Position numbers and translations under genes: made by a program. DNA of 64,000 nt. Source: Rhodocyclaceae bacterium. GTDB taxonomy: Bacteria; Pseudomonadota; Gammaproteobacteria; Burkholderiales; Rhodocyclaceae. The stretch lies in assembly GCA_019455325.1 (NCBI GenBank), contig JACFMQ010000003.1, positions 419,572 through 483,571 of the forward strand, in the 5' to 3' direction. Below the pieces are notes generated by a model that did not search any database, was not told where the DNA came from, and worked only from the letters and a program-made list of their open reading frames with translations. Positions 1-64,000 of this stretch are shown here, in pieces (positions within the stretch are counted from its first letter, which is position 1; every line of letters begins with the position of its first letter).

Positions 1-356
1 AGGTCTACCCGGTGGCGCTCGCCAAGGGCGCGCTCGGCCGCCATTACCGCGTCGGCTGGGAAGAGCAGAAGAAGGCCGGCGGCTCGCTGATCGACGAAGA
101 GAGCATGGTCGAGCTGCCCGACCGCCTGCCCGAGGGCATGACGCTGCCCGGCCACTACGATCCGGGCAGCGGCGCGACCGCGGCGCCGGGCGCCGTGCCG
201 GCGGAGTCGCAGTTGCCGGGGGCGGCCGCCGCGCCGATCCCGAACGCGCCGCCGGGCATGGGCGGACCCGCCGTGCCGTCGGCGCCGCCGGGCATGCCCG
301 GCACCGTCGCCGGGCCGGTGCCGAGCCACCCGCCCGGACTGGGAGGCGGCCAATGA
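1..356 (+). CDS. napG: NapG C-terminal part (5' end outside window)
   Basis: Only the last 117 or so residues are visible; the frame is open from base 3 and the start lies before the window. HYRVGWEEQKKAGGSL followed by a LPEGMTLPG stretch resembles the end of NapG, the periplasmic Fe-S protein that passes electrons from NapH towards the nitrate reductase. No Fe-S cysteines fall in the visible part, so the call leans on the downstream napH, with which it overlaps by four bases (ATGA). The last 55 residues are rich in Ala, Gly and Pro with several PPGM or PPGL units, which looks like an added low-complexity tail. Confidence 0.8.
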   Translation, partial: VYPVALAKGALGRHYRVGWEEQKKAGGSLIDEESMVELPDRLPEGMTLPGHYDPGSGATAAPGAVPAESQLPGAAAAPIPNAPPGMGGPAVPSAPPGMPGTVAGPVPSHPPGLGGGQ

Positions 357-1267
357 GCGCAGCGGCGAACACGCGCGTCGGCAGCGACGCCGTCGCGGCC
401 AAGGGCTGGCTGCGCGCGCACAAGTGGCTGCTGCTGCGGCGGGCGACGCAGTTCGCCATCCTCGGCCTGTTCCTGCTCGGCCCGCTGGCCGGCGTCTGGA
501 TCGTCAAGGGCAACCTCGCCTACAGCTACACCCTCGACATCCTGCCGCTGACCGATCCCTACGTCGCCCTGCAGTCGGCAATGACCGGCCACCTGCCGGA
601 GACGCTCGGCATCGTCGGCGTCGTCATCGTCGCCGTCTTCTATTTCCTCGTCGGCGGCCGCGCCTACTGCTCGTGGGTCTGCCCGGTGAACGTCGTCACC
701 GACACCGCCGGCTGGCTGCGCCGCCGCCTGGGCATCAAGGGCAGCGCGCATCTGGCGCGCGAGACGCGCTACTGGGTGCTGGCGATGACGCTGATCGGCT
801 CGGCCGTCACCGGCGTCGTCCTCTGGGAGCTGATCAACCCGGTGTCGATGCTGCACCGCGGGCTGATCTTCGGCATGGGCTTCGCGTGGGCGATCGTGCT
901 CGCCGTCTTCCTCTTCGACCTCTTCATCATGAGCCGCGGCTGGTGCGGGCGGCTCTGCCCGGTCGGCGCCTTCTACAGCCTGCTCGGCCGCTTCAGCCCG
1001 CTGCGCGTGTCGACGCCGCAGCGCGCCGCCTGCAACGACTGCATGGACTGCTTCGAGGTCTGTCCGGAACCGCAGGTGATCCGTCCGGCGCTGAAGGGCG
1101 CGGCCGGCGGCGCCGGCCCGGTGATCCTGGCGGCGGCTTGCACCAACTGCGGCCGCTGCATCGATGTCTGTGCGAAGGACGTGTTTCGCTTCGGAGCGCG
1201 TTTCGACAACGCGCCCCCGGTCGGCGAGGCGGACGGCGATCCGGCCGTGGCGCCTGGCAAATTCTGA
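353..1267 (+). CDS. napH: NapH, membrane quinol-oxidising ferredoxin-type protein
   Basis: NapH is an inner-membrane protein that, with NapG, oxidises quinol and feeds electrons to periplasmic nitrate reductase. The 304-residue product has four hydrophobic segments, two CxxxCP motifs on the membrane loops (YCSWVCPVN near residue 105 and WCGRLCPVGAFYS near 200) and two C-terminal [4Fe-4S] motifs (CNDCMDCFEVCPEP and CTNCGRCIDVCAKD). Length and order match the NapH family. The start overlaps the napG stop. The gene is followed after 38 bases by napB. NapH and its relatives differ little in sequence, but the nap neighbours make this call firm. Confidence 0.95.
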   Translation: MSAAANTRVGSDAVAAKGWLRAHKWLLLRRATQFAILGLFLLGPLAGVWIVKGNLAYSYTLDILPLTDPYVALQSAMTGHLPETLGIVGVVIVAVFYFLVGGRAYCSWVCPVNVVTDTAGWLRRRLGIKGSAHLARETRYWVLAMTLIGSAVTGVVLWELINPVSMLHRGLIFGMGFAWAIVLAVFLFDLFIMSRGWCGRLCPVGAFYSLLGRFSPLRVSTPQRAACNDCMDCFEVCPEPQVIRPALKGAAGGAGPVILAAACTNCGRCIDVCAKDVFRFGARFDNAPPVGEADGDPAVAPGKF

Positions 1268-1305
1268 TTTCAGTGATTCAACTTCAAGTGGAGGGAACTT
1301 CGATC

Positions 1306-1776
1306 ATGAAAACCCAGCTTCGACTCTCGATGGCCGCGCTGGCCGCCTGCTTCACCTTCTCCGCCCTCGCCGCCGACGCCACGACGTCGATGCGCGGTCT
1401 CGACGTCGCCGCTCCCGATCCGGTGGCGGCGGAAAAAAGCTACGTCGGCAAGCGTCCGGGCACGCAGGAACCGATCGCCCGCACCTTCAGCACGCAGCCG
1501 CCGCTGATTCCGCACGCCATCGAAAACTTCGACGAAGTGACGCTGGAGGAAAACCAGTGCCTCGACTGTCACGGCGCCGCCAACTACCAGAAGAAGAACG
1601 CGCCGAAGATCGGCGACAGCCATTTCGTCACCCGCGACGGCAAGAAGCTGAGCGAATCCTCGGCGGCGCGGCACAACTGCACGCAGTGCCACGTGCCGCA
1701 GGTCGATGCGCCGCCGCTGGTCGACAACGCCTTCCAGGGCGACAAGATCGTCAAGGGCGGCGGCGCCGCCAAGTAA
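1306..1776 (+). CDS. napB: NapB, diheme c-type electron-transfer subunit
   Basis: NapB is the periplasmic diheme cytochrome that delivers electrons to the catalytic NapA subunit. The 156-residue precursor starts with a Sec signal peptide (MKTQLRLSMAALAACF, then ALAADA). It carries two CxxCH heme sites, CLDCH and CTQCH, with the upstream PLIPHAIENF segment typical of the family. The ATG at 1306 follows a GAGGGAA ribosome-binding site. It is the last plus-strand gene of this unit and is followed by a strong terminator. napA and napD are not in the window and presumably lie upstream of napG. Confidence 0.95.
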   Translation: MKTQLRLSMAALAACFTFSALAADATTSMRGLDVAAPDPVAAEKSYVGKRPGTQEPIARTFSTQPPLIPHAIENFDEVTLEENQCLDCHGAANYQKKNAPKIGDSHFVTRDGKKLSESSAARHNCTQCHVPQVDAPPLVDNAFQGDKIVKGGGAAK

Positions 1777-1817
1777 GCGCGGCGGGCCGTCGCCGCGGGG
1801 GGCGGCGCATGGGTCGA

Positions 1818-1846
1818 CGGGGAGCCTCGTGCTCCCCGTTTCTTTT
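1818..1846 (+). terminator. Rho-independent terminator after napB
   Basis: CGGGGAGC (1818-1825) and GCTCCCCG (1831-1838) form a perfect 8-bp stem with a five-base loop, followed directly by TTTCTTTT. It lies between the convergent napB and napF genes and its T-run reaches the napF stop codon. Confidence 0.9.
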
Positions 1847-2328
1847 CAGCGGACGGCGATGGCCGCGGCCGGACAGGGCGCGACGCAGGCGCCGCAGCCG
1901 GTGCAGGCGGCCGCATCCAGCTCCGGCTGGGCGATGCCGCCCGGCTGCGGGCGGAAGCGGATGGCGCCGGCGTCGCACATCTCGCCGCAGACGCGGCATT
2001 CGACGAAGCGCCGCGCCAGGCATTTATCGTCGATGGCGGCGCGCAGCGTCCACGGCGCCGCGCCGCCTGCGCGCAGCAGCGCCGCCGGCTGGCAGCGGGC
2101 CGCGCAGTCGCCGCAGAAGGTGCATTCGCCGGCGCTGAAGTCGACGGTCGGGTAGCCGCCGTCGCCCTGGCGGACGATGCCCGTCGGGCAGGCGCGCGCG
2201 CAGTCGCCGCAGCGCGTGCAGCGGGCGGCGAACTCGGCCTCGGCGCGCGCCCAGGGCGGCCGCGGCGGCGCGCCGTGGGTCGCCACCCGCCCGCGCAGGA
2301 AGTTGCGCCGGCTGCTCGGGTCGTTCAT
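1846..2328 (-). CDS. napF: NapF, cytoplasmic ferredoxin-type protein
   Basis: NapF is a cytoplasmic Fe-S protein thought to act in maturation of NapA. The 160-residue product has cysteine clusters CTRCGDCARACP, CTFCGDCAARC and CTGCGACVAPCP plus a CRVCGEMC segment, fitting the family's [4Fe-4S] sites. An N-terminal RRNFLRG resembles a Tat-like or NapF-typical start. The ATG at 2328 is preceded by GAGGAAG, a good ribosome-binding site; the open frame reaches further upstream but has no better start. It is the third gene of the minus-strand napC unit and is separated from its neighbour by a terminator, so it may be expressed less than napC. Confidence 0.92.
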   Translation of the reverse strand: MNDPSSRRNFLRGRVATHGAPPRPPWARAEAEFAARCTRCGDCARACPTGIVRQGDGGYPTVDFSAGECTFCGDCAARCQPAALLRAGGAAPWTLRAAIDDKCLARRFVECRVCGEMCDAGAIRFRPQPGGIAQPELDAAACTGCGACVAPCPAAAIAVR

Positions 2329-2340
2329 CGTCGCTTCCTC

Positions 2341-2379
2341 AAAAAAACAAGGGCAGGCGAGGTTGCCCCCCGCCTGCCC
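2341..2379 (-). terminator. Terminator after the diheme cytochrome gene
   Basis: Read on the minus strand, GGGCAGGCG (2379-2371) pairs with CGCCTGCCC (2359-2351), then TTGTTTTTTT follows. A second, perfect 10-bp palindrome (CCGGGAATCC at 2391-2400 with GGATTCCCGG at 2403-2412) lies just upstream and has no T-run. The terminator ends within 15 bases of the napF start, so napF depends on readthrough or its own promoter. Confidence 0.85.
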
Positions 2380-2422
2380 TGTCGTTCGTTCCGGGAATCC
2401 GTGGATTCCCGGTGCGCGCCGC

Positions 2423-3283
2423 TTACTGCTTGACGGCCTTGATATCGCCGTCGGCACCGATGCCCAGCATGTAACCGAGCGAGACGTGGTGGAAGCGGCC
2501 GGTGGCCTTGTCGGCGTGGATGGCGACGCCCATCGGCACGGCCTTGCCGGCGGCGACGGCGCCCGACAGCTTGCGCGTGAAGGTGACGGTGTATTCGCCG
2601 CCCTTGTTCTCGCCGGTGGCCTGGACGCCGGCCGAGCCGCCTTCCATCTTGCGCGAGTCGGAGACCGAGCCGTCGACCGGCTTGGCACCCTTGCCGCTCT
2701 TCCACTGCATCAGCTCGTAGGCGCCGGCCTTCGTGTACTTGGTCTTCTTGTCGTCGGCGCCGGGCATGGTGCGGGCGTCGCCGTGGCAAGTGGCCCAACA
2801 ACCCATCTGGGCGCCGGCGATGGTCTTGCCGCCGGCGTCGACGGCGACCTTGTCGTCGGCGAACAGCACCGTCGCCTTGACGTCGTTGTCCTTGTCGCCG
2901 TGGTCGGCGCCGCCGGCCGGGGCCTTGAAGGTCAGGCGGACGTAGAGGTTGGCGGCGTCATACGCGGCCTGCACGGAGACCGGGAAGTTCATGGTCTTCG
3001 GCGCGCCCTTCGGCTCCAGCTCCTTGTCGGCCAGACGCTTCATCTCGAAGTTGAGGCCGCCCTTCTCCTCATGGCAGCCGACGCAGCTCTCGCCCTTGGT
3101 GAGGCCGGTGCGACCGCTGTGGTCGGACTTCTTCATGACCCACTCGATCGGCGTGACGCCGGCGTGGAAGACCTGGACGTCGCGCTTCGGCACCTTGGAC
3201 CAGTCGGGCGCCGCGACGGCAGCGGAAGAACCAAGGGCGAGCATGGCGCCCAGCACGGACAGCGATACGATCGATTTCTTCAT
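2423..3283 (-). CDS. Diheme cytochrome with ethylbenzene-dehydrogenase-type heme domain
   Basis: The 286-residue product has a clear signal peptide (MKKSIVSLSVLGAMLALG, then AAVAAPDW), so it acts in the periplasm. An N-terminal CVGCH heme site follows ESC at about residue 67. The larger C-terminal part resembles the ethylbenzene-dehydrogenase-related cytochrome b-type domain and holds a second heme-like site, CWATCH, which is CX3CH rather than CX2CH. It lies between napC and napF on the same strand, so an electron-transfer role in the nitrate pathway is inferred, perhaps accepting electrons from NapC. The substrate or partner cannot be read from the sequence. Similar proteins are usually annotated only as cytochrome c. 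Confidence 0.8.
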   Translation of the reverse strand: MKKSIVSLSVLGAMLALGSSAAVAAPDWSKVPKRDVQVFHAGVTPIEWVMKKSDHSGRTGLTKGESCVGCHEEKGGLNFEMKRLADKELEPKGAPKTMNFPVSVQAAYDAANLYVRLTFKAPAGGADHGDKDNDVKATVLFADDKVAVDAGGKTIAGAQMGCWATCHGDARTMPGADDKKTKYTKAGAYELMQWKSGKGAKPVDGSVSDSRKMEGGSAGVQATGENKGGEYTVTFTRKLSGAVAAGKAVPMGVAIHADKATGRFHHVSLGYMLGIGADGDIKAVKQ

Positions 3284-3369
3284 TGTTGCCTCTCCATAAA
3301 AGGTTGCTGCTTAACGGCGAGGCGGCCCGCCGGTTTGACCGGCCGCCAGCCCCCCCCCGGCCGGGACGA

Positions 3370-3960
3370 TCACTCGTCCTCGTCGTCCTCCGGCATGTTC
3401 TTCGGCTTGTGGTGCGCGATGCCCTTGTGGCAATCGATGCAGGTCTGGTTGTCCTCCTGGCCGATCTTGTGCATCTTGGCGGCGCGGGTCTTCTGCTTCT
3501 CGACGTTCATGTAGGTGAAGGAGTGGCAGTTGCGGCACTCGCGCGAGTCGCTCTTCTTCATCCGCGCCCACTCGTTCTGCGCCAAGCGCAGGCGGTGGGC
3601 CTCGAACTTCTCCTTGGTGTCGATGGTGCCCACGATCTTGCCGTAGACCTCCTTCGACGCCTGGATCTTGCGGATCATCTTGTACGTCCAGTCCTTCGGC
3701 ACGTGGCAGTCGGAGCAGACGGCGCGCACGCCGGTGCGGTTGGTGTAGTGGATGGTTTCCTTGTACTCGACGTAGACGTTGTCGCGCATCTCGTGACAGC
3801 CGATGCAGAACTGCTCGGTGTTGGTCGCCTCGAGCACGGTGTTGAAACCGCCCCAGAAGACGATGCCGGAGACGAAGCCGACGGCGAGCAGCGTCAGCAG
3901 GGAATACCTGGCGCTCGGCCGGCGCAGGAAGGCGATGAAGCCGCCGTTGTTATCGGACAT
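3370..3960 (-). CDS. napC: NapC/NirT-family tetraheme quinol dehydrogenase
   Basis: NapC is a membrane-anchored tetraheme cytochrome that oxidises quinol and reduces NapB and NapA. The 196-residue product has one N-terminal membrane anchor (residues 17-38) and four heme sites, CIGCH, CSDCH, CRNCH and CIDCH, all with normal spacing for the family. The ATG at 3960 gives the standard short cytoplasmic start (MSDNNGGF) and has a GAGAGGGG ribosome-binding site. It is the first gene of a minus-strand unit with the diheme cytochrome and napF. A NirT or TorC-type role is possible, but the nap setting favours NapC. Confidence 0.93.
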
Positions 3961-4052
3961 GTTGATGAGACCCCTCTCAGCTTTGTAGGATTCCGGCGGG
4001 GCGATCCGACATCGGGCACATCGGGTGCGCAAGGCCGCCGTGAGTGGGGGGC

Positions 4053-4094
4053 AGTCTATCGACCCACTTGGAGTAAGGGTTTGATCTAGATTAA
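4053..4094 (-). promoter_or_regulatory. FNR-type site and promoter for napC
   Basis: TTGATCTAGATTAA at 4081-4094 matches nine of ten bases of the FNR consensus TTGAT-N4-ATCAA. On the minus strand a GATAGA sequence (4060-4055) lies about 30 bases further on, where a -10 box would sit if FNR bound near -41.5. The 5' leader would then be about 85 bases. This points to anaerobic activation of napC. Binding is inferred. Confidence 0.7.
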
Positions 4095-4132
4095 CTAATG
4101 CACAATTTTCGTAGGTCTTTGCGGCGGAGCGC

Positions 4133-4996
4133 CTAGCGCCCGCCGCCGGCCTTGCCGGCCTTGCCGGCCATCGCCTGGCGCGCCTGGGCGATGGCGCCGG
4201 CGAGCGCCTCGGCCTCCTCGCTGCCCGGCGCGACGCCGGCGAGCGCCTTTTCCCAGTGCGCGACGGCCGCCGCGAAGTCGCCGCGTTCGCCGGCAGCGGC
4301 GCCGGCGAGCAGGCGCACCTGCGGGTCTTCCGGCGCCAGCTTCAGCGCCCGCTCGAGCAGTTCCGTCGGCCGGCCGCGGAAGGCGTTGCTGCTGATCGCC
4401 AGCATTTCGGCGTAGTCGGCGAGCAGCGACGGCTCGTTCTCGATCGCCGGGAAGATCTTGCCGTAGGCCTCGGCCGATTCGGCGTAGCGGCCGAGCATCT
4501 TGTACGAGCGGGCGAGCATGATCCAGCCCTTGGTGTCGTCCGGGTTCTCGCGCAGCCGCTGCGCCAGCTTGTCGACCATGGACTCGATGTCGCCGGCGGT
4601 GACGCGGTGCTGCGGCTTCGTGTTCTCCGGGTCGAGCGCCTCCGGCGTGCCGAGCTGGGCGTAGCCGGCCAGTCCGAGCAGCGGCAGCAGGAGGACGACC
4701 GCGATCGCCGCCTTGCGGCTGGGGGCGCTCTCGCGTTCGGTCCGCTCCGCGGGCTTGACCTCTTCGAGCAGGCGGCGCTGCAGTTCGCTCTTCGCCTGCG
4801 CGAAGGCGGCCGTGCCGAGCGAGCCTTCGTCGCGCTCGCGCTCCAGCTCGGCGAGCTGGTCGCGGAAGATGGCGAGGTTGGCGGCGTCGCGGTCGGTGGC
4901 GGTTTCCGCCGGCCGCGGGCGGCGCAGCAGAGGAACGGCGAGGAGGACGGCGGTGACGACGACGAGCAGCGTCGCCAGGGCGAGGAATGTGGTCAT
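4133..4996 (-). CDS. ccmI: CcmI, apocytochrome chaperone
   Basis: CcmI holds apocytochrome c for heme ligation by CcmF and CcmH. The 287-residue protein has an N-terminal membrane segment (about 4-24), a cytoplasmic coiled segment rich in charged residues (about 35-85), a second membrane segment (about 95-115) and a periplasmic TPR region ([22 protein letters not shown]). This is the usual two-part CcmI layout. Its ATG overlaps the ccmH stop by four bases. It is the last gene of the ccm operon. The C-terminus is a short Ala/Gly/Lys tail. Confidence 0.93.
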
Positions 4997-5478
4997 TGCG
5001 GCTTGTCGTTCCGGCGGGAGGCGCCGAGCAGCTTCTCGGCGGCCTTCAGTTCTTCGGGGGTGAGCGCGGCGTCGGAGATGGCCTCGTTGCGCCGGCGCAG
5101 GTAGCGGACGAGCACCGTCAGGCCGATCAGCAGCAGCACGCCGGGGCCGGCCCAGAGCAGGAGGGTCGTGCCCTTGACCGGCGGCCGGTAGCGCACGAAG
5201 TCGCCGTAGCGGGCGACCATGAACTCCATGATCTCGTTGTCGGAGCGCCCCTCTTCGATCAGGTGGCGGATCTCGCGGCGGAAGTCGTTGGCGAGGTCGG
5301 CGTTCGAGTCGGCGATGCTCTGGTTCTGGCAGACCAGGCAGCGCAGTTCGGCGGTGATCGCCAGCATGCGCTTTTCGGTCAGCGGGTCGGCGGCGAGCGG
5401 CGGCGCGTCCTTGGCCAGCGCCGCCGACGACAGCGCGCCCAGCCAGAGGGCGGCGAGGAGAGCGAGGGCAGTCTTCAT
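4993..5478 (-). CDS. ccmH: CcmH, thiol-reducing heme-lyase subunit
   Basis: CcmH keeps the cysteines of apocytochrome c reduced for heme attachment. The 161-residue product has a signal peptide (MKTALALLAALWLGAL), the family signature LRCLVCQNQ with its two redox cysteines, and a C-terminal membrane anchor (about 105-128). It is the short CcmH form; the TPR part is carried by the separate ccmI gene. Start and stop overlap ccmG and ccmI by four bases each, so the genes are translationally coupled. Confidence 0.95.
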   Translation of the reverse strand: MKTALALLAALWLGALSSAALAKDAPPLAADPLTEKRMLAITAELRCLVCQNQSIADSNADLANDFRREIRHLIEEGRSDNEIMEFMVARYGDFVRYRPPVKGTTLLLWAGPGVLLLIGLTVLVRYLRRRNEAISDAALTPEELKAAEKLLGASRRNDKPQ

Positions 5479-6056
5479 TTGTTCAGCTCCGCGACCAGCG
5501 GCAATATCTTCTTCGTCAGATCGTCCGGGCTCACCGGACCGGTGTGCTTCATGCGGATGACGCCGGCCTTGTCGATGATGTAGGTCTCGGGCACGCCGTA
5601 GACGCCGTAGTCGATGCCGACGCGGCCGTCGAGGTCGAGCACCGACAACTGGTAGGGGTCGCCGTGGTCGGTCAGCCACTTGGCGGCGCGCTTGCGGGCC
5701 AGGAAATCCTCGGTCGCGGCGTCGGTCTTCGCCATGTCGGTGACGCCGTCGCCGCGCACCTCCTTGTAGTTGAGGCCGACCACCGGCACGATGCCCTTGC
5801 TGTTCAGCTCGACGAGGATCGGATGCTCCTGGCGGCACGACACGCACCACGAGGCCCAGACGTTGAGCAGCCAGACCTTGCCCTTCATGTCTTCGGGGCC
5901 GAACTTGCGGTCGGCGCCGAGCACCGGCAGCGAGAAGTTCGCCGCCGGCTTGCCGACCAGCGGCGACGGCACGTCGCGCGGGTTCAGGTTGAGGCCGACG
6001 CCGAGCAGGATGACGAGCGCGATGAAGCCGACCAGCGGCCAGAGGAACTTGTTCAT
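5475..6056 (-). CDS. ccmG: CcmG/DsbE thiol:disulfide oxidoreductase
   Basis: CcmG is a membrane-tethered thioredoxin-like protein that reduces the apocytochrome and CcmH. The 193-residue protein has an N-terminal anchor (residues 5-23), a thioredoxin fold with active site WASWCVSC, and a cis-proline segment GVPETYIID. The insertion and acidic residues expected of CcmG are present. The ATG at 6056 overlaps the ccmF stop by four bases; longer open frames upstream are antisense or out-of-frame artefacts of high GC. Confidence 0.95.
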   Translation of the reverse strand: MNKFLWPLVGFIALVILLGVGLNLNPRDVPSPLVGKPAANFSLPVLGADRKFGPEDMKGKVWLLNVWASWCVSCRQEHPILVELNSKGIVPVVGLNYKEVRGDGVTDMAKTDAATEDFLARKRAAKWLTDHGDPYQLSVLDLDGRVGIDYGVYGVPETYIIDKAGVIRMKHTGPVSPDDLTKKILPLVAELNK

Positions 6057-8047
6057 GCGGTTTGCCTGTTGCCGGAGGTGAGGGTTGCGGAAGCCGCCCG
6101 CGCCTTGACGCGGTAGCGGCGGTCGAAGATGGCGATCAGCCCGCCGATCGACATCAGCACGCAGCCGCCCCAGATCCAGTCGACGAAGGGCTTGTGGTAG
6201 ACGCGTACCGCCCACTCGCCCTCGGGCTTGTCGCGGTCGATCGGCTCGCCGAGCGAGACGTAGAGGTCGCGGAACAGGCCGGCGTCGATCGCCGCCTCGG
6301 TCATCGGCATCGCCGACGAGACGTAGGCGCGCTTCTCCGGCAGCATCTTCTTCAGCACGCGGTCGCCCTTGACCAGGTCGAAGTCGCCGGCGAGCGCCGT
6401 GTAGTTCGGCCCCTTCACCTCGTGCACGCCGTTGAAGCGGAATTCGTAGCCGGCGACCGCGACGGTGTCGCCCGGCCCCATCTTCACGTCCTTCTCCTGC
6501 TGGTAGCTGGTGACCATGGTGACGCCGACGACGAAGACGGCAACGCCGACGTGCGCCGTGTGCATGCCGAAGAAGTGCCGCGGCTGGCGCAGCACGCCGG
6601 CCATGAAGGAGCCGCCGGCGCGCGTCGCCTGCACGCGCTCGACGAAGTTGAGCGTGCCGGCGAAGACGATCCACGCGGCGAGCAGGATGCCGAACGCGCT
6701 CAGCGGCTTCCACGTGTCGTAGAAGAAGGGCAGCGCGACGGCGACCACGGCGGCCGCGGCGAAGGCCCAGCGCAGCGTACGCATGAGTTCGGCGGCGTTC
6801 GCCTCTTTCCAGCGGGCGAACGGCGCGACGCCGACGAGGAACAGCACCGGCACCATCAGCGGCACGAAGACCGCGTCGAAGTACGGCGGCCCGACCGAGA
6901 TCTTGCCCATGCCGAGCGCGTCGATGAGCAGCGGATAGAGCGTGCCGAGCAGCACCGACGCGCAGGCGACGACGAGCAGCACGTTGTTGGTGAGCAGCAG
7001 CGACTCGCGCGAGACCAGCCCGAAGCGCCCGCCCAGGCCGACCTTCGGCGCGCGCCAGGCGAAGAGCACGAGCGAGCTGCCGATGACGACGACGAGGAAG
7101 GCGAGGATGAAGATGCCGCGCTTCGGATCGGTGGCGAACGCATGCACCGAGGTGAGCACGCCGGAGCGGACGAGGAAGGTGCCCAAGAGCGACAGCGAGA
7201 AGGCGGAGATCGCCAGCAGCACCGTCCAGTTCTTGAAGCTGCCGCGCTTCTCGGTGACGGCGAGGCTGTGCACCAGCGCCGTGCCGACCAGCCAGGGCAT
7301 GAACGAGGCGTTCTCGACCGGATCCCAGAACCACCAGCCGCCCCAGCCCAGTTCGTAGTAGGCCCACCACGAGCCCATGGCGATGCCGAGCGTCAGGAAG
7401 ATCCAGGCCACCGTGGTCCACGGCCGCGACCAGCGCGCCCAGGCCGCGTCGAGCTGGCCGGAGAGCAGCGCGGCGACGGCAAAGGCGTAGGCCACCGAGA
7501 AGCCGACGTAGCCCATGTAGAGCAGCGGCGGGTGGATGATCAGGCCGGGGTCCTGCAGCAGCGGGTTCAGGTCGCGCCCTTCCTCGACGCCCGGCAGCAG
7601 ACGGTCGAACGGGTTCGAGGTGAACAGGATGAACAGCAGGAAGCCGGCGGTGACCAGGCCGAGCGTGCCGACGACGCGCGCCACCATCGCCTCCGGCAAC
7701 TGGCGCGAGAAGATCGTCACCGCCAGCGTCCACCACGAGAGCATCAGCACCCACAGCAGCAGCGAGCCCTCGTGCCCGCCCCAGACGCCGGAGACGCGGT
7801 ACTCGATCGGCAGCAGCGAATTCGAGTGGTTGGCGACGTAGGCCACCGAGAAGTCGTTGGCAATGAAGGCCCAGGTCAGGCAGCCGTAGGCGAAGGTGAC
7901 GAGCAGCCCCGCCGTCTGCGCCGCCGGCCGGGCGAAGCCGATCCAGGCGAGACGGTTGCGGTGCGCGCCGACGAGCGGCAGCACGCCCTGCAGCACGGAG
8001 ACGACGAGCGCCAGGATCAGCGCGAAATGACCGAGTTCGGGAATCAT
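6053..8047 (-). CDS. ccmF: CcmF, heme lyase membrane subunit
   Basis: CcmF is the large membrane protein that takes heme from holo-CcmE and ligates it to apocytochrome c. The 664-residue product has many membrane segments and the tryptophan-rich WWD signature GWGGWWFWDPVENASF near residue 225, with the conserved histidines of the family on flanking loops. The length is normal. It sits between ccmE and ccmG in the standard order. Confidence 0.97.
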   Translation of the reverse strand: MIPELGHFALILALVVSVLQGVLPLVGAHRNRLAWIGFARPAAQTAGLLVTFAYGCLTWAFIANDFSVAYVANHSNSLLPIEYRVSGVWGGHEGSLLLWVLMLSWWTLAVTIFSRQLPEAMVARVVGTLGLVTAGFLLFILFTSNPFDRLLPGVEEGRDLNPLLQDPGLIIHPPLLYMGYVGFSVAYAFAVAALLSGQLDAAWARWSRPWTTVAWIFLTLGIAMGSWWAYYELGWGGWWFWDPVENASFMPWLVGTALVHSLAVTEKRGSFKNWTVLLAISAFSLSLLGTFLVRSGVLTSVHAFATDPKRGIFILAFLVVVIGSSLVLFAWRAPKVGLGGRFGLVSRESLLLTNNVLLVVACASVLLGTLYPLLIDALGMGKISVGPPYFDAVFVPLMVPVLFLVGVAPFARWKEANAAELMRTLRWAFAAAAVVAVALPFFYDTWKPLSAFGILLAAWIVFAGTLNFVERVQATRAGGSFMAGVLRQPRHFFGMHTAHVGVAVFVVGVTMVTSYQQEKDVKMGPGDTVAVAGYEFRFNGVHEVKGPNYTALAGDFDLVKGDRVLKKMLPEKRAYVSSAMPMTEAAIDAGLFRDLYVSLGEPIDRDKPEGEWAVRVYHKPFVDWIWGGCVLMSIGGLIAIFDRRYRVKARAASATLTSGNRQTA

Positions 8048-8057
8048 CGCAGGGCGC

Positions 8058-8567
8058 TCAGTAAGCCGGCTTGGCGGCGGGTTGTTGGGCGGCCGGGGCG
8101 CCGGCAGCGGCCTCCTGCGCCGCCTTGTTCGTCGCGGCGCGCTCGTGCGCGTCGGCGACGGCCTGCGCCGCCTCCGGCGGCATGTAGTTCTCGTCGTGCT
8201 TGGCCAGCACCTCGCTGGCGACGAAGCGGGTGCCGTCCTCGGTCAGCTTGCCCTGGGCGACGACGCCTTTCCCCTCCTGGAAGAGGTCGGGCAGGATGCC
8301 CTTGTAGTTCACCAGGAGATCCGTCTCGGTGTCGGTGACGATGAAGGCCATGGTGACGCCGTCGGCCTCGCGCTTCACCGAGGCTTCCTTGACCATGCCG
8401 CCGATGCGGAAGGCCTTGCCCTGCGGCGCCTTGCCGGCGGCGACGTCGGTCGGCGAGACGTAGAAGGCGATGTTGCTGTTCAGCGCGTTCAACACCAGCG
8501 CGGCGGCGATGCCGAGGACGGCGAGGCCGCCGGCGATGAGGGCGATGCGTTTCTGACGGGCTTTCAC
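8058..8567 (-). CDS. ccmE: CcmE, periplasmic heme chaperone
   Basis: CcmE binds heme covalently through a histidine and hands it to CcmF. The 169-residue protein has one N-terminal membrane anchor (about 8-28), a beta-barrel body and the heme-binding motif [11 protein letters not shown], with His124 and Tyr128. The C-terminal 30 residues are a flexible Ala/Pro/Gln tail. ccmD ends one base before it. Confidence 0.96.
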
Positions 8568-8771
8568 TCACTGCTCCTTGTTGCTGCCGTTGTTGCCGCG
8601 TTCGGCGCGCGCCTGCCGCTTCAGGCGGGCGATCAGCGCCTTTCGATTGCGCACGGCGACGATCGGTTCCGCGATCAGGACCAGCGCGGTGACGCCGAAG
8701 CTGCCCCAGACGTAGAGGCCGTAGCCGCCCATGGCGAGGAAATCGGAAAAACTGCTCCAGTGGATATTCAT
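8568..8771 (-). CDS. ccmD: CcmD, small membrane protein of heme export
   Basis: CcmD is a short membrane protein that helps release holo-CcmE from the CcmABC complex. The 67-residue product has the family pattern: an aromatic N-terminus (FLAMGGYGLYVWGSFG), one membrane helix and a basic C-terminal tail with KRQARAERG. It directly precedes ccmE. Confidence 0.92.
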   Translation of the reverse strand: MNIHWSSFSDFLAMGGYGLYVWGSFGVTALVLIAEPIVAVRNRKALIARLKRQARAERGNNGSNKEQ

Positions 8772-8877
8772 TCGACCTTCCCCCCAGCCCCCTCCCCACG
8801 GGAGGGGGTGATAGCGGTTCGCCGCTGCGCGGCTCCGGTGCGCTCTCTGCGCTCCTGCGGGCGGCCGTGCGGGGCGC
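8772..8877 (-). other. Spacer interrupting the ccmC-ccmD junction
   Basis: The rest of the ccm operon has overlaps or very short gaps, but 106 bases separate ccmC from ccmD. The spacer holds a G/C palindrome (CCCCCTCC then GGGAGGGGG near 8790-8810) and a GC-rich stretch with CGCTGCGCGGCT and GTGCGCTCTCTGCGCTC. No gene is seen. It may be a small inserted repeat, but there is only one copy in the window. Confidence 0.4.
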
Positions 8878-9633
8878 TCATTTCGCGCCCTCCGCGGCCA
8901 GCGTTTCCTTCACCCACTCGGTGCCGCGTTCGCGTTCGAGCATGATCGTGCGCGCGCGGTAGAGGGCGATGGCGATGCTGTACATCCAGAAGGCCAGCGC
9001 CATCAGCAGCATGCCCCAGAGCATCAGGCTGGCCATCGCCGGCGCCCGGTTCAGGCTGACCGAGGCGCCCTGGTGCAGCGTGTTCCACCACTTCACCGAG
9101 AAATAGATGATCGGGATGTTCACCACGCCGACCAGCGCCAGCACGGCGCCGGCCTTGTCCGCCCGGCGCGGGTCGTCGATCGCCGCCTGCAGCGCGATGA
9201 AGCCGATGTAGAGGAAGAGCAGGATCAGCTCGGAGGTGAGCCGCGCGTCCCAGACCCACCAGGTGCCCCACATCGGCTTGCCCCACAGCGCGCCGGTCCA
9301 CAGCGAGAGGAAGGCCATCAGCGCGCCGGTCGGCGCCAGCGCCTGCGCCATCATGCCCGAGAGCCGCGTGTTGTAAGCGAGGCCGAGCGCCGCCCAGAAG
9401 GCCATCACCAGGTAGATGAACATGCTCATCCACGAGGCCGGCACGTGGATGAAGATGATGCGGTAGCCCTCGCCCTGCTGGAAGTCGGTCGGCGCCACGG
9501 CCATGCCGATCCACAGCCCGGCGATGCCGAAGACGGCGCCGGCGGCGGCGAACCACGGAATCATCTTGCCCGCGAGCGGATAGAAGCTCTGCGGCGAGGC
9601 GTACTTGAACCAGTTGATCAGTCGATTGTTCAC
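8878..9633 (-). CDS. ccmC: CcmC, heme-handling membrane protein
   Basis: CcmC presents heme to CcmE in the CcmABCD complex. The 251-residue protein has six membrane segments and the WWD signature WGTWWVWDARLTSEL, with conserved periplasmic histidines on both sides. Length is typical. It lies between ccmB and ccmD; the gap to ccmD is unusually long. Confidence 0.96.
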   Translation of the reverse strand: MNNRLINWFKYASPQSFYPLAGKMIPWFAAAGAVFGIAGLWIGMAVAPTDFQQGEGYRIIFIHVPASWMSMFIYLVMAFWAALGLAYNTRLSGMMAQALAPTGALMAFLSLWTGALWGKPMWGTWWVWDARLTSELILLFLYIGFIALQAAIDDPRRADKAGAVLALVGVVNIPIIYFSVKWWNTLHQGASVSLNRAPAMASLMLWGMLLMALAFWMYSIAIALYRARTIMLERERGTEWVKETLAAEGAK

Positions 9634-9643
9634 GTTAGTCCCG

Positions 9644-10312
9644 CTATTCCAGCGAAATCCTCAAGGCCGCCGCGGTCGCCCACGGCGCGAAAAACACTCC
9701 CCCGATGGCCAGCGCCCCGAGGATCGACAGATGCGCCTCGGCGCCCATGCCGGTCACCGTCGCGTCCACCGCGCCGGCGCCGAAGATCAGCACCGGAATG
9801 TACAGCGGCAGCACGAGCAGCGAAACGAGCACGCCGCCGCCGCGCAGCCCGAGCGTCAGCGCCGCGCCGACGGCGCCGATGCCGGAGAGCGCCGGCGTGC
9901 CGATCAGCAGCGACACGGTCAGGATCAGCAGCGCGTCGGTCTCCAGGTCGAACTGCAGGCCGAGCACCGGCGCCAGCAGCGCCAGCGGCAGGCCGGAGAC
10001 CAGCCAGTGCGCGACGACCTTGCCGATCACCGTGAGGCCCAGCGGCTGCGGCGCCAGCACCAGTTGTTCGAGCGTGCCGTCGCGGTAGTCGTCGGCGAAG
10101 AGGCGCGGCAGCGACAGCATCGTCGCCAGCAGCGCGCCGACCCAGAGCACGCCCGGCGCCAGCTTCTTGAGGAGCTGCGGTTCCGGTCCGACGCCGAGCG
10201 GAAACAGGCTGGCGACGATGATGAAAAAGAACAATACCGACACCAGGTCGGCCTGCCGGCGCATCGCCAGCTTCAGGTCGCGCGCGGCGACCGCGCCCAC
10301 GGAGCCGATCAT
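9644..10312 (-). CDS. ccmB: CcmB, heme exporter permease
   Basis: CcmB is the six-helix permease partner of the CcmA ATPase; ATP use releases holo-CcmE. The 222-residue product shows the family start (VAARDLKLAMRRQADL), LFADDYRDGTLEQLVL and a hydrophobic body. The ATG at 10312 overlaps the ccmA stop by four bases, which fixes the start. Confidence 0.95.
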   Translation of the reverse strand: MIGSVGAVAARDLKLAMRRQADLVSVLFFFIIVASLFPLGVGPEPQLLKKLAPGVLWVGALLATMLSLPRLFADDYRDGTLEQLVLAPQPLGLTVIGKVVAHWLVSGLPLALLAPVLGLQFDLETDALLILTVSLLIGTPALSGIGAVGAALTLGLRGGGVLVSLLVLPLYIPVLIFGAGAVDATVTGMGAEAHLSILGALAIGGVFFAPWATAAALRISLE

Positions 10313-10923
10313 GAAAGCTTCAGCTCCTTCACCGCGCCGGCCGGGATGTCCACCGCCTGGTGCGTGGTCAGCACGGCCAGTCCGCCGCGCTGCAGGTGGG
10401 CGCCGATCAGCCCGGCCAGCCAGGCCACCGCCGCCACGTCGAGGGCGACGAAGGGCTCGTCGAGCACCCACAGCGCGCGCTTCTCGTGCACCAGCCGGGA
10501 GAGCGCGACGCGCCGCTTCTGGCCCTGCGACAGGTACTTGCACGGCAGGTCCTCGCGGCCGAGCAGGCCGACCGCTTCCAGCGCGTCGAGCGCCTCGTCC
10601 TCGGTCAACGTTTCGCCGGCCAGTTTCGCCGACGCCGTCAGGTTTTCCAGCGGCGTCAGCTCCTCCTTGATCGCGTTCAGGTGGCCGAGGTAGCACAGCA
10701 CCTCGCGGTAGTCCTCGCCGAGCCGGCCGATGGCCGCGCCCTGCCAGCGGATCTCGCCGGCCGCCGGCGGCGTCAGGCCGCAGATCATGCGCAACAGCGT
10801 CGTCTTGCCGGAACCGTTCTTTCCCTGCAGGAACAGCATCTCGCCGCCTTCGAGGCGAAAGTCGACGCCCGCGAACAGGCGGCGCTCGCCGCGGATGCAT
10901 TCCAGATCGAAGGCTTCGAGCAT
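10309..10923 (-). CDS. ccmA: CcmA, heme exporter ATP-binding protein
   Basis: CcmA is the ABC ATPase of the CcmABCD complex. The 204-residue product has Walker A GKNGSGKTT, the signature LSQGQKRRVALSR, and Walker B with WVLDEPF. It is the first gene of the ccm operon. Its leader contains two FNR-type sites, so cytochrome c maturation is probably raised under oxygen limitation. Confidence 0.96.
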   Translation of the reverse strand: MLEAFDLECIRGERRLFAGVDFRLEGGEMLFLQGKNGSGKTTLLRMICGLTPPAAGEIRWQGAAIGRLGEDYREVLCYLGHLNAIKEELTPLENLTASAKLAGETLTEDEALDALEAVGLLGREDLPCKYLSQGQKRRVALSRLVHEKRALWVLDEPFVALDVAAVAWLAGLIGAHLQRGGLAVLTTHQAVDIPAGAVKELKLS

Positions 10924-10950
10924 GAGGAACCGGGGAAAAGTCGAGCGCGT

Positions 10951-10992
10951 ATTTTGGGGGAGCTATTGTAGCGGGGGGTTGATACGTATCAA
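10951..10992 (-). promoter_or_regulatory. FNR site and -10 box for the ccm operon
   Basis: TTGATACGTATCAA (10979-10992) is a perfect FNR consensus palindrome. On the minus strand CAAAAT (10956-10951) lies at the spacing expected for a -10 box of a class II FNR promoter. The transcript would start about 20 bases before ccmA. Confidence 0.75.
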
Positions 10993-11017
10993 ATGAAGTA
11001 CATGTTGCGGCGGAAAT

Positions 11018-11031
11018 TTGACCTGGATCAA
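11018..11031. promoter_or_regulatory. Second FNR-type site between ccmA and nirB
   Basis: TTGACCTGGATCAA matches nine of ten FNR consensus bases. It is 39 bases from the first site, centre to centre, and could serve ccmA or nirB. Confidence 0.55.
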
Positions 11032-11085
11032 ATTTCATTTATGGGCATGCGAATGCAATCATAACTTCATGAATATAAAGGAATC

Positions 11086-11111
11086 GTATTTTTGATATTT
11101 ATCAAAAATAC
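11086..11111. promoter_or_regulatory. Third FNR site inside an 11-bp inverted repeat
   Basis: TTGATATTTATCAA (11092-11105) is a perfect FNR core. The symmetry runs further: 11-bp arms (GTATTTTTGAT and ATCAAAAATAC) flank the four-base centre. It sits about 180 bases before the probable nirB transcription start. A different CRP/FNR-family protein such as DNR or NNR is possible. Confidence 0.65.
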
Positions 11112-11118
11112 GGAATAA

Positions 11119-11176
11119 TCACTCATTCGGTGCATCGACCTGCGTAAATCCGCATGGAATCGCACCCGAATGGGGC
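11119..11176 (+). promoter_or_regulatory. Pair of NtrC-like enhancer sites
   Basis: TCACTCATTCGGTGC (11119-11133) and GCACCCGAATGGGGC (11162-11176) each match nine of ten bases of the NtrC half-site pattern GCACY-N5-GGTGC. Their centres are 43 bases apart, about four helical turns. They lie 111 and 154 bases before the predicted sigma-54 start. Site identity is inferred from consensus. Confidence 0.5.
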
Positions 11177-11253
11177 TGCCCGCCTTCCGATATGCGCCGA
11201 CAGCGCCGCACAAGCACATGATTTTAAACTGAAAAACACATACCCGACGGGCC

Positions 11254-11269
11254 TGGCACGTTGCTTGCA
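11254..11269 (+). promoter_or_regulatory. Sigma-54 promoter of nirBD
   Basis: TGGCACGTTGCTTGCA fits the sigma-54 consensus TGGCAC-N5-TTGCA completely, with GG and GC elements at the required 12-base interval. Transcription would start near 11280, giving a leader of about 42 bases. The leader holds a CCTGTTT (11277) to AAACAGG (11305) stem next to the ribosome-binding site. Confidence 0.85.
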
Positions 11270-11321
11270 AATGACGCCTGTTTCGCAAGTTTTCGCGTTT
11301 TCGCAAACAGGAGAGGCCCGC

Positions 11322-13778
11322 ATGAAGGAAAAACTGATTCTGGTCGGCAACGGCATGGCCGGCGTCCGCGTCGTCGAGGAGCTGCTCGCGCTAGCGCCGG
11401 ACAAGTACGAGATCGCCGTCTTCGGCGAGGAGCCGCACGGCAACTACAACCGCATCCTGCTCTCGCACGTGCTCTCGGGCGAGAAGCGCTTCGCCGACAC
11501 GGTGCTCAACGACCGCGCCTGGTACACGGCGCGCGGCATCCGGCTGGAGACGGGGTGCAAGGTGGTGGCCATCAACCGCGCGCGCCGGCAGGTGATCGCC
11601 GCCGACGGCACGATCGCCGGCTACGACAAGCTGCTGCTCGCCACCGGCGCGCGGCCGACGATGATGCCGCTGCCCGGCGGCCATCTCTTCGGCGTCATGA
11701 GCTTTCGCAACGTCGCCGAGGTCGAGGCCATGCTCGACCTCGCCCGTCCCGGCCGCCGCGCGGTCGTCGTCGGCGGCGGCCTGCTCGGGCTGGAAGCGGC
11801 CTGGGGGCTGAAACAGCGCGGCATGAACGTGACCGTCGTGCATCTGATGGACCGGCTGATGGAGCGCCAGCTCGACGCGCCGGCAGCGGCGCTGCTCAGG
11901 CGCTCGCTGGAGGCGCGCGGCATCGCCGTCGAACTCGGCGCCGAGACGCAGGGCTTCACCGGCACGCAGCAGGTCGAGGCCGTGCGCCTGCGCGACGGGC
12001 GGACGCTGCCGGCCGACCTCGCAGTGGTGGCCATCGGCATCCGCCCGAACGTCGAGCTGGCGCAGCAGTCCGGCATCCACTGCCAGCGCGGCATCGTCGT
12101 GAACCACGCGATGCAGACCTACGACCCGCGCGTCTACGCGGTCGGCGAGTGCGTCGAGCACGCCGGCAACACCTACGGCCTGGTGGCGCCGCTGTTCAGG
12201 CAGGCGAAGGTCGCCGCCAACCACCTCGCCGGCCTCGGCCACGCCCGCTACGAGGACCAGCCGCTGGCCACCAAGCTGAAGATCACCGGCATCGACCTCT
12301 ACTCGGCCGGCAATTTCACCGGCGGCGAGGGCTGCGAGGAGCTGGTCATGGAAGACCCGTGCCGCGGCGTCTACAAGAAGCTGGTGATCCGCGACGACCG
12401 GCTGGTCGGCGCCCTGCTCTACGGCGACACGACCAACGAGACCTGGTACTACGACCTGATGCGCGACGGCTCCGACGTCTCCGAACTGCGCCCGAGCCTG
12501 CTGCACGGCCACGGCCACCTCGGCGACGCCGGCCACAGCGGCGCCGTTGCCGTCGCCGGCATGCCCGACGACACCGAGGTCTGCGGCTGCAACGGCGTCA
12601 CCAAGGGGATGATCGTCAAGGCGATCACCGACAAGGGGCTGTTCACGCTCGAAGAGGTGCGCGCGCACACCAAGGCTTCGGCCTCCTGCGGCTCGTGCAC
12701 CGGCAAGGTCGAGCAGATCCTCGCCTTCACGCTCGGCGGCGACTACAGCCCGGCGCCGCAGGAAAAGCCGCTGTGCACCTGCACCGAGCACACGCACGCC
12801 GAGGTGCGCGCGGCGATCCGCGAGCAGCACCTGACGACGATCCCGGAGACCATGCGCTTCCTCGACTGGAAGACGCCCGACGGCTGCCCGAAGTGCCGGC
12901 CGGCGCTCAACTACTACCTGATCTCGACCTGGCCGGGCGAGGCCGAGGACGATCCGCAGAGCCGCACGCACAACGAGCGCGTGCACGCCAACATCCAGAA
13001 CGACGGCACCTACTCGGTGGTGCCGCGCACCTGGGGCGGCCTGACCAACGCCAAGGAGCTGCGCGTCGTCGCCGATCTCGCCGAGAAGTACAACGTGCCG
13101 GTGAAGGTCACCGGCGGCCAGCGCCTGGCCATCCCGTTCATTAAGAAGGAAGACCTGCCCAAGGTCTGGGCGACGCTGAACGAGCACGACATGCTTTCCG
13201 GCTTCGCCTACGGCAAGGCCGTGCGCTCGGTGAAGTCCTGCGTCGGCAAGGGCCTGTGCCGCTTCGGCACGCAGGATTCGCTCGGGCTCGGCATCCGCAT
13301 CGAGAAGGAGTTCTGGGGCGCGTGGACGCCGCACAAGTTCAAGCTGGGCGTCTCCGGCTGCCCGCGCAACTGCGCCGAGGCGACGATCAAGGACTTCGGC
13401 ATCGTCGGCGTCGATTCCGGCTGGGAGCTGCACGTCGGCGGCACCTGCGGCGTGCGCGTGCGCGCCACCGACCTGCTGTGCAAGGTGGCCACCGACGACG
13501 AGGCGATCGAGCACGCCGCCGCCTTCCTGCAGCTCTACCGCGAGGAGGGCTGGTACCTGGAACGCTCGTCGGCGTGGATCGAGCGCGTCGGCCTGCCCTA
13601 CGTGAAGAAGCGCGTCCTCGACGACGCCGCGGCCAGGCAGACGCTCGCCGAACGCTTCCGGTACGCGCAGCGCTTCGCCCAGGTCGATCCGTGGCAGGCG
13701 CGCGCGGGGCTGGGCAGCAGCGCCGACCGCCCCGATCACGAATACGCGTCGCTCGAAGTCGTCGAAGCGGCCGCCTGA
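11322..13778 (+). CDS. nirB: Siroheme nitrite reductase, large subunit
   Basis: This cytoplasmic enzyme reduces nitrite to ammonium with NAD(P)H. The 818-residue protein has, in order, an FAD/NAD-binding region starting KLILVGNGMAGVRVVEELL, two BFD-type [2Fe-2S] segments (CGCNGVTKGM with CGSCTGK, and CTCTEHTH with CPKC), a ferredoxin-like half domain and the siroheme/[4Fe-4S] region with CVGKGLC and CPRNC. The ATG at 11322 follows GGAGAGG; the longer open frame upstream overlaps the sigma-54 promoter and is not used. NtrC-like sites and a sigma-54 promoter suggest the assimilatory role, although FNR-type sites lie nearby. Confidence 0.93.
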   Translation: MKEKLILVGNGMAGVRVVEELLALAPDKYEIAVFGEEPHGNYNRILLSHVLSGEKRFADTVLNDRAWYTARGIRLETGCKVVAINRARRQVIAADGTIAGYDKLLLATGARPTMMPLPGGHLFGVMSFRNVAEVEAMLDLARPGRRAVVVGGGLLGLEAAWGLKQRGMNVTVVHLMDRLMERQLDAPAAALLRRSLEARGIAVELGAETQGFTGTQQVEAVRLRDGRTLPADLAVVAIGIRPNVELAQQSGIHCQRGIVVNHAMQTYDPRVYAVGECVEHAGNTYGLVAPLFRQAKVAANHLAGLGHARYEDQPLATKLKITGIDLYSAGNFTGGEGCEELVMEDPCRGVYKKLVIRDDRLVGALLYGDTTNETWYYDLMRDGSDVSELRPSLLHGHGHLGDAGHSGAVAVAGMPDDTEVCGCNGVTKGMIVKAITDKGLFTLEEVRAHTKASASCGSCTGKVEQILAFTLGGDYSPAPQEKPLCTCTEHTHAEVRAAIREQHLTTIPETMRFLDWKTPDGCPKCRPALNYYLISTWPGEAEDDPQSRTHNERVHANIQNDGTYSVVPRTWGGLTNAKELRVVADLAEKYNVPVKVTGGQRLAIPFIKKEDLPKVWATLNEHDMLSGFAYGKAVRSVKSCVGKGLCRFGTQDSLGLGIRIEKEFWGAWTPHKFKLGVSGCPRNCAEATIKDFGIVGVDSGWELHVGGTCGVRVRATDLLCKVATDDEAIEHAAAFLQLYREEGWYLERSSAWIERVGLPYVKKRVLDDAAARQTLAERFRYAQRFAQVDPWQARAGLGSSADRPDHEYASLEVVEAAA

Positions 13779-13794
13779 ACCAAGGAGAGCATCC

Positions 13795-14178
13795 ATGAAC
13801 ACGCAGCACGAATCCGCACAGTGGGTCGACGCCGGTCCGGTCGACGCCATTCCCAGCCCCGGCGCCCGCCGCCTGCCGACGGCGCACGGCGACATCGCCG
13901 TCGTCCGCACCGGCAGCGGCGCCGTCTACGCCATCGGCGACCGCTGCCCGCACAAGGGCGGCCCGCTCAGCCAGGGCATGGTCTTCGGCGAACGCGTGCA
14001 GTGCCCGCTGCACGGGCTGGTCGTCGACCTCGCCAGCGGCCGCGCCGTGGCGCCGGACAGCGGCGCCGTCGCCGTGCATCCGGTGCGCGTCGACAACGGC
14101 CGCATCCTCGTCGGCCTGACGCCGCAGAGCGCCGCCGCGCCCTGCGACGGCGGCTGCGCCTGCGCACAGGCGGCCTGA
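13795..14178 (+). CDS. nirD: Nitrite reductase small subunit, Rieske type
   Basis: This is the small partner of NirB, 16 bases downstream on the same strand. The 127-residue protein keeps a complete Rieske motif, CPHKGG and CPLHGLV, so it probably carries a [2Fe-2S] cluster. The well-studied enterobacterial NirD has the fold without these ligands. The C-terminus ends in a cysteine-rich CDGGCACAQAA. The ATG follows AAGGAGAG. Confidence 0.9.
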   Translation: MNTQHESAQWVDAGPVDAIPSPGARRLPTAHGDIAVVRTGSGAVYAIGDRCPHKGGPLSQGMVFGERVQCPLHGLVVDLASGRAVAPDSGAVAVHPVRVDNGRILVGLTPQSAAAPCDGGCACAQAA

Positions 14179-14205
14179 CCACGGGCCAATGCACGTGGCG
14201 AGGAA

Positions 14206-14227
14206 GCTCCCGCCTTCGGGCGGGAGC
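14206..14227 (+). terminator. TTCG-capped hairpin after nirD
   Basis: GCTCCCGCC (14206-14214) and GGCGGGAGC (14219-14227) form a perfect 9-bp stem closed by TTCG, 28 bases after the nirD stop. It has no T-run, so it may stabilise the 3' end or work with the next hairpin. Confidence 0.55.
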
Positions 14228-14242
14228 GACTCACGCAGGCGT

Positions 14243-14269
14243 AAAAAAACCGGGGGCCGAAGCCCCCGG
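14243..14269 (-). terminator. Rho-independent terminator of the peroxidase gene
   Basis: On the minus strand CCGGGGGC (14269-14262) and GCCCCCGG (14257-14250) form an 8-bp stem with a four-base loop, followed by seven T. It lies 21 bases beyond the peroxidase stop. Confidence 0.92.
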
Positions 14270-14289
14270 TCGGTCGGGGTTGGGGACGT

Positions 14290-15291
14290 TCACTTGCCGA
14301 ACGGCGTCGGGCGCGGCGTCTTGTCCGTCGACGGCGGCAGGATCGGCAGCGTGAAGCTCGGCTGATCGCCGGTCAGCGTCTTCAGGAAGGCGACGACCTT
14401 CGCGTTCTCGTCCTTCGTGAACTTCTTGCCGAGCTGCAGGCGGCCCATGATGTCCACCGCTTCCGTCAGCGTGTTGGCGGCGCCGTCGTGGAAGTAGGGG
14501 TAGGTCAGTTCGACGTTGCGCAGCGTCGGCACCTTGAAGTTGAAGCGGTCGGCGTCGTCGCCGGTCACCGCGGCGCGGCCGTCGGGCATCTTGCCCTTGT
14601 ACGGCTCGACGATGCCCATCTTCTGGAAGGAGTTGCCGCCGATCGCCTCGCCGTTGTGGCAGGCGATGCAGCCGCTATCCTTGAACAGCTTGTAGCCGTC
14701 GAGTTCCTTCTTGGTCAGCGCCTCCTTGTTGCCGAGCAGCCACTGGTCGAAGCGCGAGTTCGGCGTCACCAGCGTCTTCTCGAACTCGGCGATGGCCGCC
14801 GTCACTTCATCGATGGTGATCTTGTCCTTGCCGAAGACCTGCTTGAACTCGCGGACGTAGGCCGGGATCGACTCGATCACGCCGAGCGCCAGCGTGTGCG
14901 TGAAGGCCATCTCGCCCGGGTTGGCGATCGGGCCGGCGGCCTGCTCCTTGAGGTCGGCGGCGCGGCCGTCCCAGAACTGGGCGAGGTTGAGGCTGGAGTT
15001 GAGCACGGTCGGCGAGTTGATCGGGCCTTCCTGCCATTTGTCGCCGATCGAGGTTGGGATGTTGTCGGTGCCGCCCATCGACAGGTTGTGGCAGGAGTTG
15101 CAGGAAATGAAGCCGGACTTCGACAGGCGCGGATCGAAATAGAGCTTCTTGCCGAGCTCGACCATGCCCAGGTTGATATTGGCGGCGGGCCGGATCGGCT
15201 GGATCGGTTCGTCGTCGGCGGCGATCGCGGCGCCGATGGCGGCGACGCCCGAGATCAAAGCGATGGCAGCGGAAAGAATGGTACGTTTCAT
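14290..15291 (-). CDS. ccp: Diheme cytochrome c peroxidase
   Basis: This periplasmic enzyme reduces hydrogen peroxide to water with electrons from small cytochromes. The 333-residue precursor has a signal peptide (MKRTILSAAIALISGVAAI) and two heme sites, CNSCHNLS near residue 74 and CIACHNGE near 220, in the order of the bacterial CCP/MauG family. The ATG at 15291 is chosen over one 18 bases upstream because it gives the normal signal peptide and has AGGGAGA before it. The gene is divergent from oxyR, and the shared control region has OxyR-type and FNR-type sites. Confidence 0.93.
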   Translation of the reverse strand: MKRTILSAAIALISGVAAIGAAIAADDEPIQPIRPAANINLGMVELGKKLYFDPRLSKSGFISCNSCHNLSMGGTDNIPTSIGDKWQEGPINSPTVLNSSLNLAQFWDGRAADLKEQAAGPIANPGEMAFTHTLALGVIESIPAYVREFKQVFGKDKITIDEVTAAIAEFEKTLVTPNSRFDQWLLGNKEALTKKELDGYKLFKDSGCIACHNGEAIGGNSFQKMGIVEPYKGKMPDGRAAVTGDDADRFNFKVPTLRNVELTYPYFHDGAANTLTEAVDIMGRLQLGKKFTKDENAKVVAFLKTLTGDQPSFTLPILPPSTDKTPRPTPFGK

Positions 15292-15317
15292 TATGCGGTC
15301 TCCCTTCATGAAGAGCG

Positions 15318-15380
15318 TTGATGGACATCAACAGCGCCATTGTCGGCCACAGGGAGGCAGCAACATTGACCTAAGTCAAT
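15318..15380 (-). promoter_or_regulatory. Two FNR-type sites before the peroxidase gene
   Basis: TTGATGGACATCAA (15318-15331) is a perfect FNR consensus. ATTGACCTAAGTCAAT (15365-15380) is a symmetric relative with TTGAC and GTCAA halves. On the minus strand GACAAT (15344-15339) is about 31 bases from the upstream site centre, as in a class II promoter. The start would be near 15332, which places the perfect site right at the start of transcription, where it could hinder the promoter. Confidence 0.65.
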
Positions 15381-15387
15381 GATTTTC

Positions 15388-15424
15388 ATGGATATTGGTT
15401 ATGGACCCTATAGTTTATCCCTAT
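15388..15424. promoter_or_regulatory. OxyR-type binding site between ccp and oxyR
   Basis: Four tetramers ATGG, TTAT, ATAG and CTAT start at 15388, 15399, 15410 and 15421, each separated by seven bases. This is the spacing of the OxyR consensus (ATAG-N7-CTAT-N7-ATAG-N7-CTAT). The right half is exact and the left half has one mismatch in each tetramer. It could control both divergent genes. Confidence 0.65.
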
Positions 15425-15471
15425 AGTTCGCATGGGATTATCCGGGCGTCCGACAAAAAGGGAGGGAGACA

Positions 15472-16377
15472 ATGACACTGACCGAGCTGCGCTACATCAT
15501 CGCCCTGGCGCAGGAGGGCAACTTCAGCCGCGCCGCCGAACGCTGTTCGGTCAGCCAGCCGACCTTGAGCGTGGCCATCGCCCGGCTGGAAGACGAGCTG
15601 GGCGTGCCGCTGTTCGAGCGCGGCAAGGGCTTCGTCGGCGTCACCTCGGTCGGCGCGCAGGTCGTCGAGCAGGCGCGCGTCGCGCTGCAGGAGGCGGACA
15701 AGGTGCGGCAGGTGGCGCTGGCCGGCCGCGATCCGCTCGACGGGCCGCTGCGCCTGGGCGTCATCCACACCGTCGGCCCCTACCTGCTGCCGCAACTGAT
15801 CCGCTCGCTGAAGGCGATCGCGCCGAACATGCCGCTGCTGATCGAGGAGAACATGACGGCCAACCTCTCCGACATGCTCTGCGAGAACGAGCTCGACGTG
15901 ATCATCATCGCGCTGCCCTTCGAGGTGCCCGGCGTGCTGACGCGCGCGCTCTACGACGAGTCCTTCCAGGTCGTCGTGCCGCGCGGGCACCGCTGGGAAG
16001 GGCTGCCGGCGATCGGCACCGACGAGCTCGGCGGCGAGGAGATGCTGCTGCTGAAGGCCGGCAACTGCTTCCGCGACCAGGTGCTCGGCGCCTGCCCGCA
16101 GGTCAGCACGCCGGAGAGCGACATCCGCCTCGGCCACACCATCGGCACCATCCGCTGCATGGTCGCTTCCGGGCTCGGCGTCTCGGTGCTGCCGGAAGGC
16201 GCCCTCGGCCAGCCGTACAGCAACGAGATGATCAGCATCATCCCGTTCCGGGAACCGGCGCCGTCGCGGCGCATCGCCCTCGCCTGGCGCCCCGGCTTCG
16301 CCCGGCCGAAGGCCATCGACGCGCTGCTCGACGCGGTGCGGACGATCGACAGCCCGGCCTACCGGCCCGTCTCGTGA
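15472..16377 (+). CDS. oxyR: OxyR, peroxide-sensing LysR-type regulator
   Basis: OxyR senses hydrogen peroxide by forming a disulfide and then activates defence genes. The 301-residue protein has an N-terminal winged helix (LTELRYIIALAQEGNFSRAAE) and a sensing domain with GNCFRDQVLGACPQ. Its cysteines fall exactly at positions 199 and 208, the redox pair of E. coli OxyR. It is divergent from a peroxidase gene across an OxyR-type site. Start ATG at 15472 follows GGGAGGGAG. Confidence 0.96.
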   Translation: MTLTELRYIIALAQEGNFSRAAERCSVSQPTLSVAIARLEDELGVPLFERGKGFVGVTSVGAQVVEQARVALQEADKVRQVALAGRDPLDGPLRLGVIHTVGPYLLPQLIRSLKAIAPNMPLLIEENMTANLSDMLCENELDVIIIALPFEVPGVLTRALYDESFQVVVPRGHRWEGLPAIGTDELGGEEMLLLKAGNCFRDQVLGACPQVSTPESDIRLGHTIGTIRCMVASGLGVSVLPEGALGQPYSNEMISIIPFREPAPSRRIALAWRPGFARPKAIDALLDAVRTIDSPAYRPVS

Positions 16378-16390
16378 GGCGCCTGCCGGC

Positions 16391-16425
16391 GCGACGATCG
16401 ACGCTGATCGGCGCACGATCGTCGC
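16391..16425. repeat. Inverted repeat after oxyR
   Basis: GCGACGATCG (16391-16400) and CGATCGTCGC (16416-16425) are perfect 10-bp arms with a 15-base centre, 14 bases after the oxyR stop. There is no close T-run, but TTTTTCTCTT occurs from 16447. It may act as an oxyR terminator. Confidence 0.5.
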
Positions 16426-16467
16426 TGTTGACGTGGCATTCACCTCTTTTTCTCTTGCAATGACGCG

Positions 16468-17460
16468 ATGGGGCAAGGCGAACTCGGGCTGACGGTGCGC
16501 TGGCACGCGGCGACGCGGCGGATCGCCGGCGTCGACGTCGCCAACCGCCGCCCGCAGGCGACCGGCCTGCTCGCCGGCCGGCCGCTGGCCGAGGCGGTGG
16601 CGCTGGCGCCGCGCCTGTTTACTCTATGCGGCGGCGCGCAGGGCGTCGCCGCGCGGCTGGCGGCAGCCGCCGCCGGCGGCCGGGCGCCGGCGGTCGAGGC
16701 AGCCGACCGGCTCGCCGTCGCCCGCGAGGCGGCCGGCGAGCACCTGTGGCGCCTGCTTCTCGACTGGCCGACGCTGTCCGGCCGGCCGTCGGCGAAGGAC
16801 GATTTCCTCGCCTGGCGCCGGCGTCTCGCCGCCGCCGCAACGCCGGCGGAGCACGCCGCGCTCGGCGGCGAACTGCGCGCGTTCGCCGCCGGCCTCGCGC
16901 CCCCCGATTTTCCCGAGACCGCGCCGGCCGAGCCGCTGCGCCTGCTGCCCTGGCGGCGCGCCGCCGACTGGGCAGCAGACGGCGTCGACGCCGCCTTCGC
17001 GCGCGCGCCGACCTTCGCCGGCGGCCCGGCCGAGACCGGCGCGCTGGCCCGCCGCGCCGACGAAGCGGCGGTGGCCGCCCTGCTCGCCGCCGGCCGGCGC
17101 ATCGCCGCCCGCGTCGCCGCGCGCATCGCCGATATCCACGCCCTCGCCGACGGCCTGGCGGCGCCCGAGCGGCTGACCGGCTGGCTGGATGCCGCGCCGG
17201 CCGGCGACGGCGCCGGGCTGGCCCGCGTCGAGACCGCGCGCGGCCTGCTGCTCCATCTGATCAAGGTCAAGGACGACCGGGTGGTCAGCTATGTTATCGT
17301 CGCGCCCACGGAGTGGAATTTCCACCCGCGGGGCGCGTTCGCCGGCGAGCTGATCGGCGGCGCGGCGGCGACGCGCGACGAGGCGGCGATGCAGGCGCGC
17401 CGGCTGGCGCTGGCGCTCGATCCCTGCGTCGGCTACGAGGTGGCGGTCGAAGATGCATGA
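16468..17460 (+). CDS. hupK: HupK-like hydrogenase maturation protein
   Basis: HupK proteins resemble a worn-down NiFe-hydrogenase large subunit and are thought to act as a scaffold or accessory factor in cofactor assembly. The 330-residue product has LFTLCGGAQGVAA in place of the first Ni-binding motif. It has YVIVAPTEWNFHPRGAF, a segment shared with hydrogenase large subunits, and ends with DPCVGYEV, a version of the last motif that keeps only one cysteine. The middle is Ala/Arg-rich and poorly conserved. Its end overlaps hypA by eight bases, so it opens the hyp operon. Confidence 0.82.
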   Translation: MGQGELGLTVRWHAATRRIAGVDVANRRPQATGLLAGRPLAEAVALAPRLFTLCGGAQGVAARLAAAAAGGRAPAVEAADRLAVAREAAGEHLWRLLLDWPTLSGRPSAKDDFLAWRRRLAAAATPAEHAALGGELRAFAAGLAPPDFPETAPAEPLRLLPWRRAADWAADGVDAAFARAPTFAGGPAETGALARRADEAAVAALLAAGRRIAARVAARIADIHALADGLAAPERLTGWLDAAPAGDGAGLARVETARGLLLHLIKVKDDRVVSYVIVAPTEWNFHPRGAFAGELIGGAAATRDEAAMQARRLALALDPCVGYEVAVEDA

Positions 17461-17794
17461 GATGTCGCTGGCCGCGGGCGTGATCCAGATCATCGAGGAC
17501 GCCGCCCGCGAGCAAGGTTTCCGCAAGGTGCGCACGGTGTTCCTGGAGATCGGCTGGCTGTCGTCGGTCGAGCCGGACGCCATGGCTTTCTGCTTCGACG
17601 CCGTGGCGCGCGATACCATCGCCGAGGGCGCGACGCTCGAGATCGTCGAGGTGCCCGGCCGCGGCGAATGCCTGTCCTGCGGCAAGACCGTGGACATCGG
17701 CGCGGTCTTCGACCCCTGCCCCGAATGCGGCGGCTATCCGGTGCACCCGACCGAGGGCACGGAAATGCGAGTCAGAGAACTCGAGGTCGACTAG
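17453..17794 (+). CDS. hypA: HypA, nickel-delivery metallochaperone
   Basis: HypA brings nickel to the hydrogenase large subunit, working with HypB. The 113-residue protein has the N-terminal MHEMSLA with the nickel ligand His2 and a zinc site made of CLSCG and CPECGG. Length and layout are normal. It overlaps hupK and is followed by hypB after 32 bases. Confidence 0.97.
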
Positions 17795-17826
17795 AACGGA
17801 ACGGCGGCACACTGGAGGAGCGAGAG

Positions 17827-18858
17827 ATGTGTACCAACTGCGGCTGCGCTGCCGGCGAAACGCGCATCGACGGCGAATCGGTCCACGAGCACGAACACTG
17901 GCACGTGCACGCCGACGGCACGGCACACGCGCATCCGCCGGCCCATCCCTACCGTCCGGCGGCGCCGCACGAGCACGCGCACCGCCACGCCGACGGCACC
18001 GTACACAGCCACGAACACGCGCACGACGGCGAGCACCGGCACGCGCACGGCGACCACGCGCACGCTGCCGACGGCAGCGTCGACTACGGCCGCGGTCCGG
18101 CCGGCGCGCACGCGCCGGGCCTGTCGCAGTCGCGCATGGTGCAGATCGAGCGCGACATCCTCTCCAAGAACGACGCCTACGCCGCGCAGAACCGCAGCCG
18201 CTTCGCCGAGCAGGGCATCTTCGCGCTGAACCTGGTGTCCAGCCCCGGCTCGGGCAAGACGACGCTGCTCTGCCGGACGATCGAAGCGCTCGCCGCGCAG
18301 CACGCGCTCTACGTCGTCGAGGGCGACCAGCAGACCAGCCACGACGCCGAGCGCATCCGCGCCGCCGGCGCGCCGGCGCTGCAGATCAACACCGGCAAGG
18401 GCTGCCACCTCGACGCGCAGATGGTCGGCCACGCCGTGCAGAAGCTGGCGCCGGCCGACGGCGCGCTGCTCTTCATCGAGAACGTCGGCAACCTCGTCTG
18501 CCCGGCCGCCTTCGACCTCGGCGAGGCGCACAAGGTGGCCATCCTCTCGGTCACCGAGGGCGAGGACAAGCCGCTCAAGTATCCGGACATGTTCCGCGCC
18601 GCCTCCCTCCTGCTGGTGAACAAGATCGACCTCCTGCCCTATGTGAACTTCAGGCTCGACGAGGCCATCGCCTACGCCCGCCGCGTCAACCCGCAGTTGC
18701 AGGTCATGCAGGTGTCGGCGACCACCGGCGAGGGCTTCGCCGACTGGCTGGCGTGGATCGAGGCCGGTCTCGCCGCGCAGGCGGCGAAGCGGCAGGAGAC
18801 GGTGGCCGCGCTGAAGCGGCGCATCGCCGAACTCGAAGCGCGGCTGGCGCCGCGCTGA
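17827..18858 (+). CDS. hypB: HypB, nickel-binding GTPase
   Basis: HypB drives nickel insertion by GTP hydrolysis. The 343-residue protein has the N-terminal [10 protein letters not shown] nickel motif, a histidine-rich stretch (residues 20-82, about 20 histidines) that can store nickel, then the GTPase domain with [21 protein letters not shown] and NKIDLLPY. The ATG at 17827 is fixed by the cysteine motif and a GGAGGAGCGAG leader. The C-terminus has a charged helix with [11 protein letters not shown], a mild extension. Confidence 0.97.
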
Positions 18859-18877
18859 TTCCCGCCGCGCCCTCGCC

Positions 18878-21187
18878 ATGCCCGGCATCGTCTGCCAGCG
18901 CATCCGCGTCACCGGCGTCGTCCAGGGCGTCGGCTACCGGCCCTTCGTCTGGCGCCTGGCCCACGAGCTGCAGCTCGCCGGCTGGGTGCGCAACACCGGC
19001 AGCGGCGTCGAGATCGAGGCGCGCGGCCGGCCGCCGCAGGTGAACGCGCTGATCGAGCGCCTCGGCCGCGAGGCGCCGCCGCTGGCGCGCGTCGACGACG
19101 TGCGGGCGCAGCCCGCGGAGTGCCGGGGCGAACCCGAGCACGGCGACGGCTTCGTCATCCTCGACAGCGACGGCGGCCGGGCGACGACGACGATCGGCCA
19201 CGACACCGGGATCTGCACCGACTGCCTCGCCGAGATGCTCGACCCGAAGTCGCGGCGCTGGCGCTACGCCTTCACCCACTGCACGCACTGCGGTCCGCGC
19301 TACACGATCAGCCGCGGCATTCCCTACGACCGCGCGCGCACCGCGCTGGCGCCGTTCCCGCTGTGCCGCGACTGCCGCCACGAATACGGCCGGCCGACCG
19401 ACCGCCGCTTCCACGCCGAGGCCAACTGCTGTCCGAAATGCGGCCCGAAGCTGACGCTGCTCGACGAGAGCGGCGCCGAGATCGCCGGCGATCCGCTGGC
19501 GCAGACGCTGACGCTGCTGCAACAGGGCGGCATCGTCGCCGTCAAGGGCCTGGGCGGCTTCCACCTGGTCTGCGACGCGAGGAACGCCGAGGCCGTGGCC
19601 GCGCTGCGCGAGCGCAAGGCGCGCGAGGAAAAGCCGTTCGCGGTGATGGTCGCCAACCTCGCCTCGGCCTCGTCGCTGGTGCAGGTCGGCATCGGCGAGC
19701 CGCCGCTGCTCGAAACGGCCGAGCGGCCGATCGTGCTGATGAAGAAGCGGCACGCCACCGACGAACGCCTGCCCGGCGTCGCCCCCGGCCTGGCCTGGCT
19801 CGGGCTGATGCTGCCGTACGCGCCGCTGCACTACCTGCTCTTCCACGAAGCCGCCGGCCGGCCGGCCGGCACCGCCTGGCTGTCGCGGCCGCAGGAGCTG
19901 GTGCTGGTGGCGACCAGCGCCAACCCTGGCGGCGAGCCGCTGGTCACGGCCAACGACGAGGCGCTGCTGCGCCTTTCCGAGATCGCCGACGCCTATCTGA
20001 TCCACGACCGCGACGTCGTCGTCCGCTGCGACGACTCGGTGGTGCGCGCCGCGCCCGGCGGCTTCCAGTTCCTGCGCCGGGCGCGCGGCTACACGCCGCG
20101 CGCGATCAAGCTGCCCTACCCGGGGCCGGCGACGCTGGCGGTCGGCGGCTGGTACAAGAACACGGTCTGCGTCACGCGCGGCAACGAAGCCTTCGTCTCG
20201 CAGCACGTCGGCGACCTCGACAACGTGGCGACCTGCACCTTCCTCGAAGAGACCGTCGCCCACCTGCTCGCCGTGCTGCAGGTGAAGCCGGAGCGCGTCG
20301 CGCACGATCTGCACCCGGACTTCCACTCGACCCGCTTCGCCGCCGATTACGCGCGCGCGCGCGGCCTGCCGACGGTCGCCGTGCAGCACCACCACGCGCA
20401 CCTGGCGGCCCTGCTCGCCGAGCACGGCATCCGCGAACCGACGATCGGGCTGGCGCTGGACGGCGTCGGCCTGGGCAGCGACGGCGGCGCCTGGGGCGGC
20501 GAACTCTTGCGCGCCGAGCGCCGCGACTTCGCCCGCCTCGGCTCGCTCGCGCCGCTGCCGCTGCCCGGCGGCGACCGCGCGGCGCGCGAACCGTGGCGCA
20601 TGGCGGCAGCGGCGCTGCACCGCCTGGGGCGCGCCGACGAGATCGCGCGGCGCTTCGCCGATCAGCCGGCGGCGGCGATGCTCGGCGAGATGCTCGAGCG
20701 CGGCGTCAACTGCCCCGCGACCTCCAGCCTCGGCCGCTGGTTCGACGCCGCCGCCGGCCTCCTCGGCGTGCGCCGGACGATGGCCTTCGAGGGGCAGGCG
20801 GCGATGCTGCTGGAAGGGCTGGCCGAACGCTACGGCGAGATGCTGCCGCTCGACCACGGCTGGACGATCGCCGACGGCCGGCTGGACCTGACGCCGCTCT
20901 TGGCCGCGCTCGCCGACGAGAGCAACCCCGGCCGCGGCGCGGCGGTGTTCCACGCGACGCTGGCGGCGGCGCTCGCCGACTGGGTGCGCGGCTTCGCCGA
21001 CGGCGGCACGCGCGTGCTCGGCGCCGGCGGCTGCTTCCTCAACCAGGTGCTGCTGCGCGGGCTGCGCAGCCGGCTGGCGACGCACGGCCTGAAGCTGGTC
21101 GAGGCGCAGCGGCTGCCGCCGAACGACGGCGGCCTGTCGCTCGGCCAGGCGTGGGTGGCGATGAACACCGATATCGAAGGCGACTGA
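18878..21187 (+). CDS. hypF: HypF, carbamoyltransferase for cyanide ligand synthesis
   Basis: HypF uses carbamoyl phosphate and ATP to load a carbamoyl group onto HypE, the source of the cyanide ligands of the Fe centre. The 769-residue product has an acylphosphatase domain (GVVQGVGYRPFVWRLA, near the N-terminus), zinc-finger pairs (CTDC, CTHCG, CRDC, CCPKCG), a YrdC-like domain and a Kae1-like C-terminal domain with HHHAHLAALLAEH and GAGGCFLN. It is full length. Only 19 bases separate it from hypB. Confidence 0.97.
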   Translation: MPGIVCQRIRVTGVVQGVGYRPFVWRLAHELQLAGWVRNTGSGVEIEARGRPPQVNALIERLGREAPPLARVDDVRAQPAECRGEPEHGDGFVILDSDGGRATTTIGHDTGICTDCLAEMLDPKSRRWRYAFTHCTHCGPRYTISRGIPYDRARTALAPFPLCRDCRHEYGRPTDRRFHAEANCCPKCGPKLTLLDESGAEIAGDPLAQTLTLLQQGGIVAVKGLGGFHLVCDARNAEAVAALRERKAREEKPFAVMVANLASASSLVQVGIGEPPLLETAERPIVLMKKRHATDERLPGVAPGLAWLGLMLPYAPLHYLLFHEAAGRPAGTAWLSRPQELVLVATSANPGGEPLVTANDEALLRLSEIADAYLIHDRDVVVRCDDSVVRAAPGGFQFLRRARGYTPRAIKLPYPGPATLAVGGWYKNTVCVTRGNEAFVSQHVGDLDNVATCTFLEETVAHLLAVLQVKPERVAHDLHPDFHSTRFAADYARARGLPTVAVQHHHAHLAALLAEHGIREPTIGLALDGVGLGSDGGAWGGELLRAERRDFARLGSLAPLPLPGGDRAAREPWRMAAAALHRLGRADEIARRFADQPAAAMLGEMLERGVNCPATSSLGRWFDAAAGLLGVRRTMAFEGQAAMLLEGLAERYGEMLPLDHGWTIADGRLDLTPLLAALADESNPGRGAAVFHATLAAALADWVRGFADGGTRVLGAGGCFLNQVLLRGLRSRLATHGLKLVEAQRLPPNDGGLSLGQAWVAMNTDIEGD

Positions 21188-21190
21188 AGC

Positions 21191-21451
21191 ATGTGTCTCG
21201 CGCTCCCCTGCAAGGTCGTCGCCATCGACGGCGACACGGCGACGATCGACGTCTCCGGCATGAAGAAGGACGTCTCGCTGGCGCTGGTCGACGACGTCGC
21301 GGTCAGCGACTGGGTGATCGTGCACGTCGGCTACGCGCTGACCAAGCTCGACCCGGAGGAGGCGGAAAGGACGCTGGCGCTGTTCGCCGAAATAGGCAGA
21401 GAAGCGGGCGAACAGGCCATGCAGGAAACCGACGCGCGTGAAATACATTGA
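21191..21451 (+). CDS. hypC: HypC, maturation chaperone
   Basis: HypC carries the Fe(CN)2CO group with HypD and holds the hydrogenase precursor open. The 86-residue protein starts with the diagnostic MCLALPCKVV, with the essential Cys2. It lies three bases after hypF and overlaps hypD by 14 bases. Confidence 0.96.
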   Translation: MCLALPCKVVAIDGDTATIDVSGMKKDVSLALVDDVAVSDWVIVHVGYALTKLDPEEAERTLALFAEIGREAGEQAMQETDAREIH

Positions 21452-22565
21452 CGAGTTCCGCGACGGCGACCTGGCGGCCGGCCTCTCCGCCGCCATCCGG
21501 CAGGCCGCCGACCCCGGCCGCCGCTACCACTTCATGGAATTCTGCGGCGGCCACACGCACGCCATCTCGCGCTACGGCGTTTCCGACCTGCTGCCCGACG
21601 GCGTGCGCATGATCCACGGCCCGGGCTGCCCGGTCTGCGTGCTGCCGGTCGGTCGCGTCGACATGGCGATCCGCCTCGCGCTCGACTGCGGCGTCACGCT
21701 GTGCACCTACGGCGACACGCTGCGCGTGCCCGCCTCCGACGGCCTGTCGCTGATGAAGGCCAAGGCGCGCGGCGGCGACATCCGCATGGTCTATTCGAGC
21801 GCCGACGCGCTGAAGATCGCGCAGACGAACCCGGCGAAGCAGGTCGTCTTCTTCGCCATCGGCTTCGAGACGACGACGCCGCCGACCGCGGTGGCGATCA
21901 AGCAGGCGCAGGCGCTCGGCCTCGCGAACTTCTCGGTGCTCTGCTGCCACGTGCTGACGCCGTCGGCGATCAGCAACATCCTCGAATCGCCGGAGGTGCG
22001 GCAGTGGGGCACGGTGCCGCTCGACGGCTTCATCGGCCCGGCGCACGTGTCGACGATCATCGGCAGCCGGCCCTACGAGTTCTTCGCCGAGGAATACCGC
22101 AAGCCGGTGGTCATCGCCGGCTTCGAGCCGCTCGACGTGATGCAGGCCATCCTGATGCTGATCCGGCAGGTGAACGCGGGGCGCGCCGTGGTCGAGAACG
22201 AGTTCTCGCGCGCGGTCACGCGCGACGGCAACGTCAAGGCGCAGAACCTCGTCGCCGAGGTCTTCGAGCTGCGCCGGCAGTTCGAATGGCGCGGGCTGAA
22301 CGTCGTGCCCTACTCGGGCCTGCGCATCCGCAGGGAGTTCGCCGGATTCGACGCCGAGCGGCGCTTTCCGGTGGACTACGTGCCGGTCGCCGACAACCGC
22401 GCCTGCGAGTGCGGCGCCATCCTCAGGGGCGTCAGGAAGCCGCAGGACTGCAAATTGTTCGGCACGGTGTGCACGCCGGAGAACCCGGTCGGCTCGTGCA
22501 TGGTGTCGTCGGAGGGCGCCTGCGCGGCGCACTACACCTACGGGCGTTACAGGGATTTCCAATGA
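21438..22565 (+). CDS. hypD: HypD, Fe-S scaffold for the Fe(CN)2CO centre
   Basis: HypD holds the iron on which cyanide and CO ligands are mounted. The 375-residue product has the conserved FCGGHTHAISRYG, GPGCPVCVLP and C-terminal CECGAILRG segments, plus the cysteines for the [4Fe-4S] cluster. It begins with GTG inside the end of hypC and its stop overlaps the hypE start (ATGA). The start is supported by the standard MKYIDEFRD beginning. Confidence 0.96.
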   Translation: MKYIDEFRDGDLAAGLSAAIRQAADPGRRYHFMEFCGGHTHAISRYGVSDLLPDGVRMIHGPGCPVCVLPVGRVDMAIRLALDCGVTLCTYGDTLRVPASDGLSLMKAKARGGDIRMVYSSADALKIAQTNPAKQVVFFAIGFETTTPPTAVAIKQAQALGLANFSVLCCHVLTPSAISNILESPEVRQWGTVPLDGFIGPAHVSTIIGSRPYEFFAEEYRKPVVIAGFEPLDVMQAILMLIRQVNAGRAVVENEFSRAVTRDGNVKAQNLVAEVFELRRQFEWRGLNVVPYSGLRIRREFAGFDAERRFPVDYVPVADNRACECGAILRGVRKPQDCKLFGTVCTPENPVGSCMVSSEGACAAHYTYGRYRDFQ

Positions 22566-23614
22566 GTGAAGTGAAGCGCGGCTATGTCCGCCCGCTCGAC
22601 GTCAGGCACGGCCGCGTCGACCTCACGCACGGCGCCGGCGGCCGGGCCATGGCGCAGTTGATCGAGGAGCTGTTCGCCGCCGCCTTCGACAACGAGTTCC
22701 TGCGCCAGGGCAACGACGGCGCGCTGCTGCCCGTGCCGGACGGCGGGCGCCTGGTCATGGCCGCCGACGCACACGTCGTCTCGCCGCTGTTCTTCCCCGG
22801 CGGCGACATCGGCTGCCTCTCGGTGCACGGCACGATCAACGACGTCGCGGTGATGGGCGCGAAGCCGCTGTGGCTGTCCGCCTCGTTCATCCTTGAAGAA
22901 GGCTTCCCGCTCGCCGACCTCGCGCGCATCGTCGACTCGATGGCGGCCGCGGCGAAGGACGCCGGCGTGCCGATCGTCACCGGCGACACCAAGGTCGTCG
23001 AGCAGGGCAAGGGCGACGGCGTGTTCATCGCCACCACCGGCGTCGGCGTCGTGCCCGCGGGCGTCGATCTCGCCGGCGACCGGGCGCGGCCCGGCGACAA
23101 AATCCTCGTCTCCGGCACGCTCGGCGACCACGGCATGGCGATCATGGCCGAGCGCGAGTCGCTCGGCTTCTCGGCGCCGATCCGTTCGGACACGGCGGCG
23201 CTGCACGGGCTGGTCGAGGCGCTGCTGGCGAGCGGCGCCGAGGTGCGCGCGCTGCGCGACCCGACGCGCGGCGGCCTGGCGACGACGCTGAACGAGATCG
23301 CGCGCCAGTCGAAGGTCGGCATGATGCTCGAGGAGAAGGCGCTGCCGGTGAACCCGGAGGTCGCCGCGGCCTGCGAGTTCCTCGGGCTGGACCCGCTCTA
23401 CGTGGCGAACGAGGGCAAGCTGGCGGTGATCGTCGCGCCGGCGGACGCGGAGCGGGCGCTGGCCGCGCTGCGCGCGCATCCGCTGGGCGCGCGGGCGGCG
23501 CTGGTCGGCTCGGTGCACGCCGACCCGCAGCATTTCGTGCAGATGACCACCGCCTTCGGCGGCCGGCGCATCGTGGACTGGCTGACCGGGGAACAACTGC
23601 CCCGGATCTGCTAG
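22562..23614 (+). CDS. hypE: HypE, thiocarbamate dehydratase
   Basis: HypE receives the carbamoyl group on its last cysteine and dehydrates it to thiocyanate. The 350-residue protein has the AIR-synthase-type fold (LTHGAGGRAMAQLIEELF, then DPTRGGLATTLNEIA) and ends in PRIC with the required C-terminal cysteine. It is the last gene of the hypABFCDE run and overlaps hypD by four bases. Confidence 0.97.
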   Translation: MSEVKRGYVRPLDVRHGRVDLTHGAGGRAMAQLIEELFAAAFDNEFLRQGNDGALLPVPDGGRLVMAADAHVVSPLFFPGGDIGCLSVHGTINDVAVMGAKPLWLSASFILEEGFPLADLARIVDSMAAAAKDAGVPIVTGDTKVVEQGKGDGVFIATTGVGVVPAGVDLAGDRARPGDKILVSGTLGDHGMAIMAERESLGFSAPIRSDTAALHGLVEALLASGAEVRALRDPTRGGLATTLNEIARQSKVGMMLEEKALPVNPEVAAACEFLGLDPLYVANEGKLAVIVAPADAERALAALRAHPLGARAALVGSVHADPQHFVQMTTAFGGRRIVDWLTGEQLPRIC

Positions 23615-23811
23615 CGGTAATCCGAGATGAGCACGGAAGCGACGTCGTTCAGTTCGTCGAAGACCATGCGCCGCGCCTCGGCGTGGTCGTGCGCGTTGTC
23701 GACCGAGAAGCGGCGGCGCTCGCCGTCGGCGAAGCGGACGGCGGCGATGAAGCGGGGCTTGCGCGCGCGGCGCGCGGCGGCGGGGCGGCGTTTTCGTGAG
23801 GCGCTGGGCAT
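23611..23811 (-). CDS. Small basic protein of unknown function
   Basis: This 66-residue frame is convergent with hypE and overlaps its stop by four bases. The N-terminal third is Arg/Ala-rich; the rest, with VRFADGERRRFSVDNAHDH and VFDELNDVASVLISDY, has mixed composition like a folded domain. The ATG at 23811 is preceded by a GGAG-like stretch. I do not recognise the family. It could be a small DNA- or protein-binding factor, or a chance frame. Confidence 0.5.
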   Translation of the reverse strand: MPSASRKRRPAAARRARKPRFIAAVRFADGERRRFSVDNAHDHAEARRMVFDELNDVASVLISDYR

Positions 23812-24008
23812 CGTGGACTCCCTGGTTGCGCTGCCTTCCGTGAGGCGGCACAGGCATGCTAGCGCACGGGAACTCGTTGAAAAATCAGACGAAAGTTATA
23901 GATCTATGCACCTTGCGTGGCGATCCGGCGGCAAGCCCCGTGGCGACGGGCGGTGCGTCGTTGCGCCGCAACCGCAAAAACCCGGCCGGCATGCGATCGG
24001 GTGAGCGG

Positions 24009-25724
24009 ATGCGCATCCTGTTCCTGACCCACGCCTTCAACGGTCTGACGCAGCGGCTGTACTGCGCGCTGGCCGAACGCGGCCACGAAGTCTCGATCGA
24101 GTTCGACATCGCCGATTCGGTCGCCGAGGAGGCGGTGGCGCTGTTCCGGCCGGACCTGATCGTCGCCCCCTACCTGCGCCGGGCGATCCCCGAGTCGATC
24201 TGGAAGAAGTACGTCTGCCTGATCGTGCACCCCGGCATCGTCGGCGACCGCGGGCCGTCGGCGCTCGACTGGGCGATCCGGGAACGCTGGCCGGCGTGGG
24301 GCGTCACCGTGCTGCAGGCCGAGGCCGAGATGGACGCCGGGCCGATCTGGGCGGCGGAGACCTTCCCGATGCGCGCCGCCAGGAAGTCCAGCCTCTATCG
24401 CAACGAGGTCACCGAGGCGGCAGTGCGCGGCGTGCTGAAGGCGGTTGAGCGCTTCGCGGCCGGCGGCTTCGTGCCGACGCCGCTCGACTACGCCGACCCG
24501 GCGGTGCGCGGCCGGCTGCGGCCCCTGATGCAGCAGGCCGAGCGCGCCATCGACTGGACGCAGGACGCGACGGCGACGGTGCTGGCGAAGATCGACGCCG
24601 CCGACGGCTTTCCCGGCGTCGCCGATACACTCTTCGGCCACGCCTGCCATCTCTTCGACGCCTGCGCCGAGAGCGAGCTGAAGGGCACGCCCGGCGAGAT
24701 CGTCGCCCGCCGCGAGACGGCGATTCTCCGCGCCACCGTCGACGGCGCGGTGTGGATCGGCCACGTCAGGCGCGCCGACGGCGCGCACCCGTTCAAGCTG
24801 CCGGCGACGCTGGCCTTCGCCGAGGAGGCCGCCGGCCTGCCGGAGGCGCCGCTCGCCGGCTGGTGGGCGGTGGCGCGCGAAACCTGGCAGGACATCCGCT
24901 ACGAGGAGGCCGGGCACGTCGGCTTCCTGCACTTCGACTTCGCCAACGGCGCCATGGGCACGGACCAGTGCCGGCGCCTGCTCGACGCGTACCGCTGGGC
25001 GACGGCGCGGCCGACGAAGACGATCGTGCTGATGGGCGGCCGCGACTTCTGGTCGAACGGCATCCACCTCAACCTGATCGAGGCGGCGGAGAGCCCGGCC
25101 GACGAATCGTGGGCGAACATCAACGCCATCGACGATCTGGCGGAAGCGATCATCCGCACCGACTCGCACCTGACGGTGGCGGCGGTGCAGGGCAACGCCG
25201 GCGCCGGCGGCTGCTTCCTCGCGCGCGCCGCCGACTTCGTCTGGATGCGCGACGGCGCGCTGATGAACCCGCACTACAGGAACATGGGCAACCTGTACGG
25301 TTCGGAATACTGGACCTACCTGCTGCCGCCGCGCGTCGGCGCCGACGGCGCGGCCGCGCTGATGCAGAACCGCCTGCCGCTGACCGCGCCGGCGGGCGTC
25401 GCCTGCGGCTTCGTCGACGCCTGCCTGGCCGCCGATCCCGCCGCCTTCCGCGTCGACGTCGCGCGCCGCGCGGCCGAGCTGGCGAACGCGCCCGACCTCG
25501 GCGAACGGCTCGCCGCCAAGCGCGCGCGGCGCGCCGCCGACGAGGCGGCGAAGCCGCTCGCGCAGTACCGCGCGGAGGAGCTGGAGCACATGCGCCGCAA
25601 CTTCTACGGCTTCGACCCGAGCTACCACGTCGCCCGCTTCCACTTCGTGCACAAGTCGCCGCATTCGTGGACGCCGCGCCACCTGGCCAAGCACCGCGAC
25701 CTCGGCTGGGAGGTGCCGGCATGA
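24009..25724 (+). CDS. hypX: HypX/HoxX, CO ligand synthesis for hydrogenase under oxic conditions
   Basis: HypX makes the CO ligand of the NiFe centre from formyl-tetrahydrofolate, letting hydrogenase mature in the presence of oxygen. The 571-residue protein has an N-terminal formyltransferase-like domain (RILFLTHAFNGLTQRL, then VHPGIVGDRGPSALDW). The C-terminal domain is enoyl-CoA-hydratase-like (GRDFWSNGIHLNL, VQGNAGAGGCFLARAAD, MNPHYRNMG). The ATG at 24009 gives the typical start; the open frame reaches 150 bases further upstream but that part looks non-coding. It fits a facultative, microaerobic lifestyle. Confidence 0.93.
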   Translation: MRILFLTHAFNGLTQRLYCALAERGHEVSIEFDIADSVAEEAVALFRPDLIVAPYLRRAIPESIWKKYVCLIVHPGIVGDRGPSALDWAIRERWPAWGVTVLQAEAEMDAGPIWAAETFPMRAARKSSLYRNEVTEAAVRGVLKAVERFAAGGFVPTPLDYADPAVRGRLRPLMQQAERAIDWTQDATATVLAKIDAADGFPGVADTLFGHACHLFDACAESELKGTPGEIVARRETAILRATVDGAVWIGHVRRADGAHPFKLPATLAFAEEAAGLPEAPLAGWWAVARETWQDIRYEEAGHVGFLHFDFANGAMGTDQCRRLLDAYRWATARPTKTIVLMGGRDFWSNGIHLNLIEAAESPADESWANINAIDDLAEAIIRTDSHLTVAAVQGNAGAGGCFLARAADFVWMRDGALMNPHYRNMGNLYGSEYWTYLLPPRVGADGAAALMQNRLPLTAPAGVACGFVDACLAADPAAFRVDVARRAAELANAPDLGERLAAKRARRAADEAAKPLAQYRAEELEHMRRNFYGFDPSYHVARFHFVHKSPHSWTPRHLAKHRDLGWEVPA

Positions 25725-25737
25725 GAGGAACGAAACT

Positions 25738-25834
25738 TCCACCGCAGAGGCGCAGAGACGCAGAGATGGCGCAGAGAAAAACAGGGAAAGGATTTTCTCT
25801 GCGTTCCTCTGCGTCTCTGCGCCTCTGCGGTGGA
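25738..25834. repeat. Long palindromic element, copy 1 (hypX-hoxA)
   Basis: Arms at 25738-25780 and 25793-25834 are almost perfect reverse complements, about 42 bp long, around a 12-base loop (ACAGGGAAAGGA). Each arm is built from tandem CGCAGAG units. Copies 2 and 3 lie at 37504 and 42954. The right arm ends eight bases before the hoxA start codon. Confidence 0.9.
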
Positions 25835-25842
25835 CTTTGACC

Positions 25843-27306
<1,464 letters not shown>

Positions 27307-27310
27307 TGCG

Positions 27311-28309
27311 ATGAAACTCCTCTGGCTGCAGGCCTCCGGCTGCGGCGGCTGCACGCAGGCGCTGCTCGGCGCCGAGTCGCGGCGCGGCGTCTTCGCGCGG
27401 CTGGCCGGCGGCGGCGTCGACGTCGTCTTCCATCCGGCGGTGTCGGAGGCCAGCGGCGACGAGGCGCTGGCGCTGCTCGCCGACGCCGCCGACGGCCGGC
27501 TGGCCTTCGACGCGCTGTGCGTCGAGGGCGCGCTGCTGCGCGGGCCGAACGGCAGCGGCCGCTTCCACGTGCTCGCCGGCAGCGGCCGGCCGATGATCGA
27601 CTGGGTGCGCCGGCTGGCCGCGCGCGCCCGGCACGTGCTGGCCATCGGCAGTTGCACCGCCTTCGGCGGCATCAGTGCCGGCGGCGACAACCTGCTCGAA
27701 GCCTGCGGCCTGCAGTTCGACGGTGCCGAGCCGGGCGGCCTGCTCGGCGCCGACTTCCGCGCCGGCAGCGGCCTGCCGGTGATCAACGTCGCCGGCTGCC
27801 CGAGCCACGCCGACTGGGTGGTCGACACGCTGCTCGCGCTCGCCGCCGACGCCTTCACCGCCGCCGACCTCGACGAGCTGCAGCGGCCGCGCTTCTATTC
27901 CGAGCAACTGGTGCACCACGGCTGCCCGAAGAACGAGTTCTACGAGTTCAAGGCCAGCGCGCAGAAGCCCTCGGACCTCGGCTGCCTGATGGAGAACCTC
28001 GGCTGCAAGGGCACGCAGGCGCACGCCGACTGCAACGTGCGGCCGTGGTACGGCGTCGGTTCGTGCCTGCGCGGCGGCTTCTCGTGCATCGCCTGCACCG
28101 AGCCCGGCTTCGAGGAGCCGGGACACCCGTTCATGGAGACGCCGAAGATCGCCGGCATCCCCATCGGCCTGCCGCTGGACATGCCGAAGGCCTGGTTCGT
28201 CGCGCTCGCCGCGCTGTCCAAGTCAGCGACGCCGAAGCGCGTGCGCGAATCGGCGACCAGCGACCACCCGGCGATGCTGCCGACGAACCGCAAGGGGACG
28301 CGCAAGTGA
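27311..28309 (+). CDS. hoxB: HoxB/HupU, small subunit of the H2-sensing hydrogenase
   Basis: HoxB carries the Fe-S clusters of the regulatory NiFe hydrogenase that reports H2 to HoxJ. The 332-residue protein starts directly with the cluster-binding region ([15 protein letters not shown]) and has no Tat signal peptide, as expected for a cytoplasmic sensor. Further cluster ligands are seen in [19 protein letters not shown] and a Cys-rich C-terminal part ([17 protein letters not shown]). It is four bases after hoxA and overlaps hoxC by four bases. Confidence 0.95.
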
Positions 28310-29754
28310 GGCGCCTCGTCATGGGTCCCTTCAACCGAGTCGAAGGCGATCTCGAAGTCGCCCTCGACGTCGCCGACGGCCGCGTCCGCTCGGCCGAAGT
28401 GAGCGCCTCGCTCTACCGCGGCTTCGAGAACCTGCTGCTCGGCCGCGACCCGCTCGACGCGCTGGTGCTGGTGCCGCGCATCTGCGGCATCTGCTCGGTG
28501 TCGCAGTCGGCCGCCGCGGCCGCCGCGCTGGCCGACGCCGCCGGCATCGCGATGCCGGCCAACGGCCGCCTGGCGCAGCGCCTGATCCACGCCTGCGAGA
28601 ACCTCGCCGACCACCTGACGCACTTCTACTGCTTCTTCATGCCCGACTTCGCGCGCGACGCCTACGCCGGCCGGCCGTGGCACGCGGGCGTCGCCGAACG
28701 CTTCCGCGCGCAGCGCGGCAGCGCGCTCGCCGACTGGCTTCCGGCGCGCACCGACTTCCTGCGCGTGATGGGCTACCTCGCCGGCAAGTGGCCGCACACG
28801 CTGGCCCTGCAGCCGGGCGGCACGACGCGCGCCGTCACCGCCACCGAGAAGCTGCGCCTCGCCGCCGTGCTGCGCGAGTTCCGCGAGTTCCTCGAAACGA
28901 CACTGTTCGCCGATACGCTGGAGAACTTCGCCGCGCTCGATTCCTGCGCGGCATTGCTCGCCTGGGCCGAGGCGCGCGACGGCGACTTCGCGCACTGCGT
29001 GCGCGTCGCCGCCGACCTCGGCCTCGACCGCGTCGGCCGCGCCACCGACCGCTTCCTCGCCGTCGGCGCCTACGCCGGCGAGGACGGCGCGCTCTTCCCG
29101 GCCGGCGTCTGGCAGGACGGCGCCGCCGCGCCCTTCGACGCCGCGGCGATCGGCGAAGACGTCAGCCACGCCTGGTTCGCCGGCGACGCGCCGCTGCCGC
29201 CGGCGCACGGCGAGACGCGGCCGCTCGCCGATCCGGACGGAAAGGCCGCGGCCTACTCCTGGTGCAAGGCGCCGCGCTACGCCGGCCGCGTCGTCGAGAC
29301 CGGCGCGCTGGCGCGGCAGTTGCTCGCCGGCCAGCCGCTCGCCGCCGACTTCGTCGCCGCGCGCGGCGGCAGCGTGCTGGCGCGCGTCGCCGCGCGCATG
29401 GTCGAGGTGGCGCGCGTGCTGCCGGCGATGGAGGACTGGCTGCGCGCCGTCGAACCCGGCGCGCCGTTCTGCGCCGAGTGGCGGCCGCCGCAGTCGGCGC
29501 AGGGCGTCGGCTTCGTCGAGGCGGCGCGCGGCGCGCTCGGCCACTGGCTGAGCATCGAGCGCGGCCGCATCGCCGGCTACCAGATCGTCGCCCCGACCAC
29601 CTGGAACTTCTCGCCGCGCGACGCCGCCGGCCAGCCCGGCGCGCTCGAACAGGCGCTCGCCGGCCTGCCGGTCGGCGACGACGAGAAGGCGCCGGTGATC
29701 GTGCAGCACGTGGTGCGCTCGTTCGATCCGTGCATGGTGTGCACGGTGCATTGA
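28306..29754 (+). CDS. hoxC: HoxC/HupV, large subunit of the H2-sensing hydrogenase
   Basis: HoxC holds the NiFe site of the H2 sensor. The 482-residue product has the first Ni motif RICGICSVSQ near residue 63 and the last motif DPCMVCTVH at the very C-terminus. No residues follow the final histidine, so no maturation protease is needed, which is characteristic of regulatory hydrogenases. The GTG at 28306 overlaps the hoxB stop (GTGA); an ATG 15 bases later is possible. Maturation would use the HypABCDEFX set encoded just upstream. Confidence 0.95.
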   Translation: MRRLVMGPFNRVEGDLEVALDVADGRVRSAEVSASLYRGFENLLLGRDPLDALVLVPRICGICSVSQSAAAAAALADAAGIAMPANGRLAQRLIHACENLADHLTHFYCFFMPDFARDAYAGRPWHAGVAERFRAQRGSALADWLPARTDFLRVMGYLAGKWPHTLALQPGGTTRAVTATEKLRLAAVLREFREFLETTLFADTLENFAALDSCAALLAWAEARDGDFAHCVRVAADLGLDRVGRATDRFLAVGAYAGEDGALFPAGVWQDGAAAPFDAAAIGEDVSHAWFAGDAPLPPAHGETRPLADPDGKAAAYSWCKAPRYAGRVVETGALARQLLAGQPLAADFVAARGGSVLARVAARMVEVARVLPAMEDWLRAVEPGAPFCAEWRPPQSAQGVGFVEAARGALGHWLSIERGRIAGYQIVAPTTWNFSPRDAAGQPGALEQALAGLPVGDDEKAPVIVQHVVRSFDPCMVCTVH

Positions 29755-29795
29755 GCCGGACGCCCTGTGCTTCCCCCGGCCGACGCAGTGACGAT

Positions 29796-30959
29796 CTAGA
29801 GGGGGAGGCTTTCCTGTTTCGGTTGGGGCGTTCCTGCCTGGGAGGCGGGGCGCCGTCCCTCGGCAATATCCAACAGTCGGGGAAAGACGTAGATCGCCGG
29901 GCGCCGTCCCGAGGCTTCGCGCATCACCTGGATGATGTTGTCTTCCAGTAGCTGCCGAATCAGGATGTGCGTGGTCGGTTTCGGTATCTCCGTCCTTTCG
30001 GAGATATCGGAGGGACGAAATATGGGTTTGGCAAACAGGCTGTCCACCAGTTGGGCGGTGTGCTGCGAGCGCGTGACTGTCCTTACCCGATCCTTCATCG
30101 TCGAGTAGAGGGACATGATGTCCTGCACCCTGGCGGTGTTGTCGGTTGCCTGCTCAATGATCGCTTGCAAGAAGAAGGCAATCCATCCTGTCCAGTCGCC
30201 ATGTTTCGATATGGCCTGGAGGCGGGCGTAGTACTCGTCCCGGTGGCTCTCCAGATACTGGCTGAGGTAGAACATGGGGCTGGAGAGTCGCCCTTTTGCG
30301 AAGAGCAGCAGCGGAATGAGCAGGCGCCCGATACGCCCATTGCCGTCCTTGAAGGGGTGGATCAACTCGAATTGGGCGTGAGCAATGGCCGTCTGGGCCA
30401 GAACGTCGAAATCCGGGCCGGCAAGATAAGCTTCCCACGCCTGGAGGTGGTCCTGTAAACGCAGGGGGCTCGGCGGCACGAAGGTGGCCTCGTCGATCTT
30501 GCACCCGGTTCGGCCAATCCAGTTCTGCTCTTTTCGAAACTCGCCCGGCGTCTTGTTTTGCCCTCGGACGCTGTCCATCAATATCCGATGAAGGTGCAGG
30601 AGCAGGCTCAACCTGAGAGGACGGTCCTGCAACTGCTCCCGAGCCAGTACCAGCGCCCTCCTGTAGTTGAGCACCTCGCGGATGTCCTGGGTCTTGTTTT
30701 CATCGTACGTTTGCCCGGCCTCGTGCTCTAGGACCTCTTCCAGCGTGGCCTGAGTCCCTTCGATCTTGGAGGACAGAACCGCTTCCTGGTCGGTAATGGG
30801 GGAAAGCAGAACCGCCGGGTTCACCATGGCCTGGAGGAGGCCGCTGTAGCGGGCAAGCGCGGCGTTGGCTTCCCCGACCAAGGCAATCAAAGCCTTGTAG
30901 TCCAAGTCTTCAAGAGGGAGTGGCTGCGGTTCGTACGGAGTCATGGCGATGGCGGTCAT
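29796..30959 (-). CDS. Fic-domain AMP-transferase with winged-helix C-terminus
   Basis: Fic proteins transfer AMP or similar groups onto target proteins. The 387-residue product has the complete motif HPFKDGNGRIGR (201-212). It also has an upstream SSKIEGT (63-69) that matches the inhibitory (S/T)xxxE(G/N) motif, so it is probably self-inhibited. A C-terminal region (SDISERTEIPKPTTHILIRQ) looks like a winged helix and could bind DNA. The gene is less GC-rich than its neighbours. The upstream intergenic region has clustered CGTAT repeats that could be operators. ATGs at 30959 and 30944 are both possible. The target is not readable from the sequence. Confidence 0.9.
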   Translation of the reverse strand: MTAIAMTPYEPQPLPLEDLDYKALIALVGEANAALARYSGLLQAMVNPAVLLSPITDQEAVLSSKIEGTQATLEEVLEHEAGQTYDENKTQDIREVLNYRRALVLAREQLQDRPLRLSLLLHLHRILMDSVRGQNKTPGEFRKEQNWIGRTGCKIDEATFVPPSPLRLQDHLQAWEAYLAGPDFDVLAQTAIAHAQFELIHPFKDGNGRIGRLLIPLLLFAKGRLSSPMFYLSQYLESHRDEYYARLQAISKHGDWTGWIAFFLQAIIEQATDNTARVQDIMSLYSTMKDRVRTVTRSQHTAQLVDSLFAKPIFRPSDISERTEIPKPTTHILIRQLLEDNIIQVMREASGRRPAIYVFPRLLDIAEGRRPASQAGTPQPKQESLPL

Positions 30960-30994
30960 TGGCGGACCTTGTGGACTGTGGGCGCTACACTAAA

Positions 30995-31107
30995 CGAATT
31001 GCGTATCGCAAACAAGCTTGTACGATACACAATTCGCGTATCGCGAAACGCATGCAAAGATTTTTGCGTATAGCGCATCCTGGTTTTTCATACGCAAACG
31101 TATCGGC
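30995..31107. repeat. Clustered CGTAT operator-like repeats upstream of fic
   Basis: CGAATTGCGTATCG (30995-31008) and CGATACACAATTCG (31023-31036) form 14-bp arms with one mismatch. Further variants follow: CGCGTATCGCG at 31035, TTGCGTATAGCGC at 31064, and ATACGCAAACGTATCG at 31090. The stretch is much less GC-rich than the surroundings. These may be binding sites of the Fic protein's winged helix or of an unseen regulator. Confidence 0.6.
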
Positions 31108-31400
31108 CTGGCACCTGGCGTTTCAGTGACGGTTCACCGAATCAGCCGGGAAGCGCAAGTCGGGGGCAAACCAATCGTTCATCTGGTCGATTACAAGGGC
31201 CGGGTCGTCTGACAGGGCGATTCGGCAGGCTGCGGGCGGCGCCGGACATCTGTCGCAAATATCTGGGCGCCTGAGAAGAGCGGAGGGGCGTGCAGCCATT
31301 TCGGCCCGCCCGCGTCACGCTGCCCGGCGAGACGTTCGACGGGGGCTGGATGAGCTGGCGGTACGCTGTACATGGCGCATGCGGTACATTGACGCCCATC
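31108..31400. other. Gene-free stretch between fic and the esterase
   Basis: I see no supported gene here. A short plus-strand frame ends ...VGGKPIVHLVDYKGRVV at 31212 and might be a remnant, but it has no recognisable domain. GC content rises back to the local norm after about 31280. Confidence 0.4.
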
Positions 31401-32030
31401 ATGATGCGCCGCCGCTTCCTCGCCTTCTCCGCCGCCGCCGCGCTGCTCGCCGCCTGCGGCCGCCCGCCGACGCTCGTGGCGCTGCCGGCCGGCGCCACGG
31501 TGCTCGCCTTCGGCGACAGCGTCACCCACGGCACCGGCGCCGCGCCCGGCGAGGACTGGCCGACGCAACTGGCCGCGCGCACCGGCTGGCACATCGTCAA
31601 CGCCGGCATTCCCGGCGACACTGCGGCCAACGGCAGGGTGCGCATCGGCGCGCTGCTCGACGCGCACCGGCCGGCGCTGGTCATCGTCGAAATCGGCGGC
31701 AACGACCTCCTCAGGCGCCGGCCGCCGCCGGCGGTGAAGGAGGATCTGCGCGCCATCCTCGCCGCCGTCCGCGCCGCCGGCGCGCAGGCGGTGCTGGTCG
31801 CCGTGCCCGAGCCGTCGCTGTTCGCCGCGATGACGCGCAAGCCGTCGGATGCGCCGATCTACGCCGAACTCGGCAACGAGGAAAAGGTGCCGGTGATCGC
31901 CGACGTCTTCGCCGACGTGCTCGGCGAGGCCGAGCTGCGCGCCGACGCCATCCACCCCAACGCGCGCGGCTACGCGCGCATGGCCGATGGGCTCCATTCC
32001 GCATTGCGCAAGATCGGCCTCGCCGTCTGA
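31401..32030 (+). CDS. SGNH-family lipoprotein esterase (TesA-like)
   Basis: The protein is a small GDSL/SGNH hydrolase acting on ester or thioester bonds, probably anchored in the cell envelope. The 209-residue precursor has a lipoprotein signal with LLAACG as lipobox. Catalytic blocks are FGDSVTHG (Ser), a Gly in GIPGDT, GGNDLLRR (Asn) and DAIHPNARG (Asp-His). The length is typical for TesA-like arylesterases. ATG at 31401 or 31404 gives a normal signal peptide. It has no clear link to the hydrogenase genes around it. Confidence 0.9.
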   Translation: MMRRRFLAFSAAAALLAACGRPPTLVALPAGATVLAFGDSVTHGTGAAPGEDWPTQLAARTGWHIVNAGIPGDTAANGRVRIGALLDAHRPALVIVEIGGNDLLRRRPPPAVKEDLRAILAAVRAAGAQAVLVAVPEPSLFAAMTRKPSDAPIYAELGNEEKVPVIADVFADVLGEAELRADAIHPNARGYARMADGLHSALRKIGLAV

Positions 32031-32116
32031 ACCCGGCCGGCGTCGTCGGGCCGTTCACGGTCCGTGGACGCTACCTGCCTAAAATGCACCGTCCTCACTG
32101 GAAGCAGCTACCCCTC

Positions 32117-33457
32117 ATGTCGCACAGCAGGATTCACGCCAAGATGTTCGACATGGTCCTGTGCTTCTCGCGCGCACTGGACCTGCTGCACGATCAGATC
32201 TCCGACCACCATCTGCTGGTCGCCAACATCGGTTCGCAGATCGCCGAGGCGGCCGGCTTCGACGAGGATGCGTGCCTCGACACGGTGATCGCCGGCGCGC
32301 TGCACGACGTCGGCCTCGTCTCCGTCGCCGCCCGGCTGGCGCTGTGCGACTTCTCGCTGGACACCTACCGCAGCGGCGGCGACGACCCGGCGCAGAACAT
32401 CCACCGCCACGGCCACGAGGGCTGGCTGCTGCTGCAGGGCTTCGCCCCGTTCGCGCCGGCGGCCGAGATCATCCGCTACCACCACGTCAACTGGCAGCAC
32501 GGCGCCGGCGAATCCTTCGCCGGCAAGGTCGTGCCGTCGGCCAGCCACATCATCCACCTGGCCGACCGCATCGCCGTCCTGCCGCGCCCCGGCGAGCACA
32601 TCCTCGACCAGCGCGAGCGCATCGTCGACACCATCCGCGCCGCCTCCGGCAGCGTCTTCCACCCCGAGCTGGTGACGGCCTTCGAGACGCTCGCCAGCCG
32701 CGACGCCTTCTGGTTCGACCTCGTCTATCCGCACCAGGAGGCCCTGCTGCGCAGCCGCACGCGCGGCCTGCGCTACGCCCTCGACATCCACCAGTTGCAG
32801 GATCTCGCTGCCGTCTTCGGCCGCATCATCGACTTCCGCAGCCCGTTCACGGCGACGCACTCGTCGGGCGTCGCCGCCGCCGCCAGCGGCCTCGCCGAAC
32901 TGCTCGGCATGAGCGGCGACGGCCTCAAGCTGATGAACGTCGCCGGCCACCTGCACGACCTCGGCAAGCTCGCGGTGCCGCCCGAGATCCTCGACAAGCC
33001 CGGCCCGCTCGACCGGGAAGAGGCGAGCATCATGCGCTCGCACGTCTATCACACCTACCGCATCCTCGAAACCGTTCCCGGGCTGGAGACGGTGAACCTG
33101 TGGGCCTCCTTCCACCACGAGCGGCTCGGCGGCAACGGCTACCCGTTCCGTCCGGAGAGCCTGCCGCTCGGCTCGCGCATCGTCGCCGTCGCCGACGTGT
33201 TCACCGCCCTCAGCGAGGATCGCCCCTACCGCCGCGGCATGGCGCGCGACGAGGTCGTCGCCATCCTCCGCCGCGAGGTCGCCGCCGGCGCCCTCGACGG
33301 CGACGTGGTGGCGACGCTGCTGCGCAACTACGAGGCACTCGACCACCGGCGGCATTTCCGCCAGCAGGTGCGGACGGAGAACGACGGGCCGATGCCGCCG
33401 TCCATGCACAAACGCGCCGGCTGGTGGGATTTCCTGCGCAGCGAAGACGCGGCGTGA
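32117..33457 (+). CDS. Tandem HD / HD-GYP domain protein
   Basis: HD-GYP proteins hydrolyse cyclic di-GMP. The 446-residue protein has two related halves. The first holds ALHDVGLVS near residue 65 and a degenerate YHHVNWQHGAG. The second has HLHDLGKLAVPPEIL near 276 and a full HHERLGGNGYP near 333, so only the second half is expected to be active. No receiver or membrane segment is seen. The start at 32117 is uncertain; an in-frame ATG lies 33 bases upstream. Substrate is inferred from the family. Confidence 0.88.
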   Translation: MSHSRIHAKMFDMVLCFSRALDLLHDQISDHHLLVANIGSQIAEAAGFDEDACLDTVIAGALHDVGLVSVAARLALCDFSLDTYRSGGDDPAQNIHRHGHEGWLLLQGFAPFAPAAEIIRYHHVNWQHGAGESFAGKVVPSASHIIHLADRIAVLPRPGEHILDQRERIVDTIRAASGSVFHPELVTAFETLASRDAFWFDLVYPHQEALLRSRTRGLRYALDIHQLQDLAAVFGRIIDFRSPFTATHSSGVAAAASGLAELLGMSGDGLKLMNVAGHLHDLGKLAVPPEILDKPGPLDREEASIMRSHVYHTYRILETVPGLETVNLWASFHHERLGGNGYPFRPESLPLGSRIVAVADVFTALSEDRPYRRGMARDEVVAILRREVAAGALDGDVVATLLRNYEALDHRRHFRQQVRTENDGPMPPSMHKRAGWWDFLRSEDAA

Positions 33458-33496
33458 GCGGCCGCCGGCGGAAAGGAAGACGCGCGGCGGCGGGAT

Positions 33497-33537
33497 TTGA
33501 TGGGAATCAATTGCACCCGCGCCGAGGAAACTACAAT
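33497..33537 (+). promoter_or_regulatory. FNR class II promoter of the SARP/AAA regulator
   Basis: TTGATGGGAATCAA (33497-33510) is a perfect FNR consensus. TACAAT (33532-33537) is a good -10 box whose position puts the FNR site centre near -41 relative to the predicted start at about 33544. The leader would be about 97 bases. Confidence 0.82.
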
Positions 33538-33640
33538 AGCCGAGGCGTGGTTTCCCCTATCGGGTAGCGTCTTCCGCAAAAAAGATCGGTCGACTTTACA
33601 GACCGGCACACCGTCGCGCGGAGGAACGTCGAGCAGGCCG

Positions 33641-36600
33641 ATGAACAACTTGCAGCAGCCCCTCTCTCCCCGACTCTCCCTGCGGCTTCTGGGCGGGTTT
33701 TCCGTGGCCGACGCCGAGGGTCGGGCGGCGGTGCTTTCCTATGCCAAGCTGCGGGCGCTGCTCGCCTGCCTGGCCATCGAGCGCGGCAACGAGCTGCCGC
33801 GCACCTGGCTCGCCGGGCTGCTCTGGCCCGAGCTCGACGAGACCGCGGCGCGCCAGAACCTGCGCCGGGCGCTCTCCAACCTGCGCGCCGCGCTGCGCGA
33901 CCGCGAGGGCGAGTCCTCCTGCTTCCGCATCAGCCGCGCCAGCATCAGCCTCAATCCGGCCATGGCCATCGACGTCGACGCCGCCGACCTGCTCGCGCCG
34001 CCCGCCGTCTGCGACGCCGTTCCCGTCGGCCAGGACGCGCGCTGCCGCGACTGCCTGCTGCACATGGAAACCGCGGTCGCCCGCTATCGCGGCGAGCTGC
34101 TGCCCGGCTTCTCGCTGCCGGACAACCCGGAGTTCGACGCCTGGCTGTCGGCGCGGCGCGAGACCCTGCGCCGCCACGCCGCCCTCCTCCTCGACCGGCT
34201 GGCCGCCTGCCACGCGGCGCGCGGCGAGCCGGCGCGCGCCCTGCCCTTCGCGCTGCGCCGCCTCGACCTCGACCCGTGGGACGAGGCGGCGCTGCGCCGC
34301 GTCATGCGCATCTACGTCGCCGGCGGCCAGGCCGCGGCGGCGCTGACGCAGTTCAACGCCTTCCGCCGCGGGCTGGCCGACGAACTCGGCGTGCAGCCCG
34401 ACCGCGAGACGCTGCGCCTGGTCGACGAGATCAGCCCGGCCGTGCAGCGCGCCGGCGCCGAAGCCGGGCACGGCGGCCCCGAACACCGCCAGGTGACGGT
34501 CGTCTGCTGCCATCTGCTGCCGCCGGCGGACTGCGACGACGACGCGCTGATCGAGTCGCTGCCGGCGCTGCGCCAGCGCTGCGAGGCCATGCTGCGCGAG
34601 CAGGGCGGGCATCCGGCGCCGATGCAGGGCGGCGTGCTCGCCTACTTCGGCTACCCGTGCGCCGACGAGCAGGCGCCGCTGCGCGCCGTCGGCGCGGCGC
34701 TGGCGATCGCCCGCGCGCCGGCGCTGGCCGGCGCCGCGCTGCGCATCGGCGTGCACACCGGCCTGGTGCTCACCGCGCAGGAGTCCGGCGAGGTCGACGT
34801 CGCCGGCAGCACCACCGGCGTCGCCATGGCCGTGCCGGCGGTGGTGCCGGCCGGCACCGTGGCCATGACGCGGCCGACCGCCCACCTGGTCGCCGGCTAC
34901 TTCCACTGCGAATCGCTCGGCGACTGGCGGATCGGCGGCGGCGAGCGCCCGCTCGGCCTGCTGCGCGTGCTCGCCCCGACCGGCGCCGAGCACCGCCTGC
35001 AGGCGATGCGCAACCGGCTGGTGCCGTTCGTCGGCCGCGAAGCCGAGCTGCGCCGCCTCGGCGCCTGCTGGCAAAAGGCCCTCGACGGCCAGCGGCAACT
35101 GCTGCTGGTCGGCGGCGAGGCGGGCATCGGCAAGTCGCGCCTGGTCCAGTCCTTCGCCGGACGCGTCGCCGCCGAAGGCGCGCTGTGCATCGACCTCTCC
35201 TGCCAGGCGGAGTCGGCGCAGGCGGCGCTGCGGCCGCTGCTGTCCTGCCTCGTCCGCTACCTCGGCGACGGCGCCGACGACGCGGCGGACGCCGGCGCGC
35301 GGCTGGCGCACCTCGCCCGCGGCTGTTTCCCGGACGACGGCGAGCGTATCGTCGAGATCGGCAACTGGCTGCTCCACGGCCACGCCGCCGGCGCGGCGGC
35401 GCCGGGCGACGAGAGCCGCCGCCGGCGCATGCTGGCCGCGCTGCTCGACCTCGTCGACGGCTGCGCCGCCAGACGGCCGCTGCTCATCCTGATCGAGGAC
35501 CTGCACTGGGCCGACCCGTCCACCCTCGACCTGATCGCTCGCTTCCGGGCGCGCCCGGCGACGGCGCGCGTCATGCTGCTGGCCACCGCCCGCCCGGAGT
35601 TCGCAGCGCCGGCCGCCTGGGCGCCGCTGCCGCTGGCGGCGCTGCCCGCCGCCGCCGCCTCGGCGATGGTCGAGGCCATCGCCGACGGGCGCGCGCTGCC
35701 GGCCGGCCTGGTCGCACGCATCGTCGAGTTCGCCGACGGCGTGCCGCTCTTCGTCGAGGAGACGGCGCGCATGGCGCTGAAGGGCGCCGACCGGTCGCCG
35801 CCGCTGCCGGCCATCCCGCACTCGCTGCGCGACCTGCTCGCCGCCAAGCTCGACGCGCTCGGCGAGGCAAAGCCGTTCGCCCAGCACGCCGCCGTCCTCG
35901 GCCGCCGCTTCGCCTGCGGCGACGTCGCCGAGCTGATGGCGCTGCCGGTCGAGGCGGTCGAGCGCCTGCTCGCGCGCATGGCTGCCGCCGGCCTGGTCGC
36001 GCGCGAGCTCGCCGACTGCCAGTTCCGGCACGCGCTGATCCGCGAGGCCGCCTACCAGTCGCTGCCGCCGGCCAGGCGCCGGCTGCTGCACCGGCGCGCC
36101 GCCGAGCTGCTCGGCCGCCGGCGCGCGGTCGCCGCCCGCCAGCCCGGCCTGCTCGCCCACCACCACGCCGAGGCCGGCGACGTCGAACGGGCGATCGCCT
36201 GCCACCGTCAGGCCGCCGAGCAGGCGCTGCACTTCCCGGCCTACCGCGAATACGTCTGGCACCTGCGGCAGGCGCTGGCGCTGCTCGAACGGCAGCGCCA
36301 GTCGGCGCCGCCGCCGGCGCAGGCGGCGCTGGCGATGGACGAGGTGCGCCTGCTCGTCCAGCTCGGCTGGGCGGTCGGCGAGATCGACGGCCTCGGCTCG
36401 GCCGGCGCGCGCGAGATCTACAACCGCGCCTTCCAGCTCTGCCGCGACACCGAGGGCGGCGCCGAGCTGTTCAAGACCCTGCTCGGCCTGTGGCGCGGGT
36501 CGAGCACCTGGTCCGGCTACGACAAGAGCCTGCAGCTCGGCGAGCGCCTGCTGGCCATCGCCGAGGACGCCGGCGACGCGCACCAGACGGCGCTCGCCTG

Positions 36601-37462
36601 CTACGCGCTCGGCAACGTGCACTGCGCGCTCGGCAACTTCAACGCCAGCGACGGCTATCTGCGCCGCAGCCTCGCCGGCTACCGGCCGGAGATGCCGGCC
36701 GCTGCCTACGGCGACAGCGCCGGCGTCGGCGCCCACGCCTTCCTCGGCTGGGTGCACACGCTGCGCGGCAACGGCGCCGCCGGCCGGCGCGAGGCGCAGG
36801 CGGCAATCGCCCTGGCGCGGCGCCTGGAACATCCGCCGGCCCTCTGCTACGCGCTGATCTTCGCCGCCGAGACGCACCGCCTGCGCCGCGAGCCGCAGGC
36901 TGCGGCCGCCTTCGCCGCCGAGGCGGCGGCCGTCGCCGACGGCTGCGGCATCGCTGCCTGGGCGGTGTTCGCCGAGGTCTTCCTCGGCTGGAACGAGGCG
37001 CTCGCCGGCAGCGCCGGCGGCGTCGCCCGCGCCCGCCGCGCGCTCGACCGGGTCATGGGCAGCATCATGGCCGGCACCGCGGCGCCGCTCTTCGCCGCCG
37101 TCGCCGAGGCGGCGCTGCGCACCGGCGAGCACGCCGAAGGGCTGCGCGCCGCCGGCGCCGCGCTGTCGCTGATGGAGCGCAACCACGGCCGCCACCTGCA
37201 GGCCGACCTGCTCCTGCTGCGCGGCGAGCTGCTGCACGCCATCGGCCGGCGCGACGAGGCCGCGGCCAGCGCCGCCGAGGCGGTTGCCGTCGCCTGCGCG
37301 CAGGGCGCGCGCCTGTTCGAGCTGCGCGCGGCGATGGCCCTGCTGCGCTGGCGGGGCCACGACGGCGGCCACCTCGCCCGCCTGCTCGGCGCCTTCGGCG
37401 ACGACGCCGACTTCGCCTGCCGCACCGAGGCGCACGCGCTCGTCGCCGCGCAGGGCGCCTGA
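33641..37462 (+). CDS. Large SARP/BTAD-AAA-TPR transcriptional regulator
   Basis: This 1273-residue protein has an N-terminal winged helix and BTAD region (LRLLGGFSVADAEGR, then ALSNLRAALRDREG), a segment near 285-450 resembling a worn class III nucleotide-cyclase domain (RQVTVVCCHLL, GGVLAYFGYP), and an AAA/STAND ATPase with Walker A GGEAGIGKSR near 490 and Walker B LILIEDLHWADPS near 615. A long TPR-like Ala/Leu-rich region follows. It is likely a signal-integrating activator. A perfect FNR class II promoter precedes it, so it should be made in anaerobic cells. Its ligand and target genes are unknown. ATG 33641 follows GGAGGAAC at some distance. Confidence 0.85.
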   Translation: MNNLQQPLSPRLSLRLLGGFSVADAEGRAAVLSYAKLRALLACLAIERGNELPRTWLAGLLWPELDETAARQNLRRALSNLRAALRDREGESSCFRISRASISLNPAMAIDVDAADLLAPPAVCDAVPVGQDARCRDCLLHMETAVARYRGELLPGFSLPDNPEFDAWLSARRETLRRHAALLLDRLAACHAARGEPARALPFALRRLDLDPWDEAALRRVMRIYVAGGQAAAALTQFNAFRRGLADELGVQPDRETLRLVDEISPAVQRAGAEAGHGGPEHRQVTVVCCHLLPPADCDDDALIESLPALRQRCEAMLREQGGHPAPMQGGVLAYFGYPCADEQAPLRAVGAALAIARAPALAGAALRIGVHTGLVLTAQESGEVDVAGSTTGVAMAVPAVVPAGTVAMTRPTAHLVAGYFHCESLGDWRIGGGERPLGLLRVLAPTGAEHRLQAMRNRLVPFVGREAELRRLGACWQKALDGQRQLLLVGGEAGIGKSRLVQSFAGRVAAEGALCIDLSCQAESAQAALRPLLSCLVRYLGDGADDAADAGARLAHLARGCFPDDGERIVEIGNWLLHGHAAGAAAPGDESRRRRMLAALLDLVDGCAARRPLLILIEDLHWADPSTLDLIARFRARPATARVMLLATARPEFAAPAAWAPLPLAALPAAAASAMVEAIADGRALPAGLVARIVEFADGVPLFVEETARMALKGADRSPPLPAIPHSLRDLLAAKLDALGEAKPFAQHAAVLGRRFACGDVAELMALPVEAVERLLARMAAAGLVARELADCQFRHALIREAAYQSLPPARRRLLHRRAAELLGRRRAVAARQPGLLAHHHAEAGDVERAIACHRQAAEQALHFPAYREYVWHLRQALALLERQRQSAPPPAQAALAMDEVRLLVQLGWAVGEIDGLGSAGAREIYNRAFQLCRDTEGGAELFKTLLGLWRGSSTWSGYDKSLQLGERLLAIAEDAGDAHQTALACYALGNVHCALGNFNASDGYLRRSLAGYRPEMPAAAYGDSAGVGAHAFLGWVHTLRGNGAAGRREAQAAIALARRLEHPPALCYALIFAAETHRLRREPQAAAAFAAEAAAVADGCGIAAWAVFAEVFLGWNEALAGSAGGVARARRALDRVMGSIMAGTAAPLFAAVAEAALRTGEHAEGLRAAGAALSLMERNHGRHLQADLLLLRGELLHAIGRRDEAAASAAEAVAVACAQGARLFELRAAMALLRWRGHDGGHLARLLGAFGDDADFACRTEAHALVAAQGA

Positions 37463-37503
37463 GCGTTCTCGTGCGCGGGGGGAGCGGTATGGACGGTGTA
37501 AAC

Positions 37504-37602
37504 ACCTACCGCAAAGACGCAGAGGCGCAAAGGTTCGCAAAGGAAAACGAAGGCAAGGCATTTCTTTGCGTTTCCTTTGCGCCTTTGCGCCTCTGCGGTG
37601 GA
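37504..37602. repeat. Long palindromic element, copy 2 (regulator-nikR)
   Basis: Left arm 37504-37548 and right arm 37561-37602 pair over most of their length. Several CGCAGAG units are changed to CGCAAAG in the left arm and to CTTTGCG in the right arm, so pairing is partly kept through matching changes. It shares the CTCTGCGGTGGA end with copy 1. Confidence 0.85.
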
Positions 37603-37682
37603 CGTTCGCCTTTTCATGCGATCGCCCTGAGTGCTTGCGTGGGCCATTTGCACGGCGCAGCACGGCGGACTACGATGGCATG

Positions 37683-38162
37683 ATGGAACGATTCACCATC
37701 TCCCTCGACGGCGAGCTGGCTCGCGAATTCGACGCGCTGATCGCCGAGCGCGGCTACGGCAACCGCTCCGAGGCGGTGCGCGACCTGATCCGCGACCGGC
37801 TGGCGGCGTGGCGGCTGGCGCGCGACGAGGCGCCGTACTGCGTCGCCTGCCTCTCCTACGTCTACAACCACCACGAGCGCGATCTGGCCGAGCGGCTGAC
37901 CGCGCTGCAGCACGAACACCACGAGCTGACGCTGGCGACCATGCACGCCCACCTCGACCACGAACACTGCTTCGAGGCCGCCTTCCTGCGCGGGCCGACG
38001 GCGGCGGTGCGGACCTTCGCCGAGGCGCTGATCGCCGAGCGCGGCGTGCGCCACGGCAAGCTCAACCTGGTCGCCGTCGAGGTCGGCCGGCAACACGCGC
38101 ACGGCTACAAGCCGCGCGTCCGCGGCGGCAGCCGGCATGTCCACTTCAAGCCGACCCGCTAA
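37683..38162 (+). CDS. nikR: NikR, nickel-responsive repressor
   Basis: NikR binds nickel and represses nickel uptake genes. The 159-residue protein has a ribbon-helix-helix domain (FTISLDGELAREFDALIAE) and an ACT-like metal domain. The ligands fall in MHAHLDHEHC, giving His88, His90 and Cys96, one off from the E. coli numbering (87, 89, 95); the fourth, a histidine, is in YNHHERDL. An ATG three bases upstream is an alternative start. It overlaps hoxJ by 26 bases, linking nickel sensing to hydrogen sensing. Confidence 0.95.
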   Translation: MERFTISLDGELAREFDALIAERGYGNRSEAVRDLIRDRLAAWRLARDEAPYCVACLSYVYNHHERDLAERLTALQHEHHELTLATMHAHLDHEHCFEAAFLRGPTAAVRTFAEALIAERGVRHGKLNLVAVEVGRQHAHGYKPRVRGGSRHVHFKPTR

Positions 38163-39516
38163 GCCGCGCAGCCGGCTCGACGGCGGCGACCTGCCGGCGC
38201 CGCCGGAGCCGATGGAGGGCGTCGGCGAGGCCGTCTGGATCGACGTCATCCGCAAGATGGACGAGGTCTACAACGACCTCCTGCAGTACGAGGTGGCGCT
38301 GGAGGAAAAGAACGCCGCGCTCGAGGAATCGCACCAGTTCATCGAGAGCGTGCTCGCCTCGATGTCCGACATCCTCATCGTCTGCGACCGGCACGGCGGC
38401 ATCGAGGAGGTGAACGCCTCGCTGCAGCGCTTCACCGGCCGCGCCGAGGCGGCGCTGAAGGGCACGCCGGTGTTCGACCTGTTCGCCGACGAAGCCTCGC
38501 GGCAGGCGGTGCGCGACTTCTTCTCGCCGCAGCAGCGCGACGCGCGCCACGACGTCGAACTCGGCATCGCCGCCGCCGACGGCACGGCGGTGCCGGTGTC
38601 GATCAACTGCACGCCGCGCCTCTCCGGCGTCGGCAAGCTGGTCGGCATGGTCGTCACCGGCCGGCCGGTCGGCGAGCTGCGCCGCGCCTACCACGCGCTG
38701 CGGCAGACGCACGAGGAACTGAAGCGCACGCAGCAGCAGCTCGTGCAGTCGGAGAAGATGGCCTCGCTCGGCCGCCTGGTCGCCGGCGTCGCGCACGAGC
38801 TGAACAACCCGATCAGCTTCGTCCTCGGCAACGTCATGGCGCTGCGCCGCTACGTCGGCCGCCTGCACACCTACATCGAGGCGGTGAGCGCCAGCGCCGG
38901 CGCACGCACGCCGGCGCTGGAAAACCTGCGCCGCGAGCTGCGCATCGACCGCATCCTCGAAGACATGGAGCCGCTGCTCGACGGCATGATCGAGGGCGCC
39001 GAGCGCACCACCGACATCGTCGACGGCCTGAAGCGCTTCTCGGCGGTGGACCGCCAGGCCGACGAGGCCTTCAACCTGACCGAGGTCGTGCAGCGCGCGC
39101 TGCGCTGGGTGACACGCTCGGCGCCAGCGAAATTCGAGGTGCGCGTGGACCTGCCGCCGTCGCTGCCCATGGTCGGCTCGTCCGGCCAGATGCAGCAGGT
39201 GATCATGAACCTCGTGCAGAACGCCTGCGACGCCATGGCCGAGGCGCCGTCGCCGAAGCTGGAGGTGCGCGCCGCGCACGACGCCGGCGAGGCGATCGTG
39301 CTGACGGTCGCCGACAACGGGCCGGGCATTCCGGAAGCGCACCTGCCGCACCTGTTCGACCCCTTCTTCACGACCAAGCCGGTCGGACAGGGCACCGGGC
39401 TGGGCCTGTCGATCAGCTACGGCATCGTCGAGCGCCACGGCGGCCGGCTGGCGGTGGCGAACCGGCCGGAAGGCGGCGCCGCGTTCACGCTGGTATTGCC
39501 GCCGGCGCCGGGCTGA
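38137..39516 (+). CDS. hoxJ: HoxJ/HupT, hydrogen-signalling histidine kinase
   Basis: HoxJ phosphorylates HoxA and is governed by the HoxBC hydrogenase. The 459-residue soluble protein has the family's N-terminal WIDVIRKMDEVYNDLL segment, a PAS domain (about 65-185), a phosphoacceptor in AHELNNP (His220), and ATPase boxes NLVQNACDAM, DNGPGIP and GTGLGLSISYG. No membrane segment is present. It starts inside nikR in another frame; an in-frame ATG at 38212 is a possible later start. Its distance from hoxABC (about 8 kb) is unusual. Confidence 0.92.
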   Translation: MSTSSRPAKPRSRLDGGDLPAPPEPMEGVGEAVWIDVIRKMDEVYNDLLQYEVALEEKNAALEESHQFIESVLASMSDILIVCDRHGGIEEVNASLQRFTGRAEAALKGTPVFDLFADEASRQAVRDFFSPQQRDARHDVELGIAAADGTAVPVSINCTPRLSGVGKLVGMVVTGRPVGELRRAYHALRQTHEELKRTQQQLVQSEKMASLGRLVAGVAHELNNPISFVLGNVMALRRYVGRLHTYIEAVSASAGARTPALENLRRELRIDRILEDMEPLLDGMIEGAERTTDIVDGLKRFSAVDRQADEAFNLTEVVQRALRWVTRSAPAKFEVRVDLPPSLPMVGSSGQMQQVIMNLVQNACDAMAEAPSPKLEVRAAHDAGEAIVLTVADNGPGIPEAHLPHLFDPFFTTKPVGQGTGLGLSISYGIVERHGGRLAVANRPEGGAAFTLVLPPAPG

Positions 39517-39630
39517 GGCGCGGCGCGCGGCGCCGCAGGTGGAAAGCGAAAACTGGAAACCTGCTTTCCGGAAAGCCGTTCCGGCGCATCGATCCCGCTG
39601 CAAATAGTTGATCCGTAAGGACACGAGCTC

Positions 39631-39646
39631 TGGCACAATCCTTGTT
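39631..39646 (+). promoter_or_regulatory. Sigma-54-like promoter before the TonB receptor
   Basis: TGGCACAATCCTTGTT matches the sigma-54 consensus except that the -12 GC is GT. The start would lie near 39657, 32 bases before the receptor's ATG. The mismatch is at an important base, so this is tentative. Confidence 0.35.
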
Positions 39647-39688
39647 AGGAAGTTTTTCTATTTTCTTCATAACGGGATGAAGAGGGAG

Positions 39689-41737
39689 ATGAAAGCACAC
39701 GGAAAAACCGGGCTGGCCCTGCTGCTCGGCCTAGCGCTCGGCGGCGGCGCGGCCGCCGACGTGCAACTGCCGGAGATCAGCGTCAGCGCCGGCGGCGACA
39801 AGCCGAAAAGCAGCCTCAGCCTGCAGGCGAACAGCCTGCCGGCGGCGGTCACGGTCATCGGCCGCGAGCAGATCGAGCGGACCAACGTCGGCCGCGACTA
39901 CTCCGACCTGCTGCGCCGCGTGCCCGGCGTGAACGCCTACAACTTCGGCCAGGGCGACATCGGCAGCCCGATCAAGATGCGCGGCTTCACCGGCACCGGC
40001 GCGCACGGCGGCGACGTCGCCATCTACGTCGACGGCGTGCCGCAGAACATCCCCTCGGCCAACCAGGGCGGGCCGGGCATGAGCGACCTCTCCTGGCTGA
40101 CGCCGGACATGATCGAACGCATCGAGGTGGTGAAAGGGCCGTTCTCGGCGCTCTTCGGCGACCAGAACCGGGCCGGCGCAGTCAACATCGTCACCCGCAG
40201 CGCCGGCGAATCGAGCGTTGCCGGCACCGTCGGCCGCTTCGCCACGGCGCGCGGCAGCCTGGTCCATTCGGCGACGGCGGACAACGGCGCGACCAGTTTC
40301 CTCGTCGCCGACGTCTACCGCACCGACGGCTACCGCGACAACTCGGACGCGCTGCGCGGCACCGTCTTCGCCAAGGTTTCCCGGACCTTCGGCGACGCCG
40401 CGTGGGCGCTGCGCGGCAGCTACTACCGATCGGACTGGGACGCACCGGGCTACCTGAGCTACGACGGCCTGAAGAACGGCACCGTCGATTCCCGCGACCG
40501 CGATCCGAACGCACCGCCGCTGTGGGGCGACGCCGAGCGCTTCGGCCTGGTGCTGACGCGCACGCCGGCACGCGGCGAGGCCGGCCTGCACGCGACGGCC
40601 TTCGTCGAACGCTACGAGAAGCGGCGCGCCAACCCCGTCGGCGGCGACCCGGCCGCGCTCAACGTGCAGAACGACGAGCGCACGATGTTCGGCGGGCGGC
40701 TGCTGTACAACCTGCTCTTCTCCGACCGGGCGACGCTCGCCGTCGGCACCGAACTGCGCGCCGACCGCGGCGAGGGCTTCAACAAACGCCGGGCCACCGC
40801 CGGCGCGAGCGGCCGCTACAACAGCTACTGGGATCTCGACCTGCTCGCCTACAGCGTCTTCGCCCAGGGGCAGTACCGCCTGTTCGACACGTTCAAGCTG
40901 GTCGGCGGCGTGCGCACCGACGTCTTCGACTACGACATCGAGAACCGCAAGCTGCCGGCGGCCTCGGTCGACTACCGCAAGTCGGCGACGACGCCGCGCG
41001 CCGGCTTCGTGTGGACGCCGCAGCCAGCGCTCGACGTCTTCGCCAACGTCGGCGAGGGCATCCGTTCCCCGGCCGAGCGCGAACTGTCGCCGGCCGGCGC
41101 CGGCAACGGCCTGCTCGGCGCGGCCGGCGGCCAGGCCTTCCCGCATCTCCGGCCGCCGAAGGTGAAGGCCGCCGACGTCGGCGTGAACGCCATGCTCGGC
41201 GAGCGGCTGAAACTCTCGGCCGCCGGCTACCGCTCGAAGAATCAGCGCGAGATCCGCGAGACGACGCCCGGCAGCGGCGTCTTCGCCTCGATCGGCGACA
41301 CCACACGGGACGGCTGGGAAGTCGAGGCGCAGTTCTTCGCCAGCGACGCCCTGAGCTTCTACGGCAGCTTCGGCAAGGTCCGCGGGCGCGTCGAGAATCC
41401 GCCCAACGCCGGGCAGAAGCTGATTTCCGGCCTGCCCGAGGACACCTGGCGCCTCGGCGTCGAATACACGACGCCGTTCGCCGGCGGCCGCCTGCTGCTG
41501 AACGGCGACGCCTTCCTGCTCTCCGGCGCGCCCTATTACGTCGGCGCCGGCGCGACGCCGCGCTACAGCCGCGACTACGTCCGCTACGACCTGCGCGCCT
41601 CCTACGAGCGGGGCCGCTGGCGGCATACCGTGTTCGGCGTCTTCCAGCCGCGCCGCTTCGCCAGCGAGCAGGCGGGCGCCACCCTCGATCCGCGCCCGAA
41701 GGTCGACCTCGGCCTGACGGTAAGCTACAGGTTCTGA
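39689..41737 (+). CDS. TonB-dependent outer-membrane receptor, probably for nickel
   Basis: This outer-membrane receptor imports a metal or metal complex with energy from TonB. The 682-residue precursor has a signal peptide (MKAHGKTGLALLLGLALG), a TonB-box-like EISVSAGG, a plug domain (LLRRVPGVNAY, then IKMRGFTGTGAHGGD and VVKGPFSALFGDQNRAGAVNI) and a beta-barrel ending in VSYRF. It is followed at once by nickel importer genes and preceded by nikR and hoxJ, so nickel is the likely cargo; this is inference from position. ATG 39689 has AGAGGGAG before it; ATG 39677 is the alternative. Confidence 0.88.
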   Translation: MKAHGKTGLALLLGLALGGGAAADVQLPEISVSAGGDKPKSSLSLQANSLPAAVTVIGREQIERTNVGRDYSDLLRRVPGVNAYNFGQGDIGSPIKMRGFTGTGAHGGDVAIYVDGVPQNIPSANQGGPGMSDLSWLTPDMIERIEVVKGPFSALFGDQNRAGAVNIVTRSAGESSVAGTVGRFATARGSLVHSATADNGATSFLVADVYRTDGYRDNSDALRGTVFAKVSRTFGDAAWALRGSYYRSDWDAPGYLSYDGLKNGTVDSRDRDPNAPPLWGDAERFGLVLTRTPARGEAGLHATAFVERYEKRRANPVGGDPAALNVQNDERTMFGGRLLYNLLFSDRATLAVGTELRADRGEGFNKRRATAGASGRYNSYWDLDLLAYSVFAQGQYRLFDTFKLVGGVRTDVFDYDIENRKLPAASVDYRKSATTPRAGFVWTPQPALDVFANVGEGIRSPAERELSPAGAGNGLLGAAGGQAFPHLRPPKVKAADVGVNAMLGERLKLSAAGYRSKNQREIRETTPGSGVFASIGDTTRDGWEVEAQFFASDALSFYGSFGKVRGRVENPPNAGQKLISGLPEDTWRLGVEYTTPFAGGRLLLNGDAFLLSGAPYYVGAGATPRYSRDYVRYDLRASYERGRWRHTVFGVFQPRRFASEQAGATLDPRPKVDLGLTVSYRF

Positions 41738-41748
41738 CCCGGAGAATC

Positions 41749-42468
41749 ATGATGACGACGAAGCAAAGCCCGATCCGTTCCTTCCCCGCCGCGCTCTGCG
41801 CCGGCCTCTTCCTGAGCCTGCCCGCGCTCGCCCACGACGCCTGGGTGGAGCCGCGCGACGGCGCCTGGGTCGTGCTCTACGGCCACGGCGACAAGATAGA
41901 GGCGTACGCGCCGGAAAAGGTGCGGGCGCTGACCGCCGCCGACGCCAACGGCGCCGCGCTGACCGTCAGCCTCGATGCCGCCGCCTCGCCGCTGCGCGCG
42001 CGCGTCGGCGGGCAAGCGGCGTTGCTCACCCTGCATTTCGACAACGGCTACTGGACGAAGACCACCGAAGGCTCGAAGAACCTGCCGAAGAACGAGGTGC
42101 CGGGCGCGCTCGGCGCCTCGCATTCGGTGAAGTTCGGCAAGACCCTGCTGGCCTGGAGCGCGGCGGCGACCCGGCCGCAGGGCGCGCGCCTGGAAATCGT
42201 GCCGCTGGCGGCGACCGCCCCGCGGGCCGGCGGCACGCTGCCGGTGCGCGTCCTCTGGGAGGGGAAGCCGCTCGCCGGCGCCAAGGTGGCCCGTCCGGGG
42301 CACGGCAAGGAAGCGCCGGTCGAGGCCGACGCCGACGGCCGCGCCGAAGTTCCGGTGGCGGCCGGCCGGCAGATGATCGTCGTCAACCACAAGGTCGCGC
42401 TGCAGAACGACGCGCGCGCCGACCACTACTCGGCGGCGGCGAACCTGGTCTTCGAGAGCGCCCGCTGA
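41749..42468 (+). CDS. nikK: NikK-like periplasmic DUF4198 protein
   Basis: DUF4198 proteins accompany NikMQO-type ECF nickel importers. The 239-residue precursor has a signal peptide ending in LPALAHDAW, with the mature protein starting near His, and the family pattern HDAWVEPRDGAWVV and YGHGDKIEAYAPEKV. Several histidines are placed as possible metal ligands. It begins 12 bases after the receptor stop and is in one unit with nikL. The nickel role is inferred from the family and neighbours. Confidence 0.82.
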   Translation: MMTTKQSPIRSFPAALCAGLFLSLPALAHDAWVEPRDGAWVVLYGHGDKIEAYAPEKVRALTAADANGAALTVSLDAAASPLRARVGGQAALLTLHFDNGYWTKTTEGSKNLPKNEVPGALGASHSVKFGKTLLAWSAAATRPQGARLEIVPLAATAPRAGGTLPVRVLWEGKPLAGAKVARPGHGKEAPVEADADGRAEVPVAAGRQMIVVNHKVALQNDARADHYSAAANLVFESAR

Positions 42469-42514
42469 GGCGCCGGCCTGCTGCATAATCGGACGCCCCT
42501 TGCCCGGAGAGACG

Positions 42515-42943
42515 ATGAAACGCCTGCTGCCCCTGCTCTGCCTGCCGCTCGCCGCGGCGCAGGCCCTGGCGCACGAGGTGCACGCCACCGTCGCCGCGGC
42601 GCCGGCGACGGTGGTGACGCTGACCTACGCCGACGGCGAGCCCTTCTCCTTCGAAGCCTTCGAAGTGCACGCCGACGCCTCCGATCGGCCGCTGCTCGTC
42701 GGCCGGACCGACGCCCAGGGCCGCGCCGTCTTCCTCGCGCCGGCCGCGGGCGAAACGCGCCTGCGCGCCTTCTCGGCCGACGGGCACGGCGTCGACCTGC
42801 GCCTGCCGCCGCCGGCAGCAGGCGCCGCCGCGGCGCCCGCCGCGGCCGACGACCGGCCGGCGCGAATCCTGTTCGGCCTCGGCCTCCTGCTCGCCGTTTT
42901 CGGCCTCGTGCAACTGTGGCAGAAGAAACGGGGCAAGGGATGA
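42515..42943 (+). CDS. nikL: NikL-like membrane-anchored accessory protein
   Basis: The 142-residue product has a signal peptide (MKRLLPLLCLPLAAAQALA), a start of the mature part HEVHATV, a small periplasmic domain, a Pro/Ala linker and one C-terminal membrane helix (about 115-135) with a basic end. This matches NikL, the accessory subunit found with NikK in nickel ECF importers. It is 46 bases after nikK and followed by the third palindromic element. Confidence 0.78.
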   Translation: MKRLLPLLCLPLAAAQALAHEVHATVAAAPATVVTLTYADGEPFSFEAFEVHADASDRPLLVGRTDAQGRAVFLAPAAGETRLRAFSADGHGVDLRLPPPAAGAAAAPAAADDRPARILFGLGLLLAVFGLVQLWQKKRGKG

Positions 42944-42953
42944 GAACGAAAAC

Positions 42954-43053
42954 GTCCACCGCAGAGGCGCAGAGGCGCAGAGGTGGCGCAGAGGAAAACC
43001 TCAAATCGGAATTTCTCTGCGTTCCCTCTGCGCCTCTGCGCCTCTGCGGTAGG
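42954..43053. repeat. Long palindromic element, copy 3 (nikL-nikM)
   Basis: Left arm 42954-42998 and right arm 43012-43053 pair almost throughout, with tandem CGCAGAGG units in the left arm and CCTCTGCG units in the right. It splits the nickel importer operon between nikL and nikM, so it must be transcribed or terminate the upstream part. Confidence 0.88.
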
Positions 43054-43086
43054 TGTTCCAGTCGTCCAGACGAAGCCTGACCGCCG

Positions 43087-43734
43087 ATGCACATCCCGGA
43101 CGGCTTCCTCTCGCCGCAGACCTACCTGCCGGCCTACGCCCTCGCCGCCGGCGCCTGGGCCTGGGCGGCGCGCGGCCTGCGCGCGCGCCTCGACGAGGAA
43201 CTGGTGCCGCGCCTGGCGGCGATGACCGCGCTCGCCTACGGCCTCGGGCTGGTCATGGTGCCGGTGCCCGGCGGCACCTCCGGGCACGCGCTCGGCGTCG
43301 CCATGCTGGCGCTGCTCTTCGGCCCGCGGCTGGCCTTCCTCGCCTACAGCCTGGTGCTCGTGCTGCAGTCGCTGCTCTTCGGCGCCGGCGGCATCACCGC
43401 GCTGCCGGTCAATGCGCTGGCCATGGGGCTGGCCGGCGCTTTCGCCGCCGTCGCCGTGCACCGGGCGCTGCGCGGCATCAACGAGACGGCGGCGGTGGCG
43501 CTCGCCGCCTGGGTCTCGGTCGTCGTCTCCGCGGCGCTCGTCGCGCTGGTCCTCGGCGCGCAGCCGCTCGTCGCGCAGCGTGCGGACGGCACGCCACTGT
43601 TCTTCCCCTTCGGCTTTTCCATCGTGCTGCCGGCGGTGCTGCTGCCGCACCTCGCCATCGGCGTCGGCGAGGCGCTGCTCACCGTCGCCGTCTGGCGCTT
43701 CGCCCGGCGCCGGCGCTGGAGGGCGGCGGCGTGA
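43087..43734 (+). CDS. nikM: NikM, substrate-binding membrane component of nickel ECF importer
   Basis: NikM/CbiM is the membrane S-component that binds the metal ion. The 215-residue protein begins with the diagnostic MHIPDGFLS, whose N-terminal amine and His2 bind the ion. It has six or seven membrane segments. Cobalt (CbiM) and nickel (NikM) forms are close; NikR, hydrogenase and NikKL neighbours favour nickel. Its stop overlaps the nikQ start. Confidence 0.9.
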   Translation: MHIPDGFLSPQTYLPAYALAAGAWAWAARGLRARLDEELVPRLAAMTALAYGLGLVMVPVPGGTSGHALGVAMLALLFGPRLAFLAYSLVLVLQSLLFGAGGITALPVNALAMGLAGAFAAVAVHRALRGINETAAVALAAWVSVVVSAALVALVLGAQPLVAQRADGTPLFFPFGFSIVLPAVLLPHLAIGVGEALLTVAVWRFARRRRWRAAA

Positions 43735-44282
43735 CGCCGGCCGGCTGGCTCGCCGCCTACCTCGGCGCCGTCGTCGCCGTCGGCTTCGTGCATTCGCCGG
43801 CGGCGCTCGCCGCGCTCTTCGCCTGCGCGCTCGCCGCCGCCGGCCGGCCGCGCTGGCGGCTGCTGCGGCGCGCGCTCGTCGCCGTGCTCGCCTTCAACCT
43901 CGCGGTCAGCGCCGGCTACGCGGCGGTGGCGCTGTGGCGCGGCGACTTCGCCGCCGACTATCTGCTGCTGGTCAACCTGCGCGTGCTGCTGCTCGTCTTC
44001 CTCGGCTTCTGGTTCGTCGCGCGCGTGAACGTGCTCGCCGCCTTCGCCTTCTCGCCGACGCTGACGCTGCTGGCGACGCTGGCCGTGGTGCAGGCGCAGC
44101 ACTTCGCCCGCCTGGCGCGCGACTTCCGGCTCGCCTTCGTCAGCCGCAACCCGGCGCCGGCGCGGCTGGCCGACCGCGCGCGGCACGCCTCGGCGCAGGC
44201 GGCGACGCTGCTCGACAAATCGGTCGCCGGCGCCGCCGAGACGGCGCTGGCCATGCGCTCGCGCGGAGGCTTCGATGATTGA
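43731..44282 (+). CDS. nikQ: NikQ, transmembrane coupling component
   Basis: NikQ/CbiQ is the T-component of the ECF importer that joins the ATPase to NikM. The 183-residue protein starts with GTG overlapping the nikM stop (GTGA), has four or five membrane segments, and ends in a helix with ALAMRSRGGFDD, which carries the conserved coupling motif (A-R-G). It is shorter than many CbiQ proteins at the N-terminus. It overlaps nikO by eight bases. Confidence 0.88.
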   Translation: MTPAGWLAAYLGAVVAVGFVHSPAALAALFACALAAAGRPRWRLLRRALVAVLAFNLAVSAGYAAVALWRGDFAADYLLLVNLRVLLLVFLGFWFVARVNVLAAFAFSPTLTLLATLAVVQAQHFARLARDFRLAFVSRNPAPARLADRARHASAQAATLLDKSVAGAAETALAMRSRGGFDD

Positions 44283-45057
44283 GCTGGAGAACGTCGCCTT
44301 CGCCTGGCCGGACGCGCCGCCGGCCTTCGCCGACCTGACGCTGACCATCGGCCAAGGCGAGAAGGTGGTGCTGCTCGGCGCCAACGGCTGCGGCAAGTCG
44401 ACGCTGCTCAAACTGCTCGACGGCCTCGTCGCGCCGACCGCCGGCGCCTACCGCTACGCCGGCGAAGCGGTGACGCCGGCGGCGCTGAAGGCGCGCGGCC
44501 GCGGCCGGCGCTTTCGCGCCGAGGTGGCGCTGCTCTTCCAGCATCCGGAGGCCATGCTGTTCAATCCGACGGTGTTCGACGAGGTGGCCTACACGCCGCG
44601 CCGCCTCGGCCTCGCCGACGCCGAGGAACGCGCCCGCCGCTGGCTGGCCGCGCTCGATCTGGCCGCGCTCGCCGACAAGGCGCCGTTCACCCTCTCCGGC
44701 GGCGAGAAGCAGAAGGTGGCGCTGGCCGCCGTGCTCGCCGTCGAACCGCGGCTGCTGCTGCTCGACGAGCCTTCCGCCAGCCTCGATCCGCGTACCGCCG
44801 GCTGGCTGGTCGACCTGCTGCAGGACGGCCCGGCGACGGTCATCGTCAGCACGCACAACCTGTCGCTCGCGGCGGAACTGGGCGAGCGCTGCCTGATCCT
44901 CGGCGAGAATCGCCGGCTGATCTACGACGGCCCGGTCGAGGCGGCACTCGCCGACCTCGATCTGCTCGAACGCGCCAACCTCGCGCACCGCCATCGCCAC
45001 CGCCACGGCGGCCATGCGCATGCGCACGCGCACCGGCACGACTGGGAAAGTTCCTGA
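44275..45057 (+). CDS. nikO: NikO, ATPase of the nickel ECF importer
   Basis: NikO/CbiO drives nickel uptake with ATP. The 260-residue protein has Walker A LLGANGCGKSTLL, a Q-loop (LLFQHPEAMLF), signature LSGGEKQKVALA and Walker B LLLLDEPSASLD. It ends in a tail with about ten histidines, HRHRHRHGGHAHAHAHRH, which may hold nickel near the transporter. It is the last gene of the unit and converges on the nosL gene. Confidence 0.93.
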   Translation: MIELENVAFAWPDAPPAFADLTLTIGQGEKVVLLGANGCGKSTLLKLLDGLVAPTAGAYRYAGEAVTPAALKARGRGRRFRAEVALLFQHPEAMLFNPTVFDEVAYTPRRLGLADAEERARRWLAALDLAALADKAPFTLSGGEKQKVALAAVLAVEPRLLLLDEPSASLDPRTAGWLVDLLQDGPATVIVSTHNLSLAAELGERCLILGENRRLIYDGPVEAALADLDLLERANLAHRHRHRHGGHAHAHAHRHDWESS

Positions 45058-45101
45058 ACGGCGCCCTGCGGCCGGCAACGCCGGGCGAATGAGCCGGGCA
45101 C

Positions 45102-45596
45102 TCAGTCGAATTTGCCGCGATCGAGTCTTTCCGCGATTTCCTTCGTCACCTGCTCGAAGCGCAGGACGCGTCTACCTTTGTGATCCTTCATGAAATCTTC
45201 GGCGTCGGCCTGTGTCGCCAGCGGGATCAGTTCATGGCCCATCGGCCCGAGAACGTCGGAGCCGGTCACGTAGAGGGCCTTTCTGGCGTCGATCCGGGCA
45301 AGGTTGTAGAAATCGGTGACGGCGATGGCGCGGATATCCTCGATCCGGTGGTCCGGCGCGTACTTCGCGTAGTCGAACAGGTACTTGAACAAGTCCTTGG
45401 CGCCGTCGAAGTGGTGGGCGTGACCATCCTTGTAGAGCACCGTCGCCGTCCAGTTCGGGTACTTCGAGACGAGCATGCCGCACACCGGGCAGAGATCCCT
45501 GGCGCCCGGATTCGGAATGTCGATCAGCGCCTCCTGGGCACCGGCCGCAGCGGCCAGCCCCAGGAAAAGCAGCGCGGCGAGGAAGCGGCGGCGCAT
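45102..45596 (-). CDS. nosL: NosL-family copper-binding protein
   Basis: NosL proteins bind Cu(I) and help metallate copper enzymes such as nitrous oxide reductase. The 164-residue precursor has an N-terminal signal (MRRRFLAALLFLGLAAAAG) and the metal motif LCPVCGMLVSKYPNW followed by KDGHAHHFDGAKDLF. There is no lipobox. It is the last gene of a minus-strand copper operon, six bases after the NosL-like Tat gene. No nosZ is in the window, so the enzyme it serves is unknown. Confidence 0.88.
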   Translation of the reverse strand: MRRRFLAALLFLGLAAAAGAQEALIDIPNPGARDLCPVCGMLVSKYPNWTATVLYKDGHAHHFDGAKDLFKYLFDYAKYAPDHRIEDIRAIAVTDFYNLARIDARKALYVTGSDVLGPMGHELIPLATQADAEDFMKDHKGRRVLRFEQVTKEIAERLDRGKFD

Positions 45597-45601
45597 GCCG
45601 G

Positions 45602-46213
45602 TCAGCCCGGCTTCTTCTGTTCCGCCGCCCGCCTGCGGCGTTCGGCACGGTTCCGGCGGATCACGGCGACATCGCCCGCCATGTCGAGATAGCTCTCGCG
45701 CAGCGCGTCGTCGAAACGGCCGAGGCTGCCGCCGTGCTTCACCTGGAATTCCTTCGCCCGGTCGGACGAGGCGAAGGAATGCTTGCTGCGCCGGGTCATC
45801 GCGTGCTTCAGGTCGGCGCCGATCAGGTAGATCAGACGGTCCACCGGGAACAGCGGACACGGCGCCTCGGCCGAACCGTAATCCGGCCCCCAGATATCCT
45901 TGGGTTCGCGGTCGATGTTCAGTCCCAGGCTGAGCGACAGGCAGTGGATCGAACAGACGCCGTCGACCAGATCGTCGCCGTACTGCACCAGCATGCGGGT
46001 GCGGTGGTGCTCCTTGCGGTCCATGCCGCAGTACGGGCACTTCGGATATTTTTCCAGCTCGCCCTGCAACGGGTTGGCGTCCGGTGCCTTCTTCGGCACG
46101 AACTGCGCCGGTGTACCGTCGACGCTGCAGGCGGACGCAGGCTGGGCCCGGGCGTTCCCGGCGGCAAGCCCGCCGGCGGCGAGGGAAAGCTTGAGCAGAT
46201 CGCGGCGCTTCAT
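45602..46213 (-). CDS. Tat-exported NosL-like protein, paralogue A
   Basis: The 203-residue protein starts MKRRDLLKLSLAAG, a twin-arginine signal, so it is exported folded. The mature part has the NosL-type motif CPYCGMDRKEHH, then MLVQYGDDL and CSIHC, giving four cysteines, a methionine and histidines able to bind copper. A basic C-terminal helix ([15 protein letters not shown]) ends it. Two close relatives are at 55340 and 56807. Unlike these, it carries an inserted GPDYGSAEAPCPLFPVDR segment. Role inferred: periplasmic copper capture or delivery. Confidence 0.8.
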   Translation of the reverse strand: MKRRDLLKLSLAAGGLAAGNARAQPASACSVDGTPAQFVPKKAPDANPLQGELEKYPKCPYCGMDRKEHHRTRMLVQYGDDLVDGVCSIHCLSLSLGLNIDREPKDIWGPDYGSAEAPCPLFPVDRLIYLIGADLKHAMTRRSKHSFASSDRAKEFQVKHGGSLGRFDDALRESYLDMAGDVAVIRRNRAERRRRAAEQKKPG

Positions 46214-46298
46214 TGGGTCCTCCCTGTGTTCCGAATCGATCCCGGCCGGAATATTAGCGGTCGGCGATAATTCCGGGATGCGGCATTTGGCCGCATGC

Positions 46299-47015
46299 TC
46301 AGAACACCAGCTTCTGCATCACGCGAAAATAGGCCAGCCCCTGCCACAAGGTCGACAGGCCGAGGGCGATCACGAAAACGCCCGCTCCTTTCTGCAGCAG
46401 GCCACGCACCCGGGGCCCGAGCCTGCCGAAGAGCACGCTCGCCAGCAGCATCGACGGCAGCGTACCGGCGCCGAAGGCGAGCAGCAGCAGCCCGCCTTCA
46501 GGCACCGAGGGCGCCGTCGTCGCCTTCACCGCCATCGCCATGGTCATCGAGCATGGCATCAGGCCGTTGACCAGCCCGGCGATCGCCGCACCGCGCACCG
46601 CCCCCTTTTGCGCGGCGCCGGCGAACTGTCGGCGCAGCCAGCGCGCCGGTGCGAAGCCGACCGTCAGCTTCAGCGGCGACGCCCCGAGCAGTTCGAGGCC
46701 GAGCAGGACCACCAGAAATCCGGCGCCGATCTGCAGCACGCCCTGCGCGAGGCCGATGCAGCCGGTCGCCACCAGCGCCGCGCCGAGCGCCGCCGCCAGC
46801 AGGCCGATCGTGCCATACACCGAGACGCGCGCCGCGTGATAGGCGAGATAGGGAAACAGCCCCGCCGCACCGCCGGCGACCTGCTTCGCGCGAATGAAGT
46901 AGCCGCAGACGAGGGCGCCGCACATGCCGAGGCAGTGGCCGCTGCCGAGCAGCCCGGTCATGAAGGCCGCTACGTAGCCGAAGCGCTCGACGACGTGGTG
47001 CGCGTGCTCCTCCAC
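46299..47015 (-). CDS. TauE/SafE-like membrane protein of copper operons
   Basis: The 238-residue protein has six membrane segments and GLLGSGHCLGMCGALVCGY near the N-terminus, a Cys/His-rich motif of the group often found beside copper P-type ATPases and cytochrome oxidase assembly genes. A second motif is NGLMPCSMTMAMA. The name sulfite exporter is only inherited; a role in copper or redox transfer across the membrane is more likely here. It lies six bases after the ATPase gene. Confidence 0.8.
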   Translation of the reverse strand: MEEHAHHVVERFGYVAAFMTGLLGSGHCLGMCGALVCGYFIRAKQVAGGAAGLFPYLAYHAARVSVYGTIGLLAAALGAALVATGCIGLAQGVLQIGAGFLVVLLGLELLGASPLKLTVGFAPARWLRRQFAGAAQKGAVRGAAIAGLVNGLMPCSMTMAMAVKATTAPSVPEGGLLLLAFGAGTLPSMLLASVLFGRLGPRVRGLLQKGAGVFVIALGLSTLWQGLAYFRVMQKLVF

Positions 47016-47020
47016 GCCGG

Positions 47021-49477
47021 CTAGCCCTTGCGCAGGAGGCGCAGCGAATTAACCACCACCGATACCGAACTTGCCGCCATCGCCGCCGAAGCGATCATCG
47101 GATTGAGTCGGCCGGCCGCCGCCACGGGAATGGCGACGGTGTTGTAGCCGAGCGCCCAGAACAGGTTCTCGCGGATGATGCGCATCGTCCGCCGCGAGAT
47201 CGAAAGCGCGTCGGCGGCCTTGCCGAGGTCGCCGCGCACCAGCGTCAGGTCCGCCGTCTCGACGGCGACGTCGGTGCCGCCGCCGACCGCCATGCCGACG
47301 TCCGCGGCGGCCAGCGCCGGCGCGTCGTTGATGCCGTCGCCGACCATCGCCACGGTCTCGCCCGCCGCCTGCAGCGCACGCACCAGTTCGAGCTTGCGCG
47401 CCGGCGTCGCCCTTGCCTCGACACGGTCGATGCCGACCAGCGCCGCGACGTGCCGTGCCGCGGCCTCCGTATCGCCGGTCGCCATCACGGTCTTGATGCC
47501 GAGCCGGTGCAAGCGGGCGATCGTCGCCTGCGCATCGGTGCGCGGCCGGTCGGCGATGGCGAAGAAAGCGGCAAGCCGATCGTCCAGCGCCACCAGCACC
47601 GGCGTCTGCCCGTCCGCGCCGGCGCGGACGACGGCGTCGGCAAACGGCGTTGCGTCGATGCCGTGCCGCGCCAGCCATTCGGCGTTGCCGGCCAGCACCG
47701 TGCGGCCGTCGGCGGTGGCCGCGATGCCATGCCCCGGTTCGGCGCTGAAATCGACCACCGGCCTGTCGGCGGCCACCCCGGCGCGCTGCGAGAATTCGCG
47801 CAGGGCACGGGCGAGGAAATGTTCCGAGCCATGCTCGGCGCTCGCCACCAGCGCCAGCAGTTCCCCATCCGGCAGGCCGGAGCGGTTCTCCCAACCGGCA
47901 ACGGCCGGCCGACCTTCGGTGATGGTGCCGGTCTTGTCGAAGACGACCGTCGTCACCTTGGCACCGGTTTCCAGTGCCGCGCCGTTGCGGATAAAGATGC
48001 CGCGCCGCGCCGCGGCGCCGGTACCGGCCATGATCGCCGTCGGCGTCGCCAGACCGAGCGCGCACGGACAGGCAATCAGCACCACAGCGACGGCGTGCGC
48101 CAACGCGTGCGTCGCCGGCGCGCCGCCGAGCAGCCAGCCGCCGGCGGTGGCGCCGGCGATGCCCATGACGCCCGGCACGAACGCCGAGGAGATGCGGTCG
48201 GCGAGCTTCTGCACCGGCAGCTTGGCGTTCTGCGCCTCGTCGACCATGCGCACGATGTGAGCCAGTACGGTATCGCGCCCGATCGCCGTAGCGCGCACGA
48301 GCAGCGTGCCGTTCTGGTTCAGACAGCCGCCGATCACCCGGTCGCCGGCCGCCTTTGCGACCGGGATGCTCTCGCCGGTGAGCATCGCCTCATCCACCGC
48401 CGAAGCGCCCTCGACCACCTCGCCATCGGTCGGAATCCGCTCGCCGGGGCGTACGCGCAGGAGGTCGCCGGCGACGACGGCCTCGGCATCGACGACGAGT
48501 TCGATGCCGCCGCGCAGCACCACCGCCGTCGCCGGTTGCAGTTCGATCAGTTGCCGGATCGCCTCGCCGGCCTTGCCCTTGGCCCGCTCCTCCAGGTAGC
48601 GGCCGAGCAGCACGAAGGCGACGATGGAGGCTGCGGCTTCGAAATACAGGAAATCCGTCTTCCGGTGCGGCAGCAGGCCGGGCAGGCTGTAGAGATAGGC
48701 GGCGCCGGCGCCGAGCGCGATCAGCGTGTCCATGTTGGCGCCGCGCTGCTGCGCGAGTCTGATCGCCTTCTCGAAGAAGGGCCGGCCGGCACCGAAGACC
48801 ACCGGCGTCGCCAGCGCGAACTGCAGCAGACGCAGGCCGTAGTGGTGCGGCATCGCCATGCCCAGAGCCATCAGAGGCCCGGTCAGTGCCGCGGCGGCGA
48901 GGAAACGCTTCCTCGCCGACTCTCGCTGCGCCTTTTCGCGCTCAACGAGGAAGCGGCGCTGCGCCAGCGTGTCCATCGGCCGCGGCGTATAACCGAAGCG
49001 TTCGATCAGACCGAATACTGCATCGCGGTCTAGCCAGCCATCCACCGCAGCGGTGCCGGCGGCGAAATTCACGCCGGCCGATCGCACGCGCGGGTCGCGC
49101 TTCAGCGAAAGTTCGATCAGCGCCGCGCAGGAAGCGCAGGTCATGCCCTCGATGGCCAGCGAGACATGTCGCACCGGCCCGTCGGGCACCCCGGTCGGAG
49201 CCGGCTTCGCCGACCGCGGCGCGCGCACCAGCGCGGTCGCGATATGCGCAACGGCATCGACCAGTTCGTCGCGGCCGATCTCCTCCGGCGCAAAATGCAC
49301 GGCGAGCGAACCGAGGCGCGCTTCGCCGCGCACCTCGCGCACCGCCGGCCGCTTGCGCAGCAGGATTTCGAGCAGGCAGAGGCGCTCTTCGTCCCTGGCC
49401 AGCGCCGGCACGACGACGCGAATGCGCCGCGTCAGCGCGTGGACGACACGCACCTCGACCGGCACCGTGGCGTTCAC
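47021..49477 (-). CDS. copA: Copper-transporting P1B-type ATPase
   Basis: This enzyme pumps Cu(I) across the inner membrane, either for efflux or for assembly of copper enzymes. The 818-residue protein has an N-terminal ferredoxin-like domain without CxxC (1-80), a true HMA domain with GMTCASC, eight membrane segments with the [10 protein letters not shown] ion site, the phosphorylation motif DKTGTI, and the hinge [10 protein letters not shown]. The GTG at 49477 overlaps the upstream stop (GTGA) and is preferred to earlier in-frame starts. CcoI/FixI and CopA types are close; the NosL-like neighbours suggest supply of copper enzymes. Confidence 0.92.
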
Positions 49478-50190
49478 GGCCTCGCCCCGCCGGCGCCCTG
49501 CCCTGCCGGGGCCGGCAGCCCGGCCGCCGGCGCAGCGGCCTTCCCGGACGCAGCCAGCGCGCGCTTGCGGTAGCGCACCAGCAGGAAGGTGAGATAGAAC
49601 ACCGCCAGCCACGCATCGGCATGACGGCCTGGGAAGCGCAGCCACTGCTGCGTGATCCTGTTCCAGTGCACGCGGATCAGATAGAAGGCGAGCACGTCGT
49701 TGGCAAAATTGATGACCGCGCGTTCATTCACGAGCGCCGGATCGAACACCTTCCGCCACGGCGTCGGCCTGCCTCCGGGCGTCAGGAACTGCGCCTGCAT
49801 CGCGTGCGACGCGGCCAGCGCCCGCTCGTTCGCGTAGCGCAGCCATTGCAGCGCGCGCTCGCGCCAGGCCCCGATACCGATACGCGCCGCCCGATCGCCC
49901 GCCGTCGACGCGCATCCGGCCGCGCCGCCGCTCGCAGCGGCCAGCGCCGCATCCAGCGTCGCCTTCAAGACCAGCGCGATCTGCCGGTGTCCGTTCGCGA
50001 TCGGATCGAAATGCACCGACAGTTTGGCGCCGCGCAGGTCGAGACGCACCCCGCGCACGCCGGGCAGGGACAGCAGCGCCGCCTCGATCACGCGCGCCGA
50101 GCCGGGATTGCCGAAGGCCGCCGGCAGAGCCAGGCGGAGATGATCATCGGCCTTCGCCAGCACGAAGACGCGGCGGGCATGTTCGCTCAT
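49474..50190 (-). CDS. HMA-like domain membrane protein of copper operon
   Basis: The 238-residue protein has an N-terminal ferredoxin-like fold ([19 protein letters not shown]) resembling the cysteine-less HMA domain at the start of the neighbouring ATPase. Then comes an amphipathic middle and a C-terminal hydrophobic segment near 185-205 ([19 protein letters not shown]). No metal-binding CxxC is present. It overlaps the ATPase gene, so the two are coupled. A role as a partner or regulator of the pump is inferred. Confidence 0.65.
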
Positions 50191-50219
50191 GCGGAACTCC
50201 TGCTGAAAACGCGCGACGA

Positions 50220-50582
50220 TCAGGGAACGGCGGGCGGCTCGGCTGCGGCGGCGGCCTTGGCTTCCGCCTCGTTGCCTTCCTTCGCCTCGGCGATCAGGTC
50301 GTCCAGACTCTCCTTCTGCTGCGCGGCGAAATCCTTGCTCATGTCGGTCAGCCTCACCACCGCCTGGACGATCTCCTTGCGGTACCTGTAGCCGAGATAA
50401 CCGGCTGCGGCGCCGACCGCGGCGCCGGCCGCGAGCAGCAGCAGCGGGCTGCGCAGCAGGGCGCCGACCGGCTTGGCGCCGAGCGCCCGCGCGGCAACGA
50501 ATCCGGTCGAGGCCATCATCATCGGCTTCATTATGTGCGGCACGTTTTTCGCCGCCTCGTGCATCATCGGTTGCGTCATCAT
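50220..50582 (-). CDS. Small membrane protein with glycine-rich helix
   Basis: The 120-residue protein has a methionine-rich N-terminus (MMTQPMMHEAAKNVPHIMKPMMM), a membrane segment of small residues (LLLLAAGAAVGAAAGYLGYRY) and a charged coiled region ending in an Ala/Glu/Pro tail. The methionines could touch Cu(I). I do not recognise the family; it resembles YtxH-like proteins in layout. It overlaps the TRASH-like gene by four bases. Confidence 0.65.
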   Translation of the reverse strand: MMTQPMMHEAAKNVPHIMKPMMMASTGFVAARALGAKPVGALLRSPLLLLAAGAAVGAAAGYLGYRYRKEIVQAVVRLTDMSKDFAAQQKESLDDLIAEAKEGNEAEAKAAAAAEPPAVP

Positions 50583-50773
50583 CGATCTCCTTTTCCGCCC
50601 TGGCCGTCGCCGGCCGGGCCATTCGATCCGTCGTCGCCGACGTCGTTCAGCATCTGCCAGATACCCTTGCAGCCCTCACAGCAGAAGCGCCTCTCCTCGC
50701 CCGCCCGCCGCACCGTCCAGACCCGTGCGCCGATCTCCAGGCCGCACAGATCGCAGATGTCCCGCTCGCCCAT
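50579..50773 (-). CDS. Small TRASH-like metal-binding protein
   Basis: The 64-residue product has ICDLCGLEIG and RFCCEGCKGIW, the cysteine pairs of the metal-binding domain found at the N-terminus of CcoI/FixI-type copper ATPases. Here it is a separate gene in an operon with a copper ATPase lacking that domain. This suggests a split domain that carries copper to the pump. A Gly/Asp-rich tail follows. It begins one base after the TlpA gene ends. Confidence 0.75.
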   Translation of the reverse strand: MGERDICDLCGLEIGARVWTVRRAGEERRFCCEGCKGIWQMLNDVGDDGSNGPAGDGQGGKGDR

Positions 50774-50774
50774 C

Positions 50775-51287
50775 CTACGGCTTCGGCAGCAGGGCCGCCG
50801 CCTCCCGCGCGAAGGTCGCCTCGTCGGCCTCACCGACGATCTTGCCGCGCACCACGCCGCCGCCGTCGACGAAGAAGGTGGTCGGCAAGCCGACGACGCC
50901 GTAGCGTCTGGCGATCTCCGAGGATTCGTCGAGCAGGACCGGATAGGTGACGCCGATCTTCTCCGCGAAGGCACCCGCTGTCGCCCTGTCCTGCCCGGCG
51001 TTGATCGCCAGGACGGTCAGGCCCGCCTCCCGGTGCCGCCGGTAGACCGACTCGACCGCCTTCATCTCGGCCTCGCAGTATCGGCACCAGTCGGCCCAGA
51101 AACGGATCACCGCCGGCCGGCCGGCCATGCCATCCGGGAAGTCGACCTCGCCGCCCGCCAGCCCGGCCGCGCGGAAGGCCGGCGCAGGCGCGCCAAGGTT
51201 GACGTTCGCAGCGGGCGCGCCGCCGTCACAGGCAGCGACGAGCGACAGGACTGCGCCCGCCAGCAGGATTCTCGACATCGTTCTCAT
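50775..51287 (-). CDS. TlpA-like thioredoxin lipoprotein
   Basis: This periplasmic thiol-disulfide protein may keep copper-site cysteines reduced. The 170-residue precursor has a lipoprotein signal with LVAAC lipobox, a thioredoxin fold with active site WADWCRYC, and the cis-proline loop GLPTTFFVD. The ATG at 51287 or 51278 is possible. It is the first gene of the minus-strand copper operon and is divergent from the sigma-factor gene. Confidence 0.87.
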   Translation of the reverse strand: MRTMSRILLAGAVLSLVAACDGGAPAANVNLGAPAPAFRAAGLAGGEVDFPDGMAGRPAVIRFWADWCRYCEAEMKAVESVYRRHREAGLTVLAINAGQDRATAGAFAEKIGVTYPVLLDESSEIARRYGVVGLPTTFFVDGGGVVRGKIVGEADEATFAREAAALLPKP

Positions 51288-51434
51288 CCGGCATCCATCC
51301 CAGGTTCTTTCCTTTCGATTCTATTGCCCCGGACCGGGCGCCGCCACCCCCGAGGCCGCGACCTTATGCCGCATTGTTCCGCCTTGTCGACGCCGATTAA
51401 GATCGACGGTCCGATCCCGGTAGCCCGCCATGCC

Positions 51435-51929
51435 ATGCTCGGCAACGACGCCATTACGCATCTGTATCTCCGCCACATCGCCGCCCTGCGCGGCTTCCTC
51501 GCCGCCCGCGTCGGGTGCCGCGAAATCGCCGGAGAACTGGCGCACGAGAGCTTCGTACGCATGATGACCTGCAAGAACGAAGCCATCGCCGATCCGCGCG
51601 CCTTCCTCTTCCGCGTCGCCGGCAACCTGGCCGTCGACCACTGGCGGGCGAATCCGGTCGGCCCCGATCGCTTCCTGGACATCGATGAACACGAGCACCT
51701 CGCGTCGGAAGCGCCGGGGCCGGAGCGGTACGCCGCGGCAAGACAGCAGCTCGATCGCCTGCGCAGAGCGGTGGACGGTTTGCCGTCGAGGTGTCGCGAG
51801 GTTTTCGCCCGCCACAAATTCGACGGTGCGACACAGGCCGAGATCGCGACCGAATTCGGGATATCGCAGAACGCGGTGGAGAAGCACCTGATCCGCGCCC
51901 TGGTCCGGCTGCGCCGGTGCCTGGACTGA
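51435..51929 (+). CDS. FecI-type ECF sigma factor
   Basis: This sigma factor directs transcription of a TonB receptor gene in response to its substrate. The 164-residue protein has region 2 (YLRHIAALRGFLAARVG, then RAFLFRVAGNLAVDHWR) and region 4 (LPSRCREVFARHKFDGATQAEIA, then AVEKHLIRALVRLRRCL). An in-frame ATG at 51366 could extend it by 23 residues. The next gene is the FecR partner, one base away. Confidence 0.9.
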   Translation: MLGNDAITHLYLRHIAALRGFLAARVGCREIAGELAHESFVRMMTCKNEAIADPRAFLFRVAGNLAVDHWRANPVGPDRFLDIDEHEHLASEAPGPERYAAARQQLDRLRRAVDGLPSRCREVFARHKFDGATQAEIATEFGISQNAVEKHLIRALVRLRRCLD

Positions 51930-51930
51930 C

Positions 51931-52881
51931 ATGGAACAGGCGGCTCCACGGCAGGATTCGAAGGGCACCGGGGGCGCCCTGTCGAAGCAGGCCGCCGCAT
52001 GGTTCCTGCGCCTGAACGACCCGGCATGCACCGACGAGGACCGCCGCCGGTTCGATGCATGGCTCGGCGCCTCGGAACGCCACGCCGAGGAGTACCGGGC
52101 CTTCCGGCGGCTCTGGCAGCGGCTCGACGGGCTCGGAGAAGACGGCCCGGTCCGGCGGCGCCGCGCCGTCGGCATCGTCGGCTTTCTGGCAGCCTGCGCA
52201 CTGCTTCTCGGCATCGTCTTCGCCGGACCCCGGCCAGCCGCTCCGGAGCAGACAATCGCCACCGCCACCGGCGAGATCCGGCGCGTAACGCTGGCCGACG
52301 GCTCGATCATCGATGTGAACGCCGATTCGCGCATCGCCGTGTCGGTCTCCGACGACGCGCGACGCATCCGGGTCGAGCGCGGTGAGGCGGTGTTCGTCGT
52401 CGCCGACGACTCGCGGCGGCCGTTCGAAGTGCTCGCCGGCGCGGGCATCCTGCGCGACATCGGCACGACCTTCGGCGTCGCCGTCGAAAACGGGCTGGTT
52501 TCGGTCAGCGTCATCGAGGGCGCCGTCGAGGTCCGTCTTCCGGAAACCGGAGCGAAGGCCACGGTTGGCGGCGGCGAGCGCCTCGCCTTCTCCCGCTCCG
52601 CCATCTCGCCGCCGGAGCGCTTCGACGGCGAGGCGGCGACCGCCTGGCGCTTCGGGCGCTTCGAGTTCCGCGATACGCCGCTGCACGAAGTCGTGCACCA
52701 GATCAATCGTCACCATGCCCGGCCGACGGAACTCGCGGACCCGTCTCTCGGACGCTTGCGCGTCAGCGGCGCATTCAGCATTGCCGACCGACACGGCCTG
52801 CTGACGGCGCTTGAGGCCCTCTATCCGATCCGCCGGGACGAAAGGGGCGAAGCGACCCGGCTCGCGAGGGCGGAAAGATAG
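51931..52881 (+). CDS. FecR-family anti-sigma regulator
   Basis: FecR passes the signal from the outer-membrane receptor to the sigma factor. The 316-residue protein has the N-terminal FecR pattern (AAAWFLRLNDPACTDEDRRRFDAWL), one membrane segment (about 78-95), and a periplasmic FecR domain with TLADGSIIDVNADSRIAV and FRDTPLHEVVHQINR. It sits between the sigma factor and the receptor, the standard order. Confidence 0.92.
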   Translation: MEQAAPRQDSKGTGGALSKQAAAWFLRLNDPACTDEDRRRFDAWLGASERHAEEYRAFRRLWQRLDGLGEDGPVRRRRAVGIVGFLAACALLLGIVFAGPRPAAPEQTIATATGEIRRVTLADGSIIDVNADSRIAVSVSDDARRIRVERGEAVFVVADDSRRPFEVLAGAGILRDIGTTFGVAVENGLVSVSVIEGAVEVRLPETGAKATVGGGERLAFSRSAISPPERFDGEAATAWRFGRFEFRDTPLHEVVHQINRHHARPTELADPSLGRLRVSGAFSIADRHGLLTALEALYPIRRDERGEATRLARAER

Positions 52882-52891
52882 CGCTGAAAAA

Positions 52892-52924
52892 ACTGTCAGG
52901 GTTTTCCGCGTTTTTACGTCTTCC
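52892..52924 (+). promoter_or_regulatory. Possible FecI-type promoter of the receptor gene
   Basis: ACTGTCAGGGTTTTCC (52892-52907) and CGTCTTCC (52917-52924) lie 54 bases before the receptor. A CGTCTACC sequence lies at a similar place before the receptor of the second FecIR module. Assignment to the ECF sigma is inferred. Confidence 0.4.
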
Positions 52925-52977
52925 CCATTGAGCGCCCCCTGCGGACGGCGCCTCCATGATCTGAAAGGGGAAGAAAA

Positions 52978-55329
52978 ATGCACGGCCGAATCCGCCTCGC
53001 CACCCTGCTGGCGATCCTGTCCTCACCAGTGCTGGCCCAGCAGGCCGCGAACATCCGCATCGAAGCGCAGGACATGCCGTCCGCGCTGCACAGTCTGGCA
53101 AGCCAGGCGGGCATCCAGTTGCTGTTCGACGCCGACGACCTCAAGGGCGCCCGGACGAACGGCCTGCGGGGCACCTTCTCCGGAGACGAGGCGCTGCGTC
53201 GCCTGCTCGACGGTTCGCGCTTCGGATTCAAGGTCACGGGGAAGAACGCCTACGTCATCCACCCCCTGCCGAAGCCGACCGCTTCCCGGCCGGACGCCGT
53301 GCTCTCCGAGGTGCTGGTGACGGCGAGCACGCGCACCCCGAATCCGCTCGACCGCACGCCGGCCTCGATCAGCCTCGTCGAGCGCGAAGACTTCGAGGAA
53401 ACGCAGGCGGCGACGGTCTCGCAGGTCATGAAGAAATTGCCGAACGTCGAATTCGGCGGCGGACCGCGCGTCAACGGCGAAATTCCGGCCATCCGCGGCA
53501 TCACGGGTCCGTCGATCACGCTGCTGGTGGACGGCGCACGCCAGAACGATACGACCTCCCCCGGCCTGAAATCGCCGCTTTTCATCGATCCGTATTTCCT
53601 GCAGCGGGCCGAGGTCGTGCGCGGCGCGTCGTCCTCGCTCTACGGCTCGGGCGGGGTCGGCGGCGTCATGGCGTTCAGCACCTATTCCGCCCGCGACCTC
53701 CTCGAAGCAGGGCGCAGCGTCGGCGGCGGCGCCAGGCTTGCCTACAGCGACGCCGACCGGTCGACGCGACTGAACGCACGCCTGTACGGCGGCAACGACA
53801 CCATCGACGGCCTGGTCGCCGTCGGCCTGAGCGACTGGAACAAGATCCGGCAGGGCGGCGGAAGGCATCTCGATCCGAACGACGGCGACGCCTCGACGGG
53901 ACTGGCGAAGATCGGCATCCGGCCGACGCCGGACAGCCGCATCGAGCTCTCCCATCAGTTCTACAGCAGCGACAACCTGCAGGTGAACAACGCCCAGGCC
54001 ACCCAGTACCGGACGGCCAACCTGCCGATCACCATGCCGGCGGTGCAGAAAGTGCACGTCGACCAGTTCACCACCATGCTCAAGGGCCGGATCGGCGACG
54101 TCGACGGTGCGCCGGCACTTTCCGCCAGCCTCTACAAGACCGGATTGAAATACGTCTTCGACCGTAGCCCGGACCCGACGATCACGAACGTTCTCTACAG
54201 CGACACCGAAACGGAAACCGTCGGCGGCAGCCTGCAGGGAAGCCGGATTTTCGACGGCGGCGGCTGGGGACGGCACCGGGTCACCGCCGGCTTCGACACC
54301 TTCGAGGACAGGCAGTCGGCGGTGGCGGCGACCGCGGCGAACCCTTCCGCGCCGAGCACGGTCACGCGGGACGGCACCCGCCGGGCGAGCGGCTGGTTCG
54401 TCCAGGACGAGATCGCCTTCGGCGGCGGCTGGCGCCTGACCCCCAGCCTGCGCGCCGACCGCTACAGCGCCTCGCTCGCCGGCGGCAGCCTGCCGGACAA
54501 CAGCGAAAGCCGCGTCTCGCCGAAGGTTTCGCTGTCCTGGACGGAAGGCGGCCTGATGCTCTTCGGCAACGCCGGCGAGGCATTCCGGGCGCCGACGGTG
54601 GTCGAGCTCTACCAGAACTTCGCCGGCTTCGGCCTGACCAACTTCCTGCCGAACGCCTCGCTCCGCCCGGAAATCGACCGTTCGCTGGAACTCGGCGCCA
54701 ACTATGCCGGCCGCCACCTGCTGTCCGAAGGCGATTCCCTGAAGGTCCGCGCCTCCTGGTTCGGGTCGCGCGTGACCGACCTCATCCACAGCGTGAACCT
54801 GGGCGGTATGACGCCGTCCGGCTCCACTCCCGCGCAGCAGGCCGGTTTCGCCGCCAATTGCGCGGCGACCGGCCTGAACTGCAAGCTCCAGTACCAGAAC
54901 GTCCCCGACGCCCGGCGCACCGGCGGCGAAATCTCGGTCGATTACCGGCTCGGCCAATGGCAGTTCAACGCGGCCTACAGCCGGGTCCGGGTCGAGAACC
55001 GCGACGACGGCGACAGGTTGTTCTCGCCGCCGGACAAGATCGTCGTGCAGATTCGCCGGCAGCTTCCCGCCCAGAACATGACGGTACTCTGGAACAGCAC
55101 GGGCGTGGCGGCGCAGGACTACGACTCGACCGTTCTGCGCCGCCGCTCCGGCTACGCGACCCACGACGTCTTCCTGAGCTGGGCGCCGCCCGGATGGAAG
55201 GCCAGGCTGGACGTCGGCGTCGCCAATCTGTTCGATCGTCGCTACTCGGCCTACCAGTCGGGCAACGCGTATGCCTACACCTATCAGGAAGGCCGCAGCC
55301 TGAAGCTGTCGCTCGGCGCCGATTTCTGA
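52978..55329 (+). CDS. TonB-dependent transducer receptor with STN domain
   Basis: This outer-membrane receptor both imports its substrate and signals to FecR. The 783-residue precursor has a signal peptide, an N-terminal signalling (STN) domain (IRIEAQDMPSALHSLASQAG), a TonB box (VLVTASTR), a plug (EIPAIRGITGPSITLLVDGA, with VVRGASSSLYGSGGVGGV) and a barrel. It groups with hemin or siderophore receptors by pattern. The next genes encode a NosL-like Tat protein and a SUMF1-fold protein, so a copper or copper-chelate substrate is worth considering. Confidence 0.9.
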   Translation: MHGRIRLATLLAILSSPVLAQQAANIRIEAQDMPSALHSLASQAGIQLLFDADDLKGARTNGLRGTFSGDEALRRLLDGSRFGFKVTGKNAYVIHPLPKPTASRPDAVLSEVLVTASTRTPNPLDRTPASISLVEREDFEETQAATVSQVMKKLPNVEFGGGPRVNGEIPAIRGITGPSITLLVDGARQNDTTSPGLKSPLFIDPYFLQRAEVVRGASSSLYGSGGVGGVMAFSTYSARDLLEAGRSVGGGARLAYSDADRSTRLNARLYGGNDTIDGLVAVGLSDWNKIRQGGGRHLDPNDGDASTGLAKIGIRPTPDSRIELSHQFYSSDNLQVNNAQATQYRTANLPITMPAVQKVHVDQFTTMLKGRIGDVDGAPALSASLYKTGLKYVFDRSPDPTITNVLYSDTETETVGGSLQGSRIFDGGGWGRHRVTAGFDTFEDRQSAVAATAANPSAPSTVTRDGTRRASGWFVQDEIAFGGGWRLTPSLRADRYSASLAGGSLPDNSESRVSPKVSLSWTEGGLMLFGNAGEAFRAPTVVELYQNFAGFGLTNFLPNASLRPEIDRSLELGANYAGRHLLSEGDSLKVRASWFGSRVTDLIHSVNLGGMTPSGSTPAQQAGFAANCAATGLNCKLQYQNVPDARRTGGEISVDYRLGQWQFNAAYSRVRVENRDDGDRLFSPPDKIVVQIRRQLPAQNMTVLWNSTGVAAQDYDSTVLRRRSGYATHDVFLSWAPPGWKARLDVGVANLFDRRYSAYQSGNAYAYTYQEGRSLKLSLGADF

Positions 55330-55339
55330 GGAGCCCGGC

Positions 55340-55948
55340 ATGGACAGACGCGATCTGCTCAAACTCTCCCTGCTCGCCGGCGCCGCCATCGGGGCGCCGG
55401 CGGCGCGCGCCGACTGCCATCGGGAGACCGATGCCACGCCGGCCCAGTTCCTGCCGAAACTGCCGCCGGACGCGGCGCCGCACGAGGACGACCTCGACAA
55501 ATACCCGAGCTGCCCCTATTGCGGCATGGATCGCCGCTACAACCACCGCGCGCGCATGCTGATCCATTACGGCAACGACGTGCCGGACCCGCTCTGCTCG
55601 ATCCACTGCGGCGCGATCAGCCTGGCGCTCAACCTCTCGCTCGACCCGAAGGCGATCTACGTCGCAGACAACGCGGTCGCTGCCGATCCGCGGCCGCTGA
55701 TCGAGGTCGGCAGGGCGACCTTCCTTGTCGGCAGCGACCTGCCCGGCGTGATGACGTGGAACAGCAAGGTCGCCTACGGCAGCGCGGAAGCGGCACTCGC
55801 CGCGCAGGGCGTACACGGCGGACAGCCGATGGATTTCCAGCAGACGCTGAAAGTCGCCTTCGCCGATCTCGCCGACGACCTCGAACGGATGCGCAAGGGC
55901 CGGGAGGAACGACGGCGGCGCGCCGCCGGGAAGGCGGCCGGGAAATGA
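55340..55948 (+). CDS. Tat-exported NosL-like protein, paralogue B
   Basis: The 202-residue protein begins MDRRDLLKLSLLAG, a twin-arginine signal. The mature part has CPYCGMDRRYNHRARM, then IHYGNDVPDPLCSIHC, the same metal-ligand pattern as the copy at 45602. It ends with an Arg-rich helix (RKGREERRRRAAGK). It starts 10 bases after the TonB receptor stop and overlaps the next gene by four bases, so it belongs to the FecIR-controlled unit. Copper binding is inferred from the NosL likeness. Confidence 0.8.
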   Translation: MDRRDLLKLSLLAGAAIGAPAARADCHRETDATPAQFLPKLPPDAAPHEDDLDKYPSCPYCGMDRRYNHRARMLIHYGNDVPDPLCSIHCGAISLALNLSLDPKAIYVADNAVAADPRPLIEVGRATFLVGSDLPGVMTWNSKVAYGSAEAALAAQGVHGGQPMDFQQTLKVAFADLADDLERMRKGREERRRRAAGKAAGK

Positions 55949-56715
55949 AACGCCGGACGATGCGGTCGAATGCGGTTTCCCTGGTGCTTCTCCTCTGCTG
56001 TACCGTCGGCGTTCGCGCCGAAACCTTCCGCGACTGCGCGGAATGTCCGGAGATGGTCCGTCTGCCCGCCGGCGCCTTCCGCATGGGCACCCCCGGCCGC
56101 CCCGGACAGGAGCCCGCGCACGGCGTCGCGCTCCGCGCCTTCGCCATCGGCAGGCACGAAGTCACGCAAGGCCAGTGGAAAGCCCTGATGGGCGGAAATC
56201 CTTCCCGCGCCGCCGCCTGCGGCGACGATTGCCCGGTCGAGCGGGTGAGCTGGCACGATGCGCGGAAATTCGTCCGCCGGCTGAGTGAAAAAACCGGCCG
56301 CGCGTATCGTTTGCCGTCCGAGGCCGAATGGGAATACGCCTGCCGGGCCGGCATGGACGACGACTGGTGCGGCGGCAACGAGTTCTCCCGCGTTGCCTGG
56401 GGCGGCGACGCGCGCGGCGGGCCGCGCCCCGTCGGCGGCAAGCAGGCCAATGCCTGGGGGCTGCACGACATGAGCGGCAACGTCTGGGAATGGACGCAGG
56501 ATTGCGCGCACCCCAACTACCACGGCGCGCCCGGAGACGGCTCCGCGTGGGAAACCGGCGGCGACTGCGCCAGCCGCATCCTGCGCGGCGGTTCCTGGCT
56601 CAGCGGGCCGCAGTACGGGCGCATCGGCATCCGCTTCGGATTCTCGGCCGATTACCGGAGCGGCGACTTCGGATTCCGCGTGGCGGCGACGATCGAAGAC
56701 GCTCCGGATGAATAG
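55945..56715 (+). CDS. SUMF1-fold protein without the catalytic cysteines
   Basis: The 256-residue precursor has a signal peptide and the formylglycine-enzyme-type fold (MVRLPAGAFRMGT, GRHEVTQGQWKALMG, RLPSEAEWEYACRAG, DMSGNVWEWTQDC). In true formylglycine-generating enzymes a pair of copper-binding cysteines follows the RGGSW segment. Here RILRGGSWLSGPQYGRIG has none, so that reaction is unlikely. Such proteins occur as NirV beside copper nitrite reductases. Extra cysteines near the start (DCAECPEM) and in AACGDDC may form disulfides. It overlaps paralogue B and ends the unit. Confidence 0.82.
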   Translation: MKRRTMRSNAVSLVLLLCCTVGVRAETFRDCAECPEMVRLPAGAFRMGTPGRPGQEPAHGVALRAFAIGRHEVTQGQWKALMGGNPSRAAACGDDCPVERVSWHDARKFVRRLSEKTGRAYRLPSEAEWEYACRAGMDDDWCGGNEFSRVAWGGDARGGPRPVGGKQANAWGLHDMSGNVWEWTQDCAHPNYHGAPGDGSAWETGGDCASRILRGGSWLSGPQYGRIGIRFGFSADYRSGDFGFRVAATIEDAPDE

Positions 56716-56806
56716 CCTCCGATGCCGGGGATGACGATGCTCCTGGATGGCATCGATGAACATCGCTCTTGTCGACGCCGTCGGCCTAAGTCGGCGAGTG
56801 CGCGGC

Positions 56807-57415
56807 TCACCTCTTGTGCTGCCGTTCCATCGCGCGCTTGCGGTACCTTTCGCGCAGCTCGCGAATCATCGCCACATCGGCAGCCATGTCGGTGTAGGCC
56901 GCCAGCAGCGCCTGGTCGAAGTTCGCCGGTTCGCCACCGTTGGCGGCCTGTGCGGCTTCGGCCGCTTCGGCGCTGCCGTAGGCGACCTTGCTGCGCCGGG
57001 TCATCACGCCTTTGATGCCGCTGCCGACCAGGAAGATGGCCTTGCCGACTTCCACCAGCGGCTTGACGTCGCCGGCCACGGCGTTGTCGCCGACGTAGAT
57101 CGCCTTCGGCTGGCGGTCTATGTTGATCGACAGGCTTATGGCCGCGCAGTGCAAGGAGCATGTGCCGTCGGCGACATCGTCGGCGTAATGCACCAGCATG
57201 CGCGAATGGCTGTACTGCTTCCGATCCATGCCGCAATAGGGGCACTTTGGATATTTCTCGATGTCATTCTCGGCGGCCTTCGGATCGGCCGCCCTCTTTG
57301 GCACGAACTGGGCGGGGGTTCCGTCCGTCGCGCAGGCGGGCTGTGCCTGCGCGCCGCGAGCGGCCAGGCCGGTGCCAGCGGCGAGGGAGAGTTTCAGCAA
57401 ATCGCGGCGATCCAT
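56807..57415 (-). CDS. Tat-exported NosL-like protein, paralogue C
   Basis: The 202-residue protein starts MDRRDLLKLSLAAG and has CPYCGMDRKQYSHSRM, MLVHYADDV and CSLHC, the same ligand pattern as paralogues A and B; over its whole length it is closest to B. The start at 57415 has AAAGGAAC upstream; a longer frame to 57475 lacks a Tat start. It is convergent with the SUMF1-fold gene, 91 bases away, so two related genes face each other around it. It seems to be transcribed alone or behind the hydrolase gene. Confidence 0.8.
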   Translation of the reverse strand: MDRRDLLKLSLAAGTGLAARGAQAQPACATDGTPAQFVPKRAADPKAAENDIEKYPKCPYCGMDRKQYSHSRMLVHYADDVADGTCSLHCAAISLSINIDRQPKAIYVGDNAVAGDVKPLVEVGKAIFLVGSGIKGVMTRRSKVAYGSAEAAEAAQAANGGEPANFDQALLAAYTDMAADVAMIRELRERYRKRAMERQHKR

Positions 57416-57496
57416 GACGGGTTCCTTTCGGGGTTGGTTGTAGTGGTGAAGCAGCCGCGGTTTGGCAATCCCCACCAGGATGAGCCTGTCTGTATT

Positions 57497-58757
57497 TCAG
57501 GCTTCGACCACGCCTTTCAGGGCATCGAGCCATGGAATCCATCGGGGGTCGGGGCCTGCGTAGGCGTTCCAGGTTGTGTCGTTGCATACGTAGGCCACCG
57601 CGGTGCCGCTCTCGGGATGCGCGAAGCCTATGCGCCCACCCATTCCCGGCTGGCCGAACGAACCCGGCCCCAGCATGGGCGAGGCTTCGTAGGGCAGTTC
57701 GTACCCCAAGGAAAAGCGCTGCTTCAATGGCGGCGGCAGGTCTTTCGAAAACGCCGGGGAGTACAGGCCCCGCAAGAAAGGAGGATAGGGAACTCGCGGC
57801 AATGAATCGGTCCGCGGCGCGCGCGCCCGTTCCATCGTTTCAGGGCGCAACAATCTCACGCCATCCACCTCGCCAATCAGGGCCGCGTACATCCTCGCCA
57901 GGGAGCGGGCATCACTGACGCCGTTGCCTGACGGGATTTCCGCAACCAGCGCCTCGCGAAGGTTCATGAACCAGATGAACGGATTCCCTGCGAAACTGCT
58001 ATTGAAAATCGGTGCCACCCGGCCTTCCTCGCTCAGCGGCAAGCCGATCCACGTGCTCAACCCCAGCGGCTTCGCGACTTCGTCGGCCAGGAAGCGGCCG
58101 ATGGATTTCCCCGAAACCCGTCGAACGATTTCTCCAACAAGATACCCATGCGTGGCCGAGTGATACTGATATCCCGTTTCCGGCGTCCACAGGGGTTTCA
58201 TGGCCGCCAATGACGAGGTGCAGCGCTCCCAATCGACCAGGCCCAGCAACTGGATGCCGCTGTCGGGCGGAAACCACGACAATCCCGACGTATGGGCCAG
58301 AAGGGACGAGACGGGTATGTGCTCCTTGCCGTTGGCCGCGAACTCGGGCCAGTAGCGCGATACCGGGGCATCGATATCGACCAGCCCACGCTCCGCAAGC
58401 ATATGCAGACAGGTTGAGACCAGCCCTTTGGCGGCGGAAAATATCACGGTGACGGTTTCGCTGGTGTAGGGCCGATTGTTGGCCCTGTCCCGACCGCACC
58501 ACAGGTCGACGACCACCTTCCCATGCCGATAGACGCATAGTTGTGCCCCCCCCCGGATCGTTGGCCTGGCCGGCGGCGAATGCCTCGCGCACGCCCTCGT
58601 AGCCCCTCGCAACCGTGCCTTCGACCTTGACGGTCTTGCTTGCTGGCGGCGGCGCCTCCGCCCTGGCTTCGGACGCAAGGCCGCCGATCTGGCTGCCCAC
58701 GCCCAATGCGGCGGCAGCGGTCATGAAGCTCCTGCGGTTCGGTTTTTCCATGGTCAT
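57497..58757 (-). pseudogene. Beta-lactamase-fold serine hydrolase, frame broken at G9
   Basis: This is an EstA/class C beta-lactamase-like esterase with a Tat-type signal (NRRSFMTAAAALG). The catalytic SxxK is in IFSAAKGLVS and the tyrosine motif in YQYHSATHGYLVGE. The N-terminal part (start ATG 58757, with GGAG upstream) and the rest lie in different frames that meet at a run of nine G on the coding strand (58554-58546). Loss of one G would join them as NDPGG-AQLCVYRHGK. This is either a sequencing slip, a recent mutation or a phase-variable tract. It follows a TonB receptor in a FecIR module. Confidence 0.8.
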
Positions 58758-58803
58758 TCCGGGGTTCTCCAATGCGGCCTTCCGTCCTTTCTCTGCCATG
58801 ACG

Positions 58804-61128
58804 TCAGAACGACGCCGTGCCTCTGATGCCGATCGTCCGCGGCACGGTACGGGTCGCGAAATTCACCGGGGTCGGAGCTATTTGCCCGCGCTCGTTCAGC
58901 AGGTTCTCCCCGTAGAGCTCGATGCCGTACTGCTTCCGACTCAGCGAGAAGCGCATATTCAGCAGCTTCAGCTTGTCGTTTTCTGCAATGGCGTCGTACG
59001 TTCTCTGGAACAAGATGGAACTGCCGCGAACGTTATAGTCGACTCTGAGGCGTGCCTTCACATCGTTAGCAAGATTGGCCTGGGTTTCCGCGAATAGCGC
59101 GTAGTTGCTTTTCGGGATGTAGTTCAGCCGGTCACCAACCGCATAGGCACTGTTGGCTTTGACGGAAACGACTTCGGTATCCTGCACCGTGCCGCTCGCT
59201 CCGAACGTGATCCAGTCGGCAGGCCTCACTCTGAACGACCAATCGATGCCCTTGATGTGGGCACGCCCGATGTTGTCGGTATAGAAGACGTTGGGCGCCA
59301 CCCCCAGCGTCGCAGTCTGCATGTCGGTGTAGCGACTCATGAAGCCGGCAATTTGACCGCCAAGCATGCCGCCCATGGCTTCGAATTTCGTGCCGATTTC
59401 ATAGCTCCAGACACTTTCGGACTTGAACGACCCCGGGAATGCGGGATTGACGGCATTGAAGCCACCGCTTCTGAAACCCTTGGCAGCGCTCGCATATACG
59501 TTCCAATCCCGCATCAGCTTGAACGACGCATATACGCGGGGATCGACGGAATCGAAACGCTGGCCGGACTGTCCGGCGGTGGGTGCGGTCTGTTCATCGG
59601 TAAAGTAGCGAAGACCGCCGCCAAGCTGGAGCCGCTCGGTCAGGTCGAAACTGGTGTTGCCGTAGAACGACCAGCTTTTCGATTTGACTGGCGTGACACT
59701 CCTGGTGCCGGGAACAGGAAGGGGGGTGGGGCTGTTGATGAGCCCCATCTGATAAGAGGAAACCGTCTGGCTATAGTCGACATCGCGGTAAAGGGTGCCG
59801 ACGGTCCATTGCCAGCGACCGGCGTCGTCGGACATGAGCCGCAACTCGCCGCTCCGCGCCTTGTCGCGATTGTCGAATCTCGACAGGACGCCGATCAGGC
59901 CATTCGGGGTCGTACTGTAATAACCTCCATCCGAGTCGTTGCGGAACATCGACCCCACGGCAAGCAGCCTGACGCCATCCGCCAGCTCCCAATCCGCGGT
60001 CAGGCTGTAGAGTTCATGACTGTTGCTGGCGGACTGAACGGCATTGGGAGCGAAAGCCGGCAGCACGAGATCGCCATCCGCATTCTCGCCGTGATTCAAC
60101 GAACCCACGTCATTGCGGTGAATCTGGACCATCGGGATCAGCGACAGCCGGTCCGTCAGATGGAAGAGTCCTTTGACGCGGATCTGGGAAAATTCGCCAT
60201 CGTTGATATTTCTTTGACCGGCAGTCGGTGCGTCGATCCAGCCGCCAACTCGCTCGAACGTACCGGCAACCCGGAGGGCGCTCCGATCGCCAAGAGGCAG
60301 GTTGGCCACGCCGGTGAGGCGATGCGAAAGCGAACCGCCGTCCGTATTCCAGACATCCGCGGTGGTGGTCAGGCTCGTCTTGCCGACGATGGGATCGCGG
60401 GTCAGGAATCGAACCGTACCGCCCATCGACCCCTGGCCGTAGAGCGTGCCCTGCGGACCGTTCAACACCTCGACGCGCTCGACATCGAGCGGACGAACAT
60501 CGAGCCCGCCTCTGAGCGGGCCGTCGATGGCCACATCGTCCAGTTGGATGCCGACGAGCGGAAGATTCCCGCCGCCGGCGCCCTCTCCGATGCCCCGCAG
60601 CATGACGCGGTTCTGAGCCATTCCCGTAACGACGGCAGTCATCCCGGGGACGGCGAGCGCAAGGCTTTGAAGATCGGTGATCCCGCGACTTTCGATTTCA
60701 TCGGCCCTCAGCGTATTGATCGCAATGGGCACGTCGATCTCGCGCTGCTTGCGTTGCTGCGCGGTCACGGTAATTGCGCCGAGCAGATGGCCATGTGGCT
60801 CGCCGTCTCGTCCACCCGGCGGCGCCCGCAAGGCGAAGGTGCCATCCCCGTTGGTACGGAATTCCAGCCCGCTGCCCGCCAGCAGGGCGCGCAGGGCGGC
60901 CTCGGGAGCGTAACTGCCCTTCAGGGCCGGGGCCCGGTGGCCCGCGACGAGATCGGCGGCAAACAGGATTTGCACGTTTGCCTGTCGCGCCAGCAGCCTG
61001 AGCGCCGAATCCAGGTTCTGCGGGGCAATGTCCAGCGCCAGGTCGCTGGCATGGGCGGTGACGGAAAACAGGCCGGCCGCGATGGCGGCACACAACCCAC
61101 GGTGCAGATTGCGAGAACGAACAAGCAT
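58804..61128 (-). CDS. TonB-dependent receptor with STN domain, second module
   Basis: The 774-residue precursor has a signal peptide (LHRGLCAAIAAGLFSVTAHA), an STN domain (LALDIAPQNLDSALRLLARQ), a TonB box (AITVTAQQR), a plug (RVMLRGIGEGAGGGNLPLVG with VEVLNGPQGTLYGQGSMGGT) and a barrel ending in IRGTASF. It belongs to the broad group found beside serine hydrolases. The upstream FecI and FecR genes should control it. Its composition is less GC-rich than the hydrogenase island. Confidence 0.92.
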   Translation of the reverse strand: MLVRSRNLHRGLCAAIAAGLFSVTAHASDLALDIAPQNLDSALRLLARQANVQILFAADLVAGHRAPALKGSYAPEAALRALLAGSGLEFRTNGDGTFALRAPPGGRDGEPHGHLLGAITVTAQQRKQREIDVPIAINTLRADEIESRGITDLQSLALAVPGMTAVVTGMAQNRVMLRGIGEGAGGGNLPLVGIQLDDVAIDGPLRGGLDVRPLDVERVEVLNGPQGTLYGQGSMGGTVRFLTRDPIVGKTSLTTTADVWNTDGGSLSHRLTGVANLPLGDRSALRVAGTFERVGGWIDAPTAGQRNINDGEFSQIRVKGLFHLTDRLSLIPMVQIHRNDVGSLNHGENADGDLVLPAFAPNAVQSASNSHELYSLTADWELADGVRLLAVGSMFRNDSDGGYYSTTPNGLIGVLSRFDNRDKARSGELRLMSDDAGRWQWTVGTLYRDVDYSQTVSSYQMGLINSPTPLPVPGTRSVTPVKSKSWSFYGNTSFDLTERLQLGGGLRYFTDEQTAPTAGQSGQRFDSVDPRVYASFKLMRDWNVYASAAKGFRSGGFNAVNPAFPGSFKSESVWSYEIGTKFEAMGGMLGGQIAGFMSRYTDMQTATLGVAPNVFYTDNIGRAHIKGIDWSFRVRPADWITFGASGTVQDTEVVSVKANSAYAVGDRLNYIPKSNYALFAETQANLANDVKARLRVDYNVRGSSILFQRTYDAIAENDKLKLLNMRFSLSRKQYGIELYGENLLNERGQIAPTPVNFATRTVPRTIGIRGTASF

Positions 61129-61160
61129 TTTTTTCTCCCTGAACTGATGATGGTCAGGGA

Positions 61161-61168
61161 GGTAGACG
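61161..61168 (-). promoter_or_regulatory. CGTCTACC element before the second receptor
   Basis: On the minus strand CGTCTACC lies 33 bases before the receptor ATG and resembles CGTCTTCC at 52917 before the first FecIR-linked receptor. It may be the -10 part of a FecI-type promoter. Confidence 0.35.
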
Positions 61169-61194
61169 CTTTGGGCGACGATTCACCCAACCTG

Positions 61195-62202
61195 TCAACG
61201 AATCAAGGCGGGCGGCTCATCCTTTCCTTCGGGGCGGATGGCGACCAGTTCGATGCGCCCGGCGCGCCGCACGGCGCGCAGCGGCAGGGTCTGTTCCAGC
61301 GCCCAAACGAAACCCGGGCCGTCCTTGATCCGGAAGACGCCTGAAACCCGCATTCTTTCGAGGCTGCGGTCAGCGACGAGCAGCGGCTCGCTGCAATAGC
61401 GGTTCATACGGGCAACGGCTTCGCGCAGGGGCGTGCCCTCGAACACCAGGCGCCCCTCGCGCCAGGCAAATGCGGCGTCGGCATCTTGAGGCGCCGGCTC
61501 GCCGACGCCGCCGGGCGTCACGGACAGGCCCATGCCGGCGGTTAGGCGGCGTGTCGTTCCGCCGCCGCGCGGGCTGACGTCCACCTCGCCTTCAGCAACG
61601 GAGACACTTGCCCGCTCGCCGTCTTCCAGACGCACACCGAAACGGGTGCCGATATCGACGATGCGTCCGGCGCGAGTCTCGACCTCGAAGCGGCGTTCGG
61701 GCCGATGCTCGACGATGAACCAGGCTTCGCCGCGATCGAGCACGACGCGCTGGGACGACGGCGAAAGGTGGATGGTCGCCGTGCTGCCAGCATCGAACTG
61801 GATGCGAGAACCATCATCGAGAACGATCTCCCGCTGCTCGTTGCCGGCCGTGGCGACGTGCAAGGTTCGTTCCGGCCCCTCCCAGCCGGCAAACCGCAGA
61901 ATGCCGGCGAGCGCCAGCAATACGCCGACCGCGGCCAACGCCGGCCGCCAAGGCCAGGTCCACGGCCGACGCCGGGGAGCGGGCCGGCGCTCGGCCTGCA
62001 CGGCCGGGCTACCGGCGAGATCACCAACCGCCACCCAGAGTGCGCACAGTTCCTCGAATTCCCTGCGATGGCGCGCGTCGGCGGCCAGCCAGGCATCCAG
62101 TCGCCGCCGGTCATCGCCATCGAGCCCCCCCGACTGGTGACGCGCCAGCCAAAGGGCGGCCTGCTCGCGGATACTCGCCGAAGAAGGGGGTGATGCACTC
62201 AT
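61195..62202 (-). CDS. FecR-family anti-sigma regulator, second module
   Basis: The 335-residue product has the N-terminal FecR segment (QAALWLARHQSGGLDGDDRR), one membrane helix (about 94-112) and the periplasmic domain (IVLDDGSRIQFDAGSTATI, then FEGTPLREAVARMNRY). The ATG at 62202 gives the usual short lead; earlier in-frame starts are ATG 62214 and a TTG at 62253 that overlaps the sigma-factor stop. It lies between sigma factor and receptor. Confidence 0.9.
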   Translation of the reverse strand: MSASPPSSASIREQAALWLARHQSGGLDGDDRRRLDAWLAADARHRREFEELCALWVAVGDLAGSPAVQAERRPAPRRRPWTWPWRPALAAVGVLLALAGILRFAGWEGPERTLHVATAGNEQREIVLDDGSRIQFDAGSTATIHLSPSSQRVVLDRGEAWFIVEHRPERRFEVETRAGRIVDIGTRFGVRLEDGERASVSVAEGEVDVSPRGGGTTRRLTAGMGLSVTPGGVGEPAPQDADAAFAWREGRLVFEGTPLREAVARMNRYCSEPLLVADRSLERMRVSGVFRIKDGPGFVWALEQTLPLRAVRRAGRIELVAIRPEGKDEPPALIR

Positions 62203-62249
62203 CCGGGGGAGCATACCCGTCCGCTGCGCGGCTTGCCAAACGGGCGAAG

Positions 62250-62801
62250 TCAACGCCCCGCCGCCTCGTCGAGCAGTTCGCGCAGACGCAGGATGGCCTG
62301 GGCAATGTGGCGTTCGGCCATCTGACGCGAAATGCCCATGCGTTGCGCCACCTCGACTTGCGACAGCCCCTCGAAGCGGTTGAGTACGAAGGCGCGCCGG
62401 GATTGCGGCGGCAACCTTTCCAGCGCAGCCTCGACTTTGCTCAAACTCTGCCGGACCGCGGCGATTTCCTCGGGGCCGGGTTCGGCGGAGGGTATGTCGT
62501 CGAACTCCGGCATATTGCTTTCCTCATGCCGTCTGCACTGTTCCCGATGGTGGCTTACGATGAGATTGCGCGCGATCCGGTAGGCGAAGGCCAGCGGGTC
62601 GCGAATGGCGACTCCGTCGCGACCCGAGAGCCGCAGAAACACTTCCTGGGTCAGGTCAGCGGCGGTGTCCTTGCAGCGCAGGCGGGCGGAAATGAAACCG
62701 TGCAGTTCCGAAGCATGGCGGCGATAGAGATCGAGGATCGGCGATTGTCGCGGCATGGCACGGAGCAAACGGAAGAAACGGTGGGAGGCATTCCTGATCA
62801 T
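62250..62801 (-). CDS. FecI-type ECF sigma factor, second module
   Basis: The 183-residue protein has region 2 (LYRRHASELHGFISARLRC, then PLAFAYRIARNLIVSHHRE) and region 4 (LPPQSRRAFVLNRFEGLSQVEVA, then MAERHIAQAILRLRELL). The ATG at 62801 is chosen for the usual length; an upstream extension of 12 residues looks non-coding. It heads the sigma-FecR-receptor-hydrolase unit. Confidence 0.9.
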   Translation of the reverse strand: MIRNASHRFFRLLRAMPRQSPILDLYRRHASELHGFISARLRCKDTAADLTQEVFLRLSGRDGVAIRDPLAFAYRIARNLIVSHHREQCRRHEESNMPEFDDIPSAEPGPEEIAAVRQSLSKVEAALERLPPQSRRAFVLNRFEGLSQVEVAQRMGISRQMAERHIAQAILRLRELLDEAAGR

Positions 62802-63136
62802 GCAGGCCCCTCGGCGGGATGATGCGTGACCGCCCACCTCTCGTCGCCCTCGGGAACGGAGCGCATCCTACGTCCATGGGAAAGTTTGCAAAATGTGACA
62901 AATTGCCGCGGCAGCGGCGGATCGCCGAGGAAAGGCGAATGCAAACGCCGCGTCGCACAGGCCGTTCCGACCTTTTTCCGGCGATCTGCGGCCGGCCACC
63001 GACCCTTCCTGCGCTTACTGTTCCAACCCGTAGTATTGGTTGAAACAGCGCACCAGCCGGGTCGTTTCATCGGCCGTCAGCGGCTCGACGCCGCGCGGGT
63101 CGCGCCCCGCGCAGCACGGAGAGCCGCCGCCGGCGC
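62802..63136. other. Gene-free region between the sigma factor and the third receptor
   Basis: No supported gene is seen in these 335 bases. On the minus strand TTGTCA (62901-62896) could be part of a sigma-factor promoter, but no good -10 box follows. A short open stretch after the third receptor's stop reads like protein (PLTADETTRLVRCFNQYYG) but has no start codon. Confidence 0.4.
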
Positions 63137-64000
63137 CTAGAACTCGTACTTCACCGAGGCGAGGAAGCTGCGCGGCATCCCTGGCATGATCGACGCACGG
63201 CCGCCGCCCGAGGCATAGTATTTCTTGTCGAGCAGGTTGTAGACGTTCAACTGCGCCGTCAGCCGGTTCTGCCCAATACGCTGCGTGTAGGCAACCAGAG
63301 CATCGACCCGCCCGTAGCCCGACAGCCTATAGCTGTTCGCCGCATCGCCCATCCGCTCGCCGACGGCGATCACACCCAGGCCCGCCTTGTAGGCATCGTT
63401 GAACTGCCAGGTGCCCCAGACGCTGCCCTGGCTGTGCGGCGCATTCTCCAGGCGATTGCCCTGCAGTCCGTCGTTGTTGCGGACATAGCGGGCGTCCATG
63501 TGCGCAAAGGTCGCCAGGAGCTTGAGCCGGTCCGTGATCTGCCCGGATACGTCGGCCTCGATGCCCCGGCTGCGTGCTTCGCCGGCCACGATCTGGAACA
63601 GGGAATCGGCAGGGTCGGCCGTCAGCATGTTGTCGCGCGTCAGATCGAACAGCGAAACCGTCGAGGTCAGCCGTTTGTCCGCCGACTCCGCCTTGAAGCC
63701 GATCTCCCACTGCTCGGCGCACTCGGGATCGAACGCCTCGCCCGTCGCGCTCAGGCCGTTGTTGACGCCGAAGGATTCGGTGTAGCTGCCATAGACCGAC
63801 AACCCCTCGCGCAGTTCGTAGAGCACGCCGACGCGCGGGCTGAACTGCCTGTCGGTCAGGCCGATGCGTCCGGCCTTGGCGGCATCCAGCGAAACAGGGG
63901 AGGCGTTCTGCCCGGTGTTGGCGCGGTCGTAGCGTCCGCCGATCAGTGCGGATTCAACCGGTCGATGCAACACACTAAAGCCTGCGCAAGCAGAAGGAGT
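63137..64000 (-). CDS. TonB-dependent siderophore-type receptor, C-terminal part
   Basis: The visible 287 residues are the end of an outer-membrane barrel; the frame is open to the window edge, so the start lies beyond it. Barrel segments such as FSPRVGVLYELREGLSVYGSY, the AEQWEIGFKAE block, SRGIEADVSGQITDRLKL and a final FLASVKYEF match ferrisiderophore receptors of the FhuE/FpvA kind. It is not in the second FecIR unit, being upstream of it on the same strand. Confidence 0.88.
   Translation of the reverse strand, partial: TPSACAGFSVLHRPVESALIGGRYDRANTGQNASPVSLDAAKAGRIGLTDRQFSPRVGVLYELREGLSVYGSYTESFGVNNGLSATGEAFDPECAEQWEIGFKAESADKRLTSTVSLFDLTRDNMLTADPADSLFQIVAGEARSRGIEADVSGQITDRLKLLATFAHMDARYVRNNDGLQGNRLENAPHSQGSVWGTWQFNDAYKAGLGVIAVGERMGDAANSYRLSGYGRVDALVAYTQRIGQNRLTAQLNVYNLLDKKYYASGGGRASIMPGMPRSFLASVKYEF

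Follow-up and report, generated by a model that had tools for sequence, protein, structure and literature searches.

The window is a stretch of 64,000 nucleotides from a Rhodocyclaceae genome (assembly GCA_019455325.1, contig JACFMQ010000003.1). It includes three genes encoding NosL-like proteins of the Tat type (Tat-NosL, 202-203 residues), located where the original prediction had placed them: genes 1 and 3 on the minus strand, gene 2 on the plus strand (Table 1). All three score above the Pfam NosL cut-off (PF05573, 24 bits).

Copper island and receptor units

Gene 1 lies, as predicted, in a copper ATPase operon, within a cluster of DsbD_2, copper ATPase, HMA-like and TlpA genes (copper island), and is followed on its own strand by an ordinary NosL gene. 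The start of the ATPase (49477) is an assumption; the open frame extends to 49645. Delivery factors of the island are SCO1 (Pfam) and NosL; at some loci, PCuAC and nos genes are also found (names given by reading of the listing). A TonB-DUF4198-CbiMQO set (39.6-45.1 kb, convergent with the island) was considered as a nickel/cobalt link and rejected; none is found beside units A and C at the other loci compared.

Gene 2 belongs to unit A, in which Pfam identifies the proposed operon of sigma factor, FecR, TonB receptor and SUMF1-fold protein. Gene 3 does face this operon from the opposite strand, but it is also the last gene of its own FecI-FecR-receptor-hydrolase series (unit B). The frame of the unit B hydrolase is broken, whereas its relative at locus L008, with 87% identity across the searched piece, is a single open frame of 434 aa (PF00144). 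ECF sigma factor, FecR and STN-domain receptor are found in this order by Pfam in units A and B. A fourth paralogue, NosL4 (187 aa, motif CVVCSMDR), is encoded on another contig of the same genome (G000:C1:159627-160184), 3′ of FecI, FecR and a TonB receptor; it ends a third such series (unit C), and receptor C too has the STN domain by Pfam.

Table 1. Features of the copper island and of units A and B in the window
Feature	Position	Strand	Evidence or remark
Ordinary (non-Tat) NosL, partner of gene 1	45102..45596	-	Pfam NosL 112.3 bits
Tat-NosL 1 (gene 1), island type	45602..46213	-	Pfam NosL 45.3 bits
DsbD_2-type membrane protein, island	46299..47015	-	Pfam PF13386
Copper P-type ATPase	47021..49477	-	TIGR01511 565.6 bits, cut-off 397
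HMA-like protein, island	49474..50190	-	Named by position; no Pfam match
TlpA-type thioredoxin, island	50775..51287	-	Pfam AhpC-TSA/Redoxin
Unit A FecI-type ECF sigma factor	51435..51929	+	Pfam Sigma70_r2, r4_2
Unit A FecR anti-sigma regulator	51931..52881	+	Pfam FecR, DUF4880
Unit A promoter-like motif type 1, TGTCAGG-N16-CGTCT, before receptor gene	52894..52921	+	Read from units
Unit A TonB-dependent receptor, STN signalling domain, heme-receptor-like	52978..55329	+	Pfam; TIGR01785; PDB ShuA-type
Unit A Tat-NosL 2 (gene 2), own clade	55340..55948	+	Pfam NosL 35.8 bits; clade support 100/100
Unit A PvdO/SUMF1-fold protein	55945..56715	+	Pfam FGE-sulfatase 167.5 bits
Unit B Tat-NosL 3 (gene 3), island-type sequence, last gene of unit	56807..57415	-	Pfam NosL 42.9 bits; trees
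Unit B Tat-type serine hydrolase, frame broken	57497..58799	-	Two overlapping frames
Unit B TonB-dependent receptor, STN domain	58804..61128	-	Pfam
Unit B promoter-like motif type 3 (CAGGTTGGGTGA...CGTCTACC)	61161..61194	-	By eye; common to unit A of L010
Unit B FecR	61195..62253	-	Pfam
Unit B FecI	62250..62837	-	Pfam

The sequence features predicted for the three proteins recur in 88 aligned Tat-NosL sequences: the twin arginine near the N-terminus (88/88), CPYCGMDR (85/88), CSxHC for the CS(I/L)HC motif (86/88) and the arginine-rich tail (R+K averaging 38% across the final 20 residues). The starts were placed by a script seeking the twin arginine, so the first count indicates its presence near the start and not the translation start site. 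CPYCGMDR was one of the two search patterns of the scan that yielded most sequences; its conservation is therefore partly due to selection, that of CSxxC being unaffected. C58, C61, M63, C86, S87, C90 and M138 (gene 2 numbering) are invariant in all 88, that is, CxxCxM, CSxxC and a further methionine. The CxM and second conserved methionine of NosL are thus C61/M63 and M138. By eye, no canonical lipobox was found in the three proteins of the window; NosL4 of L129 (Pfam NosL, 39.3 bits) has a lipobox-like MAGC. According to excerpts of PMC6530538, the CxM of NosL has a role in copper binding, and ordinary NosL proteins have one conserved cysteine besides the anchor cysteine.

The paralogues could have abandoned copper, the extra CSxHC pair now binding a different metal or some thiol-reactive ligand brought by the receptor. 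The second invariant cysteine pair and the NosL4 clade, whose motif is mostly CVICNMDR, would fit this; CxxCxM is however retained in all 88 sequences, and this explanation is considered improbable.

Recurrence and regulation of the units

Co-occurrence of the Tat-NosL family with FecIR/TonB and copper genes was analysed at the best 80 of 215 relatives. The copper side of the predicted association stood: Tat-NosL genes are commonly found among copper-delivery genes at these 80 loci, with an ordinary NosL gene directly 3′ at 72 and a copper-island gene within 8 kb at 53. FecR is found within 8 kb at only six of the best 80 (one of which, L084, shares a contig with L009), so the FecIR/TonB association is a property of particular sub-clades and not of the whole family. 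No clear receptor enrichment near ordinary Tat-NosL genes was seen among these 80 either (21 with a receptor within 8 kb; expectation 0.23 per locus from the receptor density of the own genome).

At least 72 genomes have a clear Tat-NosL; 84 match, 12 of them weakly only (E 2.6e-10 or worse). At most eight candidates were scored per genome in the family genome scans, and counts are lower bounds. The gene 2 (NosL2) clade is rare: in seven genomes, NosL2 is flanked by a TonB receptor gene on one side and a PvdO-like gene on the other (core A). FecI-FecR precede this core in all six genomes whose contig reaches that far, and it adjoins the copper island in five of the seven; at L008 and L135, no island was found within about 10 kb on each side. 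The NosL4 clade occurs in at least 9 of 395 family genomes, all nine with the order FecI-FecR-receptor-NosL4 inside or adjoining the island (10/10 counting L009, a further NosL4 unit locus). The unit B NosL genes of the window and of L008 are not orthologous. The units were located through NosL, a route that misses any relative of receptor A or C lacking a NosL gene; the receptor-NosL pairing is therefore partly a product of the search.

A chance neighbourhood in a receptor-rich genome would be conceivable for the own genome, which has 65 plug domains and 23 FecR genes in 4.46 Mb, and the unit B NosL genes do differ between genomes. The chance of finding three of its four Tat-NosL genes in FecIR-receptor units is however 2e-4 to 5e-4 (a rough, post hoc figure). 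Ten other carriers have one to four FecR matches each, one of which lies within the 20-kb NosL2/NosL4 stretch in 10/10, against about 0.10 of 10 expected (carriers that are related and were picked for NosL2/NosL4, not for FecR). In G326, G112, G347 and G090 (unit C) and G029 (unit A), the FecR of the unit is the sole DUF4880 match; G303 and G337, genomes of the same genus with the island present and the unit absent, have no DUF4880 FecR. Chance is disfavoured for units A and C, and as a general explanation it is very improbable.

One of three promoter-like motif types was found by eye before the receptor gene in 16 of 18 units; none of the three was found in unit A of L009 or unit B of L008. 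The recurrent motif varies with FecI, as would be expected of a FecIRA-type system. The sole match of type 1 in the own genome is that of unit A, and a single match outside units was obtained across 11 genomes (0 with the reversed pattern; L009 and L018 (type 1) and G090 and G029 (other types) excluded). Since these units also supplied the motif, only its rarity elsewhere counts as a test. The motifs are presumably promoters read by FecI. FecI, FecR and motif type have been exchanged between units, the receptor-NosL cores being kept. Recurrent units and a promoter-like motif almost confined to them thus uphold, at the level of sequence, the predicted FecIR control of a TonB unit.

That receptor-linked NosL arose only once was modestly rejected: constraining NosL2 and NosL4 together, a grouping named after the first tree, costs 12.6 log-likelihood units (p-AU 0.029). 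The truncated duplicate L084_2m was excluded from tree 1; in tree 2, L136 has no full NosL2 sequence and only 22 further island-type sequences were included.

Ligand of the receptors and proposed function

Receptor A scores above the cut-off of the heme/hemoglobin receptor model TIGR01785 (375.8 bits, cut-off 316.85; receptor B, 67.4 bits, does not), and its best PDB match is of the ShuA type. Heme/hemoglobin receptors have a histidine in the FRAP-NPNL stretch; none was found there in the seven receptor A sequences. Receptor C is closest to FptA and FpvA and scores as a pyochelin/pyoverdine receptor. The CxxxM and HxM of OprC are absent from all 12 receptor sequences checked, and receptor A reaches 45.3 bits with the OprC/NosA model TIGR01778 (cut-off 472.45). 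With the OprC motif missing and heme or siderophore receptors as the nearest resemblance, a chelate is likelier than free copper. The PvdO-like protein of unit A has PvdO (5hha, E 7e-37) as best PDB match; its score with the NCBIfam PvdO equivalog (158.7 bits) is under the cut-off of 500. Formylglycine-generating enzymes have two active-site cysteines after RGGSW; no cysteine was found after it in any of five PvdO-like proteins.

These matches give some weight to the possibility that iron siderophores or heme-like compounds are what the receptors import, NosL freeing or reducing the metal or removing copper that blocks the ligand; the island would then be near because low-oxygen respiration needs both, not because copper is imported. 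The heme score of receptor A, the relatives of receptor C and the neighbouring PvdO relative argue for it, and pyochelin- and pyoverdine-type ligands bind copper too. The absence of the histidine from receptor A and the recurrence of the island beside units A and C argue against it, and it is judged rather unlikely. Copper export, detoxification or sensing, in which NosL would act as a sink for periplasmic copper, would agree with the CopA-type ATPase adjoining the units in the window; the island however also holds delivery factors and TonB receptors are importers, which makes this explanation about as improbable as a change of metal, or slightly more so.

The units probably, although by no means securely, take up a metal chelate, copper being the likeliest metal, under receptor-mediated signalling and with a NosL paralogue as periplasmic acceptor. 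Gene content, clades, location at the island, recurrent promoter-like motifs and conserved sulphur residues are the observed basis. A TonB-dependent receptor carrying an STN domain would bind the metal complex outside the cell; FecR would relay the signal to FecI, whose transcription targets would hardly extend beyond the receptor-NosL operon, which in unit A includes the PvdO-like gene. Once the complex had entered the periplasm, Tat-NosL would take the metal via the sulphurs of CxxCxM and CSxHC. The metal, most likely Cu(I), would then be passed to the island (SCO1, TlpA, DsbD_2, Cu-ATPase, Tat-NosL, NosL), which would load N2O reductase and perhaps copper oxidases. The original prediction of a copper or copper-chelate acquisition route is thus sustained in part, for the receptor-NosL link, FecIR and the tie to copper genes; copper itself, a chelate from other organisms as ligand, the hand-over and any processing of the ligand by the PvdO-like protein are presumed, the receptors being heme- or siderophore-like.

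A more specific version, possible but doubtful, is that the FecIR-signalled receptors pirate foreign copper chelates. The PvdO-like enzyme or the hydrolase would alter the ligand, and the double-site Tat-NosL would strip Cu(I). It is equally tentative that the foreign chelators would be methanobactin- or pyochelin-like and that Cu(I) would be used for N2O reductase maturation.

NosZ was found in 26 of 31 genomes with Tat-NosL and 8 of 20 without (above the clade II cut-off, 22 of 31 and 4 of 20), these genomes having been picked from the listing of the Tat-NosL scan and not at random. Among the five of 31 without a NosZ match are the unit carriers G090 (86% complete) and G259 (92%).

In some denitrifying bacteria, an outer-membrane receptor with its own sensor-regulator seems to be paired with a copper-chaperone-like protein, and the pair probably imports bound copper for use in copper enzymes, N2O reductase among them. 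Nitrous oxide is a greenhouse gas destroyed by this copper enzyme; if the proposal is true, the chelators of neighbours could help decide whether it is destroyed or emitted. If piracy occurs, denitrifiers would tune N2O consumption to foreign chalkophores, NosL paralogues would have been recruited on two or more occasions, and regulators would have moved between units as modules. Carriers with only one FecIR system exist and allow a clean test.

Comparison with known systems

No description of a FecIR-receptor-NosL unit was found in the titles and abstract openings of open PMC papers. As excerpted, PMC3621798 describes MbnIRT of Methylosinus as a FecIRA-like methanobactin receptor system: as in the units, FecI/FecR-type regulators precede a receptor with an N-terminal signalling domain, the ligand being a copper chelate. 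Compared by description, the units differ in the NosL paralogue after the receptor. Unlike the methanobactin system, the own genome has no match to the MbnB family (PF05114); of 14 genomes, 6 do have one, including the unit-free G303 and G337.

The Tat-NosL proteins share the family profile and CxM motif with the NosL chaperone of N2O reductase. They differ from ordinary NosL in starting with a twin arginine where the latter has a lipoprotein signal, in the extra invariant CSxxC and, for two sub-clades, in being encoded in receptor operons. The PvdO-like protein of the window shares a DCxxCPEM start with PvdO of pyoverdine maturation; its gene, unlike that of PvdO, sits in a receptor operon.

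In Bizionia argentinensis, the locus tags of a TonB receptor and a NosL lie close together, as do receptor and NosL genes in the units, and a P-type ATPase and CcoG are listed alongside; this receptor is however of the OprC-like CxxxM-HxM type, the NosL is a lipoprotein, and no FecIR is described in the excerpts (PMC11213822).

In the excerpted parts of PMC8610252 and PMC7558416, OprC/NosA is an outer-membrane TonB receptor proposed as copper supply for N2O reductase, and this route is unsettled, NosA being missing in some organisms and its role disputed. The units resemble OprC/NosA in having an outer-membrane TonB receptor with this proposed role and differ in the receptor motifs and in the FecIR genes in front; they name candidate receptors, a regulator and a periplasmic acceptor for the copper supply of N2O reductase.

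Copper island and its NosL genes

The own genome (4.46 Mb) has five NosL matches: the three Tat-NosL genes of the window (contig C31), all real as originally predicted, the ordinary, non-Tat NosL beside them and NosL4. Features are given in the table.

NosL genes, receptor units and accompanying features. L006 positions lie on contig C1 of the own genome, the G000 position on its contig C24, L052 is a locus of a public genome, and all other positions are those of the window.
Feature	Position	Strand	Remarks
Tat-NosL gene 1	45602-46213	minus	above Pfam NosL cut-off
Tat-NosL gene 2 (NosL2)	55340-55948	plus	above Pfam NosL cut-off
Tat-NosL gene 3 (NosL3)	56807-57415	minus	above Pfam NosL cut-off
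Ordinary NosL	45102-45596		directly 3' of gene 1
NosL4, Tat-type	L006:11628-12188		fourth Tat-type copy
Unit A	51435-56715	plus	FecI-FecR-receptor-NosL2-PvdO-like; divergent from gene 1 series
Unit B	62837-56807	minus	FecI-FecR-receptor-hydrolase-NosL3; converges on unit A
Unit C	contig C1		FecI-FecR-receptor-NosL4-TonB-ExbB-ExbD
Unit B hydrolase, Tat-type	57497-58799	minus	over two frames
FecI-FecR-receptor set	L006:14097-17922		directly behind TonB-ExbB-ExbD of unit C; receptor runs off contig end; no NosL seen
FecI-FecR-receptor set	L052:11400-16400		directly behind ordinary NosL of island; no NosL of its own seen
Nickel/cobalt-type ECF set with own receptor	39608-45057	plus	TonB receptor, DUF4198, small protein, CbiM, CbiQ (by eye), CbiO; convergent with copper island
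TonB receptor, C-terminal part	63137-63973	minus	at window edge and upstream of unit B; read by eye, with weak tblastn match
Membrane protein, about 333 aa	L006:5618-6622		CPFC motif; no Pfam match
RegA/RegB-like two-component genes	L006:6641-7510		names are the analyst's
Two clade II NosZ genes (L095)	G000:C24:388500-405000		near-equal, about 8 kb apart

Gene 1 lies in a minus-strand series TlpA, HMA-like, Cu-ATPase, DsbD_2, Tat-NosL, NosL, the copper ATPase operon of the original prediction. On C1, unit C is preceded by SCO1-small protein-FtsX permease-ABC ATPase-membrane protein-RegA-like. The copper island of this genome is therefore split in two, and both halves have adjoining units. The full island content comprises the genes of both series except RegA-like; membership was derived from clustering, Pfam and tblastn, and individual loci can miss some genes.

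The scan of public genomes gave 215 Tat-NosL relatives. Among the best 80, ordinary NosL lies within 1.5 kb behind Tat-NosL in 72, and Cu-ATPase, DsbD_2, TlpA or HMA-like within 8 kb in 53; full flanks are present in only 41 of the 80. PCuAC, NosZ, NosD, NosG or NosY (names read by the analyst) occur in some loci. The expected co-occurrence with FecIR/TonB genes holds for the NosL2 and NosL4 clades; for ordinary Tat-NosL genes it is not clear, a receptor being found within 8 kb in 21 of these best 80 loci versus 0.23 expected per locus from the receptor density of the own genome.

The membrane protein of L006:5618-6622, found in 33/82 sources, is conserved and adjoins the FtsX-type ABC pair of the copper island. 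RegA/RegB-like genes (also clusters 14 and 22, the latter HisKA/HATPase by Pfam) recur beside the island and unit C. TonB-ExbB, often with ExbD and a receptor, is divergent from the Tat-NosL-NosL pair in nine loci (L012, L019, L047, L062, L071, L075, L081, L082, L085), some also with DUF4198-like and Fer4_5 proteins; a second receptor link, without FecIR, is possible.

Receptor units

The predicted operon of sigma factor, FecR, TonB receptor and SUMF1-fold genes with a NosL-like gene is unit A. Gene 3, described as facing this unit, does converge on it and belongs to a unit of its own, unit B. The NosL2 clade (support 100/100 in both trees) is found in 4/395 family genomes (at least 399 bits; next match 308), that of L010 included, and in L008, L009 and L018, seven genomes in total. 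Receptor-NosL2-PvdO-like order is kept in 7/7, and FecI-FecR precedes it in 6/6 whose contig extends far enough. The copper island adjoins unit A in the window, L009, L010, L018 and L136; none was seen near unit A of L008 or L135. Identities across five genomes (window, L008, L009, L010, L018) are 71-83% for NosL2, 41-72% for receptors without their first 120 residues, 59-64% for PvdO-like proteins against that of the window, and only 29-48% for FecI and 22-44% for FecR. Identities of FecI and FecR across units are higher: L008 unit A and own-genome unit C (FecI 59%), L010 unit A and window unit B (FecI 59%, FecR 61%), L009 unit C and window unit A (FecI 57%).

The NosL4 clade (support 100/100) is found in 9/395 family genomes, own genome counted; the order-wide draw gave 3/399, all among these nine. 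FecI-FecR-receptor C-NosL4 order is found in 8/8 other family carriers, within or adjoining the island, with several distinct points of insertion. With the own copy and L009, the pattern is 10/10. A single clade of NosL2 and NosL4 is disfavoured (p-AU 0.029); the two receptor-linked clades probably have separate origins.

Unit B is the weakest case for receptor-NosL pairing, because its receptor and hydrolase match those of L008 (79% identity for the receptor without the first 120 residues, 87% for the hydrolase) but the NosL genes (48%) are not orthologous, as if drafted or replaced separately. The L008 hydrolase is a single open frame of 434 aa (PF00144); the broken frame in the window is either an assembly error or a recent loss.

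All 88 Tat-NosL rows keep the sulphurs of CxxCxM and CSxxC and one further Met, CxxCxM partly through selection by the scan pattern. Receptor A is closest to ShuA-type heme receptors and over the heme family cut-off. Heme receptors are expected to carry a His in the FRAP-NPNL stretch; it is absent from receptor A (7/7 sequences). Receptor C is closest to pyochelin and pyoverdine receptors. In a check of 12 receptors, neither CxxxM nor HxM turned up. PvdO is the nearest match of the SUMF1-fold protein, which scores under the PvdO cut-off and has no Cys behind RGGSW (5/5 sequences).

Regulation and N2O reductase

Three promoter-like motifs, read by eye between FecR and the receptor gene, recur in 16/18 units; none was seen in L009 unit A and L008 unit B. 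Type 1, TGTCAGGG-N15-CGTCT: eight unit C and two unit A copies, with a variant in L018 unit A. Type 2: own-genome unit C, L008 unit A, L133 unit C. Type 3: window unit B, L010 unit A. Motif type tracks FecI type, not receptor type. In 11 genomes searched, type 1 occurs at the receptor gene of all nine carriers, as expected of a motif read there, once elsewhere (G347), and not in unit-less G303 and G337; the reversed pattern, used as control, gave 0 matches.

DUF4880 FecR matches number 4 in G020, 2 in G384, G253, G358, G259 and G293, 1 in G326, G112, G347, G090 and G029, and 0 in G303 and G337. Units A or C hold 10 of these 19 (no position was assigned to the two of G293), and the sole match is the unit's own in five of the 13 genomes. 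The own genome has 23 FecR genes.

Family models place two clade II NosZ genes and one NosD of the own genome on C24, a contig without NosL match. Paired close NosZ copies are also found in G347, G384, G029, G019, G080 and G023. In a non-random draw, NosZ (E up to 1e-100) is present in 26/31 Tat-NosL genomes versus 8/20 without Tat-NosL (Fisher p 0.002), and over the clade II cut-off in 22 versus 4. Five of the 31 have no NosZ match; these genomes are incomplete, or the island probably has a role for other copper enzymes as well.

Proposed function and known systems

Receptor-signalled uptake of a metal complex, with the NosL paralogue as metal acceptor, is the best explanation of the units, given the receptor-NosL pairing in two clades, the copper island and FecIR genes that are often the only ones of a genome. 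The complex would be bound outside and taken up through the FecIR-controlled receptor, and the NosL paralogue would then receive its metal. Units were located through NosL genes, and the pairing frequency applies to NosL-bearing receptors. Copper is the likeliest metal, owing to the NosL family and the island; receptor types make a chelate likelier than free copper. What the ligand is, how the PvdO-like protein acts and that the receptor passes metal to the chaperone are inferences.

The FecIR-receptor-NosL combination was not found in the literature searched (open PMC papers), in agreement with the prediction, which knew of no described system of this composition. Its parts are already known: ordinary NosL, required for N2O reduction under copper limitation, in which a membrane-anchoring Cys and a CxM Cys are conserved and two Met strictly so (PMC6530538); FecIRA signalling; copper-chelate receptors, as in MbnIRT (PMC3621798); the NosA-type receptor, proposed as copper supplier for N2O reductase (PMC8610252, PMC7558416); and the joint listing of a receptor and a NosL in Bizionia (PMC11213822).
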